A stretch of 64,000 nt of DNA from Undibacterium sp. CCC3.4. Its GTDB lineage: Bacteria > Pseudomonadota > Gammaproteobacteria > Burkholderiales > Burkholderiaceae_D. The stretch is taken from NCBI RefSeq assembly GCF_034347425.1, contig NZ_CP133779.1, forward strand, positions 1,612,001 through 1,676,000, written 5' to 3'. Below, piece by piece: positions 1 to 64,000 of the stretch (within the stretch, counting starts at the first letter, position 1; every line of letters starts with the position of its first letter). A model generated the notes under the pieces. It saw only the letters and a program-made list of their open reading frames with translations, did not search any database and was not told the DNA's origin. Position numbers and translations under genes: made by a program.

Positions 1-1
1 G

Positions 2-979
2 CTGTTCGAGCGCGGTTTGTTCCGTTCGGATGTGGTGTTTACCATGGCTTCGCCGATGGATGAACACGGTTATTTCTCGCTCAGCCTGGCTACCGATTAC
101 ACCATGGCAGCGATCGCCAAGGCGCGTGCGGTGGTGATTGAAGTGAATCCGAATGTGCCGTTTGCGCACGGTAATTGCCACTTACATATTTCTCAGGTCA
201 CCGCGCTGGTGGAAAATGATGAAGCCGTGACCGAAGTCGGTTTGCCGAAGATCGGACCGGTGCAGCAAGCGATAGGCAAATATGTCGCCGATATGATAGA
301 CGATGGCTCGACCCTGCAAATCGGTTACGGCGGTATTCCCGATGCCGTCGTCACCCAGCTGGTGCATAAACACGATCTCGGCATTCATACCGAAATGATC
401 GGTGACGGTATTTTGACCTTGTTTGAAAGCGGTGCCGTCACCAATCGGAAGAAAAATTATTTGCCGGGAAAAATGATCGCCACGTTTGCGCTCGGTTCGA
501 AAAAACTGTATCAATTTTTGCACCGTAATCCGGCAATAGAAATGCATCCGGTCGATTACACCAATGATCCGTATCTGGCGGCAAAAAACGATAATCTGGT
601 CGGTATCAATGCGACTTTGCAGATCGATTTGCTCGGCCAATGCGGTTCCGAAAGTCTCGGACATTTGCCGTATTCCGGCACCGGTGGGCAGGTCGATTTC
701 GTCCGCGCCGCGAACCGTTCGCGTGGTGGTAAGGCTTTCATCGTCTTGCCAGCCACTGCCAAAGACAACAGCATCACACGCATCGTGCCGACGCTGACGG
801 CTGGCACCCATGTCACGACCGGTAAAAACGACATCAATTACGTCGTCACCGAATTCGGTGTAGCGCAATTGCGTGGCAAATCGGCCAAGCAGCGGGCGGC
901 CGAAATGATCGGCATTGCCCATCCTGACTTCCGCGCCGAATTGCGGCGCGAAGCGCAACGGCTGCATTTGCTTGACTGA
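2..979 (+). CDS. Acetyl-CoA hydrolase/CoA-transferase family protein (C-terminal part)
   Basis: The reading frame is open from the window edge, so the 5' end lies outside; about 325 residues remain. It belongs to the acetyl-CoA hydrolase/transferase family (4-hydroxybutyrate/succinyl-CoA:acetate CoA-transferase type), which moves CoA between carboxylic acids through a glutamyl-CoA enzyme intermediate. Visible family signatures are QIGYGGIPDAV, the IHTEMIGDG stretch that should hold the catalytic Glu, and the C-terminal SGTGGQVDF and VTEFGVAQLRG motifs. The exact acyl substrate cannot be told from the fragment. A small secreted protein gene follows 75 bp downstream. Confidence 0.88.
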   Translation: MFERGLFRSDVVFTMASPMDEHGYFSLSLATDYTMAAIAKARAVVIEVNPNVPFAHGNCHLHISQVTALVENDEAVTEVGLPKIGPVQQAIGKYVADMIDDGSTLQIGYGGIPDAVVTQLVHKHDLGIHTEMIGDGILTLFESGAVTNRKKNYLPGKMIATFALGSKKLYQFLHRNPAIEMHPVDYTNDPYLAAKNDNLVGINATLQIDLLGQCGSESLGHLPYSGTGGQVDFVRAANRSRGGKAFIVLPATAKDNSITRIVPTLTAGTHVTTGKNDINYVVTEFGVAQLRGKSAKQRAAEMIGIAHPDFRAELRREAQRLHLLD

Positions 980-1054
980 GGCGGCAGGATAACAACAGGA
1001 AAAATTATAAAACGTGCAATAATATCGAACTTCAACACTTCGTTACCAAAGCCG

Positions 1055-1252
1055 ATGAAATCATTTTTCCTGCTGGTCTTGTTGTTGTCCGGCGTCGCGC
1101 ATGCCGACACACCCGTATTCAAATGTACTGTTAACGGCAGCGTGGTGTGGTCTGACAGCCCGTGCGCCGGCAATGGCAAGGTGGTAAAGGTGAAGAATCT
1201 ACCTGCAACGCCGCGCAAGCCGGGTGCGACGCCGAGTGTGCCGGCGCGCTGA
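1055..1252 (+). CDS. Small secreted protein, DUF4124-like
   Basis: 65 residues. An N-terminal signal peptide (MKSFFLLVLLLSGVAHA, cleavage expected after AHA) is followed by FKCTVNGSVVWSDSPC, which fits the DUF4124 pattern of a short Cys-containing beta motif with W/YSD. The tail is rich in Pro, Lys and Arg. The function of this family is unknown; the protein is expected in the periplasm. No strong Shine-Dalgarno sequence precedes the ATG. No partner gene is apparent. Confidence 0.65.
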   Translation: MKSFFLLVLLLSGVAHADTPVFKCTVNGSVVWSDSPCAGNGKVVKVKNLPATPRKPGATPSVPAR

Positions 1253-1335
1253 TCAGCGCCATGCCATATACACATCGGTGAGCAATCGGTCGATGCCGTA
1301 TCGCGTGGCTGATGGAGATATTTTCTTACAGACGT

Positions 1336-1359
1336 AAAAAAGCCCACCATAGGGTGGGC
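1336..1359 (-). terminator. Rho-independent terminator on the minus strand
   Basis: GCCCACC (1342-1348) pairs with GGTGGGC (1353-1359) around a 4-nt loop. On the minus strand the stem is followed by six T. On the plus strand no T run follows, so it should act on leftward transcripts. The nearest leftward gene is the cold-shock gene ending at 1854, which would then have a 3' trailer of about 500 nt. Confidence 0.6.
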
Positions 1360-1389
1360 GATCCATTCATTACGTCGACTCGTGGGCAA

Positions 1390-1758
1390 CCCATGCTATC
1401 TGCTTGGTGTCGCCGACTGGTGCCGGCCCGTGCTATCTGCGCGGTGCTGGCGGTGAGTCGTCTGTTCCTGTCAATGTCAGCGTAAGCGCTTGACAGAGTT
1501 AAAACGAATGAGAACCTTCACAATACCCATTCCGCTACGGTCTGTGCACCGTCAGGCGGGCGCGGACTGGGGGGAAGGGCAGCACGAATTGCTTCAAACA
1601 TCGACTACGCCATTTCCCGGTTTCCCATGCTATCTGCGTGGTGTCACCGGCCGGTGAGAATCGATGGTGCATCAGTATGCCGCGTGAGCGCGTAGTACCG
1701 ACTTGTGAAGGGGGCGTCACCGATGGAATTTGTATACCGTGTTGCCCATGCTATCTGC
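1390..1758. repeat. Four dispersed copies of a 14-bp repeat in a gene-poor stretch
   Basis: CCCATGCTATCTGC occurs at 1390-1403, 1624-1637 and 1745-1758, and with one change (CCCGTG) at 1427-1440. Copies 1 and 3 keep similarity beyond the core (TGGTGTCRCCGRCYGGTG). Spacings of 37, 197 and 121 bp are irregular, so this is not a CRISPR array. The stretch 1253-1853 holds no convincing gene: codon patterns and start sites of the short frames in it are poor. It contains these repeats and the terminator at 1336. Confidence 0.7.
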
Positions 1759-1853
1759 ATAGTGCAAGCAGGCTTGATTGCTCAAACAAAAACCATCATG
1801 GCGACAATGGCTAGTTGATCTATGCCAATGCCCTGGGGCCTTGGCATCAACAA

Positions 1854-2066
1854 TTACGCCAGAACTTGAATGTTTGCAGCTTTGTCGCCTTTAGGACCAG
1901 AAGTGCGTTCGAAAGAAACGCGCTGGTTTTCGCTCAAGCTTTTGAAGCCGCTCGATTGTATGTCTTGAAAGTGGGCGAACAAGTCAGCGCCACCTGCATC
2001 TGGAGCGATAAAGCCGAAGCCTTTAGCATCGTTGAACCATTTGACGATTCCTGTTTGTGTGCTCAT
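1854..2066 (-). CDS. Cold-shock domain protein (CspA family)
   Basis: 70 residues, a single cold-shock (OB-fold) domain. The RNP1 motif KGFGFI and the RNP2-like LFAHF are both present, in the order [31 protein letters not shown]. Members bind single-stranded nucleic acid and act as RNA chaperones. The ATG at 2066 is preceded by AAAGGA at good spacing; longer in-frame extensions upstream have no family similarity. A roughly 250-nt region without a gene precedes it, consistent with the long leaders of this family. Confidence 0.93.
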
Positions 2067-2322
2067 AGTAAATTCCTTTAAGTAAAAAGCGGTATCGCAT
2101 AAGCAAAATTGCTCAGCATGCGATCTGGGCACTTGAAACCAAGGAATGAAACCGGAGGAGAAAAAACAGAACAGCCAGAGGATACAGCCATGCGGAATTG
2201 GGACCAACAATATAACGACTTGATGCAAGTACAAAACGCAATATACATGAAAAGTCAATCGTGGCCAAGTATTATTTTTATTTTGTGTGCAAAGTTCTTG
2301 CGAAAACTCATTTGCTACAGCG

Positions 2323-2366
2323 AACAACTTAATGGATCGTCGCTTGCGACGATCCATTAAGTTGTT
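2323..2366. repeat. Perfect 44-bp palindrome at the broken 5' end of the TonB receptor gene
   Basis: A 21-nt arm (2323-2343, starting AACAACTTAATGG and ending ATCGTCGC) is followed by TT and an exact reverse complement (2346-2366). Receptor-like coding sequence starts immediately after it. A 21-nt stretch from this arm (2324-2344) recurs exactly at 51513-51533, next to another scar of mobile DNA. This points to a recombination or transposition relic rather than a terminator, since no T run follows on either strand. Confidence 0.8.
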
Positions 2367-4489
2367 TGAATTTTCCGCGTCCGGCCGTGGCCGACGGGAC
2401 TTCGGCCAGCCGGCCGGCACAATTGCGCGGCCTCTCGCCGGATCAAACGCTGGTGTTGGTTAATGGCAAACGCTGGCACAGCTCGGCCGTCGTCAATGTC
2501 AACGGTACGGTGGGGCGCGGTTCGTCTGCACCCGATCTCAATACCATTCCTTTAGCCGCGATTGAACGCGTCGAAGTGCTGCGCGATGGTGCTTCGGCCC
2601 AGTATGGTTCGGATGCGATTGCCGGCGTCATCAATATCATTTTGAAAAAAGGTGCCAGTGGCGGCGTGATCGAAGCCGGGGTGGGCCAGACCAGTCGTGG
2701 TGATGGCAGTGCCGGCAATTTGTCCGCCAACTTCGGTGTGCCGCTCGGTGAGCAAGGCTGCTTGCGTGTGACGGCCGAACAGAAAACCCAAGGTGCCACG
2801 AACCGTGCCGGCCCGGATTTACGCAATCCGCTTGAGCCGCGTTATGGTCAAATCACGCAACTTCAGGGCGACCCGCGTTTGCAGCAGAGTAATCTGGCAC
2901 TCAATGCGGCACTGCCGCTCAACGCCGACGTCGAACTCTATGCCTTACTCAGCCTTAGTCAGCGAGATACCGATGCACCAGCTACCTGGCGCACCGCCTA
3001 CACCAGCGGCACGACTTTGCGCAGTCCTTTGTATCCACAGGGTTTTTTACCGAATGAAGCGGCCACGAATAAAGATATCTCTGGCGTGTTTGGCATCAAA
3101 GGACGCGCCGCCGAATGGCGTTGGGATACCAGCCTCAATTACGGCAGCAATGAGTTCAGTCTCGACGTCAACCACAGCGCTAATCTGAGTCTCGGTACTG
3201 CCAGTCCGACCAGTTTTTATATCGGAAAATTGAAAAATACCCAAACCTTGGCAAATTTCGATGCCGCGCGTGAAATCGACGTGGCTTTGCTCGAACAGCC
3301 ATTGACGCTGGCGCTTGGTGGCGAATTACGCCAAGATCAATATCAGATCAGTGCCGGTGAGAAAAATTCTTATGTCGGCAGCGGTGCCCAAGGTTTTGCT
3401 GGTTTCCAGTCATCGAATGCCGGTAGTTTCAGCCGCCACAGCGTAGCGATTTATGCCGACGTCGAGGCTGAACTGACTCGCCGTTTGCGTGCAACGGTGG
3501 CTTTGCGCCATGAGAATTTCAGTGATTTCGGCAGTGTCGCAGCCGCTAAAGTATCGGGCCGTTTCGAGCTCACCCCTGAGCTGGCGCTGCGTGCCGCGGC
3601 CTCGAACGGTTTCCGTGCCCCTTCGCTGGCGCAACAGAATTACACGATTTCGACCAGTAACCTCATTACCATCAATGGCAGTTCGCAATTGGTCGATACC
3701 GGTACTTTCGGGGTAGCAACGGCGGCCGCCAAGGCACTCGGTGCCAAGCCACTGCAAGCGGAAAAATCGCGTAACCTCAGTCTGGGTGCGGTCTGGCAGC
3801 CGGCCAAGAATGTGTCTTTGAGCATCGATGCGTATCAAATCGAAATCGATAACCGGATTCTGTATTCTGGCAATTTGGTATTACCGACGAATTTACAAAG
3901 TGTCTTGGCGGCACAAGGCGTTCCGGTTGCTGCCGCCCGTTACTTTACCAACGCCCTCGATACCCGCAATCGCGGTGTCGATGTAGTCGGTACTTGGGCC
4001 TTGGCTTTGTCTGGTGCCGATAAATTGGCATTTACCTTGGGCTATAACCGCAATAATACGGCCGTAACGCGGGTGGCTGACAATCCGGCAGTGCTGACGC
4101 AAAACAATTTGATTCTGGTCGACCGGCAGAGCATCTTGCGGGCCACCGTTTCTGCACCGAAAGACAAGCTCAGCTTGGCGGCCGATTACAGCGTCGCACA
4201 GTGGCTCGCGCATGCGCAAGCCAGCCGTTATGGCAGTTTCGCGTCGCCACAAAATAATGCGGCCTTGGACCAAACCTACGGTGCCAATGTGGTGCTTGAT
4301 GCGGCGCTCAGTTACCGGCTTGGTCATTGGACCTTGACCGGCGGGATAGATAATTTGACCAATCAATATCCGGATCAAGTGACTTCGGCCGGCAATCTCA
4401 ACAGTGGCGGCACCTTGGCTTACAGTACCTTCTCGCCTTACGGCTTCAATGGTCGCTATTACTACGCCAAGGCGGCTTACGCCTGGTGA
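2366..4489 (+). pseudogene. TonB-dependent receptor, 5'-truncated
   Basis: About 707 residues of a TonB-dependent outer-membrane receptor. The frame enters in the middle of the plug domain: [31 protein letters not shown] and the plug motif IERVEVLRDGASAQYGSDAIAGVINI are present, followed by a full beta-barrel ending in an aromatic residue (YAKAAYAW). The signal peptide, TonB box and first part of the plug are missing. The only possible start is a TTG at the edge of the 44-bp palindrome, with no ribosome-binding site. The barrel is otherwise uninterrupted, so the loss may be recent. It is unlikely to be exported or functional. The ligand cannot be told. Confidence 0.82.
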
Positions 4490-4537
4490 GTGTGACTGGA
4501 GCGCGGCGCTACCCCTGCGCGGCGCATTTCCCTGGGT

Positions 4538-5224
4538 TCAGGCGCTCAGTGGGTAACGCCGTATCAGCGCAAAATCGGCACCCGGCTGGTGTTCCGCAAA
4601 CAGGGCGATATCCTTGATCTGCAGCGGCTCGGCGATAGCGAAGTGCTGCTCGGCTGCCTGATGGATGGCGGCTGCAGCATCGGTATTGTCGAGCGCATCG
4701 GTGAGCGTCATGTGAAAGCGGTATTCTTCTTCGGTATAGGGATAGCCCCAGTGCTGCAGCAGGCGTAATTGCCGGGCACTCAGTTGTTGTTGCTGACGCC
4801 GCGCCAGCTCTTCTGGCTTGAGTGGCGCGCGCAGATGATCGAAATCGCGCACGCACTGCATCGCCAAGTGATGCAATTCACCGCCGTCTGCGCTCGGGCG
4901 CAATGCCAGAAATGGCCCCAGCCACTCAACTTGCGGTGGCGCGACGGTGATGCTTTTTTGCTGATGGCAAAACGCTTGCAAACTGCGGTCGAGATGCGCT
5001 AAGTCGTAACCTTCGGCGAGTCGGAACGGCGCTTTCAAAGTCGCATGAAAACCATAGCGACGCGCATCGCGACTGAGATGATGAAACACCTTAGGATTGA
5101 CATCGGCGATGCGCAATTGCGCCATGTCGCCCGCCGTTGAGGGATCGCGCCCGAGCCAGTGGCAACCGGCTTGCCACCAAGCGCTGGCGGGATCGGGCGA
5201 GAAATACAGGGCGTAACGCATCAT
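4538..5224 (-). CDS. DUF1045 protein, 2H-phosphoesterase-like, phosphonate-associated
   Basis: 228 residues. Two H-x-T motifs typical of the 2H phosphoesterase fold are visible: HATLKAPF near residue 60 and HMTLTDAL near residue 170. The family is known as a putative phosphonate metabolism protein often encoded in phn operons. Here the only phosphonate gene nearby is phnM, on the opposite strand about 1.2 kb away. Two adjacent ATG codons (5224 and 5221) could serve as start. The gene lies 29 bp downstream of a binding-protein gene on the same strand and may be co-transcribed with it. Confidence 0.8.
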   Translation of the reverse strand: MMRYALYFSPDPASAWWQAGCHWLGRDPSTAGDMAQLRIADVNPKVFHHLSRDARRYGFHATLKAPFRLAEGYDLAHLDRSLQAFCHQQKSITVAPPQVEWLGPFLALRPSADGGELHHLAMQCVRDFDHLRAPLKPEELARRQQQQLSARQLRLLQHWGYPYTEEEYRFHMTLTDALDNTDAAAAIHQAAEQHFAIAEPLQIKDIALFAEHQPGADFALIRRYPLSA

Positions 5225-5253
5225 GGTGGGAGCAGTATCGGTAGCGCGCGGAC

Positions 5254-6132
5254 TCAGTTACCGACCTGGTCGCTCGGGAAACGCAGTGAATCGCGCAGCA
5301 AAAAGCCCATGGGCATATTCAAATTCGATCCTTTTGGCGGAATCGGGCGTATGAACCAGCGGTCGTAAATTTTATAGATTTCACCGTCGTGAATAATGCG
5401 CAGCATTTCCGTATCGACAATTTTTTTGAATGCTGTGTCGTCTTTACGCAACATGATCGAATACGGCTCCACCGATAAGGGTTCGCCGATAATCGCAAAC
5501 GCACTCGGGTCTTTGGCATCGGCACGTAAGCTGTAGAGCAGCACATCATCCATAGGGAAGGCATCGGCTTTGCCGTTTTCAATCATTTTGAATGACTCTT
5601 GATCGGTATCGCCCTCGACTAATTTGATGCCCAGGGAATTGATGTCGTTGCGATCGCTGAGCAATTTGACCGTGGTCGTGCTCTTGGTCGTCACGATGGT
5701 GCGATTGCGGAATTGGTTCCAGTTTTTGATCTGGCTGTTACTGCGCACCACGGCGCGTACGCTGGAAAAGAAATGTGGAATGGTGAAATCGAAACGTTTG
5801 CGGCGGTCGGCATTATTGGTCGTGCTGCCGCATTCGAGATCGATTTTGTCTTCTTGTAAGGCGCTGAAGCGGGTGGTCGAATCGACTGGGAAAAACTGCA
5901 GCTTCAGATTCGGTAATTTCAACTCTTTTTTTACCGCATCGGCGATTTTCAAGCACAAATCAACCGAATAGCCGACCACTTGCTTATTGCTGTCTGTGAA
6001 GGAGAAGGGCGGGCTTTCTCGCACGCCTATGATCAAGGTCTGGGTTTTGCGAATTTTCGCCACACTGTCAGTGGCAGACCAAGAGAGCAGTGGCAGCAGG
6101 CTGAAAAACAGACACAAAATGACACGATGCAT
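5254..6132 (-). CDS. Amino-acid ABC transporter substrate-binding protein (GltI-like)
   Basis: 292 residues. A signal peptide (MHRVILCLFFSLLPLLSWSA) precedes a periplasmic binding protein fold of the family 3 type: LIIGVRESPPFSF at the first strand, VGYSVDLCLKIADAV, and the DLECGSTTNNADRRK hinge stretch common in glutamate/aspartate-binding proteins. The ATG at 6132 has AGGAAAA at good spacing; an upstream in-frame start lacks a signal peptide in the right place. No permease or ATPase gene is adjacent, so it either serves a transporter encoded elsewhere or acts as a sensor. Confidence 0.85.
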   Translation of the reverse strand: MHRVILCLFFSLLPLLSWSATDSVAKIRKTQTLIIGVRESPPFSFTDSNKQVVGYSVDLCLKIADAVKKELKLPNLKLQFFPVDSTTRFSALQEDKIDLECGSTTNNADRRKRFDFTIPHFFSSVRAVVRSNSQIKNWNQFRNRTIVTTKSTTTVKLLSDRNDINSLGIKLVEGDTDQESFKMIENGKADAFPMDDVLLYSLRADAKDPSAFAIIGEPLSVEPYSIMLRKDDTAFKKIVDTEMLRIIHDGEIYKIYDRWFIRPIPPKGSNLNMPMGFLLRDSLRFPSDQVGN

Positions 6133-6446
6133 AGTGGTTTTCCTATCGAGAAAGCGAGTGGTTGATTGTGGGCCGAGCAGCGTACAGCAGACGAAAAACC
6201 GGGGACGAACAGCAAAGACAATCAAGCTACTCAAATTTACCAGCCTCGTGCCGGAACAAAGAATCGAAATTATTTATATTTCCCCCATATTGTATGGCCG
6301 CTGTGGCCCTGATAGGTGGTGCAAATCACCAGGAAAGTGAATATGTTTTATTTATTAACAATAAGCCATGTGCCACTGAGTGCGCGTAAAATACAGCCGC
6401 AAGCATGCTATTGTCAGGCAGCTTGTTTCCATAGGGTAATTTGTTC
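6133..6446. promoter_or_regulatory. Divergent intergenic region between the binding-protein gene and phnM
   Basis: This 314-bp stretch is AT-rich and holds no convincing gene. It must carry the promoters of both divergent genes. One perfect dyad, TGGTG-N5-CACCA, lies at 6317-6331 and could be an operator. No clear sigma-70 promoter with good spacing was settled on. Confidence 0.4.
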
Positions 6447-7601
6447 ATGAATTTACACTCGTTCCCAGAGCGGCTGATACGCAACGCACGCATCGTCACG
6501 ATCGATCAAGTTGTCAGCGGTAGCGTAGCTTTAAAGCATGGTTATTTCAGCGAAGTCAGTGGCGGTGACCTGACTATGCCGGCCGATGATTGGCAGGGCG
6601 ACTATCTGTTGCCGGGTATGGTGGAATTACATACCGATAATCTGGAAAAACATTTGATGCCGCGGCCTAAGGTCAATTGGCCGATCTTACCGTCCATCAT
6701 CGCGCATGATGCCCAGATCGCCGCTGCCGGCATCACCACCGTGCTCGATGCGATTGCCGTCGGCGACTTAGACCCCGAGAGCGTGCGCAGTCAAAGCTTG
6801 CAACCGTGCATATCCGGCATAGAACAAGCGCGCGCGGCCGGCTTGTTGCGGGTCGATCATTTCTTACACTTACGTATGGAATTGGCCGAACAGGATTTAT
6901 TGGCCTTATTTAAGCCCTTATTACACCACCCGCAACTCAAGCTCGTCTCGCTGATGGATCATACGCCCGGTCAGCGCCAATGGACCGATCTCGATCACTA
7001 CCGCACCTATGTTACCGGTAAGCGCGGCTGGAGCCAGCAAAAAGTCGATCAAATGCTGTCGATTTTATTCGCCCGACAACAGCGTTATGTCGCCGATAAC
7101 CGCGATGAATTGGTTCATCTGTGTCTGACGCAAAATCCGAGTTTGGTATTGGCCTCGCATGACGATACCACTGGCCAGCATGTGCTCGAAGGGGTGCGCG
7201 ACGGCGTGCGCATTTCTGAGTTTCCTACCAGTTTGGCCGCAGCCGAATGTGCGCGTGAACATGGCTTGGCCGTGGTCATGGGGGCGCCGAATTGTGTGCG
7301 TGGCGGTTCCCACTCGGGCAATGTGTCGGCGGCTGAATTGGCGCGCCATGATTTGCTCGATATTTTGTCCTCTGACTATGTCCCGGCGAGTTTATTGCAG
7401 GCGGCCTTTTTATTGCAAGAGCATGGCTACTCCTTGCCGAAAGCGATCGCGACGGTCAGCAGTAATCCGGCCCGCTTGCTCGGTTTGCATGACCGTGGTC
7501 AGATCGCTCCCGGCTTGCGTGCTGATTTTTTACGGGTGCGTGTGTGTGAGGGTGTGCCGGTAGTACTGGGCAGCTGGGTGCAAGGCCGGCAAATCTGGTA
7601 A
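6447..7601 (+). CDS. phnM: Alpha-D-ribose 1-methylphosphonate 5-triphosphate diphosphatase PhnM
   Basis: 384 residues, amidohydrolase superfamily. In the carbon-phosphorus lyase pathway PhnM removes pyrophosphate from the ribose triphosphate intermediate. Characteristic stretches are LLPGMVELHTDNLEKH (first metal site and the PhnM signature), LMDHTPGQRQW, LASHDDTT and MGAPNCVRGGSHSGN. The ATG at 6447 follows AGGG; a TTG two codons upstream is less likely. None of the other C-P lyase genes (phnGHIJKL) is present in the window, so the substrate supply for this enzyme is not explained locally. About 210 bp without a gene follow. Confidence 0.9.
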   Translation: MNLHSFPERLIRNARIVTIDQVVSGSVALKHGYFSEVSGGDLTMPADDWQGDYLLPGMVELHTDNLEKHLMPRPKVNWPILPSIIAHDAQIAAAGITTVLDAIAVGDLDPESVRSQSLQPCISGIEQARAAGLLRVDHFLHLRMELAEQDLLALFKPLLHHPQLKLVSLMDHTPGQRQWTDLDHYRTYVTGKRGWSQQKVDQMLSILFARQQRYVADNRDELVHLCLTQNPSLVLASHDDTTGQHVLEGVRDGVRISEFPTSLAAAECAREHGLAVVMGAPNCVRGGSHSGNVSAAELARHDLLDILSSDYVPASLLQAAFLLQEHGYSLPKAIATVSSNPARLLGLHDRGQIAPGLRADFLRVRVCEGVPVVLGSWVQGRQIW

Positions 7602-7810
7602 TTGCGTTTGTCCCATTTGTTTTGCATGCGTGCCAATTAACAACATGCTCGCGCCGCTGTTTTGTTTTGCTATGCCCTTGCCGTACGTGCTCGTCAATGT
7701 TCAGGTTGACAATGTTCCTGCTAGTCTCTAATGTTGCTCTGCAGACAAATGGCTGAATAGTCATGGGGAAACCCGGCTGTACTTTTACCGACATCCTTTC
7801 GGAGACAAGC

Positions 7811-9007
7811 ATGCTACATCGTATGGTACTGATCAGTACCCTCTTTTCCCTTTCCCAAGCAGTCTACGCCGAACCACCACCGATACGCATAGGTGTGATC
7901 GGGCCATTCAGCGCCAAATCTTCGTCTGACATGGGTGAGAGCCTGCGCGGTGGCGCGCGCGTGTTTCTGAGCGACTTGAACCAAATGGGTGGGGTGTTAG
8001 GGCGCAAAATCGAATTGATCGAGCGCGATGACGAAGCCAAGCCGGAACTCGGAGTGGCCTTAGCTAAGAAAATGATTGCTGAAGATAAGGTCGTGGCGGT
8101 GGTGGGCTTTGCCAATACCGGCGTGGCTCTGCAAGCGGCTAAAGTGTTTCAGGAGGCAAAAATTCCGCTGATCGTCACGGTCGCCACCGGTGCCAAATTG
8201 AGCGAGCAATTCATGCCGCCAGCCATCCACGACAGTTATATTTTTCGGCTCGCCGCCAGCGATAAGCTGCAACCGGTGGCGATACTCAGTGATGTGATCG
8301 ACAAACGCAAGCTCACGCAAATCGCTATTTTGCATGACGACAGCCCTTACGGGCAGTTTGGTAAGGACAGTCTGTTAGCGGAAATGAAAACGCGAAAACT
8401 GGCACCGGTCGCCGTCGAAAGTGTCAAGATCGGTGAAACCGATATGCAAAAACAAGTCGCCAGCGCCAAGGCAGCCGGGGCACAGATCATTATTTTATAT
8501 TGTCTGCCCAATGAAGCGATCGCGATCGCCAACAGCGTCAGCCGAGCGCATCTGAATATTCCGCTGGCCGGTTCTTGGGTCTTGTCGCAACACACGTTTG
8601 CCGAACAAGCCGGCGGCAATGCCGAAGGCGTGCGTATGCCGATTACCTTCATCGAAAACGAATCGACCCGCAGCAATGGCTTTGTCTTGTCTTATTTACG
8701 CATCAATAAGGTCAAACATATTCCTTCCGCAGTCTCGGCGGCGCAGACCTATGATGCCCTGCGTATCTTGAGTCTGGCCATCATGCAGGCCAACAGCACG
8801 GTGCCCTCAGAGATCAAGGCCGCCTTGGAAAACATGAAGTACGAAGCGACTTCGACTATTGTTACGCGCTATAAAAAGCCGTTCTCCAGTAGCGATCACG
8901 AAGCCATCACCCAGAACATGTTGTTCATGGGCGAAGTACGGCATGGAAAAGTCTCGTATGCCTACAAAGAAGACGCCAGCAGCAGTTTGATTTCGCGTAC
9001 GCGCTGA
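7811..9007 (+). CDS. Branched-chain amino-acid-type ABC substrate-binding protein
   Basis: 398 residues. Signal peptide (MLHRMVLISTLFSLSQAVYA) and a type I periplasmic binding protein fold: IRIGVIGPFSAKSSSDMGESLRGGA, the GGVLGRKIELIERDDEAKPE stretch and VVGFANTGVALQAA, all typical of LivJ-like proteins. The ATG at 7811 has GGAGA 5 nt upstream and gives a proper signal peptide; an earlier in-frame ATG at 7763 does not. No transporter subunits lie next to it. The ligand is unknown. Confidence 0.87.
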   Translation: MLHRMVLISTLFSLSQAVYAEPPPIRIGVIGPFSAKSSSDMGESLRGGARVFLSDLNQMGGVLGRKIELIERDDEAKPELGVALAKKMIAEDKVVAVVGFANTGVALQAAKVFQEAKIPLIVTVATGAKLSEQFMPPAIHDSYIFRLAASDKLQPVAILSDVIDKRKLTQIAILHDDSPYGQFGKDSLLAEMKTRKLAPVAVESVKIGETDMQKQVASAKAAGAQIIILYCLPNEAIAIANSVSRAHLNIPLAGSWVLSQHTFAEQAGGNAEGVRMPITFIENESTRSNGFVLSYLRINKVKHIPSAVSAAQTYDALRILSLAIMQANSTVPSEIKAALENMKYEATSTIVTRYKKPFSSSDHEAITQNMLFMGEVRHGKVSYAYKEDASSSLISRTR

Positions 9008-9022
9008 AATCGGCGGCCTTGA

Positions 9023-10450
9023 TCATTTCTCGGTATGCCTGACCACCGTGACGGTGCAACCGGCTTCTGCCACCACCTGCGCCGAGACACTGCCGAGGTA
9101 ACGGCGTAGTGCCGAATTGCCGCGCGAACCGATGATGATGTGGTCGACATCATTATTGTGCGCGTATTCGATGATGGCCGTGGCCGGATCGGGCGCTTCG
9201 AGCACGTGGAAAGTAATTTTATCGGCAATCAGATCGAGCGGGCGCGCCCAATGCTTAAGTTCAACCAATTGTTTGACATGCATGTTTTCGCCTTGTTGTA
9301 TCAGGCTTTCATCCATGCCCAAACGACTGGTTTTCCGCACCGTCACACAGGCCAAGCGCGCACCGGGTTCGGTTTGCAGCATGCGCCGGGCGATTTGCCG
9401 TAAATTTTCCGCCAGCGTCGCCGAGCCATGGGCCAAGTCGAGCGCGGCGACGATGATCGGTGCTTTCGATAATTGTTCCGAAACGCTGTCGGGTACAGCG
9501 GCCGGGATATCGCTGATGCGGAAGCGGCGTTTGAAAACCGTCAAAAAACCATCTTGCTGGTGTTTTTCGGCGCGTGCTGTCAGCGTCAGTTGATCTGGGT
9601 ATTGCAACATGAGGGCCAACTGCGCGGCCGTATCGAAACGCTGCGCCGGATCGACTTCGAGGCAGCGTAAAATAATTTCCTGCAGCCAGCCCGGGATGTT
9701 GGCACGGTGCTGGCGCGGTGGAATGGGATCGCGGTAGAGGCGCTTTTTCAAACCACTCACTGAAGTCGGGTGGCCGAACGGGCGCTCGCCGGTGGCTAAA
9801 TGATAGAGCAACACGCCGAGCGAAAACAAATCGCTGCGCGGTTCATGACGTATCCCCAGCACTTGTTCGGGCGCGATATACGGGCCGGTTCCCAACGGCA
9901 GACGAAATTCTTCATCGAGCAAATCGGGCAGGCGATCGTGGCGCGACAAACCGTAATCGATCAGTATGGCCTGGCCATCGCGCAGCATGATATTGCTGGG
10001 CTTAATATCGAGATGAATCACATGCTGGCGGTGCAGATCTTGTAAGGCATTGGCGATCTTGATACCGATATTGACCACTTCGGCCAAGGGCAGCGGCGCT
10101 TCATCAAAGCGGCTACGCAGTGAATCGCCGGCGATCTGTTCCATCACGATATACGGTTGGGTATCGAAGTCGCCGGCACCGAAATAACGCGGCACATGGC
10201 TGCCTTTCAGCTTGGGCATGATCATCTGCTCGACCTCGAAGGCGACAATGGCAGTCGGGTCTTCGCGGCCGAACAGCAGCGGCACTTTCATGATCAAGGG
10301 TGGCACGCTCAGTTCAGTACCGGGTTTGCCGAGATGGCGTGCGCGCAGATCAGTGACGCGCCACAGCGCCGCCATGCCGCCGGTGTGTAATTTCTCTTCG
10401 AGCCGATAACCATCGAACTCCATGCCGACTTGTAGCCGTGGTGGGCGCAT
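9023..10450 (-). CDS. Ser/Thr protein kinase fused to a universal stress (UspA) domain
   Basis: 475 residues. The N-terminal 280 residues form a Hanks-type kinase: glycine-loop-like EEKLHTGGMAALW, a candidate VAIK-type lysine in LIMKVPLL, catalytic loop HVIHLDIKPSNIML (HLD in place of HRD), IDYGLS in place of DFG, and YIAPEQ. The C-terminal part from about residue 330 (APIIVAALDLAHGS to VTVVRHTEK) is a UspA domain with a GSRGNSALRRYLGS nucleotide-binding motif, one residue shorter between glycines than the classical spacing. There is no transmembrane segment, so it is cytoplasmic. Its start codon lies 1 bp past the stop of the upstream metallophosphatase gene, so the two are probably translationally coupled. 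Confidence 0.9.
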   Translation of the reverse strand: MRPPRLQVGMEFDGYRLEEKLHTGGMAALWRVTDLRARHLGKPGTELSVPPLIMKVPLLFGREDPTAIVAFEVEQMIMPKLKGSHVPRYFGAGDFDTQPYIVMEQIAGDSLRSRFDEAPLPLAEVVNIGIKIANALQDLHRQHVIHLDIKPSNIMLRDGQAILIDYGLSRHDRLPDLLDEEFRLPLGTGPYIAPEQVLGIRHEPRSDLFSLGVLLYHLATGERPFGHPTSVSGLKKRLYRDPIPPRQHRANIPGWLQEIILRCLEVDPAQRFDTAAQLALMLQYPDQLTLTARAEKHQQDGFLTVFKRRFRISDIPAAVPDSVSEQLSKAPIIVAALDLAHGSATLAENLRQIARRMLQTEPGARLACVTVRKTSRLGMDESLIQQGENMHVKQLVELKHWARPLDLIADKITFHVLEAPDPATAIIEYAHNNDVDHIIIGSRGNSALRRYLGSVSAQVVAEAGCTVTVVRHTEK

Positions 10451-10451
10451 C

Positions 10452-11195
10452 TCAATGCCCCGTCAGGAGGCGTGTTGCCAGCGCGGCCGGCAAACCGGCG
10501 GCGATGATTTTGCGCGCCGCCGTATCATGGTCGTATGGCACCCGGTAGTAAGTGAGTTCCAGACTGTCGGTATCGAAACTGGCATAACAGGCGGCCGGAT
10601 TGCCATCGCGCGGCTGACCGAGCGAACCCGGAATCACCAGCCAACGACGCTGTTTGCTCAGTGGGATGCTGTTTTCCGGAGTTGGTAAAAATTCGCCGGT
10701 CTTGCCGGTTAAGCTGAGGTGATACAGCGTCGGCAGATGCACATGACCGCAGAAGGTAACGCGGGCCTTACAGGCGTGCATGCTGCGCATGGCTTCCATG
10801 ATGCCATCGATGTACTCCCATTTTTCCGGGGCCCAGGCATTCGCATGTACCAGTAAAAGATCGGGCAATTCTACTCGGTAGGGCAGTTGCCGCAGAAAGC
10901 TCAGTTGTTCCGGGCTCAGCTGCGAGCGCGTCCATTCCACCGCTTGGCGCGCCATGTGGTGCATGCCACTGTGATCGTCCTGCAGTACCGCGGCATCGTG
11001 ATTACCCATCACTGCCCAGCCGCCGGCGGCGACGCGTTCCCTGACAGCGTCCAGCACCCAGGCCGGATCGGCACCATAGCCGACCAGATCACCAAGAAAA
11101 GCATAACGCGTGACTTTTTGTTGCTCGGCATGGGCCAGGCAAGCACTGAGCGCTTCTCGGTTGGCATGGAGGTCGGTCATAAGCGCGATGAGCAT
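10452..11195 (-). CDS. Metallophosphoesterase (YfcE/MJ0936-like)
   Basis: 247 residues. All calcineurin-like motifs are present: DLH (residues 8-10), GDLVGYG, MGNHD, LVHANAW and CGHVH. The family hydrolyses phosphodiesters or phosphoproteins with two metals. The ATG at 11195 begins right at the first strand (MLIALMTDLHANREAL). The gene directly precedes the kinase-UspA gene in one operon, which suggests a phosphatase acting opposite the kinase; that pairing is an inference. Diadenosine-tetraphosphatase-like or phosphodiesterase activity is also possible. Confidence 0.87.
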   Translation of the reverse strand: MLIALMTDLHANREALSACLAHAEQQKVTRYAFLGDLVGYGADPAWVLDAVRERVAAGGWAVMGNHDAAVLQDDHSGMHHMARQAVEWTRSQLSPEQLSFLRQLPYRVELPDLLLVHANAWAPEKWEYIDGIMEAMRSMHACKARVTFCGHVHLPTLYHLSLTGKTGEFLPTPENSIPLSKQRRWLVIPGSLGQPRDGNPAACYASFDTDSLELTYYRVPYDHDTAARKIIAAGLPAALATRLLTGH

Positions 11196-11227
11196 GGTGT
11201 GATTTCTATTGAACTGAGACTGAAATA

Positions 11228-11959
11228 CTACGGGACCAGCCGGGTGGCAGGCATAGCTTGATACTGATGATAGCCGCGCGCGCGCAGTGCACAGGCCGGA
11301 CATGTGCCGCAGCCATGGCCCCAGTCATGCAACTGACCGCGTTGACCGAGATAGCAGGTGTGGGTATCGGTACGGATCAGATCGACCAAGGCTTTACCAC
11401 CGAGTGATTCGGCCAGTTGCCAAGTCTGTGACTTGTCTATCCACATCAACGGGGTTTCCAGTTTCATCCGCGTGTTCATGCCCAGATTGAGCGCGACTTG
11501 CAAGGCTTTCATGGTGTCATCGCGACAGTCCGGATAGCCGGAAAAATCGGTTTCGCACATGCCGCCGACGAGTACATTGAGGCCGCGACGTACCGCCAAG
11601 GTCGCCGCTACCGTCATGAACATCAGATTCCGTCCCGGTACGAAGGTGTTGGGTAAGCCGTTTTCTTGCATTTCAATGGCAATGTCTTCGGTCATCGCCG
11701 TTTGCGATAATTGTCCGATCAAAGACAGATCGAGCAGATGATCGGGGCCGAGGCGCTCGGCCCAGTCGGTCGAGAAGGCGCGCATTTGCTCCAGCAAGTG
11801 TGGGCGCACGCTCAGTTCTATGGCATGGCGCTGGCCGTAATCGAAGCCCAGGGTTTCGACGTGGGCATAGCGCGCCAAGGCCCAAGCCAAGCAGGTAGTG
11901 GAATCTTGGCCGCCGCTGAACAGCACCAGCGCGCGGTCATTGGGAAAAAAAGGGTTCAT
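11228..11959 (-). CDS. queC: 7-cyano-7-deazaguanine synthase QueC
   Basis: 243 residues. QueC converts 7-carboxy-7-deazaguanine to preQ0 with ATP and ammonia in queuosine biosynthesis. The P-loop-like ATP pyrophosphatase motif [10 protein letters not shown] is near the N terminus, followed by [16 protein letters not shown] and [11 protein letters not shown]. The zinc site is the C-terminal [17 protein letters not shown] cluster. The ATG at 11959 is chosen because the family starts just before the ATP motif; the 14-residue upstream extension begins with TTG. No other queuosine genes are adjacent. Confidence 0.95.
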
Positions 11960-12067
11960 GTCACAATGTAAAAATAGATGTTTGATTGTAAAAGATGGCA
12001 ACTTTGCATACAGTGCAAGCCGTTGTTGGTGGTAAGGTTCGTCTAAGATGAATGTTAACGCAAGCCC

Positions 12068-13348
12068 ATGAGTTTTACTAAAAAATTTCTTTCCTCGTCG
12101 ATACTCTCAGTAGTCGACCAAGGCATGTTAAGTGCCCTCAACTTTGCCATCGGGGCCATGCTGATCCGTTTCGTCAGCAAAGACGTCTATGGTTTATATG
12201 GCCAATTGTACGCCGGTGGCTTGCTGGCCGGTTTACTGGTCGATTCCTGGATCGCCGGGCCGCTGACCACCGTCGCCAGTGCGGTGCATGAGCATGCGCG
12301 GCGAGTACTGCTGCGACGTTACTGGTACCGACAAATTTTCTGGACCCTGGCGATGGGAGGGCTGGCCTTGCTGGTGGTGGCCTTGCTGCCGCCGGTTACC
12401 CATGGTCATGGGCAAGCGTGGTCGCTGGGCTTGGCTTTTGCTCTGTATGTGATCGGTAACGGCTTGCGCGAATACGGTCGCACGGTCGGCTTTATCCAGT
12501 CGGATATCCACAGCGTGCTGCGCCAAGACAGCGTGTATGTTGCGGCAGTCATCCTCGGCGGGGTAGTGCTCTTGAGCCGTCAGCAGGTCGATCTGTACAG
12601 CGTGTTTCTGCTGCTGGCCGGCGCCTCTTTGCTCTGTGCTTGGTTTGGCCGCGCGCGCCTGTTGGAGCGTACGGCCGCCGATGCCAGCAATATTGCTGCC
12701 GCTGACTTGCTAGTCATCGATAGCCATCAGAGTACGATCCGCGGCCATGGCCGCTGGGCCGTGCTCGGCGTGACGGTCGGGTGGTTGTCAAATTACAGCT
12801 ATGTCTATTTGTCGGGTGCGTGGTTGGGTTTGGCGGCGATCGCCGATCTCAATGCCTCGCGTCTCTTGCTCATGCCGATTCCCTTGGCGGTCGCGGCCTG
12901 GTCACGGGTGGCGCGGCCGGAAGCGAGCCGCTTGATGGCCGAGCATAATTGGAGTGCCTTAAAAAAGCTGACCTTGTTTTCCGTGGTCGGCATCGAATTT
13001 GTGGTGCTCAGCTACGTCGGCGTATTGTTGTTGACGCTGCCGTGGCTGGAAGCGCATGTGATCGGCAGTAAATACAGCGGCCTTGATCCGCTCATCATGT
13101 TGTGGGGGGCGTATTTTGCCGTCAATGCGGTGCGCTGGATCGGCACTTCCTGGCTCATGAGTGGCGGCGCGTTCCGTTCCATGTTTTTGCTCGGTACCAT
13201 TACGCTCGGCTTGGTGGTGGCGCTGACCTCCTACACCATCCCACATTGGGGACCGGCGGGCGCGGTGTTTGCCTTGATCGCCGTGGAATTGTTTGAAACC
13301 GTGGTGGTATGGAAATTTATTTATCCACGTTTACAACTGCCGCAATAA
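12068..13348 (+). CDS. Polysaccharide flippase-like membrane protein (MOP superfamily)
   Basis: 426 residues with about 12 predicted membrane helices, e.g. [29 protein letters not shown] and [16 protein letters not shown]. The start [22 protein letters not shown] resembles Wzx-type exporters that flip lipid-linked glycans. No glycosyltransferase genes lie nearby. Its 3' end overlaps the convergent tandem-hydrolase gene by 32 bp. It may be functionally linked to the carrier-protein operon next to it, but the opposite orientation gives only weak support. Confidence 0.7.
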
Positions 13349-15140
13349 AGCGTTGGCTTAATTGATCGCAAATCAAGTGCAATACCTGTCGCTGTGCCCA
13401 TAGCGGCGTAAAGGTATGATCGGCACCCTTGAGTATCTCGATATGGATGCCATCGCCGTCGCCGAGTAAGCTGCCATGGCGGCCGAAGTTTTCCGTCATC
13501 AGATCGACGCTGCTGTCGCCGGCATCCATGATCATCAAGATCATGCTACCGCGCGCTTCGAGTGCACGTAACTGGTGCGCCGTCCGGCCGAGAAAACGCG
13601 GATTGTGGAGGAACTTCGTCAACAGCAACTGGGCTTTGGTATGCAGGCGGCGCACTACGCGCAGGCTCAGTTTGACGACGATCTGACGCCATTGCACTTG
13701 CCCGCACAGCAGCCGCTTCCAAGTTTGCGGATCGCGCAGGGCAGCGGCATAAAAATGTGTCGATTTGATGCGCTCGCTGCGGCCCACCGTACGCTGGTAG
13801 ACCAATTGATTCATCAGTATCAATCCGCGCACGCGTTCATCGCTCAAGCCGGCACGACAGGCGAAATAAGCCCCGGAACATAAGCCGCCCAACACGAAGC
13901 TGTTACTGCGAAAAGCCGAGCGCATGAATTCCATGGCATGGCGCATGTCCTCGTCGCCGCTGTCGGCATAGACTTGATTTTCCAGCCCTTCCGGGGTGGC
14001 GCGACTGTAGCCGATACCGGCCTTATCGAAGCGTAATACGATGAAGCCGCGCACGGCTAATTGCCGCGCCAATTGCACGTACAAGCGGTGATTGCCGACG
14101 CGGTGGTTGGCACCGATATTGGTCAGTATGATGGCTGGAAGCGTGCCTGGCAGTGCAGTACTGGCGTGCCCAGCAGCCCGCGAGACCACTCCGACCAGAC
14201 CGGCAAACTCAACCAGATCTTCGCCTACCGCGGCACCGCTGGCATCGATGACGGCGCTGCGTCGCAAAGCATGGGGGAGCGTTGCCGCCGTGTGTTGCAG
14301 GGTAAATCTGGCGCTTAACCAGTCGCGCAGGTTTTGCCATAATTGAACTGGTACAGCACTTTCGTGGGCGTCGGCCGGCATCATCGCGGCATAGCCGGGA
14401 CTCTGCTCGAGCGTCAGGTCTACGCCCTGTTCTTGCCAATGGCGTGCCAGTTTCTGCTCGCTACCGGCGAGGTCGTCGCGTCCCAGTATCAGGGTCGGCA
14501 TACTTGGTGCATCCATCGTCAGCAGCGAGTACGTGCTCAAACGCTGGCGGCTGGCGGCGCACAATAGATAACCGCCGAATTCGTCGGTGCTTTCAGCTTC
14601 GTGTTCACGGTCGTGCTGCGCGCTACTGGTGGATTTCAGTATCTGTAACTCGCGACAGTAAGCGCGGCCGCTCACCACCGGCGCTTGCAGTAACAGCGCT
14701 GCTGCGCCGATTTCACTGGCCACGCTGGCGGCCAACAGTGCGCCTAGCCGCAGACCGAACAAGGCGATTTGTTCCACTCCCGCCAGGGTGCGCAAGTGCT
14801 GTGCGGCGCTGCTTATGTCTGCTTGCCACTGCGCGCTGCGCTCGCCGCTCAGGTCGGCCGAGTCGCCACTGTTGTGATAATCGAAGAACAGTACATCGAA
14901 GCCGGCTTGGGCCAATTGTTCGGTCAAGTGTTTGTAGGCGCGATACGCCACCAAGTATTCATGCCCGAACGGCGGACACAGCACCACCCCGCAGGCACGC
15001 GTGCCACCGGCGCTGCGGCGCTGGGCCGGATGAAACCAAGCCAATAGTGCCGCCGCCGGGTCGCCGAACCAGCAGGCTTGCGCCCGCGACAGCAGATCTT
15101 GGCTAGGATAGAGCTGCGACCGCTTAGCTGAGCTGCTCAT
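13317..15140 (-). CDS. Tandem alpha/beta hydrolase, exosortase-associated hydrolase-like
   Basis: 607 residues with two alpha/beta-hydrolase domains. Domain 1 (about 48-280) has VVLCPPFGHEYLVAYRAYKH and the elbow FGLRLGA, where Arg131 sits in place of the usual Ser nucleophile; exosortase-associated hydrolases are similar here. Domain 2 (about 310-600) has the elbow GGLCSGA with Cys421 at the nucleophile position, and candidate Asp (IMDAGDSS) and His (KGADHTF) partners. Its ATG overlaps the stop of the upstream GH2 gene (ATGA-type), so it is the last gene of the carrier-protein operon. It could release a product from the carrier by thioester hydrolysis or transfer; this is an inference. Confidence 0.82.
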   Translation of the reverse strand: MSSSAKRSQLYPSQDLLSRAQACWFGDPAAALLAWFHPAQRRSAGGTRACGVVLCPPFGHEYLVAYRAYKHLTEQLAQAGFDVLFFDYHNSGDSADLSGERSAQWQADISSAAQHLRTLAGVEQIALFGLRLGALLAASVASEIGAAALLLQAPVVSGRAYCRELQILKSTSSAQHDREHEAESTDEFGGYLLCAASRQRLSTYSLLTMDAPSMPTLILGRDDLAGSEQKLARHWQEQGVDLTLEQSPGYAAMMPADAHESAVPVQLWQNLRDWLSARFTLQHTAATLPHALRRSAVIDASGAAVGEDLVEFAGLVGVVSRAAGHASTALPGTLPAIILTNIGANHRVGNHRLYVQLARQLAVRGFIVLRFDKAGIGYSRATPEGLENQVYADSGDEDMRHAMEFMRSAFRSNSFVLGGLCSGAYFACRAGLSDERVRGLILMNQLVYQRTVGRSERIKSTHFYAAALRDPQTWKRLLCGQVQWRQIVVKLSLRVVRRLHTKAQLLLTKFLHNPRFLGRTAHQLRALEARGSMILMIMDAGDSSVDLMTENFGRHGSLLGDGDGIHIEILKGADHTFTPLWAQRQVLHLICDQLSQRFIAAVVNVDK

Positions 15141-17653
15141 AGCGCTTCTGGCAGCATGAAGCTGCCGTCCAGATTCAGCGCGCTGATCGTGAGCTGCGGC
15201 GCAGCGCCGGCGCTCGGGCTTGGTCTCGCCGCGGCGCGCAGTCGCAGCGTCTTGTGCTGGCCCGGGGCGAGATGAAAGTAATTGTCATCGGCTAAGTAGC
15301 CGGGTGTAGACAGACTCAGCGTTCGTACCGCCAAGTTACTGCGTAAATCGACCCGCAGTGTGCCATCCTCGGCGCGTTGCCAACTGCCGCGCAGACCGAG
15401 TTCAGTCTGCGACAGCGCTACCGGCAGCGGTCCGGCTTGGAAATGACAGGCGCTGACCAGCGTGTGCGTGGCATCGGATAACTGCAGGTAGGCGAGCTCA
15501 TGAGCCGGTGCGCCGAAACGATAGGCGCAGGCGCTGTCGGTGAAATACGGCAGCAACGCGTCGGCGCGGAATTGGCAACTGCTGTGTGCACCCAAGCTGA
15601 TGTGGCGGCTGCCGCGGGTGATGCATTGTGCGTTCTTTCCGAACAGGCTTAATTCCAGTAAGCCCAGAAAGGCGCTGGCGCCGTCATTGACCACATGTAA
15701 GGCCAGTCCATTCAAACCTTCATCGGTAAAAAATGCGCACAGTGGTGCCATCGCCCGTTTCAGATAATAATACGCTGCCTTGGGATGACCGTCGACATCG
15801 AGTACGCCCCAGCCGGCACCGGCGCGCAGATCGCGCCAAAACCAGACCAAGGCACCGTGACAGAGTGAGCCGTGGCGGCGCCATTCTTGCAAGGTCGTGG
15901 CCATCATGCTGCCGCTGGCGCTGCGTCCCAGCGCCAGATAGCGCTTGGTATCGGCGGCGCGTAAGGCGCGCGCATCGACGCGGTACAATTGTTCCACGTA
16001 ATGGTCGCGCACATCGTCAAAATCCCAGTCGCAGCCATGATCGCGCGGCACCCCGGCATGCCAGTCCGGACCGGCATCGGGCTGCAGCGCATAGCGCTGC
16101 AGTAGGTCGGTTTCGGGGATATTCGCAAAGCCCAGGCATTCGCTGGTAAAGCGCGGTGCACTGCGGCGCGCATCGTCGGGCCCACGCAGATAAGCGCCGA
16201 CACCGAAATAATGACTGACACCGGCATCGATTTGGAACGGCAGCACGCCACCCGACGGGCTCGATGGCCAGTACAGTACGTCGGGCCGCAGTGCTTGGCA
16301 TAACTGCGGCAAAGTGTCGCCAAAAAAACTGTTACGCCAGATAGCTGCCGGCATGCCGAGCATGGCGGCCTGCTGTTCCACTTCACTGTTGCCGCATAAA
16401 ATAGCGATGCAAGGGTGCAGTTGTACTTGCTGTAAAAATTGCTGCGCTTCGTGCTGTACCGTCGCCGCAAAATCGGCATCGGCGACCGGGTAATCCATAT
16501 TGGCAAACATAAAATCCTGCCAGACCAAGATGCCGAGTTCATCGCACAAACGATAGAAGGCCGGATTTTCATACAACATGGTGCCGACCACGCGCAGCAT
16601 ATTCATGCCAGCTTGACGCGCCAACAGCAGCATGCTTGTTTGCTGCTCCGGTGTGGCATGCAGCGAAACGATGTCGGCCGGGGTCCAGCACACGCCACGG
16701 CAAAATACCGCTACGCCGTTGACGTGGACATGGAAATCATCCTCAGTTTGTTTGACCTCAATCTGGCGAAAACCGAGCGCATCGAGCGCAAACACATGGT
16801 TCTGCCCGGCGCTGTCGATGAGCTCTAATCGTGCCGGATACAGTGGCGCCTCGCCATGCGTATGCGGCCACCAGAGTGCTACCTCGGGCAGTGTCAAACT
16901 GCCGCTGGCGCTGTAGCTGCCAGGCTCGTCGCTTCGTAGCCTTAATTCGCTGACGGCAGTGCCGACATGCAGCCGCACTTGTTGCGGTGCTACTGTGCCG
17001 CTGAACCTGACTGCCGCTTGCACACAGACCTTGGTTCCATCGATCCGGCTGTGTAGCGTCCGACTTTCCAGCGTGTAGGGTTGTGCCAATTCCCACGCCA
17101 AGCCGCGATAAGGTCCGACTGCTGCCCCACGCGCCGACCAGCCCGGCATGCGGCCGAGTAAGCTGGTGCGCAGCCAGCGCAGTTGTTGTTGCGCGACCAA
17201 GCGAGTTTTCCAGCGTGGTCGCGGCCGCCGTTGTGCCAGCAGCGTGTTAAGCGCCAGGAAACGCAGACTCAGTATGCCCTGCGTGGGCAGCGTGCTGTCG
17301 GCCAGTGCATGGCGCGTCGCTATGAACATGTTTTCACTGCGCAGCAGCAGGGTATCATTCCAAAATACTTCGGCCACGCCAGCCAAGCCGGCGCACAGCA
17401 GGTGGCTGGCGTCAGCCGGTAAGCTTTGCCGGCTGTGAAACCAGATGTCGAGCGCATCGAAGTCGATGGTATCAGGTGCTTCGTTGCCGGCCGCGCGCAA
17501 CACCGAAGCGGCGGTGGCCGGCAGGGTTGCGGGTAGCGCGGGTAAGGCAGCGGCCATCAGTGCCGATGGCAGGCTGAAGGAGTCTGCTGCCACCATGCTC
17601 ATGTGCCAGCCGGTATGCAGCCAGTGCGGCGGGCGGTTCGCTGCGCTCAGCAT
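15137..17653 (-). CDS. Glycoside hydrolase family 2, beta-mannosidase-like
   Basis: 838 residues. An N-terminal jelly-roll-like domain (PAHWLHTG-type start, WFHSRQSLP, VFWND) and Ig-like domain precede a TIM barrel with FCRGVCWTPADI, GMNMLRVVGTMLYE and GILVWQDFMFAN. Catalytic residues look intact: acid/base Glu424 in CGNSEVEQ and nucleophile Glu505 in FTSECLGFANIP. The ATG at 17653 overlaps the end of the DUF1839 gene by 7 bp. No signal peptide is seen, so the protein is probably cytosolic, unusual for a polysaccharide-degrading enzyme and suggestive of a biosynthetic role. Its location in the carrier-protein operon is the most informative context. Confidence 0.85.
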   Translation of the reverse strand: MLSAANRPPHWLHTGWHMSMVAADSFSLPSALMAAALPALPATLPATAASVLRAAGNEAPDTIDFDALDIWFHSRQSLPADASHLLCAGLAGVAEVFWNDTLLLRSENMFIATRHALADSTLPTQGILSLRFLALNTLLAQRRPRPRWKTRLVAQQQLRWLRTSLLGRMPGWSARGAAVGPYRGLAWELAQPYTLESRTLHSRIDGTKVCVQAAVRFSGTVAPQQVRLHVGTAVSELRLRSDEPGSYSASGSLTLPEVALWWPHTHGEAPLYPARLELIDSAGQNHVFALDALGFRQIEVKQTEDDFHVHVNGVAVFCRGVCWTPADIVSLHATPEQQTSMLLLARQAGMNMLRVVGTMLYENPAFYRLCDELGILVWQDFMFANMDYPVADADFAATVQHEAQQFLQQVQLHPCIAILCGNSEVEQQAAMLGMPAAIWRNSFFGDTLPQLCQALRPDVLYWPSSPSGGVLPFQIDAGVSHYFGVGAYLRGPDDARRSAPRFTSECLGFANIPETDLLQRYALQPDAGPDWHAGVPRDHGCDWDFDDVRDHYVEQLYRVDARALRAADTKRYLALGRSASGSMMATTLQEWRRHGSLCHGALVWFWRDLRAGAGWGVLDVDGHPKAAYYYLKRAMAPLCAFFTDEGLNGLALHVVNDGASAFLGLLELSLFGKNAQCITRGSRHISLGAHSSCQFRADALLPYFTDSACAYRFGAPAHELAYLQLSDATHTLVSACHFQAGPLPVALSQTELGLRGSWQRAEDGTLRVDLRSNLAVRTLSLSTPGYLADDNYFHLAPGQHKTLRLRAAARPSPSAGAAPQLTISALNLDGSFMLPEAL

Positions 17654-18633
17654 GCCGTCTCTGCCAAGGCGCGCTCGAGCGCCGTCATGGTGTGCTGCCA
17701 CTGCTGGGTCAATTGCGCCGTCAACGGTAACAGATCAACCGCGCGTTTGCTCACCACGGCGCGAGCGGTTTTCATCAGCAGTATGCGGCAGGTTTCCGAC
17801 ATCGCCGCACAGCCCTGTGCCGCGTTGTTGAAGTCACCGATCCCGTTTCGCTGCAGCCAATCCAAATATTGCCCACCGAGGCTATAGCCGGCACCGAGCT
17901 GACGTAAATTCGCAAAGGCATAGGCATGAAACGCCGCCAAACCTTCGTGCTGCAGTTGTTCCAAGCGCGTGATCAAGGCGGTTTCAAATTGCGGCATCGG
18001 GTTGTGCTGCGGCCGCCGTGCGGCATGCTGATGCAGCAGTTGCGCAGACACTGCGGCCAGGCTGCTTTCATCGCGCTGCAACAGTCGGTCGAATTTGACG
18101 AATTCAGCGAAGAATGGCATGTAGCTTGGGTCTGCGGCGACATCGAGGCGAAACATGCGGGTGAAATCTTCCCCCGCCAAACGATGATAAGCGCGGTTGT
18201 GAAAATACCCGAGCTGCCGTGTTATAGCATCGATTTTCACCATCGCGATGGTGGTCTTGACATGGTTTTGTTGGTAATCAGTGCCGCTGGTATCGGGTAA
18301 ATGAAAGGCATCGACTTCGCACAAGACTACGCGCCCACGCGCCAGTTGTAGTGTGGCGTTTTCCAGCAAACTGCGCCAGACATGGAGTTCCTGTACATCG
18401 ACGCCGTACAGGGTAAATAAGTCTGCATGCGCCGGTTTAAAAAAGGTCCAGTGATCGCCTTCGAAATCATTCGCAAACACCACCGGCAGGCAGGCCAGAG
18501 GATTGAGTCCGCGGCTATGCAGCAGCTCTATCCAGACATCGATGTAGCAATTCGTTTCTGGCCACACCGCATCGGCCGCATGCAAAGCATGCGACACCCA
18601 AGCGGCGTCGGCTGGCATGCTCGCGCTCATCAT
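17647..18633 (-). CDS. DUF1839 family protein
   Basis: 328 residues matching the DUF1839 family, of unknown function, which is known to be encoded beside amino acid:[carrier protein] ligases. Visible blocks are NCYIDVWIELLHSRGLNP, FANDFEGDHWTFFKP, VVLCEVDAFHLPDT and YFHNRAYHRLAGEDF. A papain-like or ATP-grasp fold cannot be recognised by eye. The start is ATG 18633, overlapping the ligase stop; a GTG at 18654 would give a 7-residue extension. It probably works on the aminoacyl-carrier protein made by the preceding genes, but no activity is known to me. Confidence 0.8.
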   Translation of the reverse strand: MMSASMPADAAWVSHALHAADAVWPETNCYIDVWIELLHSRGLNPLACLPVVFANDFEGDHWTFFKPAHADLFTLYGVDVQELHVWRSLLENATLQLARGRVVLCEVDAFHLPDTSGTDYQQNHVKTTIAMVKIDAITRQLGYFHNRAYHRLAGEDFTRMFRLDVAADPSYMPFFAEFVKFDRLLQRDESSLAAVSAQLLHQHAARRPQHNPMPQFETALITRLEQLQHEGLAAFHAYAFANLRQLGAGYSLGGQYLDWLQRNGIGDFNNAAQGCAAMSETCRILLMKTARAVVSKRAVDLLPLTAQLTQQWQHTMTALERALAETAC

Positions 18634-19541
18634 AAACCCAAGCGCGTGCGGCACTCAGCCGGCCACTCTGCCGGCACCATGCCATGGGTGCGGAACAAAG
18701 CCATGACGATGCGTTCGAGGCCGAAACCGAGGCAGGCAGTATGGGCTACGGCACCATCGTCAGTGTGGATGTCGAAGATCTTACCGAAATGGTCTTGGTG
18801 ATAATTGAACGAGCATAGCGCGGTTGGTCGTGCGGCGGAAATGACCGGCACTACCACCTCGAATTTCAATTCTTGTTCGCGCTGATTGGCCGCTAACATG
18901 CGTCCACCACGGCCGAAAAACGGATCCGATGCGACTTCCGAGTGAGCTGGTAAACCGAGTTCCTGCAACATCGTCAAGCCGCGTTGCAACCACAGGTCAC
19001 GCCACGCCAGTACCAAATCAGGCGCGCCGACGCGGACGAACTCACGCACGCGAAACGATTGCATGCGCGTCGGTTCATCTGAAGGTTCATTGCGAAACAC
19101 CCAGTTCTGCATATCGACCAGCTTGCCACCGGCCGGCAGGGTGCCGCTGAAACTAGGATACACCGGATAGCAGGCCGCCGGCGTCAAACACACCGCAGTC
19201 ATGGTTTGCAAATGGGTCCACGGACGTCCCTCATGCACGTTTTCCATCAATTCCTGATGTTGTGCCGCATTGCCGCTGAAACTGAAAATCGTCCCGGCCA
19301 ATTGTGGAAACGAATCGAGATATTCACTGCGCTCGAGTACTTTACGATCCAGGCAGGGAGGGAATGACAAGCGGGTGGCCTGATCAGCCGCCGCGCGCTG
19401 CGAAACAAACTCATCAAAGCCGCGCAAGACTTGTTCAAATACCGGCCCGCGCCCGAAAATACCGGGTACGCCGACCGGAATGATATGACCGGCGCGGATC
19501 AAATCGTCGTTCAGCAGTTCAGGAGAGAAATCGATGGACAT
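18630..19541 (-). CDS. Amino acid:[carrier protein] ligase (class II aaRS-like)
   Basis: 303 residues. It resembles the catalytic core of atypical (methanogenic-type) seryl-tRNA synthetases without a tRNA-binding domain. Homologues in Bradyrhizobium and Agrobacterium activate a small amino acid (Gly or Ala) with ATP and load it on a carrier protein. Motif 2 is FRNEPSDEPTRMQSFRVREF (150-168), motif 3 GFGLERIVMALFRTHG (272-287). Zinc ligands are likely Cys124, Glu167 and Cys270; the Glu-to-Cys spacing of 103 matches the one I recall for the Bradyrhizobium enzyme. The carrier protein is encoded 1.2 kb upstream in the same operon. The amino acid used cannot be read from sequence. Confidence 0.88.
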   Translation of the reverse strand: MSIDFSPELLNDDLIRAGHIIPVGVPGIFGRGPVFEQVLRGFDEFVSQRAAADQATRLSFPPCLDRKVLERSEYLDSFPQLAGTIFSFSGNAAQHQELMENVHEGRPWTHLQTMTAVCLTPAACYPVYPSFSGTLPAGGKLVDMQNWVFRNEPSDEPTRMQSFRVREFVRVGAPDLVLAWRDLWLQRGLTMLQELGLPAHSEVASDPFFGRGGRMLAANQREQELKFEVVVPVISAARPTALCSFNYHQDHFGKIFDIHTDDGAVAHTACLGFGLERIVMALFRTHGMVPAEWPAECRTRLGL

Positions 19542-19573
19542 GGCGGAATATTCCCAGAGTGAGAGGGCGGTAC

Positions 19574-20752
19574 TTAGTCGTCTTTAAGTACTAACAACAG
19601 ATTGGCATTGGTCGCAAGCATACGGTCGTTACCGACCATCAGCGCCGCCGACAAGCTGTCGCGCAGATGGCGGCTCATCGAATACGGCTGGTCATTACGG
19701 TAGGCTTGGATGCCGCAAATTTGCAGCGCTTTCATGACCAACTGCGGCAAGGCTTCGCTGGCGGCGATTTTAAGATTATTTATTTTGACTGAGTACGATA
19801 GCGACGACAGCACCCCGTCGGCCGTTTGCTCGGCCTGGCTCAAGAGCTGATATTCGTGCAGACAGGCGGCCACGGCACTGCGTAAACTTTGCTGCATGCT
19901 GACCAGTTCGGCCAAGCGCAGCGCAGTTGGCGGCACCGTACCCGGTGCCCGGCGCGCCTGCTGTCGTACAAAGGCGCGCGCCTTGTTGACGGCCGCCGCG
20001 GCGCAGCCGGTCCAACAACCGCCCCACAACAGATGCGAGACCGGGACCACGGTTTGCGCCGCCATGCTGGCGAAGTCGGTGTCGATGATTTGTGCCGCGT
20101 GGCCGTGGGCTGCCAAATCAAATGGCGGGCTGCAGGTGCCGCGCATGCCCATGGTGTCCCACACACCGGTGGCGGTGAGCGTGTAATCGGTTTTCTGCAG
20201 CAGCACCAGGACCTGATCATTGCCGGCCGCTTGCGGGTTGCGGCGTGCCGTGACCAGCAAGGCATCGGCCTGGGCACCGTAAGAAACCGTGCTGGCGTGT
20301 TTGCTCAGTTTAAAGTACTCACCCTCGTGCGCATCGTCAGATTCCAGCGCACACAGACTGTGCCGCATTTCGCCGCCAACCCCGATCTCAGACGTCACCG
20401 AAGCGATCAGATATTGATGCCGTACCAATTGCTTCAGATAATCGCGATACCATTCTTGATCGAGCGCGTGCTCTACCAAGGTGATCACTTGAATCTGATG
20501 CATTGCAAAAATCATCGCCGTGGCGGCGCAATGGCGTGCCAGTGCATCGCAGATTTCTACCAATTCCGCCAAGCTGGCACCGGCACCACCGTATTCGGTC
20601 GGTATATAGGCGCTCAGCAGTTGTTCCTGTTTCAAGGCCATCACGGCTGCCAACGGAAAACGCGCATCGTGGTCAACCGCGTCGGCATCTGGCGCGGCAA
20701 CTTCTTTGGCGACGCGGTGCGCGGCCAGCAACAGGGCAGAGGTGGCGGCCAT
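19574..20752 (-). CDS. Acyl-CoA dehydrogenase-like flavoprotein, carrier-protein associated
   Basis: 392 residues with acyl-CoA dehydrogenase architecture: helical N terminus (IPTEYGGAGASLAELVEICDALARH), middle beta domain (SVTSEIGVGG, GVWDTMGMRGTCSPPFDL) and C-terminal helices. The residue aligned with the short/medium-chain catalytic Glu (YEGT) is Val373 in LMVGNDRM. The base could instead sit elsewhere, as in isovaleryl-CoA dehydrogenase, or the chemistry may differ. Its ATG follows the carrier-protein stop by 1 bp, so the likely substrate is a thioester on that carrier, by analogy with prolyl-carrier oxidases. Confidence 0.85.
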   Translation of the reverse strand: MAATSALLLAAHRVAKEVAAPDADAVDHDARFPLAAVMALKQEQLLSAYIPTEYGGAGASLAELVEICDALARHCAATAMIFAMHQIQVITLVEHALDQEWYRDYLKQLVRHQYLIASVTSEIGVGGEMRHSLCALESDDAHEGEYFKLSKHASTVSYGAQADALLVTARRNPQAAGNDQVLVLLQKTDYTLTATGVWDTMGMRGTCSPPFDLAAHGHAAQIIDTDFASMAAQTVVPVSHLLWGGCWTGCAAAAVNKARAFVRQQARRAPGTVPPTALRLAELVSMQQSLRSAVAACLHEYQLLSQAEQTADGVLSSLSYSVKINNLKIAASEALPQLVMKALQICGIQAYRNDQPYSMSRHLRDSLSAALMVGNDRMLATNANLLLVLKDD

Positions 20753-20753
20753 C

Positions 20754-20993
20754 TCAGGCGGTCAATTCTTGCAGCGCTGCGGCGATGGCATTGATACTCT
20801 CGAACACGCTGCGCTTGAGCATACGGTCCGGGAATTCGACATTGAAGGCATCTTCCAAGGCTAGCATGACATTGACGCTGGCATGCGAGGTCATACCGGC
20901 TTGATACAAGTCGGCTGCGTCATCGAGCTGGTCAGCGGCGACGGCGAATTTTCCGTGTTCAGCGAGCACTTGACGAATTTGTTGTTTGATCAT
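20754..20993 (-). CDS. Acyl/aminoacyl carrier protein
   Basis: 79 residues, one four-helix carrier domain. The phosphopantetheine site is Ser36 in QAGMTSHASVNVML, followed by the acidic recognition helix (ALEDAFNVEFPDRMLKRSVF). TSHASV in place of DSL(D) is the form typical of aminoacyl-loaded carriers beside aaRS-like ligases. It lies between the AcpS-type transferase gene (46 bp upstream) and the dehydrogenase gene (1 bp downstream), so its modification and loading enzymes are in the same operon. Confidence 0.9.
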   Translation of the reverse strand: MIKQQIRQVLAEHGKFAVAADQLDDAADLYQAGMTSHASVNVMLALEDAFNVEFPDRMLKRSVFESINAIAAALQELTA

Positions 20994-21038
20994 ACGAAGA
21001 CTTTCGGTTTTTTATTAATCACAAAAATAGATAAGGGC

Positions 21039-21491
21039 TTATCTGCGGCGGCAATGGAGCAGGACGGTGGCACTGGCATACTCGTGTTCATGGCTGAGGC
21101 TGACTTGCGCCTCATGCAACTGCATCTGCTGCGCCAAGCTGCGCGCCGCGCCAGTCAGACACAGGACAGGGCTGCCATTATTTTTCTTATGTACGGCAAT
21201 CGCATGCCACGGCAGCGCATAGTTCGCCGCCACGGCGAGCGCTTTCATGGTGGCTTCTTTCGCGGCGAAGCGGGCGGCCAGACTGGCGCTGCGATGGCTG
21301 CCGTCTGCCGTCAGACAGTCGTGCAGTTCGCGTGCAGTGAACAAGCGTTGCAAATAGCGGAGTCCGAAGCGGGCCATCGATTGCTCGATTTCCGGTATCC
21401 AAACCAGGTCGGTGCCGAGTCGCGTGGCCGCGCTGCGCGCCGGTCGGCGCGCACGCACAGTGAAATTCGAGAAAGAGGATGGGCCATGCAT
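21039..21491 (-). CDS. 4'-phosphopantetheinyl transferase (AcpS family)
   Basis: 150 residues. AcpS signatures are GTDLVWIPEIEQSMARFG (metal-binding Asp) and RFAAKEATMKAL. It transfers phosphopantetheine from CoA to a carrier protein. The AcpS core begins near residue 25; the first 24 residues are basic and not typical, so a shorter start is possible. As first gene of the operon it most likely activates the carrier protein encoded next to it. It is not in an rnc-era-recO-pdxJ setting, so it is probably not the housekeeping acpS. Confidence 0.85.
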   Translation of the reverse strand: MHGPSSFSNFTVRARRPARSAATRLGTDLVWIPEIEQSMARFGLRYLQRLFTARELHDCLTADGSHRSASLAARFAAKEATMKALAVAANYALPWHAIAVHKKNNGSPVLCLTGAARSLAQQMQLHEAQVSLSHEHEYASATVLLHCRRR

Positions 21492-21597
21492 GACTGTCTG
21501 CAGTAAAGAGTGCGAAGTCTTAAGAATAGCCGAATGCCAACTGTTTCAGCAGGGGAAAATGCAGATTATTGCGTGTATTTATAAAAACATTGTTAAA

Positions 21598-21617
21598 AAA
21601 TTTCCGCTTGGAAATTT
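21598..21617 (-). terminator. AT-rich hairpin between the DUF3108 genes and the carrier-protein operon
   Basis: AAATTTCC pairs perfectly with GGAAATTT around a 4-nt loop. On the minus strand a T run follows at once. It lies 12 bp past the DUF3108 stop, so it could end that transcript and separate it from the carrier-protein operon starting at 21491. The stem is GC-poor, so it might instead be an operator. Confidence 0.45.
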
Positions 21618-21629
21618 ATCGTATCGACA

Positions 21630-22355
21630 TCAGAATTTTTTTACGCTTTCTAGCAATTGATCAACATATTCTCCTTCGGCATCGCTGAATTTCACCCGTA
21701 CCGGATACCATTCCAAGTCCGGAGCCAGCCAAATATCGAGGGTTTGATCTTTCGAATCGGGCGGCGGTGCTTTACTGATATGCAGGGTAGTGAATTCACC
21801 GAGTGCTGTGTGCAGCGGTTCGGCTGCCAGTACCTTGAAGGTCCATGGTTCGGCGTCGCGGCGGCCGGCCACAAACATCGACCATTCACTGCCCGGCTTG
21901 ACCGCGGCACCGGCCGCGCGCGCCAATGCTACCAACTGCCAAACTGCGCTGGTGCGGTCTTGTTCGCCGCCATTGAGTGGGTAAGTCTGCGCTGAGGTAC
22001 TGAAACGTAATAATTTCTTGCTACGCTCAAAACTGGTTACGGTAGCGTCTTTACCGAAGCGTTTCTCGGTAAAACTATCGGGCGCAAGGCCATGGGCATC
22101 GATGCTGCCGACGCTGTCGGCATTGAGAATTTTACCGAACAGCATGGCACGGGTCTCGGTCAGGATGGCATATTTTTTTTCTGTCAGTTGCCACTTGACG
22201 CTGGCCGTACCACTCAAGGCGATACCGCTTTGCTTGGCCTTGATGGTGTACAGCAGTTCACCGGCCGGTGGCAACTGAAACGGCGTGATGGCGGCGGCAG
22301 TCGGTGTGCTGCTCAGTGCCAGCAGTAGGGCTGGAATAAGAAAATCAAGGCGCAT
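21630..22355 (-). CDS. DUF3108 protein, periplasmic
   Basis: 241 residues with a signal peptide (MRLDFLIPALLLALSSTPTAAA). The DUF3108 domain shows GELLYTIKAKQSGIALSGTASVKW, the SFTEKRFGKDATVTSF block and the C-terminal LDIWLAPDLEWYPVRVKF signature. Members are beta-rich envelope proteins of unknown function. The start overlaps the end of the upstream DUF3108 gene by 11 bp, so the two are co-translated paralogues. Confidence 0.82.
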   Translation of the reverse strand: MRLDFLIPALLLALSSTPTAAAITPFQLPPAGELLYTIKAKQSGIALSGTASVKWQLTEKKYAILTETRAMLFGKILNADSVGSIDAHGLAPDSFTEKRFGKDATVTSFERSKKLLRFSTSAQTYPLNGGEQDRTSAVWQLVALARAAGAAVKPGSEWSMFVAGRRDAEPWTFKVLAAEPLHTALGEFTTLHISKAPPPDSKDQTLDIWLAPDLEWYPVRVKFSDAEGEYVDQLLESVKKF

Positions 22356-23436
22356 GGTCGGCTTCCAAATCGTTGGTAAAAGTAATGCTGCTCATGGTTT
22401 GAGTGGTGACCGCACCATCTGGTTCAGTATTACGTATTTGAACAGGATACCAGTGATAATCGGGTGCTAACCAAATTTCCAAACTGGAATTATAGGCACC
22501 GGCGCGCGCCGGGCGCAGCAAATGCCAGGCCGTAATACTGCCGACCCCGGTTGCGATGGTTTCCAGCGTACCGACTTGGAATAGAAAGCGGTGCGCCGCA
22601 CTCTCTTCGGCCACTTGGACTTCAATCTGTTGACCGGTATGAAATTCTGCCGCCGCCGCCATACCGGCCAGTTGCATGAAGATGGAAGCGCGATCTTGCG
22701 CACCGCTGAGTAAGGCGACGCTCGCGGCTTGAGCAGAAAAATTGATACGCCCCTGTGCATAATCGAAGCGCGTACTGGTTTCGTCATGGCCGCGGCGAGT
22801 TTCGCGCATGGTCTGCGGCTGTATTCCTTGGCTATCGATGCGTCCCTCGCTCTGTAAGCGGTACAGGCGCAAGCTCGTCAGCAGCAGATCGAGCGAGGCA
22901 TCGATCTGCATACGGTAGGCGTGCTCGTTACGTTGCCACACAAAGTCAGCGATGCCATAGACCGGATTGCGCTGCGTCTGCCGCACGACTTTCATGCGCA
23001 TGCTACCGGAGGGCGGCAAGTGCAGCGGCAGCGGCGCTGGCGCAGGCACCAGCGGCTCTGCTGGCGGTGCTGGTGCTGTTGGCGTCGGCGCGGCGACGCG
23101 GCTGGGCGCTGCCGCCGTGGCATCCGTCTGCAGCGGCGCGCTATCGCTTGTGCTGATGGCATCGGCCTGACTGGGCGTGAGCGGCGGCGGCTGGTGTGGC
23201 AGCGCTGCTGGCGCTGGGCGCTGCGCTGGTGTTGGCCGTACCGGCGGCGGCGGCGCTGGCGCTTGCAAAAATACGGTTTGCAGCGCGCTTGGCAGTTGCA
23301 GCGGCGGCGGCACAAAGCGGGCGTGTTCGAAGACTAGCCATATCAGGCCATGTAAACACAGCACCAGAGTGAGAAACAGCAGTGGCCGGCGCGGCAAGCG
23401 CGCGTAAAATGCTGTTTTGGAGGAAGAAAAATGCAT
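22345..23436 (-). CDS. DUF3108 protein with membrane anchor and Pro/Ala-rich linker
   Basis: 363 residues. One N-terminal transmembrane helix (PLLFLTLVLCLHGLIWLVF) is followed by a Pro/Ala-rich stretch at about 42-145 that looks like a TonB periplasmic spacer, then a DUF3108 domain ending in LEIWLAPDYHWYPVQI. It probably spans the periplasm from the inner membrane. The ATG at 23436 shares an ATGCAT hexamer with the start of the divergent gene at 23431. No strong ribosome-binding site precedes it. Confidence 0.78.
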   Translation of the reverse strand: MHFSSSKTAFYARLPRRPLLFLTLVLCLHGLIWLVFEHARFVPPPLQLPSALQTVFLQAPAPPPPVRPTPAQRPAPAALPHQPPPLTPSQADAISTSDSAPLQTDATAAAPSRVAAPTPTAPAPPAEPLVPAPAPLPLHLPPSGSMRMKVVRQTQRNPVYGIADFVWQRNEHAYRMQIDASLDLLLTSLRLYRLQSEGRIDSQGIQPQTMRETRRGHDETSTRFDYAQGRINFSAQAASVALLSGAQDRASIFMQLAGMAAAAEFHTGQQIEVQVAEESAAHRFLFQVGTLETIATGVGSITAWHLLRPARAGAYNSSLEIWLAPDYHWYPVQIRNTEPDGAVTTQTMSSITFTNDLEADHAP

Positions 23437-24714
23437 GAACTGTTCTTTTTACGTACCGTGTGCGCACTATCGCTGATGATGGCCATGCTCGTCAATACGC
23501 CGGCCTTGGCCGACACGGGCAGCTTAGCACCGATACGCATCGCCATGATCGAAGGCGTCAGTGGGCCTTTCGCGAACGCCGGCCTGGCCGTCGAGCATAA
23601 TTTGCAGTTTGCGCTAGATCAGATCAATGCGCGCGGTGGGGTAGGTCTGCCCGACGGTCGCCATGCGCTGCGCTTGACGGTGTTTGATAACAAACAAGGC
23701 ATAGAAGAATCGCTGATCGCATTCAAACATGCGAGTGACCAGGGTTTTTCCTTCATCGTGCAAGGCAATAGCTCGGCCGTGGCGCAGGCCTTGTTATCGG
23801 CCGTGAACAAGCATAATCAGCGCATGCCGACACAGCGGCTGTTGTTTCTGAATTATGCGGCGGTTGATCCGGCGCTGACGAATGAACAATGCAGTGTCTG
23901 GCATTTTCGTTTCGATGCCCATGCCGATATGCGCATGCATGTGCTGACCGAAGTGATTAAAGAGGATGCGCGCGCCAAAAAAGTCTATTTGATCGGACAG
24001 GATTACAGCTTCGGACGCCAAGTCAACCAGTCGGCCCGTGCCATGCTCGCGCAAAAACGCCCCGATATCGCCATCGTCGGCGACGAGCTGCATGCGCTCG
24101 GCAAGATCAAAGATTTTGCCCCGTATGCGGCAAAAATCAAAGCTTCGGGCGCTGACAGTGTGATTACCGGTAATTGGGGCAATGATCTGACCTTACTGAT
24201 CAAAGCGGTCAAAGAGGCTGGCATGGACCTCAAATTTTATACTTTTTACGCCAATGCACTCGGTGCCCCGGCCGCCATCGGTAGCGCTGGGGTAGGGCGC
24301 GTGTATGCGGTGGCAGAATGGCATCCGAATGCAGGGGGCCGTGCCAGCGATGCCTATTACCAAAGCTTTCGGCAGTCTTATCCGGCCGCCCAAGACGATT
24401 ATTTACATCTGCGCATGCATGTGATGATCGCCATGTTGGCGGCAGCGATAGAGCGAGCCGGCAGCAGCGAGGCCGCTGCCGTTGCCGCCGCGCTGGCCGG
24501 GGCAAGCTTTGACAATGGCTTTTATACGGCCAGCATGCGTGCCGCCGATCATCAGTTACTGCCGGCACTATATGTTACCGTGATGGGCAGACAAGGCGAC
24601 GCCGGCGTGCGTTTTGACAATGAAGGCAGCCATTATGGATTTAAAACCGCACGTTACTTCGCCCCCGCATTGACGGCCTTGCCGAGCTCATGCAAGATGG
24701 ATGGCAGAAAATAA
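23431..24714 (+). CDS. Branched-chain amino-acid-type ABC substrate-binding protein
   Basis: 427 residues. Signal peptide MHELFFLRTVCALSLMMAMLVNTPALA, then IRIAMIEGVSGPFANAGLAVEHNLQFALDQIN and VYLIGQDYSFGRQVNQSA, typical of LivJ-like type I binding proteins. GGAGGAAG precedes the ATG at good spacing, and that ribosome-binding site lies inside the first codons of the divergent DUF3108 gene. No permease or ATPase is adjacent. The ligand is unknown. Confidence 0.86.
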   Translation: MHELFFLRTVCALSLMMAMLVNTPALADTGSLAPIRIAMIEGVSGPFANAGLAVEHNLQFALDQINARGGVGLPDGRHALRLTVFDNKQGIEESLIAFKHASDQGFSFIVQGNSSAVAQALLSAVNKHNQRMPTQRLLFLNYAAVDPALTNEQCSVWHFRFDAHADMRMHVLTEVIKEDARAKKVYLIGQDYSFGRQVNQSARAMLAQKRPDIAIVGDELHALGKIKDFAPYAAKIKASGADSVITGNWGNDLTLLIKAVKEAGMDLKFYTFYANALGAPAAIGSAGVGRVYAVAEWHPNAGGRASDAYYQSFRQSYPAAQDDYLHLRMHVMIAMLAAAIERAGSSEAAAVAAALAGASFDNGFYTASMRAADHQLLPALYVTVMGRQGDAGVRFDNEGSHYGFKTARYFAPALTALPSSCKMDGRK

Positions 24715-24757
24715 ATTTGCCTACGCTCGCAGTTTGCGTCACCAACAGGAGAGTTTG

Positions 24758-25513
24758 ATGAACAACCCCTTTTCCGGTATCGATCCGTCAGCCATGAATT
24801 CGATGAGCGATCCGCTCGGCTTTGTGAAAAAACTCTGGGGCAATATGCCCATCCCCGGCATGGTGGCACCGCCGATGTCGGTCGATGAGCTCGATAAAAA
24901 AATTCAAGACTTGAAAACTGTCGAATCTTGGCTCACCGTGAACATGAACATGTTGCGCGGCACCATACAAGCACTCGAAGTACAGCGCGCCACGCTATCG
25001 ACGCTGCAGTCCCTCGGTGAAAGTTTCGCCCAGCATGTGCAAAAGGCCAGCGCTCCAGCCTCAAGTACTCCTGGCCCAAGTGCCGCGGCCGCTTGGCCCA
25101 TGTCGACCCCGGTAGCAAGCCCGGCGCCACATCCCGACGAACAAGCCGATACCGAACACTATCCGGCCGCTGCACCAACTGCACCAGTCGAAGCGCACGC
25201 GCCAACTGTCACCACGCCGGCGCTGGCCACGCCCACCGCATGGTGGGGTTTGTTGCAAGACCAATTCAAGCAAGCCCTGACTCAGGCGCTCGTTTCTGAT
25301 GCTAGTAGCGCAAGCGGCAGCGCCAGCACACACAGCAAGCCCGATAGTGCCGCCGCCGCACCGTCGGCACCGATGGCACCACAGACCAAGCCACGCCGTG
25401 CCAGCGCCGCCAAGCCAAGCAGTAAAACAGCGCCGCAGAGCGCTGCCAAAGTCAGTCCGAAAGCGAAACCGACTCCAAAAGCCACACCGAAAGCCGCAGC
25501 CAAGCGCACATAA
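24758..25513 (+). CDS. phaM: PhaM-like polyhydroxyalkanoate granule regulatory protein
   Basis: 251 residues. The N-terminal about 90 residues (DPLGFVKKLWGNMPIPGM, ELDKKIQDLKTVESWLTVNMNMLR, IQALEVQRATLSTL) match PhaM, which activates PHB synthase and tethers granules to the nucleoid. The middle is Ala/Pro-rich; the C terminus is a histone-H1-like Lys/Ala/Pro tail (SPKAKPTPKATPKAAAKRT) expected to bind DNA. AGGAGA precedes the ATG at 24758. No pha biosynthesis genes are adjacent. Confidence 0.85.
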   Translation: MNNPFSGIDPSAMNSMSDPLGFVKKLWGNMPIPGMVAPPMSVDELDKKIQDLKTVESWLTVNMNMLRGTIQALEVQRATLSTLQSLGESFAQHVQKASAPASSTPGPSAAAAWPMSTPVASPAPHPDEQADTEHYPAAAPTAPVEAHAPTVTTPALATPTAWWGLLQDQFKQALTQALVSDASSASGSASTHSKPDSAAAAPSAPMAPQTKPRRASAAKPSSKTAPQSAAKVSPKAKPTPKATPKAAAKRT

Positions 25514-25533
25514 CTAAGCGCAGTGCTGGCCGC

Positions 25534-26430
25534 TCAGCCGACTGCATTTTCTTCCGCCAGTTGTCGGCGGCACAGCGCAAGAAAGCGCTGTAATCCGCCG
25601 GAGAGAATTTTTTCTTGATGGTAGATTAAGTAAAAACGTCGGTTCAACTGCGCCCATGGCAGCCGAATTTCGGCCAGCTCGTCGCGCGCCAAGCGTTCTT
25701 TCAGGGTGCGCCGTGACAGGCAGGCGATACCCAAGCCGGTGGCGACGGCCGCGATGATGGCTTCGGCGCTGCCGAGTTCGAGTACGCTGTTGAGATTGCC
25801 AAGATGCGGTGCCAACGCCGTTTCGGTGATTTCACGCGAACCCGAACCCGGTTCGCGCAAGATCCAGGCGGCCGCGCGCAAGTCTTCCGGCCTTGCTTCT
25901 TGATTCGCCAGCGCATGGTCGGCGCGACAAAATACCAGCATCTGATCGGCCAACCACGGCTCGGCGATCACGCGGCTGTCGTGGCAGGGCGCTTCGATCA
26001 GGCCGAAATCGGCGCGAAACCCGAGTACCGCTGCCACCGCATCGTGCGAATTGGCGATGGCGATCTCCAGGCGGCTATGCGGTTCGGCGCGCAAGAAAGC
26101 GGCCGCCAGTCCGGGCAGCACATCGTTGCCTATGGTCATGCTGGCGGCGAGCCGCAGCCGCACCGGTATGCCAGTGCGAAAACTGTGCTCGATATCGCTG
26201 GCACCATCTAACAAAGCCTCGGCCTTCGGCAGCAGATAGCGGCCATTCTCATTCAACTGCAGGCGCTTACCGACGCGGTTGAACAAGGGTTCGCCAAGTT
26301 GGCTTTCCAGTTCGGCCAGCGCGCTGCTGGCCGCCGATTGCGACATCGCCAACTGCAAGGCCGCCGCACTGCCGCTGCCGGCACGGGCGCTGGCAACGAA
26401 GACTTCGAGTTGGCGCAAGCTGATGCGCAT
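25534..26430 (-). CDS. LysR-family regulator, divergent from yeiH
   Basis: 298 residues. N-terminal winged helix (LRQLEVFVASARAGSGSAAALQLAMSQSAASSALAELESQLG), then a LysR effector-binding domain. Its divergence from a yeiH gene is typical of YeiE/CysB-like regulators of sulfite/sulfate export. The 107-bp intergenic region contains four GATA words at 26444-26473 that could be part of a binding site. Confidence 0.87.
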   Translation of the reverse strand: MRISLRQLEVFVASARAGSGSAAALQLAMSQSAASSALAELESQLGEPLFNRVGKRLQLNENGRYLLPKAEALLDGASDIEHSFRTGIPVRLRLAASMTIGNDVLPGLAAAFLRAEPHSRLEIAIANSHDAVAAVLGFRADFGLIEAPCHDSRVIAEPWLADQMLVFCRADHALANQEARPEDLRAAAWILREPGSGSREITETALAPHLGNLNSVLELGSAEAIIAAVATGLGIACLSRRTLKERLARDELAEIRLPWAQLNRRFYLIYHQEKILSGGLQRFLALCRRQLAEENAVG

Positions 26431-26537
26431 GCTGATTCCTATATTGATAAAATCGATAACGATAATGAAGATAAACCGTTTTACCTGTTAAAGCAAGCTG
26501 ACTAGACTGGCTGCTTACACGTTTTTCGGATAAGCAT

Positions 26538-27569
26538 ATGTCTTTTTCAAATAAACGAACTATTCTGCCTGGCCTCCTGTTCAGCGCCCTCATTGCTGCA
26601 CTGGCAATGACGATCAGCCATGGCGGACACGCGCCGGTATCGGCACTGACACTGGCTTTGCTGTTCGGCTTACTCGCCGGTAACTTGTTGTCCCCGGCGT
26701 GGTCTGAGCGCCTGGCCGGTGGCATAGGTTTCAGTAAAAAAAATCTGTTGCAGTGGGGAATAGTTTTGTATGGCTTGCGCATCACATTTCAGCAAATCTC
26801 GGCAGTTGGCTGGCAGGGTTTGCTGATCAATCTCTTGGTACTCAGTTCCACCTTCTTGTTGGCTTACTGGTTAGGCACGCGGGTCTTGCGACTCGATGCC
26901 CACACTGCCATGCTGATCGGTGCCGGCAGCGCGATCTGCGGTTCCTCCGCCATCCTCGCCACGGAATCTGTGCTCAAGGCCGATGCTGCCAAGGTCGCCG
27001 TGGCAGTTTCCACCGTGGTCATCTTCGGCACCTGCGCCATGCTGCTCTACCCGCTGCTGTTCGAAATCAATCAGCATTGGCTGTGGTTTGCCGACGCCCA
27101 CAGTTTCGGTATATTTACCGGCTCGACCATGCATGATGTCGGCCAAGTGGTGGCTGCTGGTTTGCAGATGGATGGGGCTGCGGCTGACGCGGCGGTGATC
27201 ACCAAAATGCTGCGCGTGATGCTGCTGGCACCGTTTCTGCTGATCCTCTCACTCTGGACCAGCCGTCGGCACATTCAAGCCACGGCCTCAGCTACCGCCG
27301 GGACCATGACGATTCCTTGGTTTGCCTTGCTATTTATCGGCGTGGCCACGCTCAACTCGCTCACACAACTGCCGCCCGTTTGGAGCGCCACTGCGCTCCA
27401 GCTCGACAATCTCTTATTAGCCATGGCCACGGCCGCCCTCGGCTTGGCCACGCGACTGACGGCGCTGCGCCAAGCCGGTTTGAAACCCTTGTTGTTGGCG
27501 GCTATATTGTTTGCCTATCTGATGCTCGGTGGTGGCTTGATCAATCAGCTCGTCGATCGCCTGCTATGA
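26538..27569 (+). CDS. yeiH: YeiH-family putative sulfate/sulfite exporter
   Basis: 343 residues, about 10 transmembrane helices. Family blocks are ALTLALLFGLLAGNLL, KKNLLQWGIVLYGLRITFQQI, MLIGAGSAICGSSAILA and FTGSTMHDVGQVVAAG. The family is annotated as a putative sulfate exporter; direct transport data are limited. Its end overlaps the convergent padR-like gene by 29 bp. The nearby LysR gene is the likely regulator. Confidence 0.87.
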   Translation: MSFSNKRTILPGLLFSALIAALAMTISHGGHAPVSALTLALLFGLLAGNLLSPAWSERLAGGIGFSKKNLLQWGIVLYGLRITFQQISAVGWQGLLINLLVLSSTFLLAYWLGTRVLRLDAHTAMLIGAGSAICGSSAILATESVLKADAAKVAVAVSTVVIFGTCAMLLYPLLFEINQHWLWFADAHSFGIFTGSTMHDVGQVVAAGLQMDGAAADAAVITKMLRVMLLAPFLLILSLWTSRRHIQATASATAGTMTIPWFALLFIGVATLNSLTQLPPVWSATALQLDNLLLAMATAALGLATRLTALRQAGLKPLLLAAILFAYLMLGGGLINQLVDRLL

Positions 27570-28104
27570 GTGACGGCGGCGCACACAAGACCTGCAAGGC
27601 TTCCTTGGTCCAAGCGATGCGACCTTCTTCAAATGCGATGCCGGCCTTGAGTATGAGGTAATGCAGGCGCGTTTCCCGCGACAGACAAGGCGCGCTGAAA
27701 TCGCGTGCCTCAATGTGGCGGTAGTTGGCCAATTCCTGTTCATGCAATTGCAGACGGCGTTCGAATTCTGCTAGCAAACTCGCACTGCCCAGCGCCGCAT
27801 CGGCACGCAGTCGTACCATTAAATCATCGCGCAGCCGCATCGGTGCACTGCTTTCCAATACCCAGCGCTGCAATTCAGCGCGGCCCGCCGCTAGCACCTC
27901 GAAGCGCCGTTTGCCAGCACGGCCGCCTGCCACTTCCTCCGACTGCACCCAGTTTTGTTCTTCCATGCGTGCCAGTTCACGATAAATTTGCTGGTGTGTT
28001 GCGTGCCAGAAATATCCTATCGATTTATCGAAACGGCGCGCCAAGTCGTAACCAGAACATGGTTTTTCGACCAGCGAAGTGAGCAGAGCGTGGGGTAAAG
28101 ACAT
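27541..28104 (-). CDS. PadR-family transcriptional regulator
   Basis: 187 residues. PadR winged helix at the N terminus (ALLTSLVEKPCSGYDLARRFDKSIGYFW, HATHQQIYRELARMEEQNWV), followed by the C-terminal dimerisation helices. It is divergent from fadH, with two ATGCA/TGCAT dyads between the genes, so it likely represses fadH and itself. The inducer is unknown, possibly an acyl-CoA or aromatic acid. Confidence 0.87.
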   Translation of the reverse strand: MSLPHALLTSLVEKPCSGYDLARRFDKSIGYFWHATHQQIYRELARMEEQNWVQSEEVAGGRAGKRRFEVLAAGRAELQRWVLESSAPMRLRDDLMVRLRADAALGSASLLAEFERRLQLHEQELANYRHIEARDFSAPCLSRETRLHYLILKAGIAFEEGRIAWTKEALQVLCAPPSLIAGDRRAD

Positions 28105-28155
28105 AGGTGCAGACTAATTTAGAAGAATGATTCGGGGAGAATTACCACATTTTAT

Positions 28156-28167
28156 ATGCACCCGTGG

Positions 28168-28173
<6 letters not shown>
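28156..28173. promoter_or_regulatory. Candidate PadR operator 1
   Basis: ATGCA-N8-TGCAT inverted repeat. Its right half provides the TTGCAT -35 element of the fadH promoter. It resembles PadR-family operators (ATGT-N8-ACAT type) in layout. A second dyad starts 44 bp further, about four helical turns away. Confidence 0.5.
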
Positions 28174-30270
<2,097 letters not shown>

Positions 30271-30289
30271 TCACTGAAGAAAGCTGATC

Positions 30290-30715
30290 ATGTCCTCACT
30301 CCACCCGCAAGTTTCTGTGTCACTGCAACGCTGGCACGACATGATCAGTCAGAACGACCTCTCGGCCTTGGCCGAGATCGTCCACCCCGACGCGGTGTTC
30401 CGTTCGCCGATGGCGCACCAGCCCTACACCAGCGCGGCTGCGGTCGTGCTGATCTTAAGCACGGTGTGCCAAGTGTTTGAAGACTTCCATTACGAACGCG
30501 AATTTATCGATCCCGACGGCTGCCAGGTCGCCTTGGAATTTTCTGCCAGAGTCGGTCAAAAGCAAATCAAGGGTATAGACTTGATTCGTTTCGACGTAGC
30601 TGGAAAGATCACCGACTTTGAAGTCATGGTGCGCCCTCTGAGTGGCCTGCAGGCGCTGGGACAAGCAATGAGTACACGCTTGGCCGCCTATCTGCCAGCC
30701 TATACAGCGCGTTAA
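30290..30715 (+). CDS. SnoaL/NTF2-like protein
   Basis: 141 residues of an NTF2-like fold: WHDMISQNDLSALAEIVHPDAVFRSPM, FEDFHYEREFIDPDGCQVALEFSA, GIDLIRFDVAGKITDFEVMVRP. The family includes small hydrolases, isomerases and ligand-binding proteins, so no reaction is assigned. It follows fadH by 19 bp on the same strand and is probably in its operon. Its last 4 bp overlap a convergent NTF2-like gene. Confidence 0.7.
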   Translation: MSSLHPQVSVSLQRWHDMISQNDLSALAEIVHPDAVFRSPMAHQPYTSAAAVVLILSTVCQVFEDFHYEREFIDPDGCQVALEFSARVGQKQIKGIDLIRFDVAGKITDFEVMVRPLSGLQALGQAMSTRLAAYLPAYTAR

Positions 30716-31158
30716 CGATTGGCAAAGCGCTTCAGAAAACGCATCAAGCTACCGAGCAGCGGCAGCTTTTCGTACAATTCTTCGGCGGCATCCCAATAAT
30801 CTCGGTGCATACAGATGCGGCCGTTGGCGGTAAAGCGGACTTGCGTGGCACCGCGTATGCACTGCTGTTCACGCGCGAAGCGCGGCATGTGAAAGTAAAA
30901 CTCCCAACACAAAAACGCCTTGTCTTCTTGCAAAATACTGGAAGTTACCAGAAAGCGCGGGTTCTCCACTTGCACAAACATGTGTTGAAAAATATGTGTG
31001 ATTTTATCCAAACCCACGACTTCATTGAAGGGGTCTTTGAAATACGCATCGGCCGTATAGATGCTCGACAGATCGACGTAAGTGGCCGGGCTTAAGGTTT
31101 CGAAAAAATTGATCAGACGTGCCAGATCATCCTGGTGAGTGAAATCCAGATTGTGCAT
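30712..31158 (-). CDS. SnoaL/NTF2-like protein
   Basis: 148 residues, NTF2-like: LINFFETLSPATYVDLSSIYTADAYFKDPFNEVVG, FLVTSSILQEDKAFLCWEFYF, RGATQVRFTANGRICMHRDYWD. Similar proteins are encoded at the end of the SDR/DUF3833/Cfa cluster in other proteobacteria. It abuts the SDR stop without a gap and is the last gene of the lipid-modification operon. Not a close copy of the neighbouring NTF2-like protein. Confidence 0.75.
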   Translation of the reverse strand: MHNLDFTHQDDLARLINFFETLSPATYVDLSSIYTADAYFKDPFNEVVGLDKITHIFQHMFVQVENPRFLVTSSILQEDKAFLCWEFYFHMPRFAREQQCIRGATQVRFTANGRICMHRDYWDAAEELYEKLPLLGSLMRFLKRFANR

Positions 31159-31926
31159 TTATAAGCCTGTCATTTTGTGAACCAGAGAAAAGTAAAGCCG
31201 ATACGGCAGCAAACGCGCCAGTCGCAGCCAATTGGTAAAGCGTTTTGGAAAATGGATATGGAATTCGCCGCGCTCGATCCCGCGCACCAGCTCAATCGCG
31301 GCGGCATCGGAACTCATCAAAGCCGGCATGGCGAAATCATTTTTTGCCGTCAGTGCAGTTTGCACAAAACCGGGATTAATCAAATACACCGCATGATTTT
31401 TCGGTCGCAAATCAAGATACAGCGACTCGCACAAATTGATCAAGGCCGCCTTGCTCGGTCCATAGGCCAAAGCTTTCGGTAAACCGCTCAAGCCGGCTAT
31501 CGAGGCGACGATGCCGATGCCGCCATAGCCTTGCGCCAGAAAATCGGGCAATAAAACATCCAGACATTGATAGACGCCGCGCACATTGATATCAAACAAG
31601 CGGTTAGCCGCGGCCAAATCGAATTGGTCGGCGCGCATTTCATCATACGAGCCGGCGACGATCAACACCAGATCGATGCCGCCCCAGGCTGCTTGTAATT
31701 CTGCATGAACCGCTTGCAGCGCAACATGGTCGGTCATATCCACGGCTGCCAGGCGCGCTGCTGCATAGCCGTGTGCCGCCTGCTCCAAGCCGGCTTGACT
31801 GCGGGCCGACAGTGCCACCGTGGCACCCTTGGAAAGCAAGAGCTGCGCGGTGGCCGCACCGATGCCGCTGGATGCACCGATCACCCAGATACGCTTGCCA
31901 TGCCAATCGCGGATCGGCGGATTCAT
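31159..31926 (-). CDS. Short-chain dehydrogenase/reductase
   Basis: 255 residues, classical SDR. Cofactor motif GASSGIGAAT, catalytic Ser in SIAGLSG and YGPSK (Tyr-x-x-x-Lys). The C terminus (RLLPYRLYFSLVHKM) is hydrophobic and may touch the membrane. It overlaps the DUF3833 gene start by 4 bp in the lipid-modification operon, so its substrate is probably a modified fatty acyl chain or related carbonyl; this is inferred. Confidence 0.88.
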   Translation of the reverse strand: MNPPIRDWHGKRIWVIGASSGIGAATAQLLLSKGATVALSARSQAGLEQAAHGYAAARLAAVDMTDHVALQAVHAELQAAWGGIDLVLIVAGSYDEMRADQFDLAAANRLFDINVRGVYQCLDVLLPDFLAQGYGGIGIVASIAGLSGLPKALAYGPSKAALINLCESLYLDLRPKNHAVYLINPGFVQTALTAKNDFAMPALMSSDAAAIELVRGIERGEFHIHFPKRFTNWLRLARLLPYRLYFSLVHKMTGL

Positions 31927-32468
31927 GGCTTGGAAAATGATAAAGTCACGCTGCCCAGTTCGACGCCGTATTTACGCATGATGGCGCGATTGAGCATGGT
32001 CTTGTCATCCATGAGCACCATGATATCGTCGAAATCGACATGGTAAGTGGTGCCGTCTACATCGAGTGCCAAGACATAATTCCAATGCAAGGTGTTGCCC
32101 GAAACAATGCCTTCTGCAGTGCCGATGACATCGGCAGCGCTACCGGTATACCGGCCGGGTGCGGTTTCTTTCAGTGTCCAGATGCGTGTCTGTTTGCTGC
32201 CGTCGGCATAGGTGAAATCTTCATGCAGGGTACCCACACCGTCTTTCCACGCGCATTGCATGATCACGGTAAAGCGCTTGACGACATGGCCAGAACGGTC
32301 TTGAAACATCCCCCAGGCTTGCAGGCGACCGTTGAAATACGTGCTTAGCGTCAGCTTCGGCGTTTCTTTTACATAGCGCCCAGGCTCGTAACTGGAGGCG
32401 CAAGAACTGAGCAATACGGCCAGACCTAAAGCCGCAGGAATTTTTTTCAACAGAGAGAGTTTCATCAT
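31923..32468 (-). CDS. DUF3833 lipoprotein
   Basis: 181 residues. A lipoprotein signal peptide ends in LLSSCAS (lipobox Cys). The body is a lipocalin-like beta-rich DUF3833 domain (YFNGRLQAWGMFQDRSGHVVKRF, DFTYADGSKQTRIWTL, GTAEGIVSGNTLHWNY). It is known as part of conserved clusters with Cfa-like and FAD genes; function unknown. Two adjacent ATG codons at its start overlap the previous stop. Confidence 0.85.
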   Translation of the reverse strand: MMKLSLLKKIPAALGLAVLLSSCASSYEPGRYVKETPKLTLSTYFNGRLQAWGMFQDRSGHVVKRFTVIMQCAWKDGVGTLHEDFTYADGSKQTRIWTLKETAPGRYTGSAADVIGTAEGIVSGNTLHWNYVLALDVDGTTYHVDFDDIMVLMDDKTMLNRAIMRKYGVELGSVTLSFSKP

Positions 32469-33058
32469 GGCCTTTGGCTTGTTGTGACAGTCGGTTTAGA
32501 GGTGAGCAATTGCGTCCGCAGGGCTGGTGCGGAAGTGTTTGGCGCTAGCCAGATGGCAAAAAAAGCGTCGGCGAAGGCCGCATCGCGGATTTCGCCCAAC
32601 CATGTGCCGTCGCGGTAAAAACGCGCTGCCGTGCCAGGAACGAAAATGCCGGTCAAATGCGTGCCGCTTTCTACATCGGGAAACAAGGCGCGCATTTGCT
32701 CCAGCCAGCGCTGACGTTGCGTTGCACTGCCACGCCCGAGTCGTTCGATTTGTTCTATGCTGGCCGCAGCGATTTTCTTTCCGTCGAGTGCGCGGGCATA
32801 GTGGAGATCGAGTGCCAGCCCATTTTCGTTGCTAGCGTTGGTGTCGCGCTTGTCGGCCTTGTCGTACAGTGTGGCCTCATAAATGAGTAAGCCAAACCAG
32901 CGAAAACTACCACTGCCACGCAGCGTCGCATACGGCAACTCCGCCTGTATGTGTGGCGGTAGCGTTTGCGCAGCGACGCTGCCGGCACCGAGCCAGAACA
33001 GCAGCGCGATGCCAGCGTAGACAAGAGACCGTTGCATGCCGGCGCGCGCGCTGGTCAT
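32465..33058 (-). CDS. Chalcone isomerase-like periplasmic protein
   Basis: 197 residues with a signal peptide (SLVYAGIALLFWLGAGSVAA) and a chalcone-isomerase-like fold: LRGSGSFRWFGLLIYEATLY, ALDLHYARALDGKKIAAASIEQIERLG, GTHLTGIFVPGTAARFYRDG. Bacterial members are probably fatty-acid-binding rather than true isomerases. It overlaps the Cfa-like gene stop by 4 bp (ATGA). Confidence 0.83.
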   Translation of the reverse strand: MTSARAGMQRSLVYAGIALLFWLGAGSVAAQTLPPHIQAELPYATLRGSGSFRWFGLLIYEATLYDKADKRDTNASNENGLALDLHYARALDGKKIAAASIEQIERLGRGSATQRQRWLEQMRALFPDVESGTHLTGIFVPGTAARFYRDGTWLGEIRDAAFADAFFAIWLAPNTSAPALRTQLLTSKPTVTTSQRP

Positions 33059-34293
33059 TTTTTTTGCAAAGTGAATTGCGCCACATTGATGTCGCCGGTA
33101 CGGAAACCAGCTTCACAATAGGCCAGATAAAATTCCCAGGTGCGGACGAAATTATCATCGAAACCTTGGGCTCGGACCTCGACCCCACGCTGCATGAAAG
33201 TCTGCCGCCACTCGGCCAGCGTGCGGGCGTAGTCGAGGCCGAAAGTAAAGGTATCTTGCACCACAAAGCCATACTGCGCCGCTAAAGCATGAAATTTTTC
33301 TATCGATGGCAGCATCCCGCCCGGGAAAATATATTGCTGTATGAAATCGGTACCGACGCGATAGCGCTCGAATAATTCATCGGCAATCACGATACTTTGT
33401 ATGCACGCACGGCCGCCGCTTTTTAAATTTCTTTGCAGGCATTCGAAATACCCAGGCCAGTATTGTTCGCCGACCGCTTCAAACATTTCTATCGAAGCGA
33501 TGGCATCGTAACTGCCATGGGTATCGCGATAATCCTGGATATGCAAAGCGCTTTGTTCATGCAAACCAGCCGTTTCCAAGCGCGCGCGCGCGAAATGTAA
33601 TTGTTCCTCTGAGAGCGTGAGACCGGTCACATGGGCGGCACCGGCGCGCACTGCCATTTCAGCGAAACCACCCCAGCCGCAACCGATTTCGAGTACCTGT
33701 GCTTGCGGCGGTAATGCCAATTGCTGCAAAATTCGGCGGTACTTCATCAACTGCCCTTCATGCAGATCAGCGACTTGGTCACCGGCGAACAAGGCACTCG
33801 AATACGTCATCGAAGGGTCGAGCCAAAGGCGATAGAAATCATTGCCGATGTCGTAGTGGGCGTGGATATTTTTCTTGCTGCCGCTGCGGGAATTGCGGTT
33901 GAGGAAATGCTTTACACGGTACAGCAGATTACCCCACCAGGTACCGTAAATCAGCGCTTCGAGTTCAGCGCGGTTGCGACTGACGAGTTCGATCAGCCCA
34001 GCTAAATGGTTGCTGCTCCAGTGCCCGGCAATATAGCTTTCGGCGAAACCAATATCGCCCGATTTCAAGGTGGCGCGGCACAACTGCCAGTTTTGTAAAT
34101 TCAGCGAGATGTGGCCGAGTCCTTCTGTGTTGCTGCCAAAATCGGCCCGTTGGCCATCTGGAAAAACCACGTGCAACACACCATGCTTTAACTTGGCGAG
34201 CAGCGTGAGCATGAAGCGTGCTTCGGTCGGGAAGTGCCGGGTATCGAGAGCGGCGGCGCTATGGCGGGCGGGAGTGAGGGTTTGTGTGTTCAT
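33055..34293 (-). CDS. Cyclopropane-fatty-acyl-phospholipid synthase family methyltransferase
   Basis: 412 residues, Cfa family: substrate-binding N-terminal part, HAHYDIGNDFYRLWLDPSMTYSSALF, the SAM motif VLEIGCGWGGFAEMA, TGLTLSEEQ and the C-terminal FPGGMLPSI. It methylates double bonds in membrane phospholipid acyl chains using S-adenosylmethionine. In this cluster type the enzyme may make a methylated unsaturated fatty acid rather than a cyclopropane ring. The ATG at 34293 overlaps the DUF1365 stop (ATGA). Confidence 0.88.
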   Translation of the reverse strand: MNTQTLTPARHSAAALDTRHFPTEARFMLTLLAKLKHGVLHVVFPDGQRADFGSNTEGLGHISLNLQNWQLCRATLKSGDIGFAESYIAGHWSSNHLAGLIELVSRNRAELEALIYGTWWGNLLYRVKHFLNRNSRSGSKKNIHAHYDIGNDFYRLWLDPSMTYSSALFAGDQVADLHEGQLMKYRRILQQLALPPQAQVLEIGCGWGGFAEMAVRAGAAHVTGLTLSEEQLHFARARLETAGLHEQSALHIQDYRDTHGSYDAIASIEMFEAVGEQYWPGYFECLQRNLKSGGRACIQSIVIADELFERYRVGTDFIQQYIFPGGMLPSIEKFHALAAQYGFVVQDTFTFGLDYARTLAEWRQTFMQRGVEVRAQGFDDNFVRTWEFYLAYCEAGFRTGDINVAQFTLQKK

Positions 34294-35069
34294 CGGCTTA
34301 AGTCTTTGGCAGGTGGAACAGGTTTCGAAAAAAATGGTACGCGCTTGAGCCACAGGCGCAGGGCTTGAACATGGATGCGCACCATTACCCCTATGGTCAT
34401 CAGTGGGTAGCGCCACAATACTTTGAGTACGGTACGATCATCGAGCATGCTTTCTTTGCCCGACAAAGCGGTCAGCAACAGCGGACCGGCACCATCATCG
34501 TAATCGATGCGAGCGAGGTGCGAAACGCCATCGCCTGGCGTGCTCAAAAAACGGAAACGGTAATGACCGCTGACATCGCAAAATGGTGATACATGAAAGA
34601 TTTTCTGCGCCTGTAATTCTTCGCCATTGGCTAAAGTTTTTCCATGCTCAAGCAAATACAAATGCTTCTCGCCGAAGGTATTGCGTACTTCGCATACCAC
34701 GGCACGCAAGCTGCCATCAGCACGCTGACAAAACCAGAAGGCAACCGGATTGAATACATAGCCAAGCACACGCGGAAAACATTGCAACCAAATTTCGCCA
34801 TCGACATCGTGGATGCCATGTTGCTGCAACAAGCCGCGTATCCACGGCAGCGCCGCTTGCTGGCCATCGCCATGGTCGCGCTCATGAAACGCCAGTAAGT
34901 TGAAGCGATTGAAGGAAAAAAAACGACTGCCACTGCGTTGATCTGCGCTCAGCGCCACCAAAGGCAGGCGCATGAAAAACACGCGATAGCGAAAGCGATG
35001 CGCGCGCGGGCGCAAGCGAAAATGCATCACTTCACCCAAACACAGCAGTGGACGCGGCGACGTGAACAT
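34290..35069 (-). CDS. DUF1365 family protein
   Basis: 259 residues matching DUF1365: LCLGEVMHFRLRPRAHRFRYRVFFMRLPL, FNRFNLLAFHERDHGDG, RVLGYVFNPVAFWFC, EVRNTFGEKHLYLL, FHVSPFCDVSGHYRF. The family is encoded with FAD oxidoreductase and Cfa genes in many proteobacteria; activity not established. The start is 1 bp after the upstream stop. Confidence 0.87.
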   Translation of the reverse strand: MFTSPRPLLCLGEVMHFRLRPRAHRFRYRVFFMRLPLVALSADQRSGSRFFSFNRFNLLAFHERDHGDGQQAALPWIRGLLQQHGIHDVDGEIWLQCFPRVLGYVFNPVAFWFCQRADGSLRAVVCEVRNTFGEKHLYLLEHGKTLANGEELQAQKIFHVSPFCDVSGHYRFRFLSTPGDGVSHLARIDYDDGAGPLLLTALSGKESMLDDRTVLKVLWRYPLMTIGVMVRIHVQALRLWLKRVPFFSKPVPPAKDLSR

Positions 35070-35070
35070 C

Positions 35071-36357
35071 TCAGGCCGCCCGTTGCGCGTGCGCAGTGGC
35101 CGCAGCGGCAAGGATCAGTTCAGCCGCGCGCAAGCCCGACTTCAAACCATCTTCATGGAAGCCATAACCGGTCCAGGCACCGGCAAACCAAATTTGCCGT
35201 TGCCCTTGAATTTGCTTGAGCCTTTGTTGTGCCGTAATGGCCCCCGCATCAAACACCGGATGGGCGTAGTCGAAGCTGCTGATGACCGTCGCCGCGTCCG
35301 GTTCATCAAGCGGATTCAAGCTCAGTATCAGCGGCGTGGAAAATGGTACCGGTTGCAAAGCATTGATGAGGTAATGCACACACACGCGCGCTTCTGCCCC
35401 GCTTTCGCTTTGGTAATTCCACGCCGACCAGGCCTGCTTGTTGGCTGGCAGGCAGCGCGCATCGGTATGCAATACCGCGCGGTTATGCTGATACTTGAGC
35501 GCGCTCAAAATCTCGCGTTCCAAGGCGCTGGCGTCGCTCAACATAGCCAGGCTTTGGTCGCTGTGGCTGGCCATGATGGCGTGGTCAAATTCTTCCAAGC
35601 CGCGTGCCGAATGCAGCACAACTTTTTTCCGGCTGTTGGTATACACTGCTTTGACCGGGCATTCCAGATAGGTATGCTGTATGTGCGGCAGCATTTTTTC
35701 CACATATTGCTTCGCCCCGCCAGCGACGGTATGCCATTGTGGCCGGTCGCTGATTTGCAGCAGACCATGATTGGCACAGAAATTGGCAAAGGAAGCGATA
35801 GGAAAACTCAACATGGTCGCGGTCGGACAAGACCAAATACACGCCGCCATCGGCAGCAGATACCAACTGCGGAACTCGGCGCTGTAGCCACCGGCATCGA
35901 GAAATTCACCCAAAGAAGTTTGGAATTCTTGCTGCCGCTGTCGCCCTGCCAAGGCACTGACTTGCTTATTGAAGCGCAAAATATCGCGCAGCATGCGCCA
36001 AAAACCGGGCCGCAGCAGATTGCGCTTTTGTGCGAACACCGTTGCCAAGCTGGCACCGGCCCATTCGAGCTGGCTGCTCCCATAGGGTAGTTTGACTGAA
36101 AACGACATCTCGGTTGCCGCGGTGGGAACCTGCAATTCCTCAAACAGGCGCACCAAATGCGGGTAAGTATGGTGATTGAATACCAGAAACCCGGTATCGA
36201 CACCATGGCGTTGGCCATCGAGTGCTACCTCGACCGTATGGGTATGACCGCCAAAGTAGTCATTGGCTTCAAACAGGCTCACCTGGTGTCCGGCTTTCGA
36301 TAATTCGTAAGCGCTGGAGAGGCCGGCAATACCGGAACCGATTACTGCAATTTTCAT
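35071..36357 (-). CDS. FAD-dependent amine-oxidase-like oxidoreductase
   Basis: 428 residues. N-terminal FAD motif MKIAVIGSGIAGLSSAYELSKAG, then EANDYFGGHTHTVEV and a C-terminal FAD-contact block FAGAWTGYGFHEDGLKSGLRAAE. It resembles flavoproteins (desaturase/oxidase-like) at the head of conserved lipid-modification clusters. It is the first gene of a seven-gene minus-strand operon and divergent from a TetR gene. Its substrate is probably a fatty acyl chain. Confidence 0.88.
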   Translation of the reverse strand: MKIAVIGSGIAGLSSAYELSKAGHQVSLFEANDYFGGHTHTVEVALDGQRHGVDTGFLVFNHHTYPHLVRLFEELQVPTAATEMSFSVKLPYGSSQLEWAGASLATVFAQKRNLLRPGFWRMLRDILRFNKQVSALAGRQRQQEFQTSLGEFLDAGGYSAEFRSWYLLPMAACIWSCPTATMLSFPIASFANFCANHGLLQISDRPQWHTVAGGAKQYVEKMLPHIQHTYLECPVKAVYTNSRKKVVLHSARGLEEFDHAIMASHSDQSLAMLSDASALEREILSALKYQHNRAVLHTDARCLPANKQAWSAWNYQSESGAEARVCVHYLINALQPVPFSTPLILSLNPLDEPDAATVISSFDYAHPVFDAGAITAQQRLKQIQGQRQIWFAGAWTGYGFHEDGLKSGLRAAELILAAAATAHAQRAA

Positions 36358-36465
36358 TATGGGAGCTCGCAAGGTGAGTTCTCTGTCGTTCAAGATCATT
36401 TCAGCTGAATAAAGGAAACGGATTTCGTGGCGGTCTGCTAAAATATGACCACTCATTCCATTTTA

Positions 36466-36479
36466 TGACTCATCAGTCA
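36466..36479. promoter_or_regulatory. Candidate TetR operator
   Basis: TGACT-N4-AGTCA dyad in the region between the FAD oxidoreductase and tetR starts. A related word, TATGACCACTCAT, lies 20 bp to the left. Placement between the divergent starts suggests shared control. Confidence 0.4.
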
Positions 36480-36522
36480 CAAAATATACTACAAAGTTCT
36501 ATTTTGTGCAGGAAAAATTACC

Positions 36523-37167
36523 ATGCAGATAAAAATACCATTCAAAAAGCAGCAGTTTGATGCGCGCGAAGAGGCCATCATTGATGCAGTCAATCGACTG
36601 TTATCAGAAAAAGGCTATGATTTGATGACCATGGATGAAGTGGCCGATGCGGTCGGCATCGCCAAAGGCAGTTTGTACAAACATTTTTCTTCGAAAGAAA
36701 AATTGGCCGCTGCGGCACTGACACGTCTGCTCAAAGCGACGCTGAGCGAACTCGACAGCCTGCCGGCGAGTCTGCCGGCGATCGCGCAGATCCGGCATAT
36801 TCTGGCCTGGTCTTTGCGTTTGCGTTTGCAGGGCGGGGTACCGCATTTGCCCTCGACCAGCTTGGCACTGCAACGCAGCCTCATGCTCAATCTCGACTAT
36901 GTTCTGGTGGCGCTGCGCGTGAACAAGCGTTTTTATGCCTTGGTGGCAGCGGCCCGCGCGCAGGGTGCGCTGACTCCGCTGGTGCCGGACGATGTGCTGG
37001 TCTACACGCTGTACTCGCGCGCCTGTGATCCGACCATGGAATTTCTGTTGCGTGACAAACGCTACACCCACGAACAAATTGTCGAAGCCATGGTGCACGC
37101 CACCATAGGCGGTTTTCTCTCAACAGAAGCGCGCGCCAGCGACGCGGCGATTCTGTCGGCCGCTTGA
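36523..37167 (+). CDS. TetR-family transcriptional regulator
   Basis: 214 residues. N-terminal helix-turn-helix: IIDAVNRLLSEKGYDLMTMDEVADAVGIAKGSLYKHF. The C-terminal ligand domain has no recognised signature. It faces away from the lipid-modification operon with about 165 bp between starts and probably represses it and itself. In comparable clusters elsewhere control is by a sigma-E/ChrR pair, which is not found here. Confidence 0.87.
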   Translation: MQIKIPFKKQQFDAREEAIIDAVNRLLSEKGYDLMTMDEVADAVGIAKGSLYKHFSSKEKLAAAALTRLLKATLSELDSLPASLPAIAQIRHILAWSLRLRLQGGVPHLPSTSLALQRSLMLNLDYVLVALRVNKRFYALVAAARAQGALTPLVPDDVLVYTLYSRACDPTMEFLLRDKRYTHEQIVEAMVHATIGGFLSTEARASDAAILSAA

Positions 37168-37725
37168 TTACTCGGCCAAGGCCTTTTCGACATCGGCCAC
37201 GAATTTCTTATCATCCGGCGTCGTCACGCTGGAATAAGCCGCCACCACATGACCCTTGCGGTCGATCAGATACTTGTAAAAATTCCATTTCGGCGTGGTT
37301 CCGGTTGCCTTGATCAATTCTGCATGCAGCGGGTTGACGGCATCGCCGCGTACCGAGGATTTCGCAAACATCGGGAATTTCACGCCATAGGTATTGAAGC
37401 AGAAATCGGCGATTTCCTTGCTGCTGCCTGGTTCTTGTTTGCCGAAATCATTCGAGGGAAAGCCCAGCACGACCAAACCTTTGGCGGCATATTTGGCCGA
37501 CATTTTTTCCAAGCCCTCATATTGGCCGGTGAAACCGCAGTAACTGGCGGTATTGACCACTAAAGCCACTTTGCCTTGATACTGGCACAAATTTTGGGGC
37601 GCATCGTCTTGCAAGCGCTTGAAGGTGTGCTGCAAAATAGCTGGGCAACTGGCTTCGGCCAGTGCGGCACTAGACACGCCGGATAATAGCGCTAAAGCAA
37701 TAATCGAACGAGAGAGAGATGACAT
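37168..37725 (-). CDS. Glutathione peroxidase family protein, exported
   Basis: 185 residues. A signal peptide (SLSRSIIALALLSGVSSAALA) precedes a glutathione/thioredoxin peroxidase domain with the peroxidatic Cys in NTASYCGFTGQYEGL, Gln in GFPSNDFGKQEPG and Trp in KWNFYKYLID. The enzyme reduces hydroperoxides, here probably in the periplasm. AGGAG precedes the ATG at 37725. Its stop codon directly abuts that of the convergent tetR. Closeness to a lipid-modifying operon would fit lipid peroxide removal. Confidence 0.9.
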   Translation of the reverse strand: MSSLSRSIIALALLSGVSSAALAEASCPAILQHTFKRLQDDAPQNLCQYQGKVALVVNTASYCGFTGQYEGLEKMSAKYAAKGLVVLGFPSNDFGKQEPGSSKEIADFCFNTYGVKFPMFAKSSVRGDAVNPLHAELIKATGTTPKWNFYKYLIDRKGHVVAAYSSVTTPDDKKFVADVEKALAE

Positions 37726-37839
37726 GAAAGGCTCCTGGCAGGTGAGATGCCATGTTAGCGCAGTCGGCCAAAGTTTGCTCGCTGCGTCTGGCAAACGCTT
37801 AGCGCTGCCTTTGAGTTTTTTTTGATCAAAAATCTGACA

Positions 37840-38067
37840 GACATGTCATTTCCCCGTGCTCTCGCCTCGTCATTCCTGCGTCGGCAGGAATCGAGTGGCA
37901 CGTCAGTGCCTTCAGGGCGGGAGGGTCGATCAAGGGCACTTTTTTTCTGTGAAATGAACACGTCCTGCTGCGCCTGAGCAGCACAGATATAAAAGGCGCG
38001 TACGCGCCACTGGATTGCCGCTTGCGCGGCAATGACGAATTGGGCGGCTGGGTGGGCGCGTAATCGA
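37840..38067. repeat. Composite interspersed repeat, copy 1 (two hairpins)
   Basis: A 228-bp unit with half A (37840-37955) and half B (37956-38067). Each half has a dRS3/REP-like hairpin within CACTGGATT...AATGACGA-type borders: half A ATTCCTGC/GCAGGAAT, half B ATTGCCGC/GCGGCAAT. A full inverted copy lies at 51740-51966. The stretch 37726-38391 otherwise holds no gene; short frames crossing it encode Arg/Ser-rich repeat translations and are not real. Confidence 0.8.
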
Positions 38068-38074
38068 CTTGGCC

Positions 38075-38173
38075 TGCTCTCGCCTCGTCTTTCCTGCGTA
38101 GGCAGGAATCCAGTGGCACGTTAGTGCCTTCAGGTTGGGAGGGTCGATCAAGGGCACTTTTTTTCTGTGAAAT
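38075..38173. repeat. Interspersed repeat, second copy of half A
   Basis: A direct, slightly diverged copy of half A of the preceding repeat: TGCTCTCGCCTCGT, the hairpin TTTCCTGCGTAGGCAGGAA, then GGGTCGATCAAGGGCAC and a T run. The two half-A copies lie in the same orientation about 220 bp apart, so the arrangement is A-B-A. Confidence 0.8.
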
Positions 38174-38325
38174 ACTAAAATTGTCGAATTTTTTCACCGA
38201 TCGACGCGCAAAACTATGCGCGCTAAACACAGGCAAACAAGCCCTGTGGTAGTCGGTGCGACTTCTTGGTCATGGTGTATAAAACGGGTCTTTATATGAA
38301 AAAAGCATAAAGTTCTCTGAAAAAC

Positions 38326-38341
38326 TTCGTTTTAAAATATA
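38326..38341. promoter_or_regulatory. Candidate CysB-type site upstream of sbp
   Basis: TTCGTTTTAAAATATA lies 51 bp before the sbp start. A closely related word, TTCGTTTTTCATATATA, occurs upstream of cysT at 44375. Shared only by the two promoter regions of the sulfur cluster, as far as could be seen by eye. Confidence 0.35.
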
Positions 38342-38358
38342 AAGCCACGATTTACTCT

Positions 38359-38390
38359 GTAAGCCTTGATTCCTTCATTGACAGGCTTAC
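38359..38390 (+). promoter_or_regulatory. Hairpin covering the sbp translation start region
   Basis: GTAAGCCT (38359-38366) pairs with AGGCTTAC (38383-38390), ending 1 nt before the ATG of sbp. The only Shine-Dalgarno-like sequence (AGG) is in the right arm, so the hairpin could restrict ribosome access. Confidence 0.4.
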
Positions 38391-38391
38391 G

Positions 38392-39396
38392 ATGACCACC
38401 CAACACCGTCTCTTCCTTGCTGCCCTTACTTTACTCGGTGCGGTCACCGCGCAGGCTGCTGATATTTCTTTGCTCAACGTTTCCTACGATCCGACGCGCG
38501 AACTCTACCTCGACGTCAATCAAGCTTTCGCCAAACAATGGCAAGCGAAAACCGGCGACAAAGTCAGTATCAAACAGTCGCACGGCGGTTCCGGTAAGCA
38601 GGCGCGCTCGGTGATCGATGGTCTCGATGCCGATGTGGTCACCTTGGCCCTGGCTTACGATATCGATGCCGTGGCGGAACGCGGCTTGCTCGATAAAAAA
38701 TGGCAAACGCGCTTGCCAAATAATGCTTCACCATATACCTCGACCATCGTGTTCTTGGTTCGTAAAGGCAATCCGAAAGGCATCAAAGATTGGGCAGATT
38801 TGGTCAAGCCCGGCGTTTCTGTCATCACGTCTAACCCTAAGACTTCGGGTGGCGCACGTTGGTCTTATCTGGCGGCTTGGGGCTATGCCTTGAAAGCACC
38901 GGGCGGCACACCAGCTACAGCACGCGATTATGTACAAAAACTGTTTAAAAACGTTCCGGTACTCGATTCCGGTGCCCGTGGTGCCACCGTGACGTTCACT
39001 GAGCGCGGTATTGGCGATGTCTTGCTGTCATGGGAAAACGAAGCCCATCTCGGCCTCAAGGAATTCGGTGCGGATAAATTTGAAATCGTCACGCCTTCCA
39101 TCAGTGTATTGGCCGAACCACCAGTGGCCGTGGTCGATAAAGTGGTCGACAAACATGGTACTCGTAAAGTCGCAGAAGCGTATTTGAACTACCTCTACAG
39201 CGACGAAGCCCAAGACATTATCGGTAAAAATTTCTATCGTCCTGCCACCGAACGTGCAGCGAAAAAATTTGCCGGCAACTTCCCGAAAATTCAATTGTTT
39301 AATGTTGCCGATACCTTCGGCGGCTGGACCAAAGCACAGAAAGATCATTTTTCTGATGGCGGCGTTTTTGATCAAATTTATTTGACCAAGAAATAA
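38392..39396 (+). CDS. sbp: Sulfate ABC transporter substrate-binding protein
   Basis: 334 residues with a signal peptide ([16 protein letters not shown]). Sulfate-binding protein signatures: [69 protein letters not shown]. It binds sulfate or thiosulfate in the periplasm for the CysTWA transporter, whose genes lie 5 kb downstream on the same strand. It is separated from ssuE by 30 bp and probably starts the ssu operon, which links sulfate and sulfonate uptake. Confidence 0.93.
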
Positions 39397-39426
39397 ATCA
39401 CCCGGTTATACGAAGAAAGTCAGCAT

Positions 39427-40005
39427 ATGTCCATCTTATTACTCTCAGGAAGTCCGGCTGCGGTATCGCGTTCTCACCGCTTGTTACAGCATATCGGCGA
39501 CAAGTTGCAATTACTCGGTCAGCAATGCGTGAGCTTGCAAGTGCGAGACTTGCCGGCGCAAGCCTTGTTGCATGCGGATTTCAGCAATCTCGAATTGTTA
39601 GCGGCGCAACGCCTGCTGGCGCAAGCTGAGGCGATCGTCATCGCCACGCATATTTATAAAGCGTCCTTCAGCGGCTTGCTCAAAACTTTTCTCGATCTGC
39701 TGCCGCAGGATGGTTTGGACGGTAAGCTGATTCTGCCTATCGCTACTGGTGGTAGTCAGTCGCATATGTTGGCGCTCGATTACGGCTTGCGACCGGTGTT
39801 GGCTACGCTCGCGGCACGCCAAGTTTTGCCGGCGATTTATGCCACCGATGCGGAAGTGGTGTGGAGCGACGAGCACGGCTTGCAATTGGCACAGACGATT
39901 GCCGAACGAGTGCAGAAAGGGGTGGTCCAGTTGTTGCAAAATTTGCCATCCAGCGCCACCAACAGCCACGCCAGTGACTATCCGGCCTTAGTCACTTACG
40001 CCTGA
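39427..40005 (+). CDS. ssuE: NADPH-dependent FMN reductase SsuE
   Basis: 192 residues, flavodoxin-like fold: ILLLSGSPAAVSRSHRLL (phosphate loop), ATHIYKASFSGLLKTFLDLLP and LPIATGGSQSHMLALDYGL. SsuE supplies reduced FMN to the monooxygenase SsuD. Its stop overlaps a possible upstream start of ssuA. Confidence 0.92.
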   Translation: MSILLLSGSPAAVSRSHRLLQHIGDKLQLLGQQCVSLQVRDLPAQALLHADFSNLELLAAQRLLAQAEAIVIATHIYKASFSGLLKTFLDLLPQDGLDGKLILPIATGGSQSHMLALDYGLRPVLATLAARQVLPAIYATDAEVVWSDEHGLQLAQTIAERVQKGVVQLLQNLPSSATNSHASDYPALVTYA

Positions 40006-40037
40006 TGCTTCGAAATAAACCATTATCAAGGATGAAC

Positions 40038-41015
40038 ATGTCTGCCCCATCAAATAAACCAGCTCGTCGTACTGTCTTGGCGGCTGGTTTGGCCGGCCTC
40101 TTGCTGAGCCTGTCCGTGAGTGCGCCGGTGGCGGCGCAAAACAGCGCCAACAAGGGCGTGCTGCGTATCGGCTTCCAGAAATACGGCACTTTAACCATAC
40201 TCAAAGCCGCCGGCAGTCTCGATCAACGTCTGGCTGCCTCCGGTGTGACCGTGCAGTGGACCGAGTTTCCAGCCGGTCCACAATTACTCGAAGGTCTCAA
40301 TGTCGGCAGTGTCGACTTCGGCACCACCGGTGAAGCGCCACCAATTTTTGCCCAAGCCGCCGGTGCTGACTTACTGTATGTCAGCCATGAACCAGCCGCA
40401 CCCGGTGGTGAAGCGATCGTCGTACCGAAAAATTCTCAGCTCAAATCGCTAGCCGATTTGCGCGGCAAAAAAATTGCCCTCAACAAGGGCTCCAACGTCC
40501 ATTACCTGTTGGTGAAATTATTAGAAAAAGCTGGCATTCCATATCGCGATGTCGAACTGATCTTTCTGCCGCCGGCCGACGCGCGCGCCGCCTTTGAGCG
40601 TGGCAGTGTCGATGCTTGGGTGATCTGGGATCCGTTTTTGGCCGCCGCCGAAAAACAACTGGGCGCGCGCATTCTGGCCGACGGCAAAGGTGTGGTCAGC
40701 AACCATCAGTTTTATCTGGCCGCGCGCAGCTATGCGCAAAAACACCCTGATGTGTTGCGTATCGTTGAAGAAGAATTGGCCAAAATTGATCAGTGGGCGA
40801 TCAAAAATCCCCAGCAAGTATCGACCTTGTTGGCAGGCCAAGTTGGTCTCGACACTAGTATTGTGGCCTTGTCGAATTCCCGCTTCGCCTTCGGCGCCAC
40901 ACCACTGTCGGAAGCGGTGATTAACGAGCAGCAGAAAATCGCCGATACCTTCGCTGAATTGAAATTGATCCCGAAGCCGATCAATATTCGTAGCATCGTT
41001 TTGTTGCAAAAATAA
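40038..41015 (+). CDS. ssuA: Aliphatic sulfonate ABC substrate-binding protein SsuA
   Basis: 325 residues. Twin-Arg-like [27 protein letters not shown] signal, then [49 protein letters not shown] and the [14 protein letters not shown] block typical of SsuA. AAGGA lies 5 nt before ATG 40038; an ATG overlapping the ssuE stop at 40005 would add 11 residues. It binds alkanesulfonates in the periplasm. Confidence 0.93.
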
Positions 41016-41040
41016 GAATTGCCTTACCGGAGCACCTCGC

Positions 41041-42186
41041 ATGAGTCTGAATATCTTTTGGTTTATCCCCACCCACGGTGACAGCCGTTATCTCGGCACC
41101 AGCCATGGCGCGCGCGAAATCAACTACGATTATTTACGTCAGATCGCCGTCGCGGCCGACACCCAAGGATTTGATGGCGTGTTACTGCCAACCGGACGTT
41201 CCTGCGAAGACGCTTGGGTGGTGGCTTCGAGTTTGATGTCGGCCACCACGCGCCTGAAATTTTTGGTAGCGATCCGTCCCGGACTGTCCAGCCCAGGGCT
41301 GGCGGTACGCATGGCAGCCACCTTCGATCGCCTCTCGAAAGGGCGCTTGTTAGTCAACATCGTCACCGGTGGTGATCAGGGTGAACTGGAAGCCGATGGG
41401 GTCCATGCCGACCATACCGAACGCTATGAAATCACCGATGAATTTCTGCGCATCTGGCGCGCTTCGCTGGCCGGTGAAGGCGGCGCAGCCGGGTTCGATT
41501 TCGCAGGCAAGCACTTGCAAGTCAAAGCTGCCAAAACCCTGTATCCACCCGTGCAGAAACCTTACCCGCCGCTGTATTTCGGTGGCTCTTCCGAGCCGGC
41601 GCATGAATTGGCGGCCGAACAAGTCGATGTCTACCTGACTTGGGGCGAACCACCGGCAGCGGTCGCAGCCAAGATCGCCGATATGCGTGCCCGTGCAGCC
41701 CGTCATGGCCGCACGCTACGCTTTGGCATACGCTTACATGTGATCGTACGTGAAACCAATGCCGAAGCCTGGGCTGCGGCGGAAGACTTGATTCGCTTTG
41801 TCGATGATGAAGTGATCGCGCGCGCCCAGCAAGCCTTCGCCAAAATGGATTCGGTCGGCCAGCAGCGCATGACTGCGCTGCATGGTGGCAAACGCGACAA
41901 ACTCGAAGTGTCGCCGAATTTGTGGGCCGGCGTCGGCTTGGTGCGGGGCGGTGCAGGCACGGCCTTGGTCGGCGATCCGGAAACCGTGGCGGCGCGTATC
42001 AAAGAATATGCTGCGCTGGGCATCGATCATTTCATTTTTTCCGGTTACCCGCATTTGGAAGAAGCCTATCGCTTTTCCGAATTGGTGTTTCCACTTATCG
42101 GCAAAGCGACGCCGCGTGTCACCAGCAGCCGGACCGGGCCGTTCGGCGAAATTGTCGCCAACAGCATCGCACCGGCCGCGGTGTGA
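41041..42186 (+). CDS. ssuD: Alkanesulfonate monooxygenase SsuD
   Basis: 381 residues, the normal length. FMNH2-dependent enzyme that splits alkanesulfonates to aldehyde and sulfite. Bacterial luciferase-like barrel: [33 protein letters not shown] (conserved Cys), [34 protein letters not shown]. The ATG has CGGAGCACC upstream. It sits between ssuA and ssuC in the operon. Confidence 0.96.
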
Positions 42187-42208
42187 GTTTTTTTACCAGG
42201 AGCAGCGC

Positions 42209-43087
42209 ATGATTCCCTTTGTTTCCGAACCCGAGCAATTTGCCGCCACCGGAGCGGGCCCTTTGACACAGCCAGCTTGGTGGCTACAGCGTATGCGTCA
42301 GTTTTTTGCAGCGCTGCTGCGTGGCCGCGCGGCCGGCTGGGTATTGCCAGTATTGGCGCTTCTGAGTTGGCAAATAGCGGCGCAATCGGGTTGGCTGTCG
42401 AGTCGCATCTTGCCGGAACCATGGGCGGTAGCGCAGGCATGTTGGGCCCTGCTTTTATCGGGGGAAATGTATTTACACGTCAAAACCAGCCTGGGCCGCG
42501 CGCTGGCCGGCTTGGCGGTCGGCGGTGGCAGCGGCTTGTTGCTCGGTTTGTTGACTGGCAGTTGGCGCAACGCCGAAGTGCTGCTCGATACCAGCTTGCA
42601 AATGCTGCGTAATATTCCGGCGCTGGCCTTGCTGCCGTTGGTCATTCTATGGTTCGGCATCGATGAAAGTGCCAAATTGTTTCTGGTATCGGTAGGCTTG
42701 TTTTTTCCGGTTTATCTCAATACCTTTCATGGCATTCGCACCGTCGACCGCGATTTGATCGAAATGGCGCGCAGTTACGGTTTATCGGGTTGGCAGTTGT
42801 ACCGCAGCGTGATTTTGCCCGGTGCTTTACCCTCGATCTTGGTCGGGGTGCGCTTCGCGCTCGGTTTGGTGTGGGTCTTGTTGATCGTGGCCGAAACCAT
42901 TTCGGCACGCGCCGGTATCGGCTACATGACCATGAATGCACGCGAGTTTTTACAAACCGATATCGTCATGGTTGGCATTTTGCTCTATGCCTTGCTGGGA
43001 AAATTAGCCGACCTTGTCGCACGCGCACTCGAACAGCATTTTTTGCGCTGGCATCCGGCGTACCAAAGAAAGGCCAAGCATGACTGA
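42209..43087 (+). CDS. ssuC: Aliphatic sulfonate ABC transporter permease SsuC
   Basis: 292 residues, six predicted membrane helices with the permease EAA-like loop ([29 protein letters not shown]) near residue 205. CAGGAGC precedes the ATG at 42209. A longer frame reaching back into ssuD has no support. The N-terminal 30 residues are hydrophilic. The stop overlaps ssuB by 8 bp. Confidence 0.93.
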
Positions 43088-43913
43088 TTATACTGGCGCA
43101 GTGTCGCCACAAGCGCGCCGCATCGCCGCGCTCAGAGATGAACTCGATGAGGGTGCCGATGCCAGCGTCAGGGCGGCACCTGGCATGCGCATCAATACGC
43201 GCGCGCTGCAAAAATCTTATCGCGCCCGCAAAGTCTTGAAAAGCCTCGATCTGCATATCAATCCGGGCGAATTTGTCGCCGTGGTGGGTCGCAGTGGTTG
43301 TGGTAAAAGCACCTTGCTGCGCTTGCTGGCCGGTTTGGAAAAAGCCGACAGCGGCCAGTTGAGCCTGACTGCCAGCGGTGCGGCCACCACGCGCGTGATG
43401 TTTCAAGATGCGCGTTTGCTGCCATGGAAAACCGTACAAGAAAATGTCTTGCTCGGCCTCGCTGCCGAGCAGCCGGATCGTGCTGCCCAAAGTATTCTCG
43501 CCACCGTCGGGCTGGCTGAACATGCCAACGATTGGCCGGCCACGCTCTCGGGTGGTCAGCGGCAACGGGTGGCGCTGGCGCGCGCGCTCATGCACCAACC
43601 GTCCCTGCTCTTGCTGGATGAGCCGCTGGGTGCACTCGATGCCTTGACCCGCATTGAAATGCAAGGCTTGATCGAACAACTGTGGCAACAGCATCAATGG
43701 ACTGCGGTCTTGGTCACGCATGACGTGCAGGAAGCGATCATGCTGGCCGACCGCGTCATCTTGATCGAAGATGGCCGCGTCGCGCTGGATTTACGCATCG
43801 ACCTGGCACGCCCACGGCGGCGCACCGACGTCGGCTTTGGCGCACTCGAAGAACAGGTCCTGTCACGGGTGCTGCAAACGGGGCAACAAACTGGACAAGC
43901 ACGCTATGCCTGA
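43080..43913 (+). CDS. ssuB: Aliphatic sulfonate ABC transporter ATP-binding protein SsuB
   Basis: 277 residues. Walker [11 protein letters not shown]-loop [13 protein letters not shown], signature [15 protein letters not shown], Walker [13 protein letters not shown] and H-loop VTHD are all intact. About 40 extra residues precede the ABC domain. It overlaps the preceding ssuC stop by 8 bp, and its stop overlaps the following frameshifted gene by 8 bp. Confidence 0.94.
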
Positions 43914-44359
43914 GCATTCGACGCTGAACCAATATTTACGGCGCTTGCAAAAATACCGCGACGCCGACGCGCCTGTCTATCGACGAGCAAGGCCGGGCGC
44001 GTGGTCGCTTCTTCAATGCCAGCCTGTCGAGCGCTTTTCAAGCGATACGCAGCGCCGCCGGAGACATCGTCGCGCATCAAGCCTATGCGCGCAGTTATGA
44101 TCCGGGCGACCAAGGCTTGCATGTCTGGAAATTACTCGAATATGTCGCCGACGATGCCGAATCAGTAGAACTCGATCGGCTTTGCCGGGTACTGCACACG
44201 GTGAATTTCTACAGCCAAGCCGGCAGCGCCGGGCATGATCTGTACTTAAGCGTGCATAACCGTTTGCTGGCGGCGGTACAAGGCTTTCACTTCGATGTGC
44301 CGGCGGCGGTACTGGCAGAGGCTGTGCCGAGCGCAGTTCTATATGCCGATACGATCTAA
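43906..44359 (+). pseudogene. Unknown small gene after ssuB, broken by a +1 frameshift
   Basis: A frame starting at ATG 43906 ([22 protein letters not shown]) runs into another frame that continues with LSIDEQGRARGRFFNASLSS, LHVWKLLEYVADDAESVELDRL and ends VPSAVLYADTI. Removing one C from GCGCCTG near 43970-43974 joins them into one protein of about 150 residues (DADALSIDEQG). The second frame has a stop at 43925, so it cannot start upstream on its own. No family is recognised; it is mostly helical. Either a recent mutation or a base-call error. Position between ssuB and cysT suggests a link to sulfur metabolism. Confidence 0.65.
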
Positions 44360-44374
44360 GGACATAATTAAAAA

Positions 44375-44395
44375 TTCGTTTTTCATATATACGAA
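44375..44395. promoter_or_regulatory. Candidate CysB-type operator upstream of cysT
   Basis: TTCGT (44375-44379) and ACGAA (44391-44395) form a dyad in an AT-rich stretch 49 bp before the cysT start. The left part, TTCGTTTTnnATATA-like, is shared with the region before sbp. Confidence 0.4.
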
Positions 44396-44443
44396 AACTG
44401 GCATGATCTGGCTTCTGTGGTTACACCAATCAACAAGGCTAGC

Positions 44444-45310
44444 ATGGCATTGAGCTTCTTTTCCTCGCATCGTCCGGGTAGTACCCGGCGCGTGCTGCCC
44501 GGATTTCATCTGGCGCTCGGGTTTACGCTGTTTTATCTCGGACTGATCGTGCTCATTCCGCTGTCAGCGGTATTTTTAAAAACCTTCACCATGAGCTGGC
44601 CAGCCTTTTGGGATACCGTCAGCTCCGAGCGTGTGGTGGCTTCGTACCGCCTCAGTTTCGGCGCTTCGTTGCTGGCCGCGTTCATCAACGTGATCTTCGG
44701 TGGGATTGTGGCTTGGGTTTTGGTGCGCTATGAATTCCCCGGCAAACGTTTCATCGATGCCTTAGTCGACCTACCGTTCGCTTTACCGACGGCGGTGGCC
44801 GGCATTACTTTGGCGACACTGTATGCACCCAATGGCTGGTTAGGGAAGTTGCTCGCGCCATTGGGGATCAAGGTCGCGTTCACGCCGCTCGGTGTGGTAG
44901 TGGCCTTGATCTTCATCGGCTTACCCTTCGTGGTACGCACCGTGCAACCGGTGCTGGAAGAAGCAGAAAAGGAACTCGAAGAAGCGGCGCTCAGCCTCGG
45001 TGCCAGCCATGCGCAAACCTTTTTGCGCGTGACTCTGCCGACCATTGCGCCAGCCTTGCTGACCGGTTTTGCCTTGGCCTTTGCGCGTGCCACTGGCGAA
45101 TACGGATCGGTCATCTTCATTGCCGGCAATATGCCGATGATTTCAGAAATTACCCCTTTATTCATGATCACCAAACTCGAACAATATGATTACGCCGGTG
45201 CTACCGCGATTGCCGTGGTTATGCTGCTGCTGTCGTTTGCGTTGCTATTGTCGATCAACGGCTTGCAAGCTTGGATGCGTAGTCGTCAGAACAGTGGGAG
45301 AGCGGAATGA
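44444..45310 (+). CDS. cysT: Sulfate ABC transporter permease CysT
   Basis: 288 residues with six predicted helices. CysT signatures: [89 protein letters not shown] (EAA loop), [18 protein letters not shown] precedes ATG 44444; a GTG at 44417 would add nine residues. Overlaps cysW by 4 bp (ATGA). Confidence 0.95.
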
Positions 45311-46188
45311 GCGCCACAACGATACCGACCAACGCCCCTCAGCAGGGCTACCAAGCGGCTAACCCGGCCACGCTGGCACCGGCCTGGGTAAGGTTTTGCC
45401 TGATCAGCATCGCCTTGGCTTTCTTGACCTTGTTTTTATTGGTCCCGCTGGCAGCGGTGTTCGCCGAAGCCTTGAAAAAAGGTTGGCAAGTCTATCTCGC
45501 GGCGATTGTTGAAGACGACGCGCTGTCAGCGATACGCCTGACCCTGATTGCCGCCGGCATCGCGGTACCACTGAATTTGGTGTTTGGGGTAGCCGCAGCT
45601 TGGACCATCGCCAAATTTGAATTTCGTGGCAAGAGTGTCTTGCTGACCCTGATTGATTTGCCGTTTTCGGTCTCGCCGGTGATTTCCGGACTCATTTATG
45701 TGCTGCTGTTCGGTGCACAAGGTTGGTTCGGCGATTGGTTGCGTGCGCATGACATCAAGATTCTGTTCGCTGTGCCTGGCATCGTGTTGGCCACTATCTT
45801 CGTCACCTTCCCGTTTGTAGCGCGCGAACTGATCCCGCTGATGCAATCGCAGGGTAGCGAAGAAGAGGAAGCCGCCTTGGTACTCGGTGCCTCCGGCTGG
45901 CAAACCTTCCGCCGCGTCACCCTGCCAAATATCAAATGGGGCTTGTTATACGGCGTGATTTTATGTAATGCCCGGGCGATGGGTGAATTCGGTGCGGTCT
46001 CGGTGGTCTCGGGTCATATCCGTGGTGAAACCAATACCATGCCTTTGCAAGTCGAAATTTTGTATAACGAATACAACTTTGTCGCCGCCTTTGCCGTCGC
46101 TTCCCTACTGAGTTTGCTGGCGCTGTTGACGCTGGCACTGAAAACCCTGGTCGAATGGCGCAGCCATACCGCCGTGAACAAGAATTAA
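45307..46188 (+). CDS. cysW: Sulfate ABC transporter permease CysW
   Basis: 293 residues, six predicted helices. Signatures: [70 protein letters not shown] (EAA loop), [35 protein letters not shown]. Pairs with CysT to form the channel of the sulfate/thiosulfate importer. 12 bp before cysA. Confidence 0.95.
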
Positions 46189-46200
46189 CCGGAGTCGGAC

Positions 46201-47268
46201 ATGAGTATCGCAGTTGAACAATTACATAAACGCTTCGGTCAGTTCACCGCCCTTGATCAGGTTTCCTTAGCCTTTAATGATGGTGAGCTGACCGCCTTGC
46301 TCGGACCTTCCGGCTGCGGCAAGACTACTTTGTTACGCATCATCGCCGGATTGGAATTTGCCGACAGCGGCCGCGTACTGCTCGATGGCCAAGATGCCTC
46401 GGCTCAGCATGTGCGCGAACGTCAGGTTGGCTTCGTGTTTCAGCATTATGCGCTGTTCAAGCACATGACGATTTTTGAAAACATCGCCTTTGGCTTGCGC
46501 GTCAAGCCGCGTCATTTGCGTCCTAACGAAAGCCAGATCAAAGAAAAAGTAGGCCAATTGTTGGAGTTGGTACAGCTTGATTGGTTAGCCGATCGTTATC
46601 CGCCGCAATTATCTGGTGGTCAACGTCAGCGCATCGCCTTGGCGCGCGCTCTGGCGGTCGAGCCGCGCGTCTTGCTGCTCGATGAACCGTTCGGCGCGCT
46701 TGATGCCAAAGTCCGTAAAGAATTGCGCCGCTGGTTGCGTCGTTTGCATGATGAATTACATGTCACCAGCATCTTCGTTACCCATGATCAGGAAGAAGCC
46801 TTGGAAGTCGCCGATCGCATCGTTGTCATGAACCACGGGAAAGTCGAGCAGTGCGGTACCCCGGCCGACGTGTATCAACACCCGGCCACGCCATTTGTGT
46901 ATGAATTTCTCGGTCATGTGAATTTGTTCAAAGGGCGCGTACATGAAGGGGTACTCGATTCCGATGGCGTTGCCTTTGCCACACCGGCCCATGCCGAAAC
47001 CCGTGATGCCTTCGGTACCGCTTATGTGCGTCCGCATGAATTCGAGATTGAACGCTATACGTCGGGCGGCGGTGGCATGCCGGCGCAATTACGGCGCGTG
47101 CACAGCATCGGCCCGTTGGCGCAACTCGAACTGGTGCGCGACGATAATGGCGATGTCATCGATGCCATGATTTCGAGTGAACGCTATGCTCAGCTCCAAC
47201 TCAAGGTCGGGGAAACCTTGCTGGTCACGCCTAAGCGTTTGCATGTCTTTGTCGACGCCGCAGAATAA
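46201..47268 (+). CDS. cysA: Sulfate/thiosulfate import ATP-binding protein CysA
   Basis: 355 residues. Walker [11 protein letters not shown]-loop [22 protein letters not shown], signature [15 protein letters not shown], Walker [25 protein letters not shown]-loop [10 protein letters not shown], then a C-terminal TOBE-like regulatory domain (about 240-355). Energises CysTW. The CysB-type regulator gene follows at 40 bp. Confidence 0.96.
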
Positions 47269-47307
47269 TCTCGCGTAGCGAACTTATGCACTTACCGAAA
47301 GAGCATC

Positions 47308-48243
47308 ATGAATTTTCAGCAATTACGTTCTATCCGCGAAGCTTCGCGCTGCGGCTTTAACCTCACCGAGGTTGCCAATGTTTTATTTACTTCGCAACCG
47401 GGCGTGAGCCGCCAGATTCGTGAACTCGAAGAAGAGCTCGGCGTCGATATTTTTGAACGCAATGGCAAACGCCTGACTGGCCTGACTGCGCCGGGAAGAG
47501 GCATCTTGCCTATCGTCGAAAGACTATTGCTGGAAGCGGAAAATCTGCAACAAGCCGGCAATGAATATGCCGATCAAAGCAAGGGTACGCTGACCATCGC
47601 CACCACCCATACGCAGGCGCGTTATGTGCTGCCCAAAGTAGTGCAACAGTTTCGCCAAGCCTTCCCCGATGTACGCATCGCCTTACAACAGAGTTCGCCT
47701 GATCACATCGCCGAATGGGTGATGTCGGGTAAGGCTGACATCGGCATCGCCACCGAAGGTTTGTCACAGTTTAAAGAATTGGTCTCATTCGCTTGCTACC
47801 AATGGCAGCATGTCATCGTCGTGCCGGACGGCCATCCTTTGCTCAATAAAGCCGAGTTAAGCTTGGCCGATTTGTCGAATTACCCGCTCATCACCTATGA
47901 CGTCGGCTTCACCGGTCGCGGCCATATCGATGCCGCCTTCCGCCGGGAAGACTTACGCACCGACATCGTCCTCACCGCCATGGATTCGGATGTGATTCAA
48001 CAATACGTCAACCTCGGCCTTGGTGTGGGGATTGTTGCATCAATGGCAATCGAGCCATCGCGCATGCAAGGGCTGCGCACGATTGCGGCCGACCACCTGT
48101 TTGCCCCGAACGTAACGCGCTTGGCCGTGCGGCGCGGTGCTTACCTGCGCAGTTACACTTATGACTTCATACGCCAATTTGCCCCAGCTTTGAGTCTGCA
48201 AGAAATTGATCAAGCTCTCAAAGAAGGCATCACATCGGAGTAA
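47308..48243 (+). CDS. cysB: CysB-family LysR regulator
   Basis: 311 residues. N-terminal helix-turn-helix MNFQQLRSIREASRCGFNLTEVANVLFTSQPGVSRQIRELEEELG is the CysB/Cbl signature, followed by TIATTHTQARYVLPKVVQQFR in the effector domain that senses O/N-acetylserine or sulfate. Located at the end of the cys operon it probably activates the sbp-ssu and cysTWA promoters. It could equally be called cbl; the two cannot be told apart by eye. Confidence 0.9.
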   Translation: MNFQQLRSIREASRCGFNLTEVANVLFTSQPGVSRQIRELEEELGVDIFERNGKRLTGLTAPGRGILPIVERLLLEAENLQQAGNEYADQSKGTLTIATTHTQARYVLPKVVQQFRQAFPDVRIALQQSSPDHIAEWVMSGKADIGIATEGLSQFKELVSFACYQWQHVIVVPDGHPLLNKAELSLADLSNYPLITYDVGFTGRGHIDAAFRREDLRTDIVLTAMDSDVIQQYVNLGLGVGIVASMAIEPSRMQGLRTIAADHLFAPNVTRLAVRRGAYLRSYTYDFIRQFAPALSLQEIDQALKEGITSE

Positions 48244-48331
48244 ATTTTCGGCCTCGTGTGACCCCCACGGCTCTCTGTTAGAATGGCAGCGTTTCACGTT
48301 CGTCATAGCTTTTTTCTCGCAGAGGTCGATC

Positions 48332-49177
48332 ATGCTCTATCCTGAATTATTCAAATCATTGGAACAAGTACGCTGGAATATGGAGACTGATATTCCTTGG
48401 GATCAGTACGATGCCAGCCTCCTGACGGCAGAGCAGGCGCAGACCATCAAGATGAATGCGATCACAGAATGGTCGGCCTTGCCGGCGACCGAAATGTTTT
48501 TGCGTGACAATCGCGATGACGCTGATTTTTCTGCCTTCATGTCGATTTGGTTTTTTGAAGAGCAAAAACACGCCTTGGTGTTGATGGAGTATCTGCGGCG
48601 CTTCCACCCTGAATTAGTGCCGACTCAGGCCGAACTCGACAAAGTACGTTTCGAATTCGACCCGGCACCGCAGCTGGAAACCCTGATGCTGCATTTTTGC
48701 GGCGAAATACGCCTCAACCACTGGTATCGTCGCGCTTCCGAATGGCATACCGAACCGGTCATCAAGCATATCTATAAAATCATCAGCCAAGATGAAGCAC
48801 GCCATGGCGGTGCCTATTTGCGCTATATGAAAAAAGCCTTGCATGAAACCGGTGATGTCGCCCGTTCCGCCTTCGCCAAAATCGGTGTGTTGATGGCCTC
48901 GGCCAGACGCACTGAAAAGCCGCTGCACCCGACCAATCTGCATGTCAATCAAGCTTTGTTCCCCAATGATACGGTGCAGAGTCGCTTGCCTGATCCTGAT
49001 TGGCTGGAACGCTGGCTCGATGTGCAGATCAAATTCGACGGTATTTGGGAAAAGAAAGTGATCGACCGCATTCTGCACAATCTCTCCTTACTGTTTGAAC
49101 GCAGTTTTGAGACGGTCCAGGATTTGAACCGCTACCGCAAAGAAGTGAATAAAAATCTGGCACCGGTGTTGCTGTAA
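48332..49177 (+). CDS. Ferritin-like diiron protein, acyl-ACP desaturase family
   Basis: 281 residues, helical. Diiron motifs are the Glu pair region ITEWSALPATEMFL, FFEEQKHALVLMEYL (EExxH) and ISQDEARHGGAYLRYM (DExxH). This matches the acyl-ACP desaturase/ferritin-like group in proteobacteria, often unassigned. AGAGGT precedes the ATG at 48332. The partner carrier and reductase are not adjacent. Substrate unknown. Confidence 0.78.
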   Translation: MLYPELFKSLEQVRWNMETDIPWDQYDASLLTAEQAQTIKMNAITEWSALPATEMFLRDNRDDADFSAFMSIWFFEEQKHALVLMEYLRRFHPELVPTQAELDKVRFEFDPAPQLETLMLHFCGEIRLNHWYRRASEWHTEPVIKHIYKIISQDEARHGGAYLRYMKKALHETGDVARSAFAKIGVLMASARRTEKPLHPTNLHVNQALFPNDTVQSRLPDPDWLERWLDVQIKFDGIWEKKVIDRILHNLSLLFERSFETVQDLNRYRKEVNKNLAPVLL

Positions 49178-49235
49178 GCGCGTGGGCAGCGGTGTACAAT
49201 GCCGTCTTCCTATTTAACTCTCTGCACCGTCGCCC

Positions 49236-49727
49236 ATGTCTGACTTCGAACAAAAAATCTGTCTCCGCAGCGAACTCGCTGCCCGTGTCGCGGCCCTGCC
49301 TAAGCCGGTAGTGTTGACCAATGGGGTGTTCGATATTTTGCACCGTGGTCACGTGACGTATTTGGCGCAGGCGCGTGCGCTCGGCGGCTCGCTGGTGGTG
49401 GCACTCAATACCGACGCTTCGGTGAAACGGCTGGGCAAGGGCGACGATCGCCCGGTCAATTTGTGCGCCGATCGCCTCGCCGTGATCGCCGCGCTCGGCG
49501 CGGTCAGTTTGGTGGTGGAGTTTGATGAAGATACTGCGCTCGAAGTCGTGCAGCAAGCGCGGCCGGACATCTACGTCAAGGGTGGCGACTACACGATGAG
49601 CGCGATTCCCGAAGGCCAGGCGGTGTTGGCCTATGGCGGGCGGGTACACGCGATTCCTTTCGAACATCAACGTTCGACTACCAGCCTGCTCAGTAAATTG
49701 CGCGCACCGCGCGCCGACAGCGCTTAA
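49236..49727 (+). CDS. rfaE2: D-glycero-beta-D-manno-heptose 1-phosphate adenylyltransferase
   Basis: 163 residues, the stand-alone second domain of HldE. Nucleotidyltransferase motif TNGVFDILHRGHVTYLAQAR, then NTDASVKRLGKGDDRPV and the YVKGGDYT/HQRSTTSLLSKL end. It makes ADP-heptose precursor for the lipopolysaccharide core. The stop codon lies in a 13-bp tandem repeat. Confidence 0.94.
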   Translation: MSDFEQKICLRSELAARVAALPKPVVLTNGVFDILHRGHVTYLAQARALGGSLVVALNTDASVKRLGKGDDRPVNLCADRLAVIAALGAVSLVVEFDEDTALEVVQQARPDIYVKGGDYTMSAIPEGQAVLAYGGRVHAIPFEHQRSTTSLLSKLRAPRADSA

Positions 49728-49760
49728 AGCCAGCGCTTAAAGCCAGCGCTTAAAGCCAGC
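49718..49760. repeat. 13-bp tandem repeat at the rfaE2 stop
   Basis: CAGCGCTTAAAGC occurs three times in a row (49718-49730, 49731-49743, 49744-49756) followed by CAGC. The rfaE2 stop TAA is in the first unit. Gain or loss of whole units would not change the protein. Confidence 0.85.
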
Positions 49761-49761
49761 C

Positions 49762-50232
49762 TTACGCGCCGCCGGCGAAGCCATGCTGGCGCCAAGCTTC
49801 ATATACCACGATGGCGACGGTATTAGATAAATTCAAACTGCGATTATCTGGCCGCATCGGCAAACGGATACGTCGCGCCGGCGCGAAACTCTCGCGCACT
49901 TCCACCGCCAAGCCGCGCGTTTCAGCACCGAACACAAAATAATCACCGGCTTCGAAACGGGCTTCGGAAAAAATGCCGGAGCCGTGCGTGGTCAAGGCAA
50001 ACATCCGGTCTGGTGGGGGCTGTTGTGTGGCGAGAAAATCTGCCCAATTTTTATGCACCTTCATGCTCGCATAATCATGGTAATCGAGACCGGCGCGCTT
50101 CATTTTGCTGTCGTCGAGCGGAAAGCCGAGCGGCTCGATCAAATGCAGTTGCACACCGCTGTTGGCGCACAGACGGATGATATTGCCGGTATTGGGCGGG
50201 ATTTCGGGTTCGACGAGGACGACATGAAACAC
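49762..50232 (-). CDS. trmL: tRNA (cytidine(34)-2'-O)-methyltransferase TrmL
   Basis: 156 residues, SPOUT fold. Motifs NTGNIIRLCANSG, FVFGAETRGL and LPMRPDNRSLNLSNTVAIVVYEAWRQ form the SAM-binding knot. It methylates the wobble ribose of certain leucine tRNAs. GGAAAC lies upstream of the ATG. Convergent with rfaE2. Confidence 0.94.
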   Translation of the reverse strand: MFHVVLVEPEIPPNTGNIIRLCANSGVQLHLIEPLGFPLDDSKMKRAGLDYHDYASMKVHKNWADFLATQQPPPDRMFALTTHGSGIFSEARFEAGDYFVFGAETRGLAVEVRESFAPARRIRLPMRPDNRSLNLSNTVAIVVYEAWRQHGFAGGA

Positions 50233-50314
50233 GGTGTTTCCTTAACAGAGAAGTGGCGCGCGTCGGCAGACTGCCAGAGACGCGCAATGCCAACATTGTA
50301 GCAGGCACTTAAAC

Positions 50315-50390
50315 GAGCTTGGGAAGCGCGGATTTAATCGCAGTGGCAGCGGACAAACCGCTTGGATTAAATCTGCGCTTCCCTAGGCTC
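50315..50390. repeat. Imperfect long inverted repeat downstream of the trmL start region
   Basis: Arms 50315-50339 and 50365-50390 pair over about 25 bp with two mismatches and one unpaired base (GGGAAGCGC against GCGCTTCCC; GATTTAATC against GATTAAATC), with a 25-nt loop. Possibly the end of a mobile element, as it borders a transposase remnant. No promoter is seen. Confidence 0.65.
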
Positions 50391-50440
50391 AATTAAGCGG
50401 AACAACTGGCCTGCGTCCTCCGGAGGCCAGCTTTAACAGT

Positions 50441-50789
50441 CATATCGCTCATTATTACCGTCTCGGCACTGGTCGTATTCAGCGCGCCACTCTGGCTGAT
50501 GCCAACAGTCGTCGCGGCGATACTTGCCGATGCGGTGACATCGCTCATACAAAAAGTGGCACGGCCATTGCGTCAACAAAGCAAAGCGCTGCTCTACCTT
50601 CTGGACTTCACTTCCATTATCCTCAAAGGGCGCGAGTTTGATCGCTGGACGCTCTCCAATAAAACGCGAAATACACAGAGTGTCAAACTCCAGCTCCTGT
50701 ACGCAGCACAAGCGCAGATACTGTTTTCGAATGGTAACGGTGAGGCTGCCAAGCTTACCGACCCGAAGGACTTCTTTCCAGCTCCTTGA
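50441..50789 (+). pseudogene. IS4-family transposase remnant
   Basis: Two plus-strand frames give transposase-like sequence. The first (from 50441) reads HIAHYYRLGTGRIQRATLADANSRRG, matching the TLADAN motif of IS4-family transposases. Around 50510-50530 the homology shifts to a second frame: ADAVTSLIQKVARPL, then LLDFTSIILKGREFDRWT and NKTRNTQSVKLQLLYAAQ, matching the first catalytic Asp region. The similarity ends near 50715. Both ends of the gene and two catalytic residues are missing. I base this on pattern memory only. Confidence 0.6.
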
Positions 50790-50803
50790 GAATATCCCTT
50801 GAG

Positions 50804-50826
50804 TTGTAGTCACATTGTGACTACAA
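50804..50826. promoter_or_regulatory. Palindromic operator of the toxin-antitoxin operon
   Basis: A perfect 23-bp palindrome: 11-bp arms (TTGTAGTCACA and its complement) around a single T, 33 bp before the antitoxin ATG. Such sites bind the antitoxin or the complex and allow autoregulation. A TTGTAG-like -35 may overlap it. Confidence 0.7.
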
Positions 50827-50859
50827 TGGAGTCTCTGAAGCCATCAAGAGGAAGTCACC

Positions 50860-51126
50860 ATGAGCACCGCCGATACCTATGTCCGCGCTCGCATCGATAC
50901 AAGAACCAAGGAGCGTGCTGCGGACGCACTGGAAGCGATGGGACTATCCATCTCTGACGCTATCCGCCTGCTGATGCTGCGCATTGCAGATGAGCGCCGG
51001 ATGCCGTTTGATGTGAAAGTACCCAACGCGACAACACGTAAGGCGATTGCTGAGCTGGAAGCCGGGAAGGGTAAGCGGTTTAGCAGCGTTGATGACTTGA
51101 TGGCAGACTTACATGCGGACGATTGA
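50860..51126 (+). CDS. RelB/DinJ-family antitoxin
   Basis: 88 residues. Ribbon-helix-helix N terminus (YVRARIDTRTKERAADALEAMGLSISDAIRLLMLRIADERRMPF) characteristic of RelB/DinJ; acidic C terminus expected to wrap the toxin. AGGAAG precedes the ATG. The end overlaps the toxin gene by 14 bp. Confidence 0.92.
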   Translation: MSTADTYVRARIDTRTKERAADALEAMGLSISDAIRLLMLRIADERRMPFDVKVPNATTRKAIAELEAGKGKRFSSVDDLMADLHADD

Positions 51127-51394
51127 TCGTTCCTCATCCTTCAAGCGGGACTACAAGCGTGAGGCCAAGGGATTGCACCGGGCTACGCTTGATAACGATC
51201 TGAAGCCTGTTCTCGTGGCTCTGGCAACTGATCAGCCGCTCGATGTCAAATACCGTGATTATGATTTGAGTGGTGATTGGGCCGGTTATCGGGAATGTCA
51301 CATCAAGCCGGACCTGTTGCTGATTTACCGAAAGTCGGATGCTGACACGCTTCGACTGGCACGGCTTGGCTCTCACAGCGAGCTTTTCGGTTAA
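51113..51394 (+). CDS. YafQ-family mRNA interferase toxin
   Basis: 93 residues, RelE superfamily. YafQ-like blocks: SSSFKRDYKREAKGLHRATLDNDLKPVLVALATDQPLD, YRDYDLSGDWAGYRECHIKPDLLLIYRKSD and LARLGSHSELF. The conserved His residues (CHIKPDLLLIY, GSHSEL) are present, so it is probably an active ribosome-dependent RNase. Translationally coupled to the antitoxin. Confidence 0.92.
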   Translation: MRTIDRSSSFKRDYKREAKGLHRATLDNDLKPVLVALATDQPLDVKYRDYDLSGDWAGYRECHIKPDLLLIYRKSDADTLRLARLGSHSELFG

Positions 51395-51512
51395 GCCTGT
51401 TGCAACTTGTCGGGGTGAAACTTCAAGGTGCGCAAAAATGAGTCTGCCCACCATCAGAGAAAAACCGGCGCATGTGTCGCGGCGATTAGAAAAGATGCTC
51501 AAAAAAAACCTG

Positions 51513-51533
51513 ACAACTTAATGGATCGTCGCT
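51513..51533. repeat. Second copy of the 21-nt arm sequence found at the TonB receptor break
   Basis: Exact match of 21 nt to 2324-2344 (core CTTAATGGATCGTCGCT). It lies 3 bp before the left inverted repeat of the element at 51536. At 2323 the same word forms one arm of a palindrome; here no inverted copy is next to it. Confidence 0.7.
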
Positions 51534-51535
51534 CA

Positions 51536-52025
51536 CCGGCCGAAGAGGCTGTCGCAACAGCCTGGCGGACGCTGTTTACACCTGAAACACCGCATACCTC
51601 GTCAGTCCCGCATGCTTTTGGCTGGAACCCAGTATCGTTTTTAGCACTGAAAACAGCATGATTTCTGGTATTTTCAGTTAAGCACGAACGCCGCCAGGTT
51701 CCCGCGCAAAAGCGCGCTGATCATTACCCACAAGTTAGGTCGATTGCGCATCCACCCAGCCGCCCAATTCGTCATTGCCGCGCAGGCGGCAATCCAGTGG
51801 CGCGCACGCGCCTTTTATCTCTGTGCTGCTCAGGCGCAGCAGGACGTGTTGATTTAACAGAAAAAAGTGCCCTTGATCGACCCTCCCACCCTGAAGGCAC
51901 TAACGTGCCACTGGATTCCTGCCTACGCAGGAATGACGAGGCGAGAGCATGGGGGAATGACATGTCGGCCAGTTGGAGTAATGATACCGACTGAAAACCC
52001 TTTTGCGACAGCCTCTTGAGGCCGG
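51536..52025. mobile_element. Non-coding element bounded by inverted repeats (MITE-like or IS remnant)
   Basis: Left end 51536-51556 (CCGGCCGAAGAGGCTGTCGC) matches the reverse complement of the right end 52004-52025 over about 20 bp with one indel; the core AAGAGGCTGTCGCAA faces outward at both ends. The 490-bp interior has no transposase frame but carries the 227-bp interspersed repeat at 51740-51966. The stretch 51395-52054 has no convincing gene. Confidence 0.55.
51740..51966. repeat. Composite interspersed repeat, copy 3 (inverted)
   Basis: Reverse complement of the A-B unit at 37840-38067, with scattered substitutions. The two hairpins are conserved: ATTGCCGC/GGCGGCAAT (51774-51793) and ATTCCTGC/GCAGGAAT (51914-51933). 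Both copies keep the same end (GACATGTC) outside half A. Confidence 0.8.
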
Positions 52026-52054
52026 GGTAATTGACGAGGTATTTTATTTCGCGC

Positions 52055-52834
52055 TCAAGCCAGCACGCCATGCTGCTGATCATCGGGTTTCGGCGTGCGC
52101 GCAAACACATAATTGCTGACGCTGGCCGCGCCATGTCGTTTCAGCAAGCGTGCGATGGTTTGCAAGGTCGCGCCGCTGGTCATCACATCATCGACCACGG
52201 CTAAGTGGGCACCGGCGATATGCGGCAACAGGGCCGGTGTGATCAGGAAGGCGTGGCGCAGATTTTTTTTGCGCTCGCTCAGCGTGAGCCGACTCTGTGG
52301 CTCGGTGTCGCGACAGCGCTGCAAGCCATCGATATACAGCGTGCTGTCGAGCGCGCGCGCCAGCGGGCGGGCAATTTCCAGTGCTTGATTGTAGCCGCGT
52401 TCGCACAAGCGTCGCCGGTGCAAGGGCACCGGCAGCAGCGCTGCGGGCTGCAGCAGCGGCACACTTGCGCCGTCTTCGCGGTCTGCCTGCCGTATCGCTT
52501 GATGCAGCAGGCGCGCCATCAGCGGTGCCAAGGCCAGGCGCTGGCCGAATTTAAGCGCCAACACCAATTGATCTTGCGGTGCCAGGTAATCGGTGACGAC
52601 GATGCTGCGGTCGAACGCCGGTGGGGCGGCCAGACAGGCACCGCAGCGGCGGCTGGTTTCTTGCGGCAGCAGTGGGAGCGCACATTGGTGGCAACGATTT
52701 GTGCTCGTGCGCAGATAGCGCTGCTGGCAAGCTTGGCACAGCAGTGCGCTGTCAGCTGCATCACACAAGCTGCAGCGCGTTGGCAGCAAAAGTGGGACAG
52801 CCGTATCAATGAGGGTGACTAACAGTGGGTGCAT
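52055..52834 (-). CDS. comF: ComF-family phosphoribosyltransferase-like protein
   Basis: 259 residues. An N-terminal zinc ribbon (CSLCDAADSALLCQAC, CHQCALPL, CGACLA) precedes a phosphoribosyltransferase domain with VVDDVMTSGATLQTIARLL. Members help competence-related DNA uptake in some species; the role here is unknown. Start ATG 52834 chosen at MHPLLVTLIDTAV; an in-frame extension upstream is not typical. Divergent from bioC. Confidence 0.92.
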   Translation of the reverse strand: MHPLLVTLIDTAVPLLLPTRCSLCDAADSALLCQACQQRYLRTSTNRCHQCALPLLPQETSRRCGACLAAPPAFDRSIVVTDYLAPQDQLVLALKFGQRLALAPLMARLLHQAIRQADREDGASVPLLQPAALLPVPLHRRRLCERGYNQALEIARPLARALDSTLYIDGLQRCRDTEPQSRLTLSERKKNLRHAFLITPALLPHIAGAHLAVVDDVMTSGATLQTIARLLKRHGAASVSNYVFARTPKPDDQQHGVLA

Positions 52835-52911
52835 GAAATAATACCAAGCGAAACACAAGCGTGTAAACTGGGCGCTACTTTGATCAATTATACCTGCCCG
52901 GTTTCTATTTT

Positions 52912-53820
52912 ATGTTGAGTGCTCCGATCGACCTCGCCTTGGTGCGCCGTCTATTTTCCGATCCGCAAAAATTGCTGGAAGGCGATTTTTTAAACCGTGA
53001 AATCGCCTTGCGCATGCGCGAAAAACTTGAGCTCGTCAAAATCAGTCCGACGGCGCTGCTCGATGCCGGCTGCGGCACTGGTGCCGATTTGGCGGAATTA
53101 CAGCGCGCTTATCCGCAGGCCCAAGTGATCGGTCTCGACGCCGCCGCTGCCATGCTCAGCCATGGCCGGCTACAACAACAAGCCGCCTTGTCGGCGGTCG
53201 GGCGTTTGCTGGCGAAATGGACACCGAGCAGTTTGCGCAGTGAGCGCGCCGCCATGCTGATGGCGGCCGATTTCGCCACCATGCCCATGGCAGCACAATC
53301 GCTGGACTTGATCTGGTCGAACCTGGCTTTGCATTGGCACCCGCAACCGAACTTGGTCATGGCCGAGTGGCGCCGCGTGTTGCGCACCGAAGGCTTGCTG
53401 ATGTTTTCTTGCTTCGGCCCGGATACCTTGGTCGAATTGCGCAGCGCGTTTGCCGCCGTCGATGCGCATGTGCACACGCTGCCATTCGTCGATATGCACG
53501 ATTATGGTGATATGCTGATCGACGCCGGTTTTTCGACGCCGGTGATGGATATGGAAAAAATCACCCTCACCTATCAAACGCCGCAACGCCTGTTGGCCGA
53601 TGTGCGTGCGCTTGGCGGCAACCCTTTGCAAACACGTCAGCGTGGTTTAATGAGCAAGCGACAATACCGCGCCTTGCTCGATGTCTTGGAAATGCAACGC
53701 TCACCAGCAGGTCTGCTGGAACTCACGTATGAAGTCGTGTATGGTCATGCATTCCGGCCCGTGAGCCGCAAGACAAGTGCCGGTGAGGCTATAGTGCGCT
53801 TCGATCTGCCGAAAAAATAA
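52912..53820 (+). CDS. bioC: Malonyl-ACP O-methyltransferase-like protein BioC
   Basis: 302 residues, class I SAM-dependent methyltransferase: ALLDAGCGTGADLAEL (motif I), VIGLDAAAAML, LIWSNLALHWHPQPN and LMFSCFGPDTLVELR, the last being typical of BioC. BioC methylates malonyl-ACP at the first step of biotin pimeloyl synthesis. Other bio genes are absent from the window, so the assignment rests on sequence. The start lies 77 bp from the divergent comF start. Confidence 0.8.
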   Translation: MLSAPIDLALVRRLFSDPQKLLEGDFLNREIALRMREKLELVKISPTALLDAGCGTGADLAELQRAYPQAQVIGLDAAAAMLSHGRLQQQAALSAVGRLLAKWTPSSLRSERAAMLMAADFATMPMAAQSLDLIWSNLALHWHPQPNLVMAEWRRVLRTEGLLMFSCFGPDTLVELRSAFAAVDAHVHTLPFVDMHDYGDMLIDAGFSTPVMDMEKITLTYQTPQRLLADVRALGGNPLQTRQRGLMSKRQYRALLDVLEMQRSPAGLLELTYEVVYGHAFRPVSRKTSAGEAIVRFDLPKK

Positions 53821-54043
53821 GCTTGATCGCGCTGAAAGAAAATCGCGAAATTTGATTTTCAACGCAAGAAACTTTTGTTTCATTTGCGCCAGATCATTGC
53901 GCTGCATCGTGCATTCTGCTTGATATGCGTTCACTTTCCGCCTTATACTCAACGCGTTGTAGAAGTTGCCAGTTCGCACTTTGTCACAATCTTTCGCGTC
54001 CTGGTGCACATCTAAGAATTCTAATCGGGGTTTTGGGGAAAAC

Positions 54044-55216
54044 ATGAAACATGCACAGCGATTGAAATCGTTCATGCTCGCTGCCGCACTGTCGGCCGCC
54101 AGTTTGCCGTCTTGGGCGGTGGTAGACAGTCAGGGTGGGCCGGCGGTATTGGAAATGAATTTGCAAACACCGGTGACGCAAATTGCCGAACAAATTTATT
54201 CCATCCACAATCTGATGCTCATCATTTGTTTGGTGATCTTCGTCGCCGTGTTCGGTGTGATGTTTTATTCCATCCTCAAACACCGCAAATCGCTCGGACA
54301 TAAAGCTGCGACCTTCCATGAAAGCACCACGGTCGAGATCCTCTGGACCATCGTGCCATTCATCATCGTCATCGGCATGGCCTTGCCAGCGACGCGTACC
54401 GTGGTCGCGATGAAGGATACCTCTAACGCCGACATCACTATCAAGGCCACTGGCATGCAGTGGAAATGGGGTTACGATTACCTCAAAGGCGAAGGCGAAG
54501 GGATTGCCTTCCTGTCCACGCTCTCTACCCCACGTACCCAGGTTGGTGCGCCGGGTGTGGCACCGACTGAGCCGCGCGGCGTCAATTACCTGCTCGAAGT
54601 CGACAATGAAGTAGTGGTGCCGGTGAATAAGAAGGTGCGCATTATTACCACGGCCAATGATGTCATCCACTCTTGGACCATTCCAGCCTTCGGCGTGAAA
54701 CAAGATGCCATTCCCGGTTATGTGCGCGATACCTGGTTCAAAGCAGAGAAAATCGGCGTGTATCGCGGTCAATGCGTTGAGTTGTGCGGTAAAGAGCATG
54801 CTTTCATGCCTATCGTCGTCAATGTCGTTTCGCAAGCCGACTACACCAAATGGGTAGACCTCAAACATAAAGAAATGCTCGCTAAGGCCGACGACCCGAA
54901 CAAGGTATGGACGGTCGACGAACTCAAACAACGCGGCGAAAAAGTGTATTCGGCTAATTGCGTGGTTTGTCATCAGGCCAGTGGTAAGGGTGTGCCGGGT
55001 GCCTTCCCTGCGCTGGATGGCTCTGCCGTGGTAGCCGGTGCCAAAGATGCGCAGATTCATTTGCTTCTGAACGGGAAAAACGCCATGCCAGCTTGGAAAG
55101 CGACTTTATCGGATACCGAAATTGCGGCAGTGATTACCTATACGCGTAACAACTGGTCGAACAAATCCGCCGAAAACATCGTACAGCCATCCGAAGTTTT
55201 GGCTGCACGTAAGTAA
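54044..55216 (+). CDS. coxB: Cytochrome c oxidase subunit II with C-terminal cytochrome c domain
   Basis: 390 residues. Signal peptide ([16 protein letters not shown]), two membrane helices, then the cupredoxin domain with CuA ligands [12 protein letters not shown] and the His in [12 protein letters not shown] fused cytochrome c domain follows with CVVCHQ (CxxCH) near residue 312. It accepts electrons from cytochrome c. ATG 54044 gives a correct signal peptide; an upstream ATG at 53966 does not. It starts the cox operon after a 223-bp gap containing a GAAAATC/GATTTTC dyad (53838-53860). Confidence 0.96.
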
Positions 55217-55239
55217 TAACAGGAAGAACAGGAGAAAAG

Positions 55240-56847
55240 ATGAGTACAACTACCGTCGATCACGCGCACGATCATGGCCACGCTGATGCCCATGACCATG
55301 CCCATGACCATCCGCACGGCTGGCGCCGCTGGTTATTCGCTACCAACCACAAAGATATCGGCTCGCTCTACCTGTGGTTCGCGTTCACCATGCTGCTCTC
55401 GGGCGGTGTGCTGGCACTGATCATCCGCGCCGAATTGTTTCAACCTGGTTTACAACTGGTACAGCCGGAATTTTTTAATCAACTGACTACCATGCATGGC
55501 CTCATCATGGTGTTCGGTGCCATCATGCCGGCCTTTGTCGGCTTCGCTAACTGGATGATTCCGCTGCAAATCGGCGCTTCCGATATGGCGTTTGCGCGGA
55601 TGAATAACTTTTCATTCTGGCTCATGCCACCGGCCGCGATTCTGCTGGTCAGCTCATTTTGGGTGCCGGGCGGTGCCACTGCGGCCGGTTGGACGCTGTA
55701 TGCACCATTGAGTACGCAAATGGGCCCAGGCATGGATATGGCGATTTTCGCCATCCATATCATGGGTGCCTCGTCGATCATGGGTTCGATCAATATCATC
55801 ACCACCATCCTCAATATGCGCGCGCCTGGCATGACCTTGATGAAGATGCCGATGTTCTGTTGGACCTGGCTGATCACGGCCTATCTGCTCATCGCGGTGA
55901 TGCCAGTGTTGGCCGGGGCGATCACGATGACCTTGACCGATCGTCACTTCGGCACTTCCTTCTTCAATGCCGCCGGTGGCGGTGATCCGGTGATGTACCA
56001 GCATATTTTCTGGTTCTTCGGGCATCCGGAAGTCTACATCATGATTTTGCCGGCTTTCGGCATCGTCTCGCAGATCGTGCCTGCCTTCGCGCGCAAGCCT
56101 TTGTTCGGTTACGCTTCCATGGTCTATGCTACGGCATCGATCGCGATTCTGTCCTTCATCGTCTGGGCCCATCACATGTTTACTACCGGCATGCCGGTAA
56201 CGGCTCAGTTGTTCTTCATGTATGCGACTATGCTGATCTCGGTGCCGACCGGTGTGAAGGTATTCAACTGGGTTGCCACCATGTGGAAGGGCTCGATGAC
56301 GTTTGAGACACCGATGCTGTTTGCCGTCGGTTTCATTTTCGTCTTCACCATGGGTGGTTTCACCGGCTTGATCTTGGCGGTCACGCCGATCGATATTCAA
56401 TTGCAAGATACTTACTACGTGGTGGCCCATTTCCACTACGTGTTGGTAGCCGGTTCCCTGTTTGCCTTGTTCGCCGGGTACTACTACTGGGGGCCGAAAT
56501 GGACTGGTTTCATGTACAACGAAGCGCGCGGGAAAATTCATTTCTGGGCTTCGCTGATATTCTTTAACGTCACCTTCTTCCCTATGCACTTCCTTGGGCT
56601 GGCCGGGATGCCGCGTCGTTATGCCGATTATCCGGCGCAGTTTACCGACTTTAACCAGATCGCCACCATCGGTGCTTTCGGTTTCGGTCTCACGCAAGTG
56701 TATTTCATCTTGGCGGTGGTGATTCCATCTATCCGCGGCGGCACACCGGCGCTGGCCAAGCCATGGGATGGGGCGGAAGGTTTGGAGTGGACTGTGCCGA
56801 GTCCGGCGCCGTTCCATACCTTTGAAGTACCACCGATCGTTAAATAA
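55240..56847 (+). CDS. ctaD: Cytochrome c oxidase subunit I
   Basis: 535 residues, 12 helices. Haem and copper ligands: [27 protein letters not shown] (CuB His cross-linked to Tyr), [11 protein letters not shown], and [17 protein letters not shown]. The family K-channel residues are present. The first about 27 residues are His/Asp-rich ([18 protein letters not shown]) and could bind copper or other metal. AGGAG precedes the ATG. Confidence 0.97.
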
Positions 56848-56856
56848 GAAAGAAGC

Positions 56857-56879
56857 GACGCAGCGTTTTGCGCTGCGTC
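56857..56879 (+). other. Stem-loop between ctaD and the small oxidase protein gene
   Basis: GACGCAGCG pairs with CGCTGCGTC around a TTTTG loop, right after the ctaD stop and 8 bp before the next ATG. No T run follows, so it may stabilise or partly terminate the ctaD message. Confidence 0.5.
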
Positions 56880-56887
56880 ACCTGCAT

Positions 56888-56995
56888 ATGAAAAACGAAA
56901 AAAAGCCGAATAATCTCAGAACTGCCTTGCTCCTGTTTTCAGTTGCCATCGTTTTTTTTATCGGTGTCATTCTGAAGCAGTCTGTGTTACGTTGA
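56888..56995 (+). CDS. Cytochrome oxidase small assembly protein
   Basis: 35 residues with one membrane helix (RTALLLFSVAIVFFIGVILKQ). The location between ctaD and cox11 and the MKNEKKPNNLRTALLL sequence match a short protein annotated in this position in many Burkholderiales. No strong ribosome-binding site is visible; the hairpin directly upstream may affect its translation. Confidence 0.75.
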   Translation: MKNEKKPNNLRTALLLFSVAIVFFIGVILKQSVLR

Positions 56996-57007
56996 AATGG
57001 ATGCGGC

Positions 57008-57583
57008 ATGCAAGAGCGGAAAAAGTCTGGCCTGATCACGCAACTCAATGCCACCATGCTGGTGAAATTGTTGGTGATTGCGGTGATGATGTTTGGCTTC
57101 GGCTATTTGTTGGTGCCGATTTATAAGCAAATTTGTGAAATCACCGGCGTCAATATTCTGACACCGAAAGATATCACGGCCAAAGAACTGACGAATTCGC
57201 AGATCGACCGCAGCCGCGAAGTGACCATCGAGTTCGATGCCAATACGCAGGGGCCGTGGCGCTTTCGGCCTACCCAGAGCAGTATGAAGGTGCATCCGGG
57301 CGAAATGGCGCAAATCGTCTATGAAGTGGTGAACAAGCAGCCGTACAAGATGGATGCGCAAGCGATACCAAGCTATGCGCCGCAACAAGCCAGTGCTTAC
57401 TTCAAAAAAATGGAATGTTTTTGTTTTAAGCAACAGACCTTGGGGCCGAATGAAGCGCGGCAAATGCCGGTGGTGTTTTACATCGATCCGGCCTTACCTA
57501 AAGATGTTAAAACGATTACCTTGTCGTATACTTTTTTTGAAGTCGGCGGCAAACTCGGTGTAGCCGGGGCTACGGATAAATGA
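57008..57583 (+). CDS. ctaG: Cytochrome c oxidase assembly protein CtaG/Cox11
   Basis: 191 residues. One N-terminal transmembrane helix (LLVIAVMMFGFGYLLVPIYKQICEITG), then a periplasmic Ig-like domain with the copper-binding motif ECFCF. It delivers copper to CuB of subunit I. The end overlaps the DUF2970 gene by 4 bp. Confidence 0.95.
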   Translation: MQERKKSGLITQLNATMLVKLLVIAVMMFGFGYLLVPIYKQICEITGVNILTPKDITAKELTNSQIDRSREVTIEFDANTQGPWRFRPTQSSMKVHPGEMAQIVYEVVNKQPYKMDAQAIPSYAPQQASAYFKKMECFCFKQQTLGPNEARQMPVVFYIDPALPKDVKTITLSYTFFEVGGKLGVAGATDK

Positions 57584-57798
57584 TGAGTCAATTACCGCCT
57601 GAAAAAAAACGCCAAGCCTCTTTGTTGGCGACCATGAAAGCCGTGTTTTGGTCATTTCTGGGGATACGCAAGCGCAGTGACTATGAACAAGATGCTGCGC
57701 AACTCAATCCTGTGCACGTCATCATTGCCGCCCTGATAGGCGCGCTGATTTTCATCGTAAGCTTGGTGCTGATCGTGCGTTATGTGGTGGCAAAATAG
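57580..57798 (+). CDS. DUF2970 small membrane protein
   Basis: 72 residues. SLLATMKAVFWSFLGIRKRSDYEQDAAQLNPVHVIIAALIGALIFIVSLVLIVRYVV: DUF2970 pattern with one C-terminal membrane helix. Regularly found between cox11 and ctaE in Betaproteobacteria; function unknown. Two ATG codons at its start (57580 and 57583). Confidence 0.87.
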   Translation: MMSQLPPEKKRQASLLATMKAVFWSFLGIRKRSDYEQDAAQLNPVHVIIAALIGALIFIVSLVLIVRYVVAK

Positions 57799-57872
57799 TA
57801 GCAAAGCAGTGCCAAAACAAGTAATGTAATTAGAATAATTTCAGACCATACATTTGGATCAGGAGATCAAAA

Positions 57873-58733
57873 ATGAGTTCTTCAAACGCGAAAGCACCAT
57901 ATTATTTCGTGCCGGGGCCATCCAAATGGCCAGTGCTGGCCGGATTTTCCTTGCTCCTGACGATGATCGGTGCATCGGCTTGGGTCAATAGCTTGGCGTG
58001 GGGTTCGTATGTGAACTTCGCCGGTATTTTCCTGACCTTGGTGGTGCTCTACAATTGGTTTGGCGAGGCCATCGCCGAATCGGAGAGCGGCCAATACAGT
58101 GAGCGCATCGATATCTCGTTCCGCTGGAGTATGAGCTGGTTCATTTTTTCCGAAGTGATGTTCTTTGCCGCCTTTTTCGGGGCCTTGTTCTATGCCCGCA
58201 GCATTTCCATGCCATGGCTAGCCGATCTCGATCACAAAGTTTTGTGGCCTGATTTTGCTGCTCAATGGGGCAATACCGGACCAGCCGGCACCGTCGAGGC
58301 TTTCAAAGCCATGACGCCGTTTCCTATCCCGACCATCAATACCGCGCTCTTGCTCACTTCCGGCGTGACCCTGACGCTGTCGCATCATGCGCTGCGTTCC
58401 GGTCACCGCAAGCAAACAGCACTGTGGTTGTTTGCCACGATACTGCTCGGTGCCGTGTTCATGGTGTGCCAAGCCTATGAATATATTGAAGCTTACCAAG
58501 AATTGAATCTTAAGCTGACTTCCGGTATTTACGGTTCCACCTTCTTCATGCTGACCGGTTTTCACGGCTTCCATGTGACCATGGGTGCGATCATGTTATC
58601 CGTGGTACTGTATCGCGTGATGAAGGGTCACTTCACACCGGAACAGCATTTTGCCTTCGAGGGTGCGGCGTGGTACTGGCATTTTGTCGACGTGGTCTGG
58701 CTCGGTCTGTATGTGGTGGTTTACTGGTTGTAA
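57873..58733 (+). CDS. ctaE: Cytochrome c oxidase subunit III
   Basis: 286 residues, seven helices: YYFVPGPSKWPVLAGFSLLLTMIGASAW, YSERIDISFRWSMSWFIFSEVMFFAAFFGALFYAR, YGSTFFMLTGFHGFHVTMGAIML, EGAAWYWHFVDVVWLGLYVVVYW. Stabilises proton pumping by subunit I. AGGAG precedes the ATG. A terminator follows at 58753, ending the structural-gene operon. Confidence 0.96.
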   Translation: MSSSNAKAPYYFVPGPSKWPVLAGFSLLLTMIGASAWVNSLAWGSYVNFAGIFLTLVVLYNWFGEAIAESESGQYSERIDISFRWSMSWFIFSEVMFFAAFFGALFYARSISMPWLADLDHKVLWPDFAAQWGNTGPAGTVEAFKAMTPFPIPTINTALLLTSGVTLTLSHHALRSGHRKQTALWLFATILLGAVFMVCQAYEYIEAYQELNLKLTSGIYGSTFFMLTGFHGFHVTMGAIMLSVVLYRVMKGHFTPEQHFAFEGAAWYWHFVDVVWLGLYVVVYWL

Positions 58734-58750
58734 TGCTTGCGCCAGTAACG

Positions 58751-58782
58751 AAAAAAAGCCGCACCACAGTGCGGCTTTTTTT
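58751..58782. terminator. Bidirectional rho-independent terminator after ctaE
   Basis: GCCGCAC (58758-58764) pairs with GTGCGGC (58769-58775) around CACA. A run of A precedes and a run of T follows, so it can end both ctaE and the convergent DUF2909 transcript. Confidence 0.85.
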
Positions 58783-58800
58783 ATGTTCTTTTGCTTGCTC

Positions 58801-59001
58801 TCAATGTATCCCGGTCGGTTCGATCAGACCGAAGTAATTGGCCAGCAAGATCAGCAGAAACAAGCTGATGGAAAAGCCGACCCGATAGGCCAGCGCCTTG
58901 ACGGTACGGTTGCTGCGTCCCTTGTCTTTCATCAGATAGACCAGGGCTGAGCCCATGCTGAAGATGATCAGGAAGAACGCGATGGCGACCAGAATTTTCA
59001 T
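58801..59001 (-). CDS. DUF2909 twin-transmembrane protein
   Basis: 66 residues with two helices (ILVAIAFFLIIFSMGSALVYLM and YRVGFSISLFLLILLANYFGLIEP). Matches DUF2909, found near surf1 in Betaproteobacteria. It is divergent from surf1 with 50 bp between starts. Function unknown. Confidence 0.87.
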   Translation of the reverse strand: MKILVAIAFFLIIFSMGSALVYLMKDKGRSNRTVKALAYRVGFSISLFLLILLANYFGLIEPTGIH

Positions 59002-59051
59002 GCTTCGACCTTGTTGGTATCTGATTAATCGTTTTTCTATTGTAATCGCTA

Positions 59052-59798
59052 ATGTTGATTCTTTCGCGCTTCAAATTGATCCCTTTGCTAGTCAGCATAG
59101 CCTTGGTCGTGCTCGGTATCAGCTTAGCGCAATGGCAAACTCGGCGGGCGCTGGAAAAAGAACAGATTGCCGCCGCCATCGTTGAGCGTAGCCGCTTGCC
59201 AGCAGTCGACCTGGCCAGCGTCGAGGTGGCGAGCCTGCCTTTGTGGAGCAAGGTCAGCTTACGTGGCGAATTCGTCAGCAACTGGCCGCTGTATCTCGAT
59301 AATCGCCCTATGCAAGGCAAGGCCGGCTTGATTGTATTGATGCCATTCAAGCTCGCCGGCAGCCAGCGCAGTATCGTGGTAGCGCGTGGTTGGCAGGCGC
59401 GAAATCTTCAGGATAGAATGCAGACTGGTTCCTTATTGACCCCAAGCGGGGTGGTGACGATCACCGGCATCCTGCGTGCGCGCCCAGACCGGGTGCTGCA
59501 ATTGGGGCAGGCGGCAGCCTTGGTTCCTGGTGCGTTGTTGCAAAACCTCGATATCGCCGATCTGGCCAGTCACAGCGGCTTGGAGTTGGCCGCGCTGATC
59601 GTCGAGCAACACTCGAGTTTGCCCGATCAATTACAACGCGATTGGCCCGTGCCGGCTGCTGGTGCGGATAAGCATCGCGCGTATGCATTTCAGTGGTATG
59701 CCTTGGCACTTATGGCATGCCTGTTTTTTATCTTCACAGGAATACGTCGTGGAAAAAATCAATCAGCAAGCGCCGTTCCCCCAAACAGCGATGAGTGA
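59052..59798 (+). CDS. surf1: SURF1-family cytochrome oxidase assembly protein
   Basis: 248 residues. N-terminal helix (PLLVSIALVVLGISLAQWQTRRA), SURF1 periplasmic part (LYLDNRPMQGKAGLIVLMPF, IVVARGWQAR), and C-terminal helix (AFQWYALALMACLFFIFTGIRRG). It helps insert haem A into subunit I. The 3' end overlaps the next gene. Confidence 0.9.
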   Translation: MLILSRFKLIPLLVSIALVVLGISLAQWQTRRALEKEQIAAAIVERSRLPAVDLASVEVASLPLWSKVSLRGEFVSNWPLYLDNRPMQGKAGLIVLMPFKLAGSQRSIVVARGWQARNLQDRMQTGSLLTPSGVVTITGILRARPDRVLQLGQAAALVPGALLQNLDIADLASHSGLELAALIVEQHSSLPDQLQRDWPVPAAGADKHRAYAFQWYALALMACLFFIFTGIRRGKNQSASAVPPNSDE

Positions 59799-60402
59799 GG
59801 CAGCAGCGCTCAGTAAGCGCACTACGCGCGGTCGCTGGAAATTATTTTCGGTGTTGGCCGTGTGTGCCGCCCCGATGCTGTTGTCGTATCTGGCGTATTA
59901 CGTCATTAAACCGCAAGGCCGTACCAATTATGGTGAATTGCTCGATCCGCGCGCCCACCCTATGCCGGTCTTGCAAGCGCACGAGCAGGGCGCACCCGAG
60001 CGCGGCGTGGTCGGGCTCGAGGCGTTTCGCGGCAAATGGTTGATGCTGACGGTAGACAGTGGTGCTTGTGCTACCGCTTGCGAAAAGAAACTCTATGATG
60101 TGCGCCAACTGCGCTTGGTGCAAGGTAAAGAAATGGACCGCATCGAGCGGATTTGGTTGGTCGATGATGCCCAGACCGTCGCACCGCGCTTGTTGAATGA
60201 ATTTGCCGGCATGCATGCGTTGACGGTCGACGCCGCGCAGTTGCGCAGTTGGTTGCCGGTGGCCGAGGGAGGGCAACTGAGCGAGCATATTTATTTGGTC
60301 GATCCGCTGGGGAATTTGATGATGCGCTATCCGAAAGATGCCGATCCGAACAAGATTAAGAAAGATCTGGCCAAGCTTTTACGCGCTTCGGCGATAGGCT
60401 GA
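59749..60402 (+). CDS. SCO1-like membrane-anchored protein with a CxxxC motif
   Basis: 217 residues if started at GTG 59749, which has AGGAA at good spacing; ATG 59791 (203 residues) has no clear ribosome-binding site. One transmembrane helix (LFSVLAVCAAPMLLSYLAYYVI) is followed by a thioredoxin-like domain with DSGACATACEKKLYDVRQL, a CxxxC motif like that of SCO1, and EHIYLVDPLGNLMMRYP. Common between surf1 and ctaA in Betaproteobacteria; probably a thiol-disulfide or copper factor for the oxidase. Confidence 0.8.
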   Translation: MEKINQQAPFPQTAMSEAAALSKRTTRGRWKLFSVLAVCAAPMLLSYLAYYVIKPQGRTNYGELLDPRAHPMPVLQAHEQGAPERGVVGLEAFRGKWLMLTVDSGACATACEKKLYDVRQLRLVQGKEMDRIERIWLVDDAQTVAPRLLNEFAGMHALTVDAAQLRSWLPVAEGGQLSEHIYLVDPLGNLMMRYPKDADPNKIKKDLAKLLRASAIG

Positions 60403-60404
60403 GT

Positions 60405-61472
60405 ATGCTGCTGCCTCAACTCGCCCTGACCGGCTGCGCCGTCGCGCTGCTGCCCTTACTCATCGTTTGGCGTTCGAAAGAGCCGAACAAGCAGCGCAAG
60501 CTGCTCGCCGTCACGTTGGCCTTGACCTTTGAACTGATCATGTTCGGTGCCTTCACGCGCTTGACCGATTCCGGCCTCGGCTGCCCGGATTGGCCCGGCT
60601 GCTATGGCCAAGCCAACCCTTTGCAATCACATGCCGATATCAAAGCAGCCGAACTGGCCATGCCGGATGGACCGGTGACGCTGCAAAAGGCTTGGATAGA
60701 AATGCTGCATCGCTATCTGGCCACCAGTGTCGGCATCTTAATCATCGCGCAAGTGGTCTTGGCTTGGCGCAGTCGTCGTCGCACCGGTATTTCACCATGG
60801 CTGGCCAGCTCGCTGTTATTGCTAGTCTGTTTGCAAGGTGCTTTCGGGGCTTGGACCGTGACGCTGAAGTTGCAGCCGGTGATCGTTACCACGCATTTAC
60901 TGCTAGGGATGGCATTGTTGGCTTTGCTGGCCGCTGCGCATGAGCAACAACGACCGGTCCCGGCACGAGATAGCGCGGCGCAGCGTTTGCGCGGGCCGGC
61001 CTTGCTGGCTCTGCTGCTGGTGGTAATACAAATCGCTCTGGGCGGCTGGGTGAGCACTAACTATGCGGCTTTGGCTTGTCAAGATTATCCTACTTGTCAC
61101 GGCGTTTGGGTTCCGCAAATGGATTTTGAGCACGGCTTTCATTTGTGGCGGCAACTCGGTATGACGCGTGATGGTGCTTACTTGCCATTTCCAGCCTTGG
61201 TCGCGATCCATTGGGTGCACCGGAATTTTGCCTTGCTGGTCGCTGCCGTGGTTGTCGTCGTCGCATGGCGCGCCCGTGGCACGCTCAGTTGTGCCGGCCT
61301 CGGGCGCTATTTATTGCTGGCGATCGCGGCGCAAATGGCCATCGGCATCTCTACCGTGCTGTTTTCTTGGCCTCTGTCTTTGGCCGTACTGCATAACGGT
61401 GGTGCCGCCACGCTGGTGCTGCTGCTGACCATGTTAAACTGTCGTCTCAGGTTTGCATGGTGCAACCGTTGA
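60405..61472 (+). CDS. ctaA: Haem A synthase CtaA (COX15)
   Basis: 355 residues, eight helices. LTDSGLGCPDWPGCYGQ and ALACQDYPTCHGVW are the two external loops with Cys pairs; His ligands lie in MLHRYLATSVGI, TTHLLLGM, IHWVHRNFALLV and AVLHNGGAA. Oxidises haem O to haem A. Starts 2 bp after the preceding stop. Confidence 0.95.
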   Translation: MLLPQLALTGCAVALLPLLIVWRSKEPNKQRKLLAVTLALTFELIMFGAFTRLTDSGLGCPDWPGCYGQANPLQSHADIKAAELAMPDGPVTLQKAWIEMLHRYLATSVGILIIAQVVLAWRSRRRTGISPWLASSLLLLVCLQGAFGAWTVTLKLQPVIVTTHLLLGMALLALLAAAHEQQRPVPARDSAAQRLRGPALLALLLVVIQIALGGWVSTNYAALACQDYPTCHGVWVPQMDFEHGFHLWRQLGMTRDGAYLPFPALVAIHWVHRNFALLVAAVVVVVAWRARGTLSCAGLGRYLLLAIAAQMAIGISTVLFSWPLSLAVLHNGGAATLVLLLTMLNCRLRFAWCNR

Positions 61473-61482
61473 TAGATAGAAC

Positions 61483-62367
61483 ATGACAACTTTAAGTTTG
61501 CCCTCTAACCGAGTGGCACAGTACTGGGCCCTGACCAAACCACGGGTCACGCAGTTGGCGGTATTTTGCGCCGTCATCGGTATGTTTCTGGCGACGCCCG
61601 ATTTACCCGATTGGCGCGTGCTGGTAGCGGCAACCGCTGGCATCTGGCTGTTGGCTGGTGCCGCCTTCGCTATCAATTGCCTGGTCGAGCGTGAAATCGA
61701 TGCGCGCATGGCACGCACGGCACGCCGTCCCACGGCGCAAGGTGAGATCAGTGCCACGCAAACCTTGGTGTTTTCCGGTGTCATCGGTGGGGCTGGGATG
61801 TGGCTACTGTATACCCTGGTCAATCCGCTGACCATGTGGCTGACCTTTGTCACCTTCGTCGGCTATGCCGTGGTCTATACCATCATCCTCAAACCAGCTA
61901 CGCCGCAAAACATCGTCATCGGCGGCTTGTCCGGCGCGATGCCGCCGGCCTTGGGGTGGGCGGCCGTCGCCAATGATGTACCGATGCAAGCTTGGTTGTT
62001 GGTACTGATTATTTTCGTCTGGACGCCGCCGCATTTTTGGGCCTTGGCGATGTACCGCCGCGATGACTATGTGCGCTCGGGCTTGCCGATGTTACCGGTC
62101 ACGCATGGCCCGGAACTGACGCGTTTACATATCTGGCTCTACACGATCGCCTTGTTTGCCACTACCATGTTGCCGTATGCGGTGCACATGAGCGGTCTGA
62201 TTTATCTGGTCAGCGCCGTCGTACTCGGCTTGATTTTTCTGGCCTATGCCTGGCAAATGTATCAACATTACAGCGACGTGCTGGCACGCAAAACCTTTGC
62301 GTTTTCTATCATTTATTTATCCTTACTGTTCGCCGCCTTGCTGGTCGACCACTACATCAAACTATGA
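61483..62367 (+). CDS. ctaB: Protohaem IX farnesyltransferase
   Basis: 294 residues, UbiA family. The Asp-rich motif [19 protein letters not shown] and [26 protein letters not shown] are typical, as is [17 protein letters not shown]. Converts haem B to haem O, the substrate of CtaA. Overlaps the sco1 start by 4 bp. Confidence 0.96.
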
Positions 62368-62945
62368 CACTCTGGAAAAAACTCTGCGCCGCTCTGTTGC
62401 TGTGCGCCTTGGCCGCTTGCGATAAGCCAGCCGAAAAATTCACCAACACCGATTTGACCGGACTCGATTATGCGCGCGACTTCGCGCTGACCGATCATCA
62501 CGGCAAGGCGCGCACCTTGGCCGATTTCAAAGGTAAAGTGGTGGTGATGTTTTTCGGTTATACCCAATGCCCCGATGTCTGTCCCACCACGATGGTCGAG
62601 ATGGCCGATGTGATGAAGCAGCTCGGCCCACAAGCCGAGCAAGTTCAGGTGATTTTCGTCACCATCGATCCGGCGCGGGATACCCAGGCCTTGTTAGCCG
62701 AATACGTACCGAACTTTGATGCGCGCTTTCTCGGCATGTACGGTGATGCAGCAGCCACCGCCAAAGTGGCCAAGGACTTCAAAGTGTATTATCAAAAAGT
62801 CGATGGCAATACACCGAGCAGTTACACCATGGACCATACGGCCGGCAGTTATGTGTTTGATAAAGAAGGGCATATCCGCCTGTTCTTACGGCATGGGCAG
62901 GGTACGGCACCGGTGGTGCATGATTTGAAGTTGTTGCTGAAGTAA
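62364..62945 (+). CDS. SCO1/SenC copper chaperone
   Basis: 193 residues. Lipoprotein signal ([13 protein letters not shown]) then a thioredoxin-like fold with [14 protein letters not shown] (CxxxC copper site) and the His in [13 protein letters not shown]. It supplies copper to CuA of subunit II. Last gene of the assembly-factor operon, ended by the hairpin at 63049. Confidence 0.95.
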
Positions 62946-63040
62946 GCTACGCGGTGTTGACGGCGTCTGCTGAAAACACCTGACTCTGCGTCGTGCCCCC
63001 GCGTGCTCATGCCTCGTTATTCAAGCGCAGGCGGGAAAGA

Positions 63041-63070
63041 CAAAAAAAGCACTCCGAGGAGTGCTTTTTT
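63041..63070. terminator. Bidirectional rho-independent terminator between sco1 and rpoH
   Basis: GCACTCC (63049-63055) pairs with GGAGTGC (63058-63064), flanked by seven A before and six T after, so it can end both convergent transcripts. Just upstream (62998-63036) is a degraded match to half A of the interspersed repeat. Confidence 0.88.
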
Positions 63071-63092
63071 ATATTTCTACCGCCATGCGGCT

Positions 63093-63983
63093 TCAGGTAA
63101 AACTGGCCAGTGCCGTTTTCATTTTCTTCAGTGCCGCACTTTCAATTTGGCGTATGCGTTCGGCTGATACGCCGTATTCACTGGCCAGTTCATGCAGGGT
63201 CGAGCCGGAACCGTCATCATTCTTGAGCCAGCGCGATTCGATGATATGGCGTGAACGAGCATCGAGTTTGCTCAAGGCAGTTTCCAAGCCTTCGCTTTGC
63301 AGCCGGTCGTACTGGCGCGTTTCGATCACGCGGGTCGGTTCTTCTGACTCGGTTTTCAAGTAAGCGATAGGAGCGAATTTTTCATCGTCGTCATCAGTCG
63401 GCGCGTCGAGCGCAATATCGTGACCGGACAAACGCATTTCCATTTCGATGACTTCTTCGCGTTTGACGTCCAGTGTCTTGGCCAAGGCATCGATTTGCTT
63501 TGGCGTCATCGCTTCCAAACCGACTTTATGGCTGCGCAAATTGAAAAACAATTTACGTTGTGCCTTAGTTGTGGCGACTTTTACCAAACGCCAGTTTTTG
63601 AGTATGTACTCATGCATTTCCGCTTTGATCCAATGCATGGCATACGAGACCAGACGCACGCCTTGGTCGGGATCAAAACGCTTGACGGCTTTCATCAGGC
63701 CGATGTTACCTTCTTGTATTAAATCTGCATGTGGCAAGCCATAGCCGAGATAACCGCGCGCGATCGAAACGACCAAGCGCAGGTGGGACATCACCAGTTG
63801 TTGTGCCGCAGCTAAATCGTTTTCTGCGCGCAAACGGGTGGCGAAATTGATTTCTTCTTCATGCGTGAGCATGGGCAGGCGGTTGACAGCGGAGATGTAG
63901 GCATCAATATTTCCGAGCGTACCACTGAAACCCAAGGCCAGCGCGGTGCTGTCGGTTGCCGGAATAAGTTGTGTCGAAGTCAT
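63093..63983 (-). CDS. rpoH: RNA polymerase heat-shock sigma factor RpoH
   Basis: 296 residues. Sigma-70 family region 2 (DLIQEGNIGLMKAVKRFDPDQGVRLVSYAMHWIKAEMHEYIL) and region 4 (LHELASEYGVSAERIRQIESAALKKMK). The RpoH box QRKLFFNLRS is present, which separates it from other sigmas. AAGGAAAC precedes the ATG at 63983; only 17 bp of upstream sequence are in the window. Confidence 0.97.
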   Translation of the reverse strand: MTSTQLIPATDSTALALGFSGTLGNIDAYISAVNRLPMLTHEEEINFATRLRAENDLAAAQQLVMSHLRLVVSIARGYLGYGLPHADLIQEGNIGLMKAVKRFDPDQGVRLVSYAMHWIKAEMHEYILKNWRLVKVATTKAQRKLFFNLRSHKVGLEAMTPKQIDALAKTLDVKREEVIEMEMRLSGHDIALDAPTDDDDEKFAPIAYLKTESEEPTRVIETRQYDRLQSEGLETALSKLDARSRHIIESRWLKNDDGSGSTLHELASEYGVSAERIRQIESAALKKMKTALASFT

Positions 63984-64000
63984 TGCTATGTTTCCTTCTC

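Follow-up and report, generated by a model that had tools for sequence, protein, structure and literature searches.

A conserved aminoacyl carrier protein cassette of Undibacterium sp. CCC3.4 contains a DUF1839 protein with a predicted CcbD-like fold

The window analysed here is a stretch of 64,000 nucleotides from contig NZ_CP133779.1 of Undibacterium sp. CCC3.4. At positions 13317-21491 it contains seven open reading frames on the minus strand (Table 1), overlapping or close-set as the preliminary description had it; the gene identities given there were borne out by family scans. Calculated from the coordinates, the overlaps are 4 bases between the hydrolase and GH2 genes, 55 between GH2 and DUF1839, and 25 between DUF1839 and the ligase, followed by gaps of 32 (ligase to ACAD), 1 (ACAD to carrier) and 45 bases (carrier to AcpS). 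The start codons are provisional, that of the GH2 gene (GTG) most of all. Judged from the spacing alone, the seven genes are probably cotranscribed. Neither promoter-like sites (6, compared to 4.8 with sd 2.2 in shuffles) nor terminator-like sites (11, compared to 11.3 with sd 3.6) are in excess at the locus. The sole transmembrane-like window revealed by hydropathy in the seven proteins lies in the hydrolase. Neither PF00501 nor a condensation domain was found in the seven proteins at E≤0.01, so the locus does not classify as a modular NRPS.

Table 1. Genes of the cassette and the adjoining membrane protein gene (window positions)
Feature	Position	Strand	Family or match
Flippase-like membrane protein (by eye)	12068..13348	+	convergent with hydrolase gene
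Tandem alpha/beta hydrolase, 607 aa	13317..15140	-	TIGR03101 and TIGR03100, both below cut-off
GH2 beta-mannosidase-like protein, 854 aa	15137..17701	-	best structural match 5n6u
DUF1839 protein, 335 aa, predicted carrier-protein-dependent Cys amide synthase	17647..18654	-	PF08893
Amino acid:[carrier protein] ligase, class II aaRS-like, 303 aa	18630..19541	-	NF005479
Acyl-CoA-dehydrogenase-fold (ACAD) flavoenzyme, 392 aa	19574..20752	-	PF02771/PF00441
Dedicated carrier protein, 79 aa	20754..20993	-	NF005480
AcpS-type phosphopantetheinyl transferase, 150 aa	21039..21491	-	PF01648

The machinery for phosphopantetheinylation and loading claimed for the locus is present, with the ligase (NF005479, 410.2 bits; cut-off 357), the carrier protein (NF005480, 109.5 bits; cut-off 72) and the AcpS-like protein (PF01648, 56.9 bits; cut-off 25) all exceeding their family cut-offs. 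The ligase is close to the structures of Bll0957 (4h2w, E 4e-71; 3mey, E 7e-69), and its residues 22-303 align with residues 50-332 of 4h2w, giving a class II catalytic core without the tRNA-binding domain. The residues C124, E167 and C270 are invariant in all 20 aligned ligases and form a candidate zinc site, Cys-Glu-Cys being the zinc-site ligand types in amino acid:[carrier protein] ligases. That ligases of this class load Gly or Ala onto a carrier, as asserted previously, is stated in an excerpt of PMC5370406, and by this family precedent the window ligase would load Gly or Ala. The residue Ser36 of the carrier (codon 20888-20886), found in 69 of the 69 relatives scoring >100 bits, is likely the phosphopantetheine site. 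The AcpS gene is one of four places in its own genome that match PF01648. Of the 80 related loci 37 have such a gene, as do 25 of the 47 with full context; AcpS is an optional partner of the cassette, frequent but outside the core.

The AlphaFold2 model of the ACAD-fold enzyme (pLDDT 92.1) was searched with Foldseek, and the best matches are acyl-CoA dehydrogenases. The list mixes dehydrogenases with the DszC/TdsC monooxygenases, which match about equally well (TM 0.84 for 3x0y), and favours neither chemistry. Among 72 relatives scoring >500 bits, position 373, at the place of MCAD Glu376, is Val in 44 and Ile in 27 with one gap, and position 239, at the place of IVD Glu254 as judged visually in a single pairwise alignment, is Ser in 62, Ala in nine and Thr in one; by comparison, His240 and Trp243 occur in all 72. 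Eight further proteins, six of them from the ligase-only clade, also have no Glu at either position. Because Glu is absent from both known base positions, dehydrogenation is not established for this enzyme, which the preliminary description called a dehydrogenase. Its predicted substrate is the aminoacyl group tethered to the carrier, and oxygenation or a reaction that needs no glutamate is a more likely mode of oxidation than classical dehydrogenation. A classical dehydrogenase, leaving an unsaturated or imino aminoacyl group on the carrier in the manner of prolyl-carrier oxidation, would agree with the acyl-CoA dehydrogenases at the top of the Foldseek list and with a low-scoring match to NF045652, the model for prolyl-carrier dehydrogenases (33.9 bits; cut-off 650), but given the missing glutamates and the comparable fit of the monooxygenases we regard it as rather unlikely.

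The DUF1839 protein matches PF08893 with 354.8 bits (cut-off 22.5), and its structure was predicted with confidence (pLDDT 93.9). Structural similarity search revealed that all 19 PDB matches at E≤0.001 are entries of CcbD, CtaG or AziU2-U3, aligned over the full length with TM scores of 0.50-0.60 and identities of 11-16%, a similarity of the predicted model that does not fix the substrate. Searches of the PDB with the DUF1839 sequence gave chance-level matches only (best E 0.36 and 0.27) and no match to CcbD, and the viral structure library gave zero matches to the model at E≤0.001. Each of the residues Cys36 (codon 18549-18547), His131 and His152 is found in 80 of 80 relatives, and in the model Cys36 caps the central helix, residues 36-47. 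In a separate alignment of 21 rows (A1), Cys36 is missing from two operon copies (L011 and L020), and both of these genomes have a second copy that retains it. A C-(T/S)-H triad has been proposed for DUF1839 by modelling, according to an excerpt of PMC10318531, and both His131 and His152 are candidates for the triad His of the window protein.

An excerpt of PMC12945683 describes CcbD as performing a Cys-based ping-pong transfer of a carrier-bound amino acid to an amino sugar. CcbD/LmbD of lincosamide synthetase and DUF1839 share the fold, the Cys-based transfer, a carrier-bound amino acid as donor and an amino sugar as acceptor, all of these being predicted on the DUF1839 side; they differ in that CcbD/LmbD is a separate sequence family whose donor is alkylproline or proline. 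To our knowledge, the CcbD/LmbD system includes neither a GH2 enzyme nor an aaRS-like ligase. The full-length CcbD-like fold together with the conserved Cys36 indicates that DUF1839, to which the preliminary description gave no role, is likely the transfer enzyme and would move an acyl group to an amine. This structural link to the CcbD type is the main new result, and it makes the hand-over step assayable. A comparable enzyme is BtrH of butirosin biosynthesis (BtrH_N, PF14399), a papain-like acyl carrier protein:aminoglycoside acyltransferase according to the excerpt of PMC10318531; a papain-like, carrier-dependent acyltransferase is also what the predicted fold suggests for DUF1839. However, the window DUF1839 protein has no PF14399 match in a Pfam scan, a profile of nine DUF1839 relatives compared with BtrH_N gave a non-significant hhalign probability of 27%, and no BtrH entry occurs among the 50 structural matches listed. 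Membership of DUF1839 in BtrH_N was dropped for want of a Pfam match and of a significant profile comparison.

The GH2 protein scores just under the Pfam cut-offs (PF22666, 25.5 vs 27 bits; PF17753, 21.6 vs 22.6), and it matches solved beta-mannosidases, with an E value of 7e-59 for the best match. Alignment to these structures placed two glutamates, Glu440 (codon 16384-16382) and Glu521 (codon 16141-16139), which presumably act as the acid/base and the nucleophile, respectively. Among 69 relatives scoring >900 bits, Glu521 occurs in all, Glu440 in 66 with Asp in the other three, and Cys522 in 66. A hydropathy count gave no transmembrane-like window in this protein. The two halves of the tandem hydrolase resemble exosortase-associated hydrolase 2 (N-half; TIGR03101, 94.8 bits, below the cut-off of 202.75) and hydrolase 1 (C-half; TIGR03100, 127.5 bits, below 168.45). 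The nucleophile elbow of the N-half reads GLRLG and contains Arg131, and the C-half has Cys421 in the motif GLCSG plus His575; each of these three residues is conserved in 50 of the 50 relatives scoring >450 bits. The hydrolase gene, found in 55 of 80 related loci and 38 of the 47 full-context loci, is likewise an optional partner of the cassette, frequent but outside the core.

The conserved co-occurrence that the preliminary description had suggested searching for was found in a single draw of 398 Pseudomonadota genomes, own genome included. DUF1839 is encoded in 16 genomes, and a ligase over the cut-off in all 16 of these, compared to 12 of the 382 genomes without DUF1839 (Fisher p 2e-21); at the genus level the counts are 12 of 20 ligase genera versus 0 of 193 (p 9e-15). 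The genes for carrier, ACAD, ligase, DUF1839 and GH2 are adjacent in all 16 DUF1839 genomes, and these five form the core of the set of seven once described, from which AcpS and the hydrolase drop out as optional. Absences from the core among the 47 full-context loci are confined to the ligase in L063 and L070, ACAD in L070 and L099, the carrier in L070 and L122, and GH2 in L074. All seven families are united in an alternative layout of two divergent blocks in 12 of 80 loci, and the named relatives of the cassette span nine phyla. Such conservation in other genomes excludes chance as the cause of the grouping. The ligase distances correlate with those of DUF1839 (r 0.83, 73 loci), ACAD (0.80, 70), the carrier (0.76, 67), the hydrolase (0.68, 49), GH2 (0.64, 64) and AcpS (0.38, 37); none of 300 permutations was as high, and r includes the organism phylogeny, with no control gene.

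The neighbourhood is not new to the literature. A note added in proof of 2010, excerpted from PMC2922099, lists beside the StRS paralogue an ACP, a Rossmann-fold redox enzyme, Atu2574 and a glycosidase, and predicts that Atu2574, the DUF1839 protein, ligates an amino acid to the amine of a sugar on the cell surface. The excerpt thus shares with the window an ACP, a redox enzyme, a conserved uncharacterised protein and a glycosidase, whereas it is silent on how the ligating protein folds or works and mentions neither a tandem hydrolase nor AcpS. With this neighbourhood and a similar prediction in print, the pathway cannot be called undescribed, as it had been. Bll0957 of Bradyrhizobium is described as an amino acid:[carrier protein] ligase in papers citing Mocibob et al. 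(2010, 2013). The Bll0957 ligases belong to the same family as the window ligase, and their close relatives also have carrier and ACAD genes beside the ligase; unlike the window cassette, six neighbourhoods of this clade have no DUF1839, GH2 or hydrolase gene. In a tree built without Bll0957 itself, the Bll0957-type clade branches within the DUF1839-linked ligases, and by eye the Bll0957 sequence is nearly that of L025. The literature matches listed contain nothing further on the cassette.

We propose, with about even confidence, that the cassette is self-contained and serves to attach an oxidised amino acid to an acceptor that bears an amine and probably contains a sugar. The AcpS-type transferase of the cassette would convert the carrier to its holo form at Ser36, and the aaRS-like ligase would use ATP to activate a small amino acid, which family precedent suggests is Gly or Ala, and load it onto the carrier. 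The ACAD-fold flavoenzyme would then oxidise the tethered aminoacyl group, after which Cys36 of DUF1839 would accept the acyl group and pass it to the acceptor amine, as CcbD does with a thiooctose. The GH2 enzyme may prepare or trim the glycoside, and the tandem hydrolase with its one Cys-type site, where present, might edit thioesters or make a final acyl transfer. The order of steps, the sugar as acceptor, the type of oxidation and the role of the hydrolase are our inferences; the family identities, site conservation, predicted DUF1839 fold and co-occurrence come from sequence or structure comparison. The involvement of a sugar suggested earlier fits both the intact glutamates of GH2 and the CcbD-like fold of DUF1839. 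Similarly, AlmEFG and Dlt activate an amino acid, place it on a small carrier and move it to a surface molecule. We know of no ACAD, GH2 or DUF1839 protein in these two systems, whose ligases and transferases have other folds.

More tentatively, the ancestral job of these ligases may have been to feed a widespread non-NRPS pathway to an oxidised aminoacyl-glycoside, an undescribed class of bacterial metabolite or surface decoration. DUF1839 would then constitute a novel Cys amide synthase family, and the Bll0957 type would be an offshoot that kept only the trio of carrier, oxidation and loading for another product. If the link of DUF1839 to the CcbD type is right, it defines a family of transferases together with a pathway that spans at least nine phyla, and the studied ligases gain an evolutionary frame.

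Alternatively, the cassette could make a free small molecule, for instance an oxidised amino acid or the amide of a non-sugar amine, with the GH2 enzyme only releasing or removing a protecting sugar. For the structural neighbours of DUF1839 other than CcbD, namely AziU3 and CtaG, no action on amino sugars is known. CtaG is proposed to shift a hydroxybenzoyl group between carriers, according to an excerpt of PMC6772006. Further in favour of a free product, in Azospirillum and Rhizobium the cassette is isolated, a related clade retains carrier, ACAD and ligase only, and family scans placed a MetY-like gene next in L148 and L149, with a MetA-like gene also in L148. However, in each of the 16 DUF1839 genomes GH2 adjoins DUF1839, and it is present in 46 of the 47 full-context loci, a constancy suggesting that the glycoside is central, and the two are jointly absent from six carrier-ACAD-ligase neighbourhoods (L144-L149), which makes a free product unlikely. 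It is still less probable that DUF1839 acts hydrolytically or like a protease, clearing or processing the aminoacyl carrier or a cell-wall glycan peptide, as its papain-like fold might suggest, since its full-length matches are CcbD, CtaG and AziU2-U3, phytochelatin synthase and proteases match the model only partially at E 0.045 or worse, and hydropathy gave no signal-peptide-like hydrophobic window. Finally, an exosortase/PEP-CTERM exopolysaccharide system is highly improbable: both hydrolase halves match exosortase-associated families and in one Kangiellaceae locus the two hydrolases are encoded separately, next to the cassette and together with a carrier and an enzyme for amino acid adenylation, but both matches are sub-cut-off, the exosortase family PF09721 has no match in the own genome, and its presence in 1 of 16 DUF1839 genomes against 80 of 398 over the cut-off in the whole draw (Fisher p 0.21) leaves the link unsupported in that draw.

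Counting against the proposed explanation, the cassette does not lie directly beside glycan genes in Azospirillum, Rhizobium or Caballeronia, though some glycan genes lie ~6-12 kb away in Shinella and Caballeronia; in the window, ten proteins scanned at 28-62 kb include zero glycan genes. From 407 open reading frames ≤6 kb from the cassette, Undibacterium-type loci excluded, the 122 nearest within a size limit were taken and 120 scanned (L082:1-1727 and L085:1-1671 left out), giving Polysacc_synt_3 four times, Glycos_transf_2 four times and Bac_transf twice as raw counts without a background rate. Only part of this census is glycan-related, and a glycan enrichment of the flanks is suggestive only. 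At E≤0.001 neither Pfam nor NCBIfam has a family that matches the flippase-like protein of the window; the gene of this protein adjoins the cassette in six related loci, all of Undibacterium, and its tie to the cassette is uncertain. The idea that the window shares a flippase with the loci L095, L117 and L124 was rejected, the window protein having no similarity to the others. In these three loci, presumed flippases with multiple transmembrane segments are convergent with the cassette at a distance of 0-44 bases.

The seven minus-strand genes named in the preliminary description are all present as open reading frames, and adjacent genes either overlap or are separated by no more than 45 bases. 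Four products exceed the cut-offs of curated models: the ligase (410.2 bits against 357), the carrier protein (109.5 against 72), the DUF1839 protein (354.8 against 22.5) and the AcpS-like transferase (56.9 against 25). The aaRS-like ligase is close to Bradyrhizobium Bll0957 (4h2w, E 4e-71). The GH2 protein falls below the Pfam cut-offs, yet is a clear relative of beta-mannosidase (5n6u, E 7e-59). The tandem hydrolase is a fusion, the halves of which resemble exosortase-associated hydrolases 2 and 1, each under its cut-off; exosortase as a part of the pathway was not supported in a draw of 398 Pseudomonadota genomes. A flippase-like membrane protein, which matches no family of Pfam or NCBIfam at E<=0.001, adjoins the cassette here and in six Undibacterium loci. 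A DUF3108 gene pair, read in the cassette's direction and located 138 bases upstream of AcpS, could share transcription with the cassette. Elsewhere, the window holds cytochrome oxidase genes and uptake-type genes (solute-binding proteins, a luciferase-like monooxygenase and an ABC protein), perhaps for sulfonates.

Locations of the cassette, its neighbours and comparable features in related loci
Feature	Location	Strand	Basis
AcpS-like, carrier protein, acyl-CoA-dehydrogenase-like, ligase, DUF1839, GH2-like, tandem hydrolase (in this order)	window 21491 down to 13317	minus	ORF check
Flippase-like membrane protein	window 12068-13348		
DUF3108 gene pair	window 21630-23436		
Uptake-type and cytochrome oxidase genes	window 38392-47268, 55240-61472		
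DUF1839 copies of two-copy genomes	L150 7401-8381, 12232-13452; L151 7435-8421; L152 88-1299		
Ligase-only loci (dehydrogenase-like gene, ligase, divergent carrier gene except in L148)	L148 5970-10512; L149 5334-9285; also L144-L147		
Kangiellaceae parallel module	L106 342-7146		
DUF1839 locus without ligase in the stretch examined	L063 8471-10984		
Brevibacillus locus	L115 1687-7528		
Small alpha/beta hydrolase gene (examples)	L086 2898-3563; L093 9009-9689		

The families co-occur across genomes, a check proposed in the preliminary description. In one draw of 398 Pseudomonadota genomes searched for ligase and DUF1839, the ligase exceeded its cut-off in 28 (44 at E<=0.001) and DUF1839 was found in 16, all of which carry the ligase over cut-off (Fisher p 2e-21; by genus, 12/20 vs 0/193, p 9e-15). 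The carrier, dehydrogenase-like, ligase, DUF1839 and GH2 genes are adjacent in all 16; in the other 12 ligase genomes the dehydrogenase-like gene adjoins the ligase and DUF1839 is absent. Within the family to which the window belongs, the ligase is uncommon and scattered (5/195 genomes), four of these among the 11 listed genomes of the genus, its own counted, and the fifth (G020) being of the ligase-only kind; the nearest relatives of the window ligase are from Undibacterium.

A scan of named genomes matched at least 591 stretches, of which at least 551 were relatives of DUF1839. Retaining the best 80 gives a locus sample that leans to window-like proteins. Many of their genomes are metagenome-assembled, and they span Pseudomonadota, Myxococcota, Acidobacteriota, Chloroflexota, Verrucomicrobiota, Planctomycetota, Gemmatimonadota, Abditibacteriota and Bacillota. 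Among these 80 loci the ligase is present in 74, the dehydrogenase-like protein in 74, GH2 in 73, the carrier in 69, the tandem hydrolase in 55 and AcpS in 37; residue counts for four of these families refer to relatives over a score limit (72 dehydrogenase-like, 69 GH2, 50 hydrolase and 69 carrier sequences). For the 47 loci whose sequence extends 5 kb or more ahead of DUF1839 and 7 kb or more beyond it, the corresponding numbers are 45, 45, 46, 45, 38 and 25. In 12 of the 80, the seven families are instead split into two divergent blocks. DUF1839 also occurs in 59 plasmid records, including Rhizobium (18), Azospirillum (11) and Mycetohabitans (9). Six such regions were opened, and the five annotated ones, whose gene table describes itself as incomplete, all list the carrier, dehydrogenase-like, ligase, DUF1839 and GH2 genes, with a hydrolase beside GH2 in two (Azospirillum and Mycetohabitans). 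Three DUF1839 loci (L063, L070 and L072) have no ligase within the stretch examined; in the latter two, DUF1839 and GH2 are divergent, and the carrier and dehydrogenase-like genes are likewise absent from it. In the Brevibacillus locus L115, GH2 and the carrier gene are separated by seven ORFs; one encodes an AMP-binding enzyme, and two are small and carrier-like. A gene for a small alpha/beta hydrolase recurs within the cassette or close to it; one cluster covers eight loci, and the three members scanned are Abhydrolase_2.

A 2023 study (PMC10318531) places DUF1839 in the papain-like fold, gives its site as C-(T/S)-H and guesses a glycan role. In the present analysis, sequence alone did not support a tie to BtrH_N. 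The predicted model (pLDDT 93.9, pTM 0.91, from 59 aligned sequences) has a helix 36-47 beginning at Cys36 and a C-terminal part that is helical from residue 196 on. Structural similarity search of this model gave 19 PDB matches at E<=0.001, all of them AziU2-U3, CtaG or CcbD entries, with TM 0.50-0.60 over 324-374 alignment columns. The best is AziU2-U3 (E 9e-8), the matched chain of which we take to be AziU3, and the next protein, phytochelatin synthase, aligns over only ~115 columns (E 0.045 or worse). As described in PMC12945683, CcbD follows a ping-pong mechanism with a Cys-His-Glu triad: proline leaves the carrier for the Cys, from which a thiooctose receives it on its amino group. For CtaG, PMC6772006 proposes transfer of a hydroxybenzoyl group from one carrier to another. 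Cys36, His131 and His152 are each kept in 80/80 DUF1839 relatives, and position 134 is Thr in 57 and Ser in 23. In two genomes (G448 and G519) the operon copy lacks Cys36 and a second copy, outside the operon, retains it, which fits a requirement for the Cys, albeit in two related cases only; in L152 a tandem hydrolase gene lies a few kb from the second copy.

The dehydrogenase-like protein has Val373 at the place of the MCAD base and, by eye, Ser239 at that of the IVD base in an alignment with solved enzymes. Among its 72 relatives, position 373 is V in 44, I in 27 and a gap in one, position 239 is S in 62, A in nine and T in one, and His240 and Trp243 are invariant; eight further proteins, six from the ligase-only clade, show the same pattern. 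Because neither base position holds a glutamate, classical dehydrogenation appears unlikely unless another base serves. Fold search with the predicted model (pLDDT 92.1) matched both dehydrogenases and DszC/TdsC monooxygenases, and monooxygenation was guessed in a 2010 note added in proof (PMC2922099).

In the GH2 protein, Glu521 is kept in 69/69 relatives and Glu440 in 66 (Asp in three), making glycosidase or transglycosylase activity plausible; Cys522, next after the nucleophile, is found in 66/69. The hydrolase elbows carry Arg131 in the first half and Cys421 in the second, each, like His575, kept in 50/50 relatives, suggesting that the first unit is inactive and that the second, of Cys type, would suit thioesters. 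Kangiellaceae L106 has two separate hydrolases with similar elbows (GLRLG and GLCAG). There, hydrolase-2-like and hydrolase-1-like genes, a DltA-like amino acid adenylation enzyme, a small carrier and a dehydrogenase-like gene adjoin the cassette, a parallel module with a different kind of loader.

We propose that the carrier, in its holo form, would be loaded with Gly or Ala, which would be oxidised on the carrier and then handed to the amine of an acceptor through Cys36 of DUF1839; GH2 would shape a glycoside and the tandem hydrolase would edit or finish. The acceptor is read as probably a sugar because of GH2, the CcbD parallel and a minority of glycan-related flanks. Taken whole, the scheme seems to us about equally apt to prove right or wrong. 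The preliminary description put the operon forward as a candidate for an undescribed pathway; the note added in proof already gives the neighbourhood and predicts ligation to a sugar amine. A 2022 review (PMC9437257) still calls the role of carrier aminoacylation unknown, and no product or assay for the cassette was found in the open-licence literature searched. Against that literature we offer as new the match of the DUF1839 model to CcbD, CtaG and AziU2-U3 entries, the counts of co-occurring families and of the phyla they span, the finding that the hydrolase is optional and carries Arg and Cys at its elbows, the lack of both glutamates in the dehydrogenase-like protein and the position of the ligase-only clade within DUF1839-linked ligases.

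In an IQ-TREE tree of 99 ligases, the 13 ligase-only sequences form a single clade (100/99) nested in a group of 20 (98/99), the other seven of which are linked to DUF1839 and come from the order to which the window belongs and from further classes of its phylum. Two long ligases serving as outgroup, on a very long branch, fall outside this group; read against them, DUF1839 linkage looks ancestral. Six of the 13 come from one family (genomes of 6-8 Mb). Bll0957, itself outside the tree sample, is nearly identical by eye to L025, which belongs to this clade. The neighbourhood of L148 showed no carrier gene. A MetY-like gene follows in L148 and L149 by family scans, and a MetA-like gene in L148 by scan and in L149 by eye; with these neighbours, the carrier, dehydrogenase-like and ligase genes may together contribute to another product, one connected with the chemistry of homoserine. 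According to a table in PMC10888616, bll0957, bll0958 (acd) and bll1105 metZ are raised in a phaR mutant.
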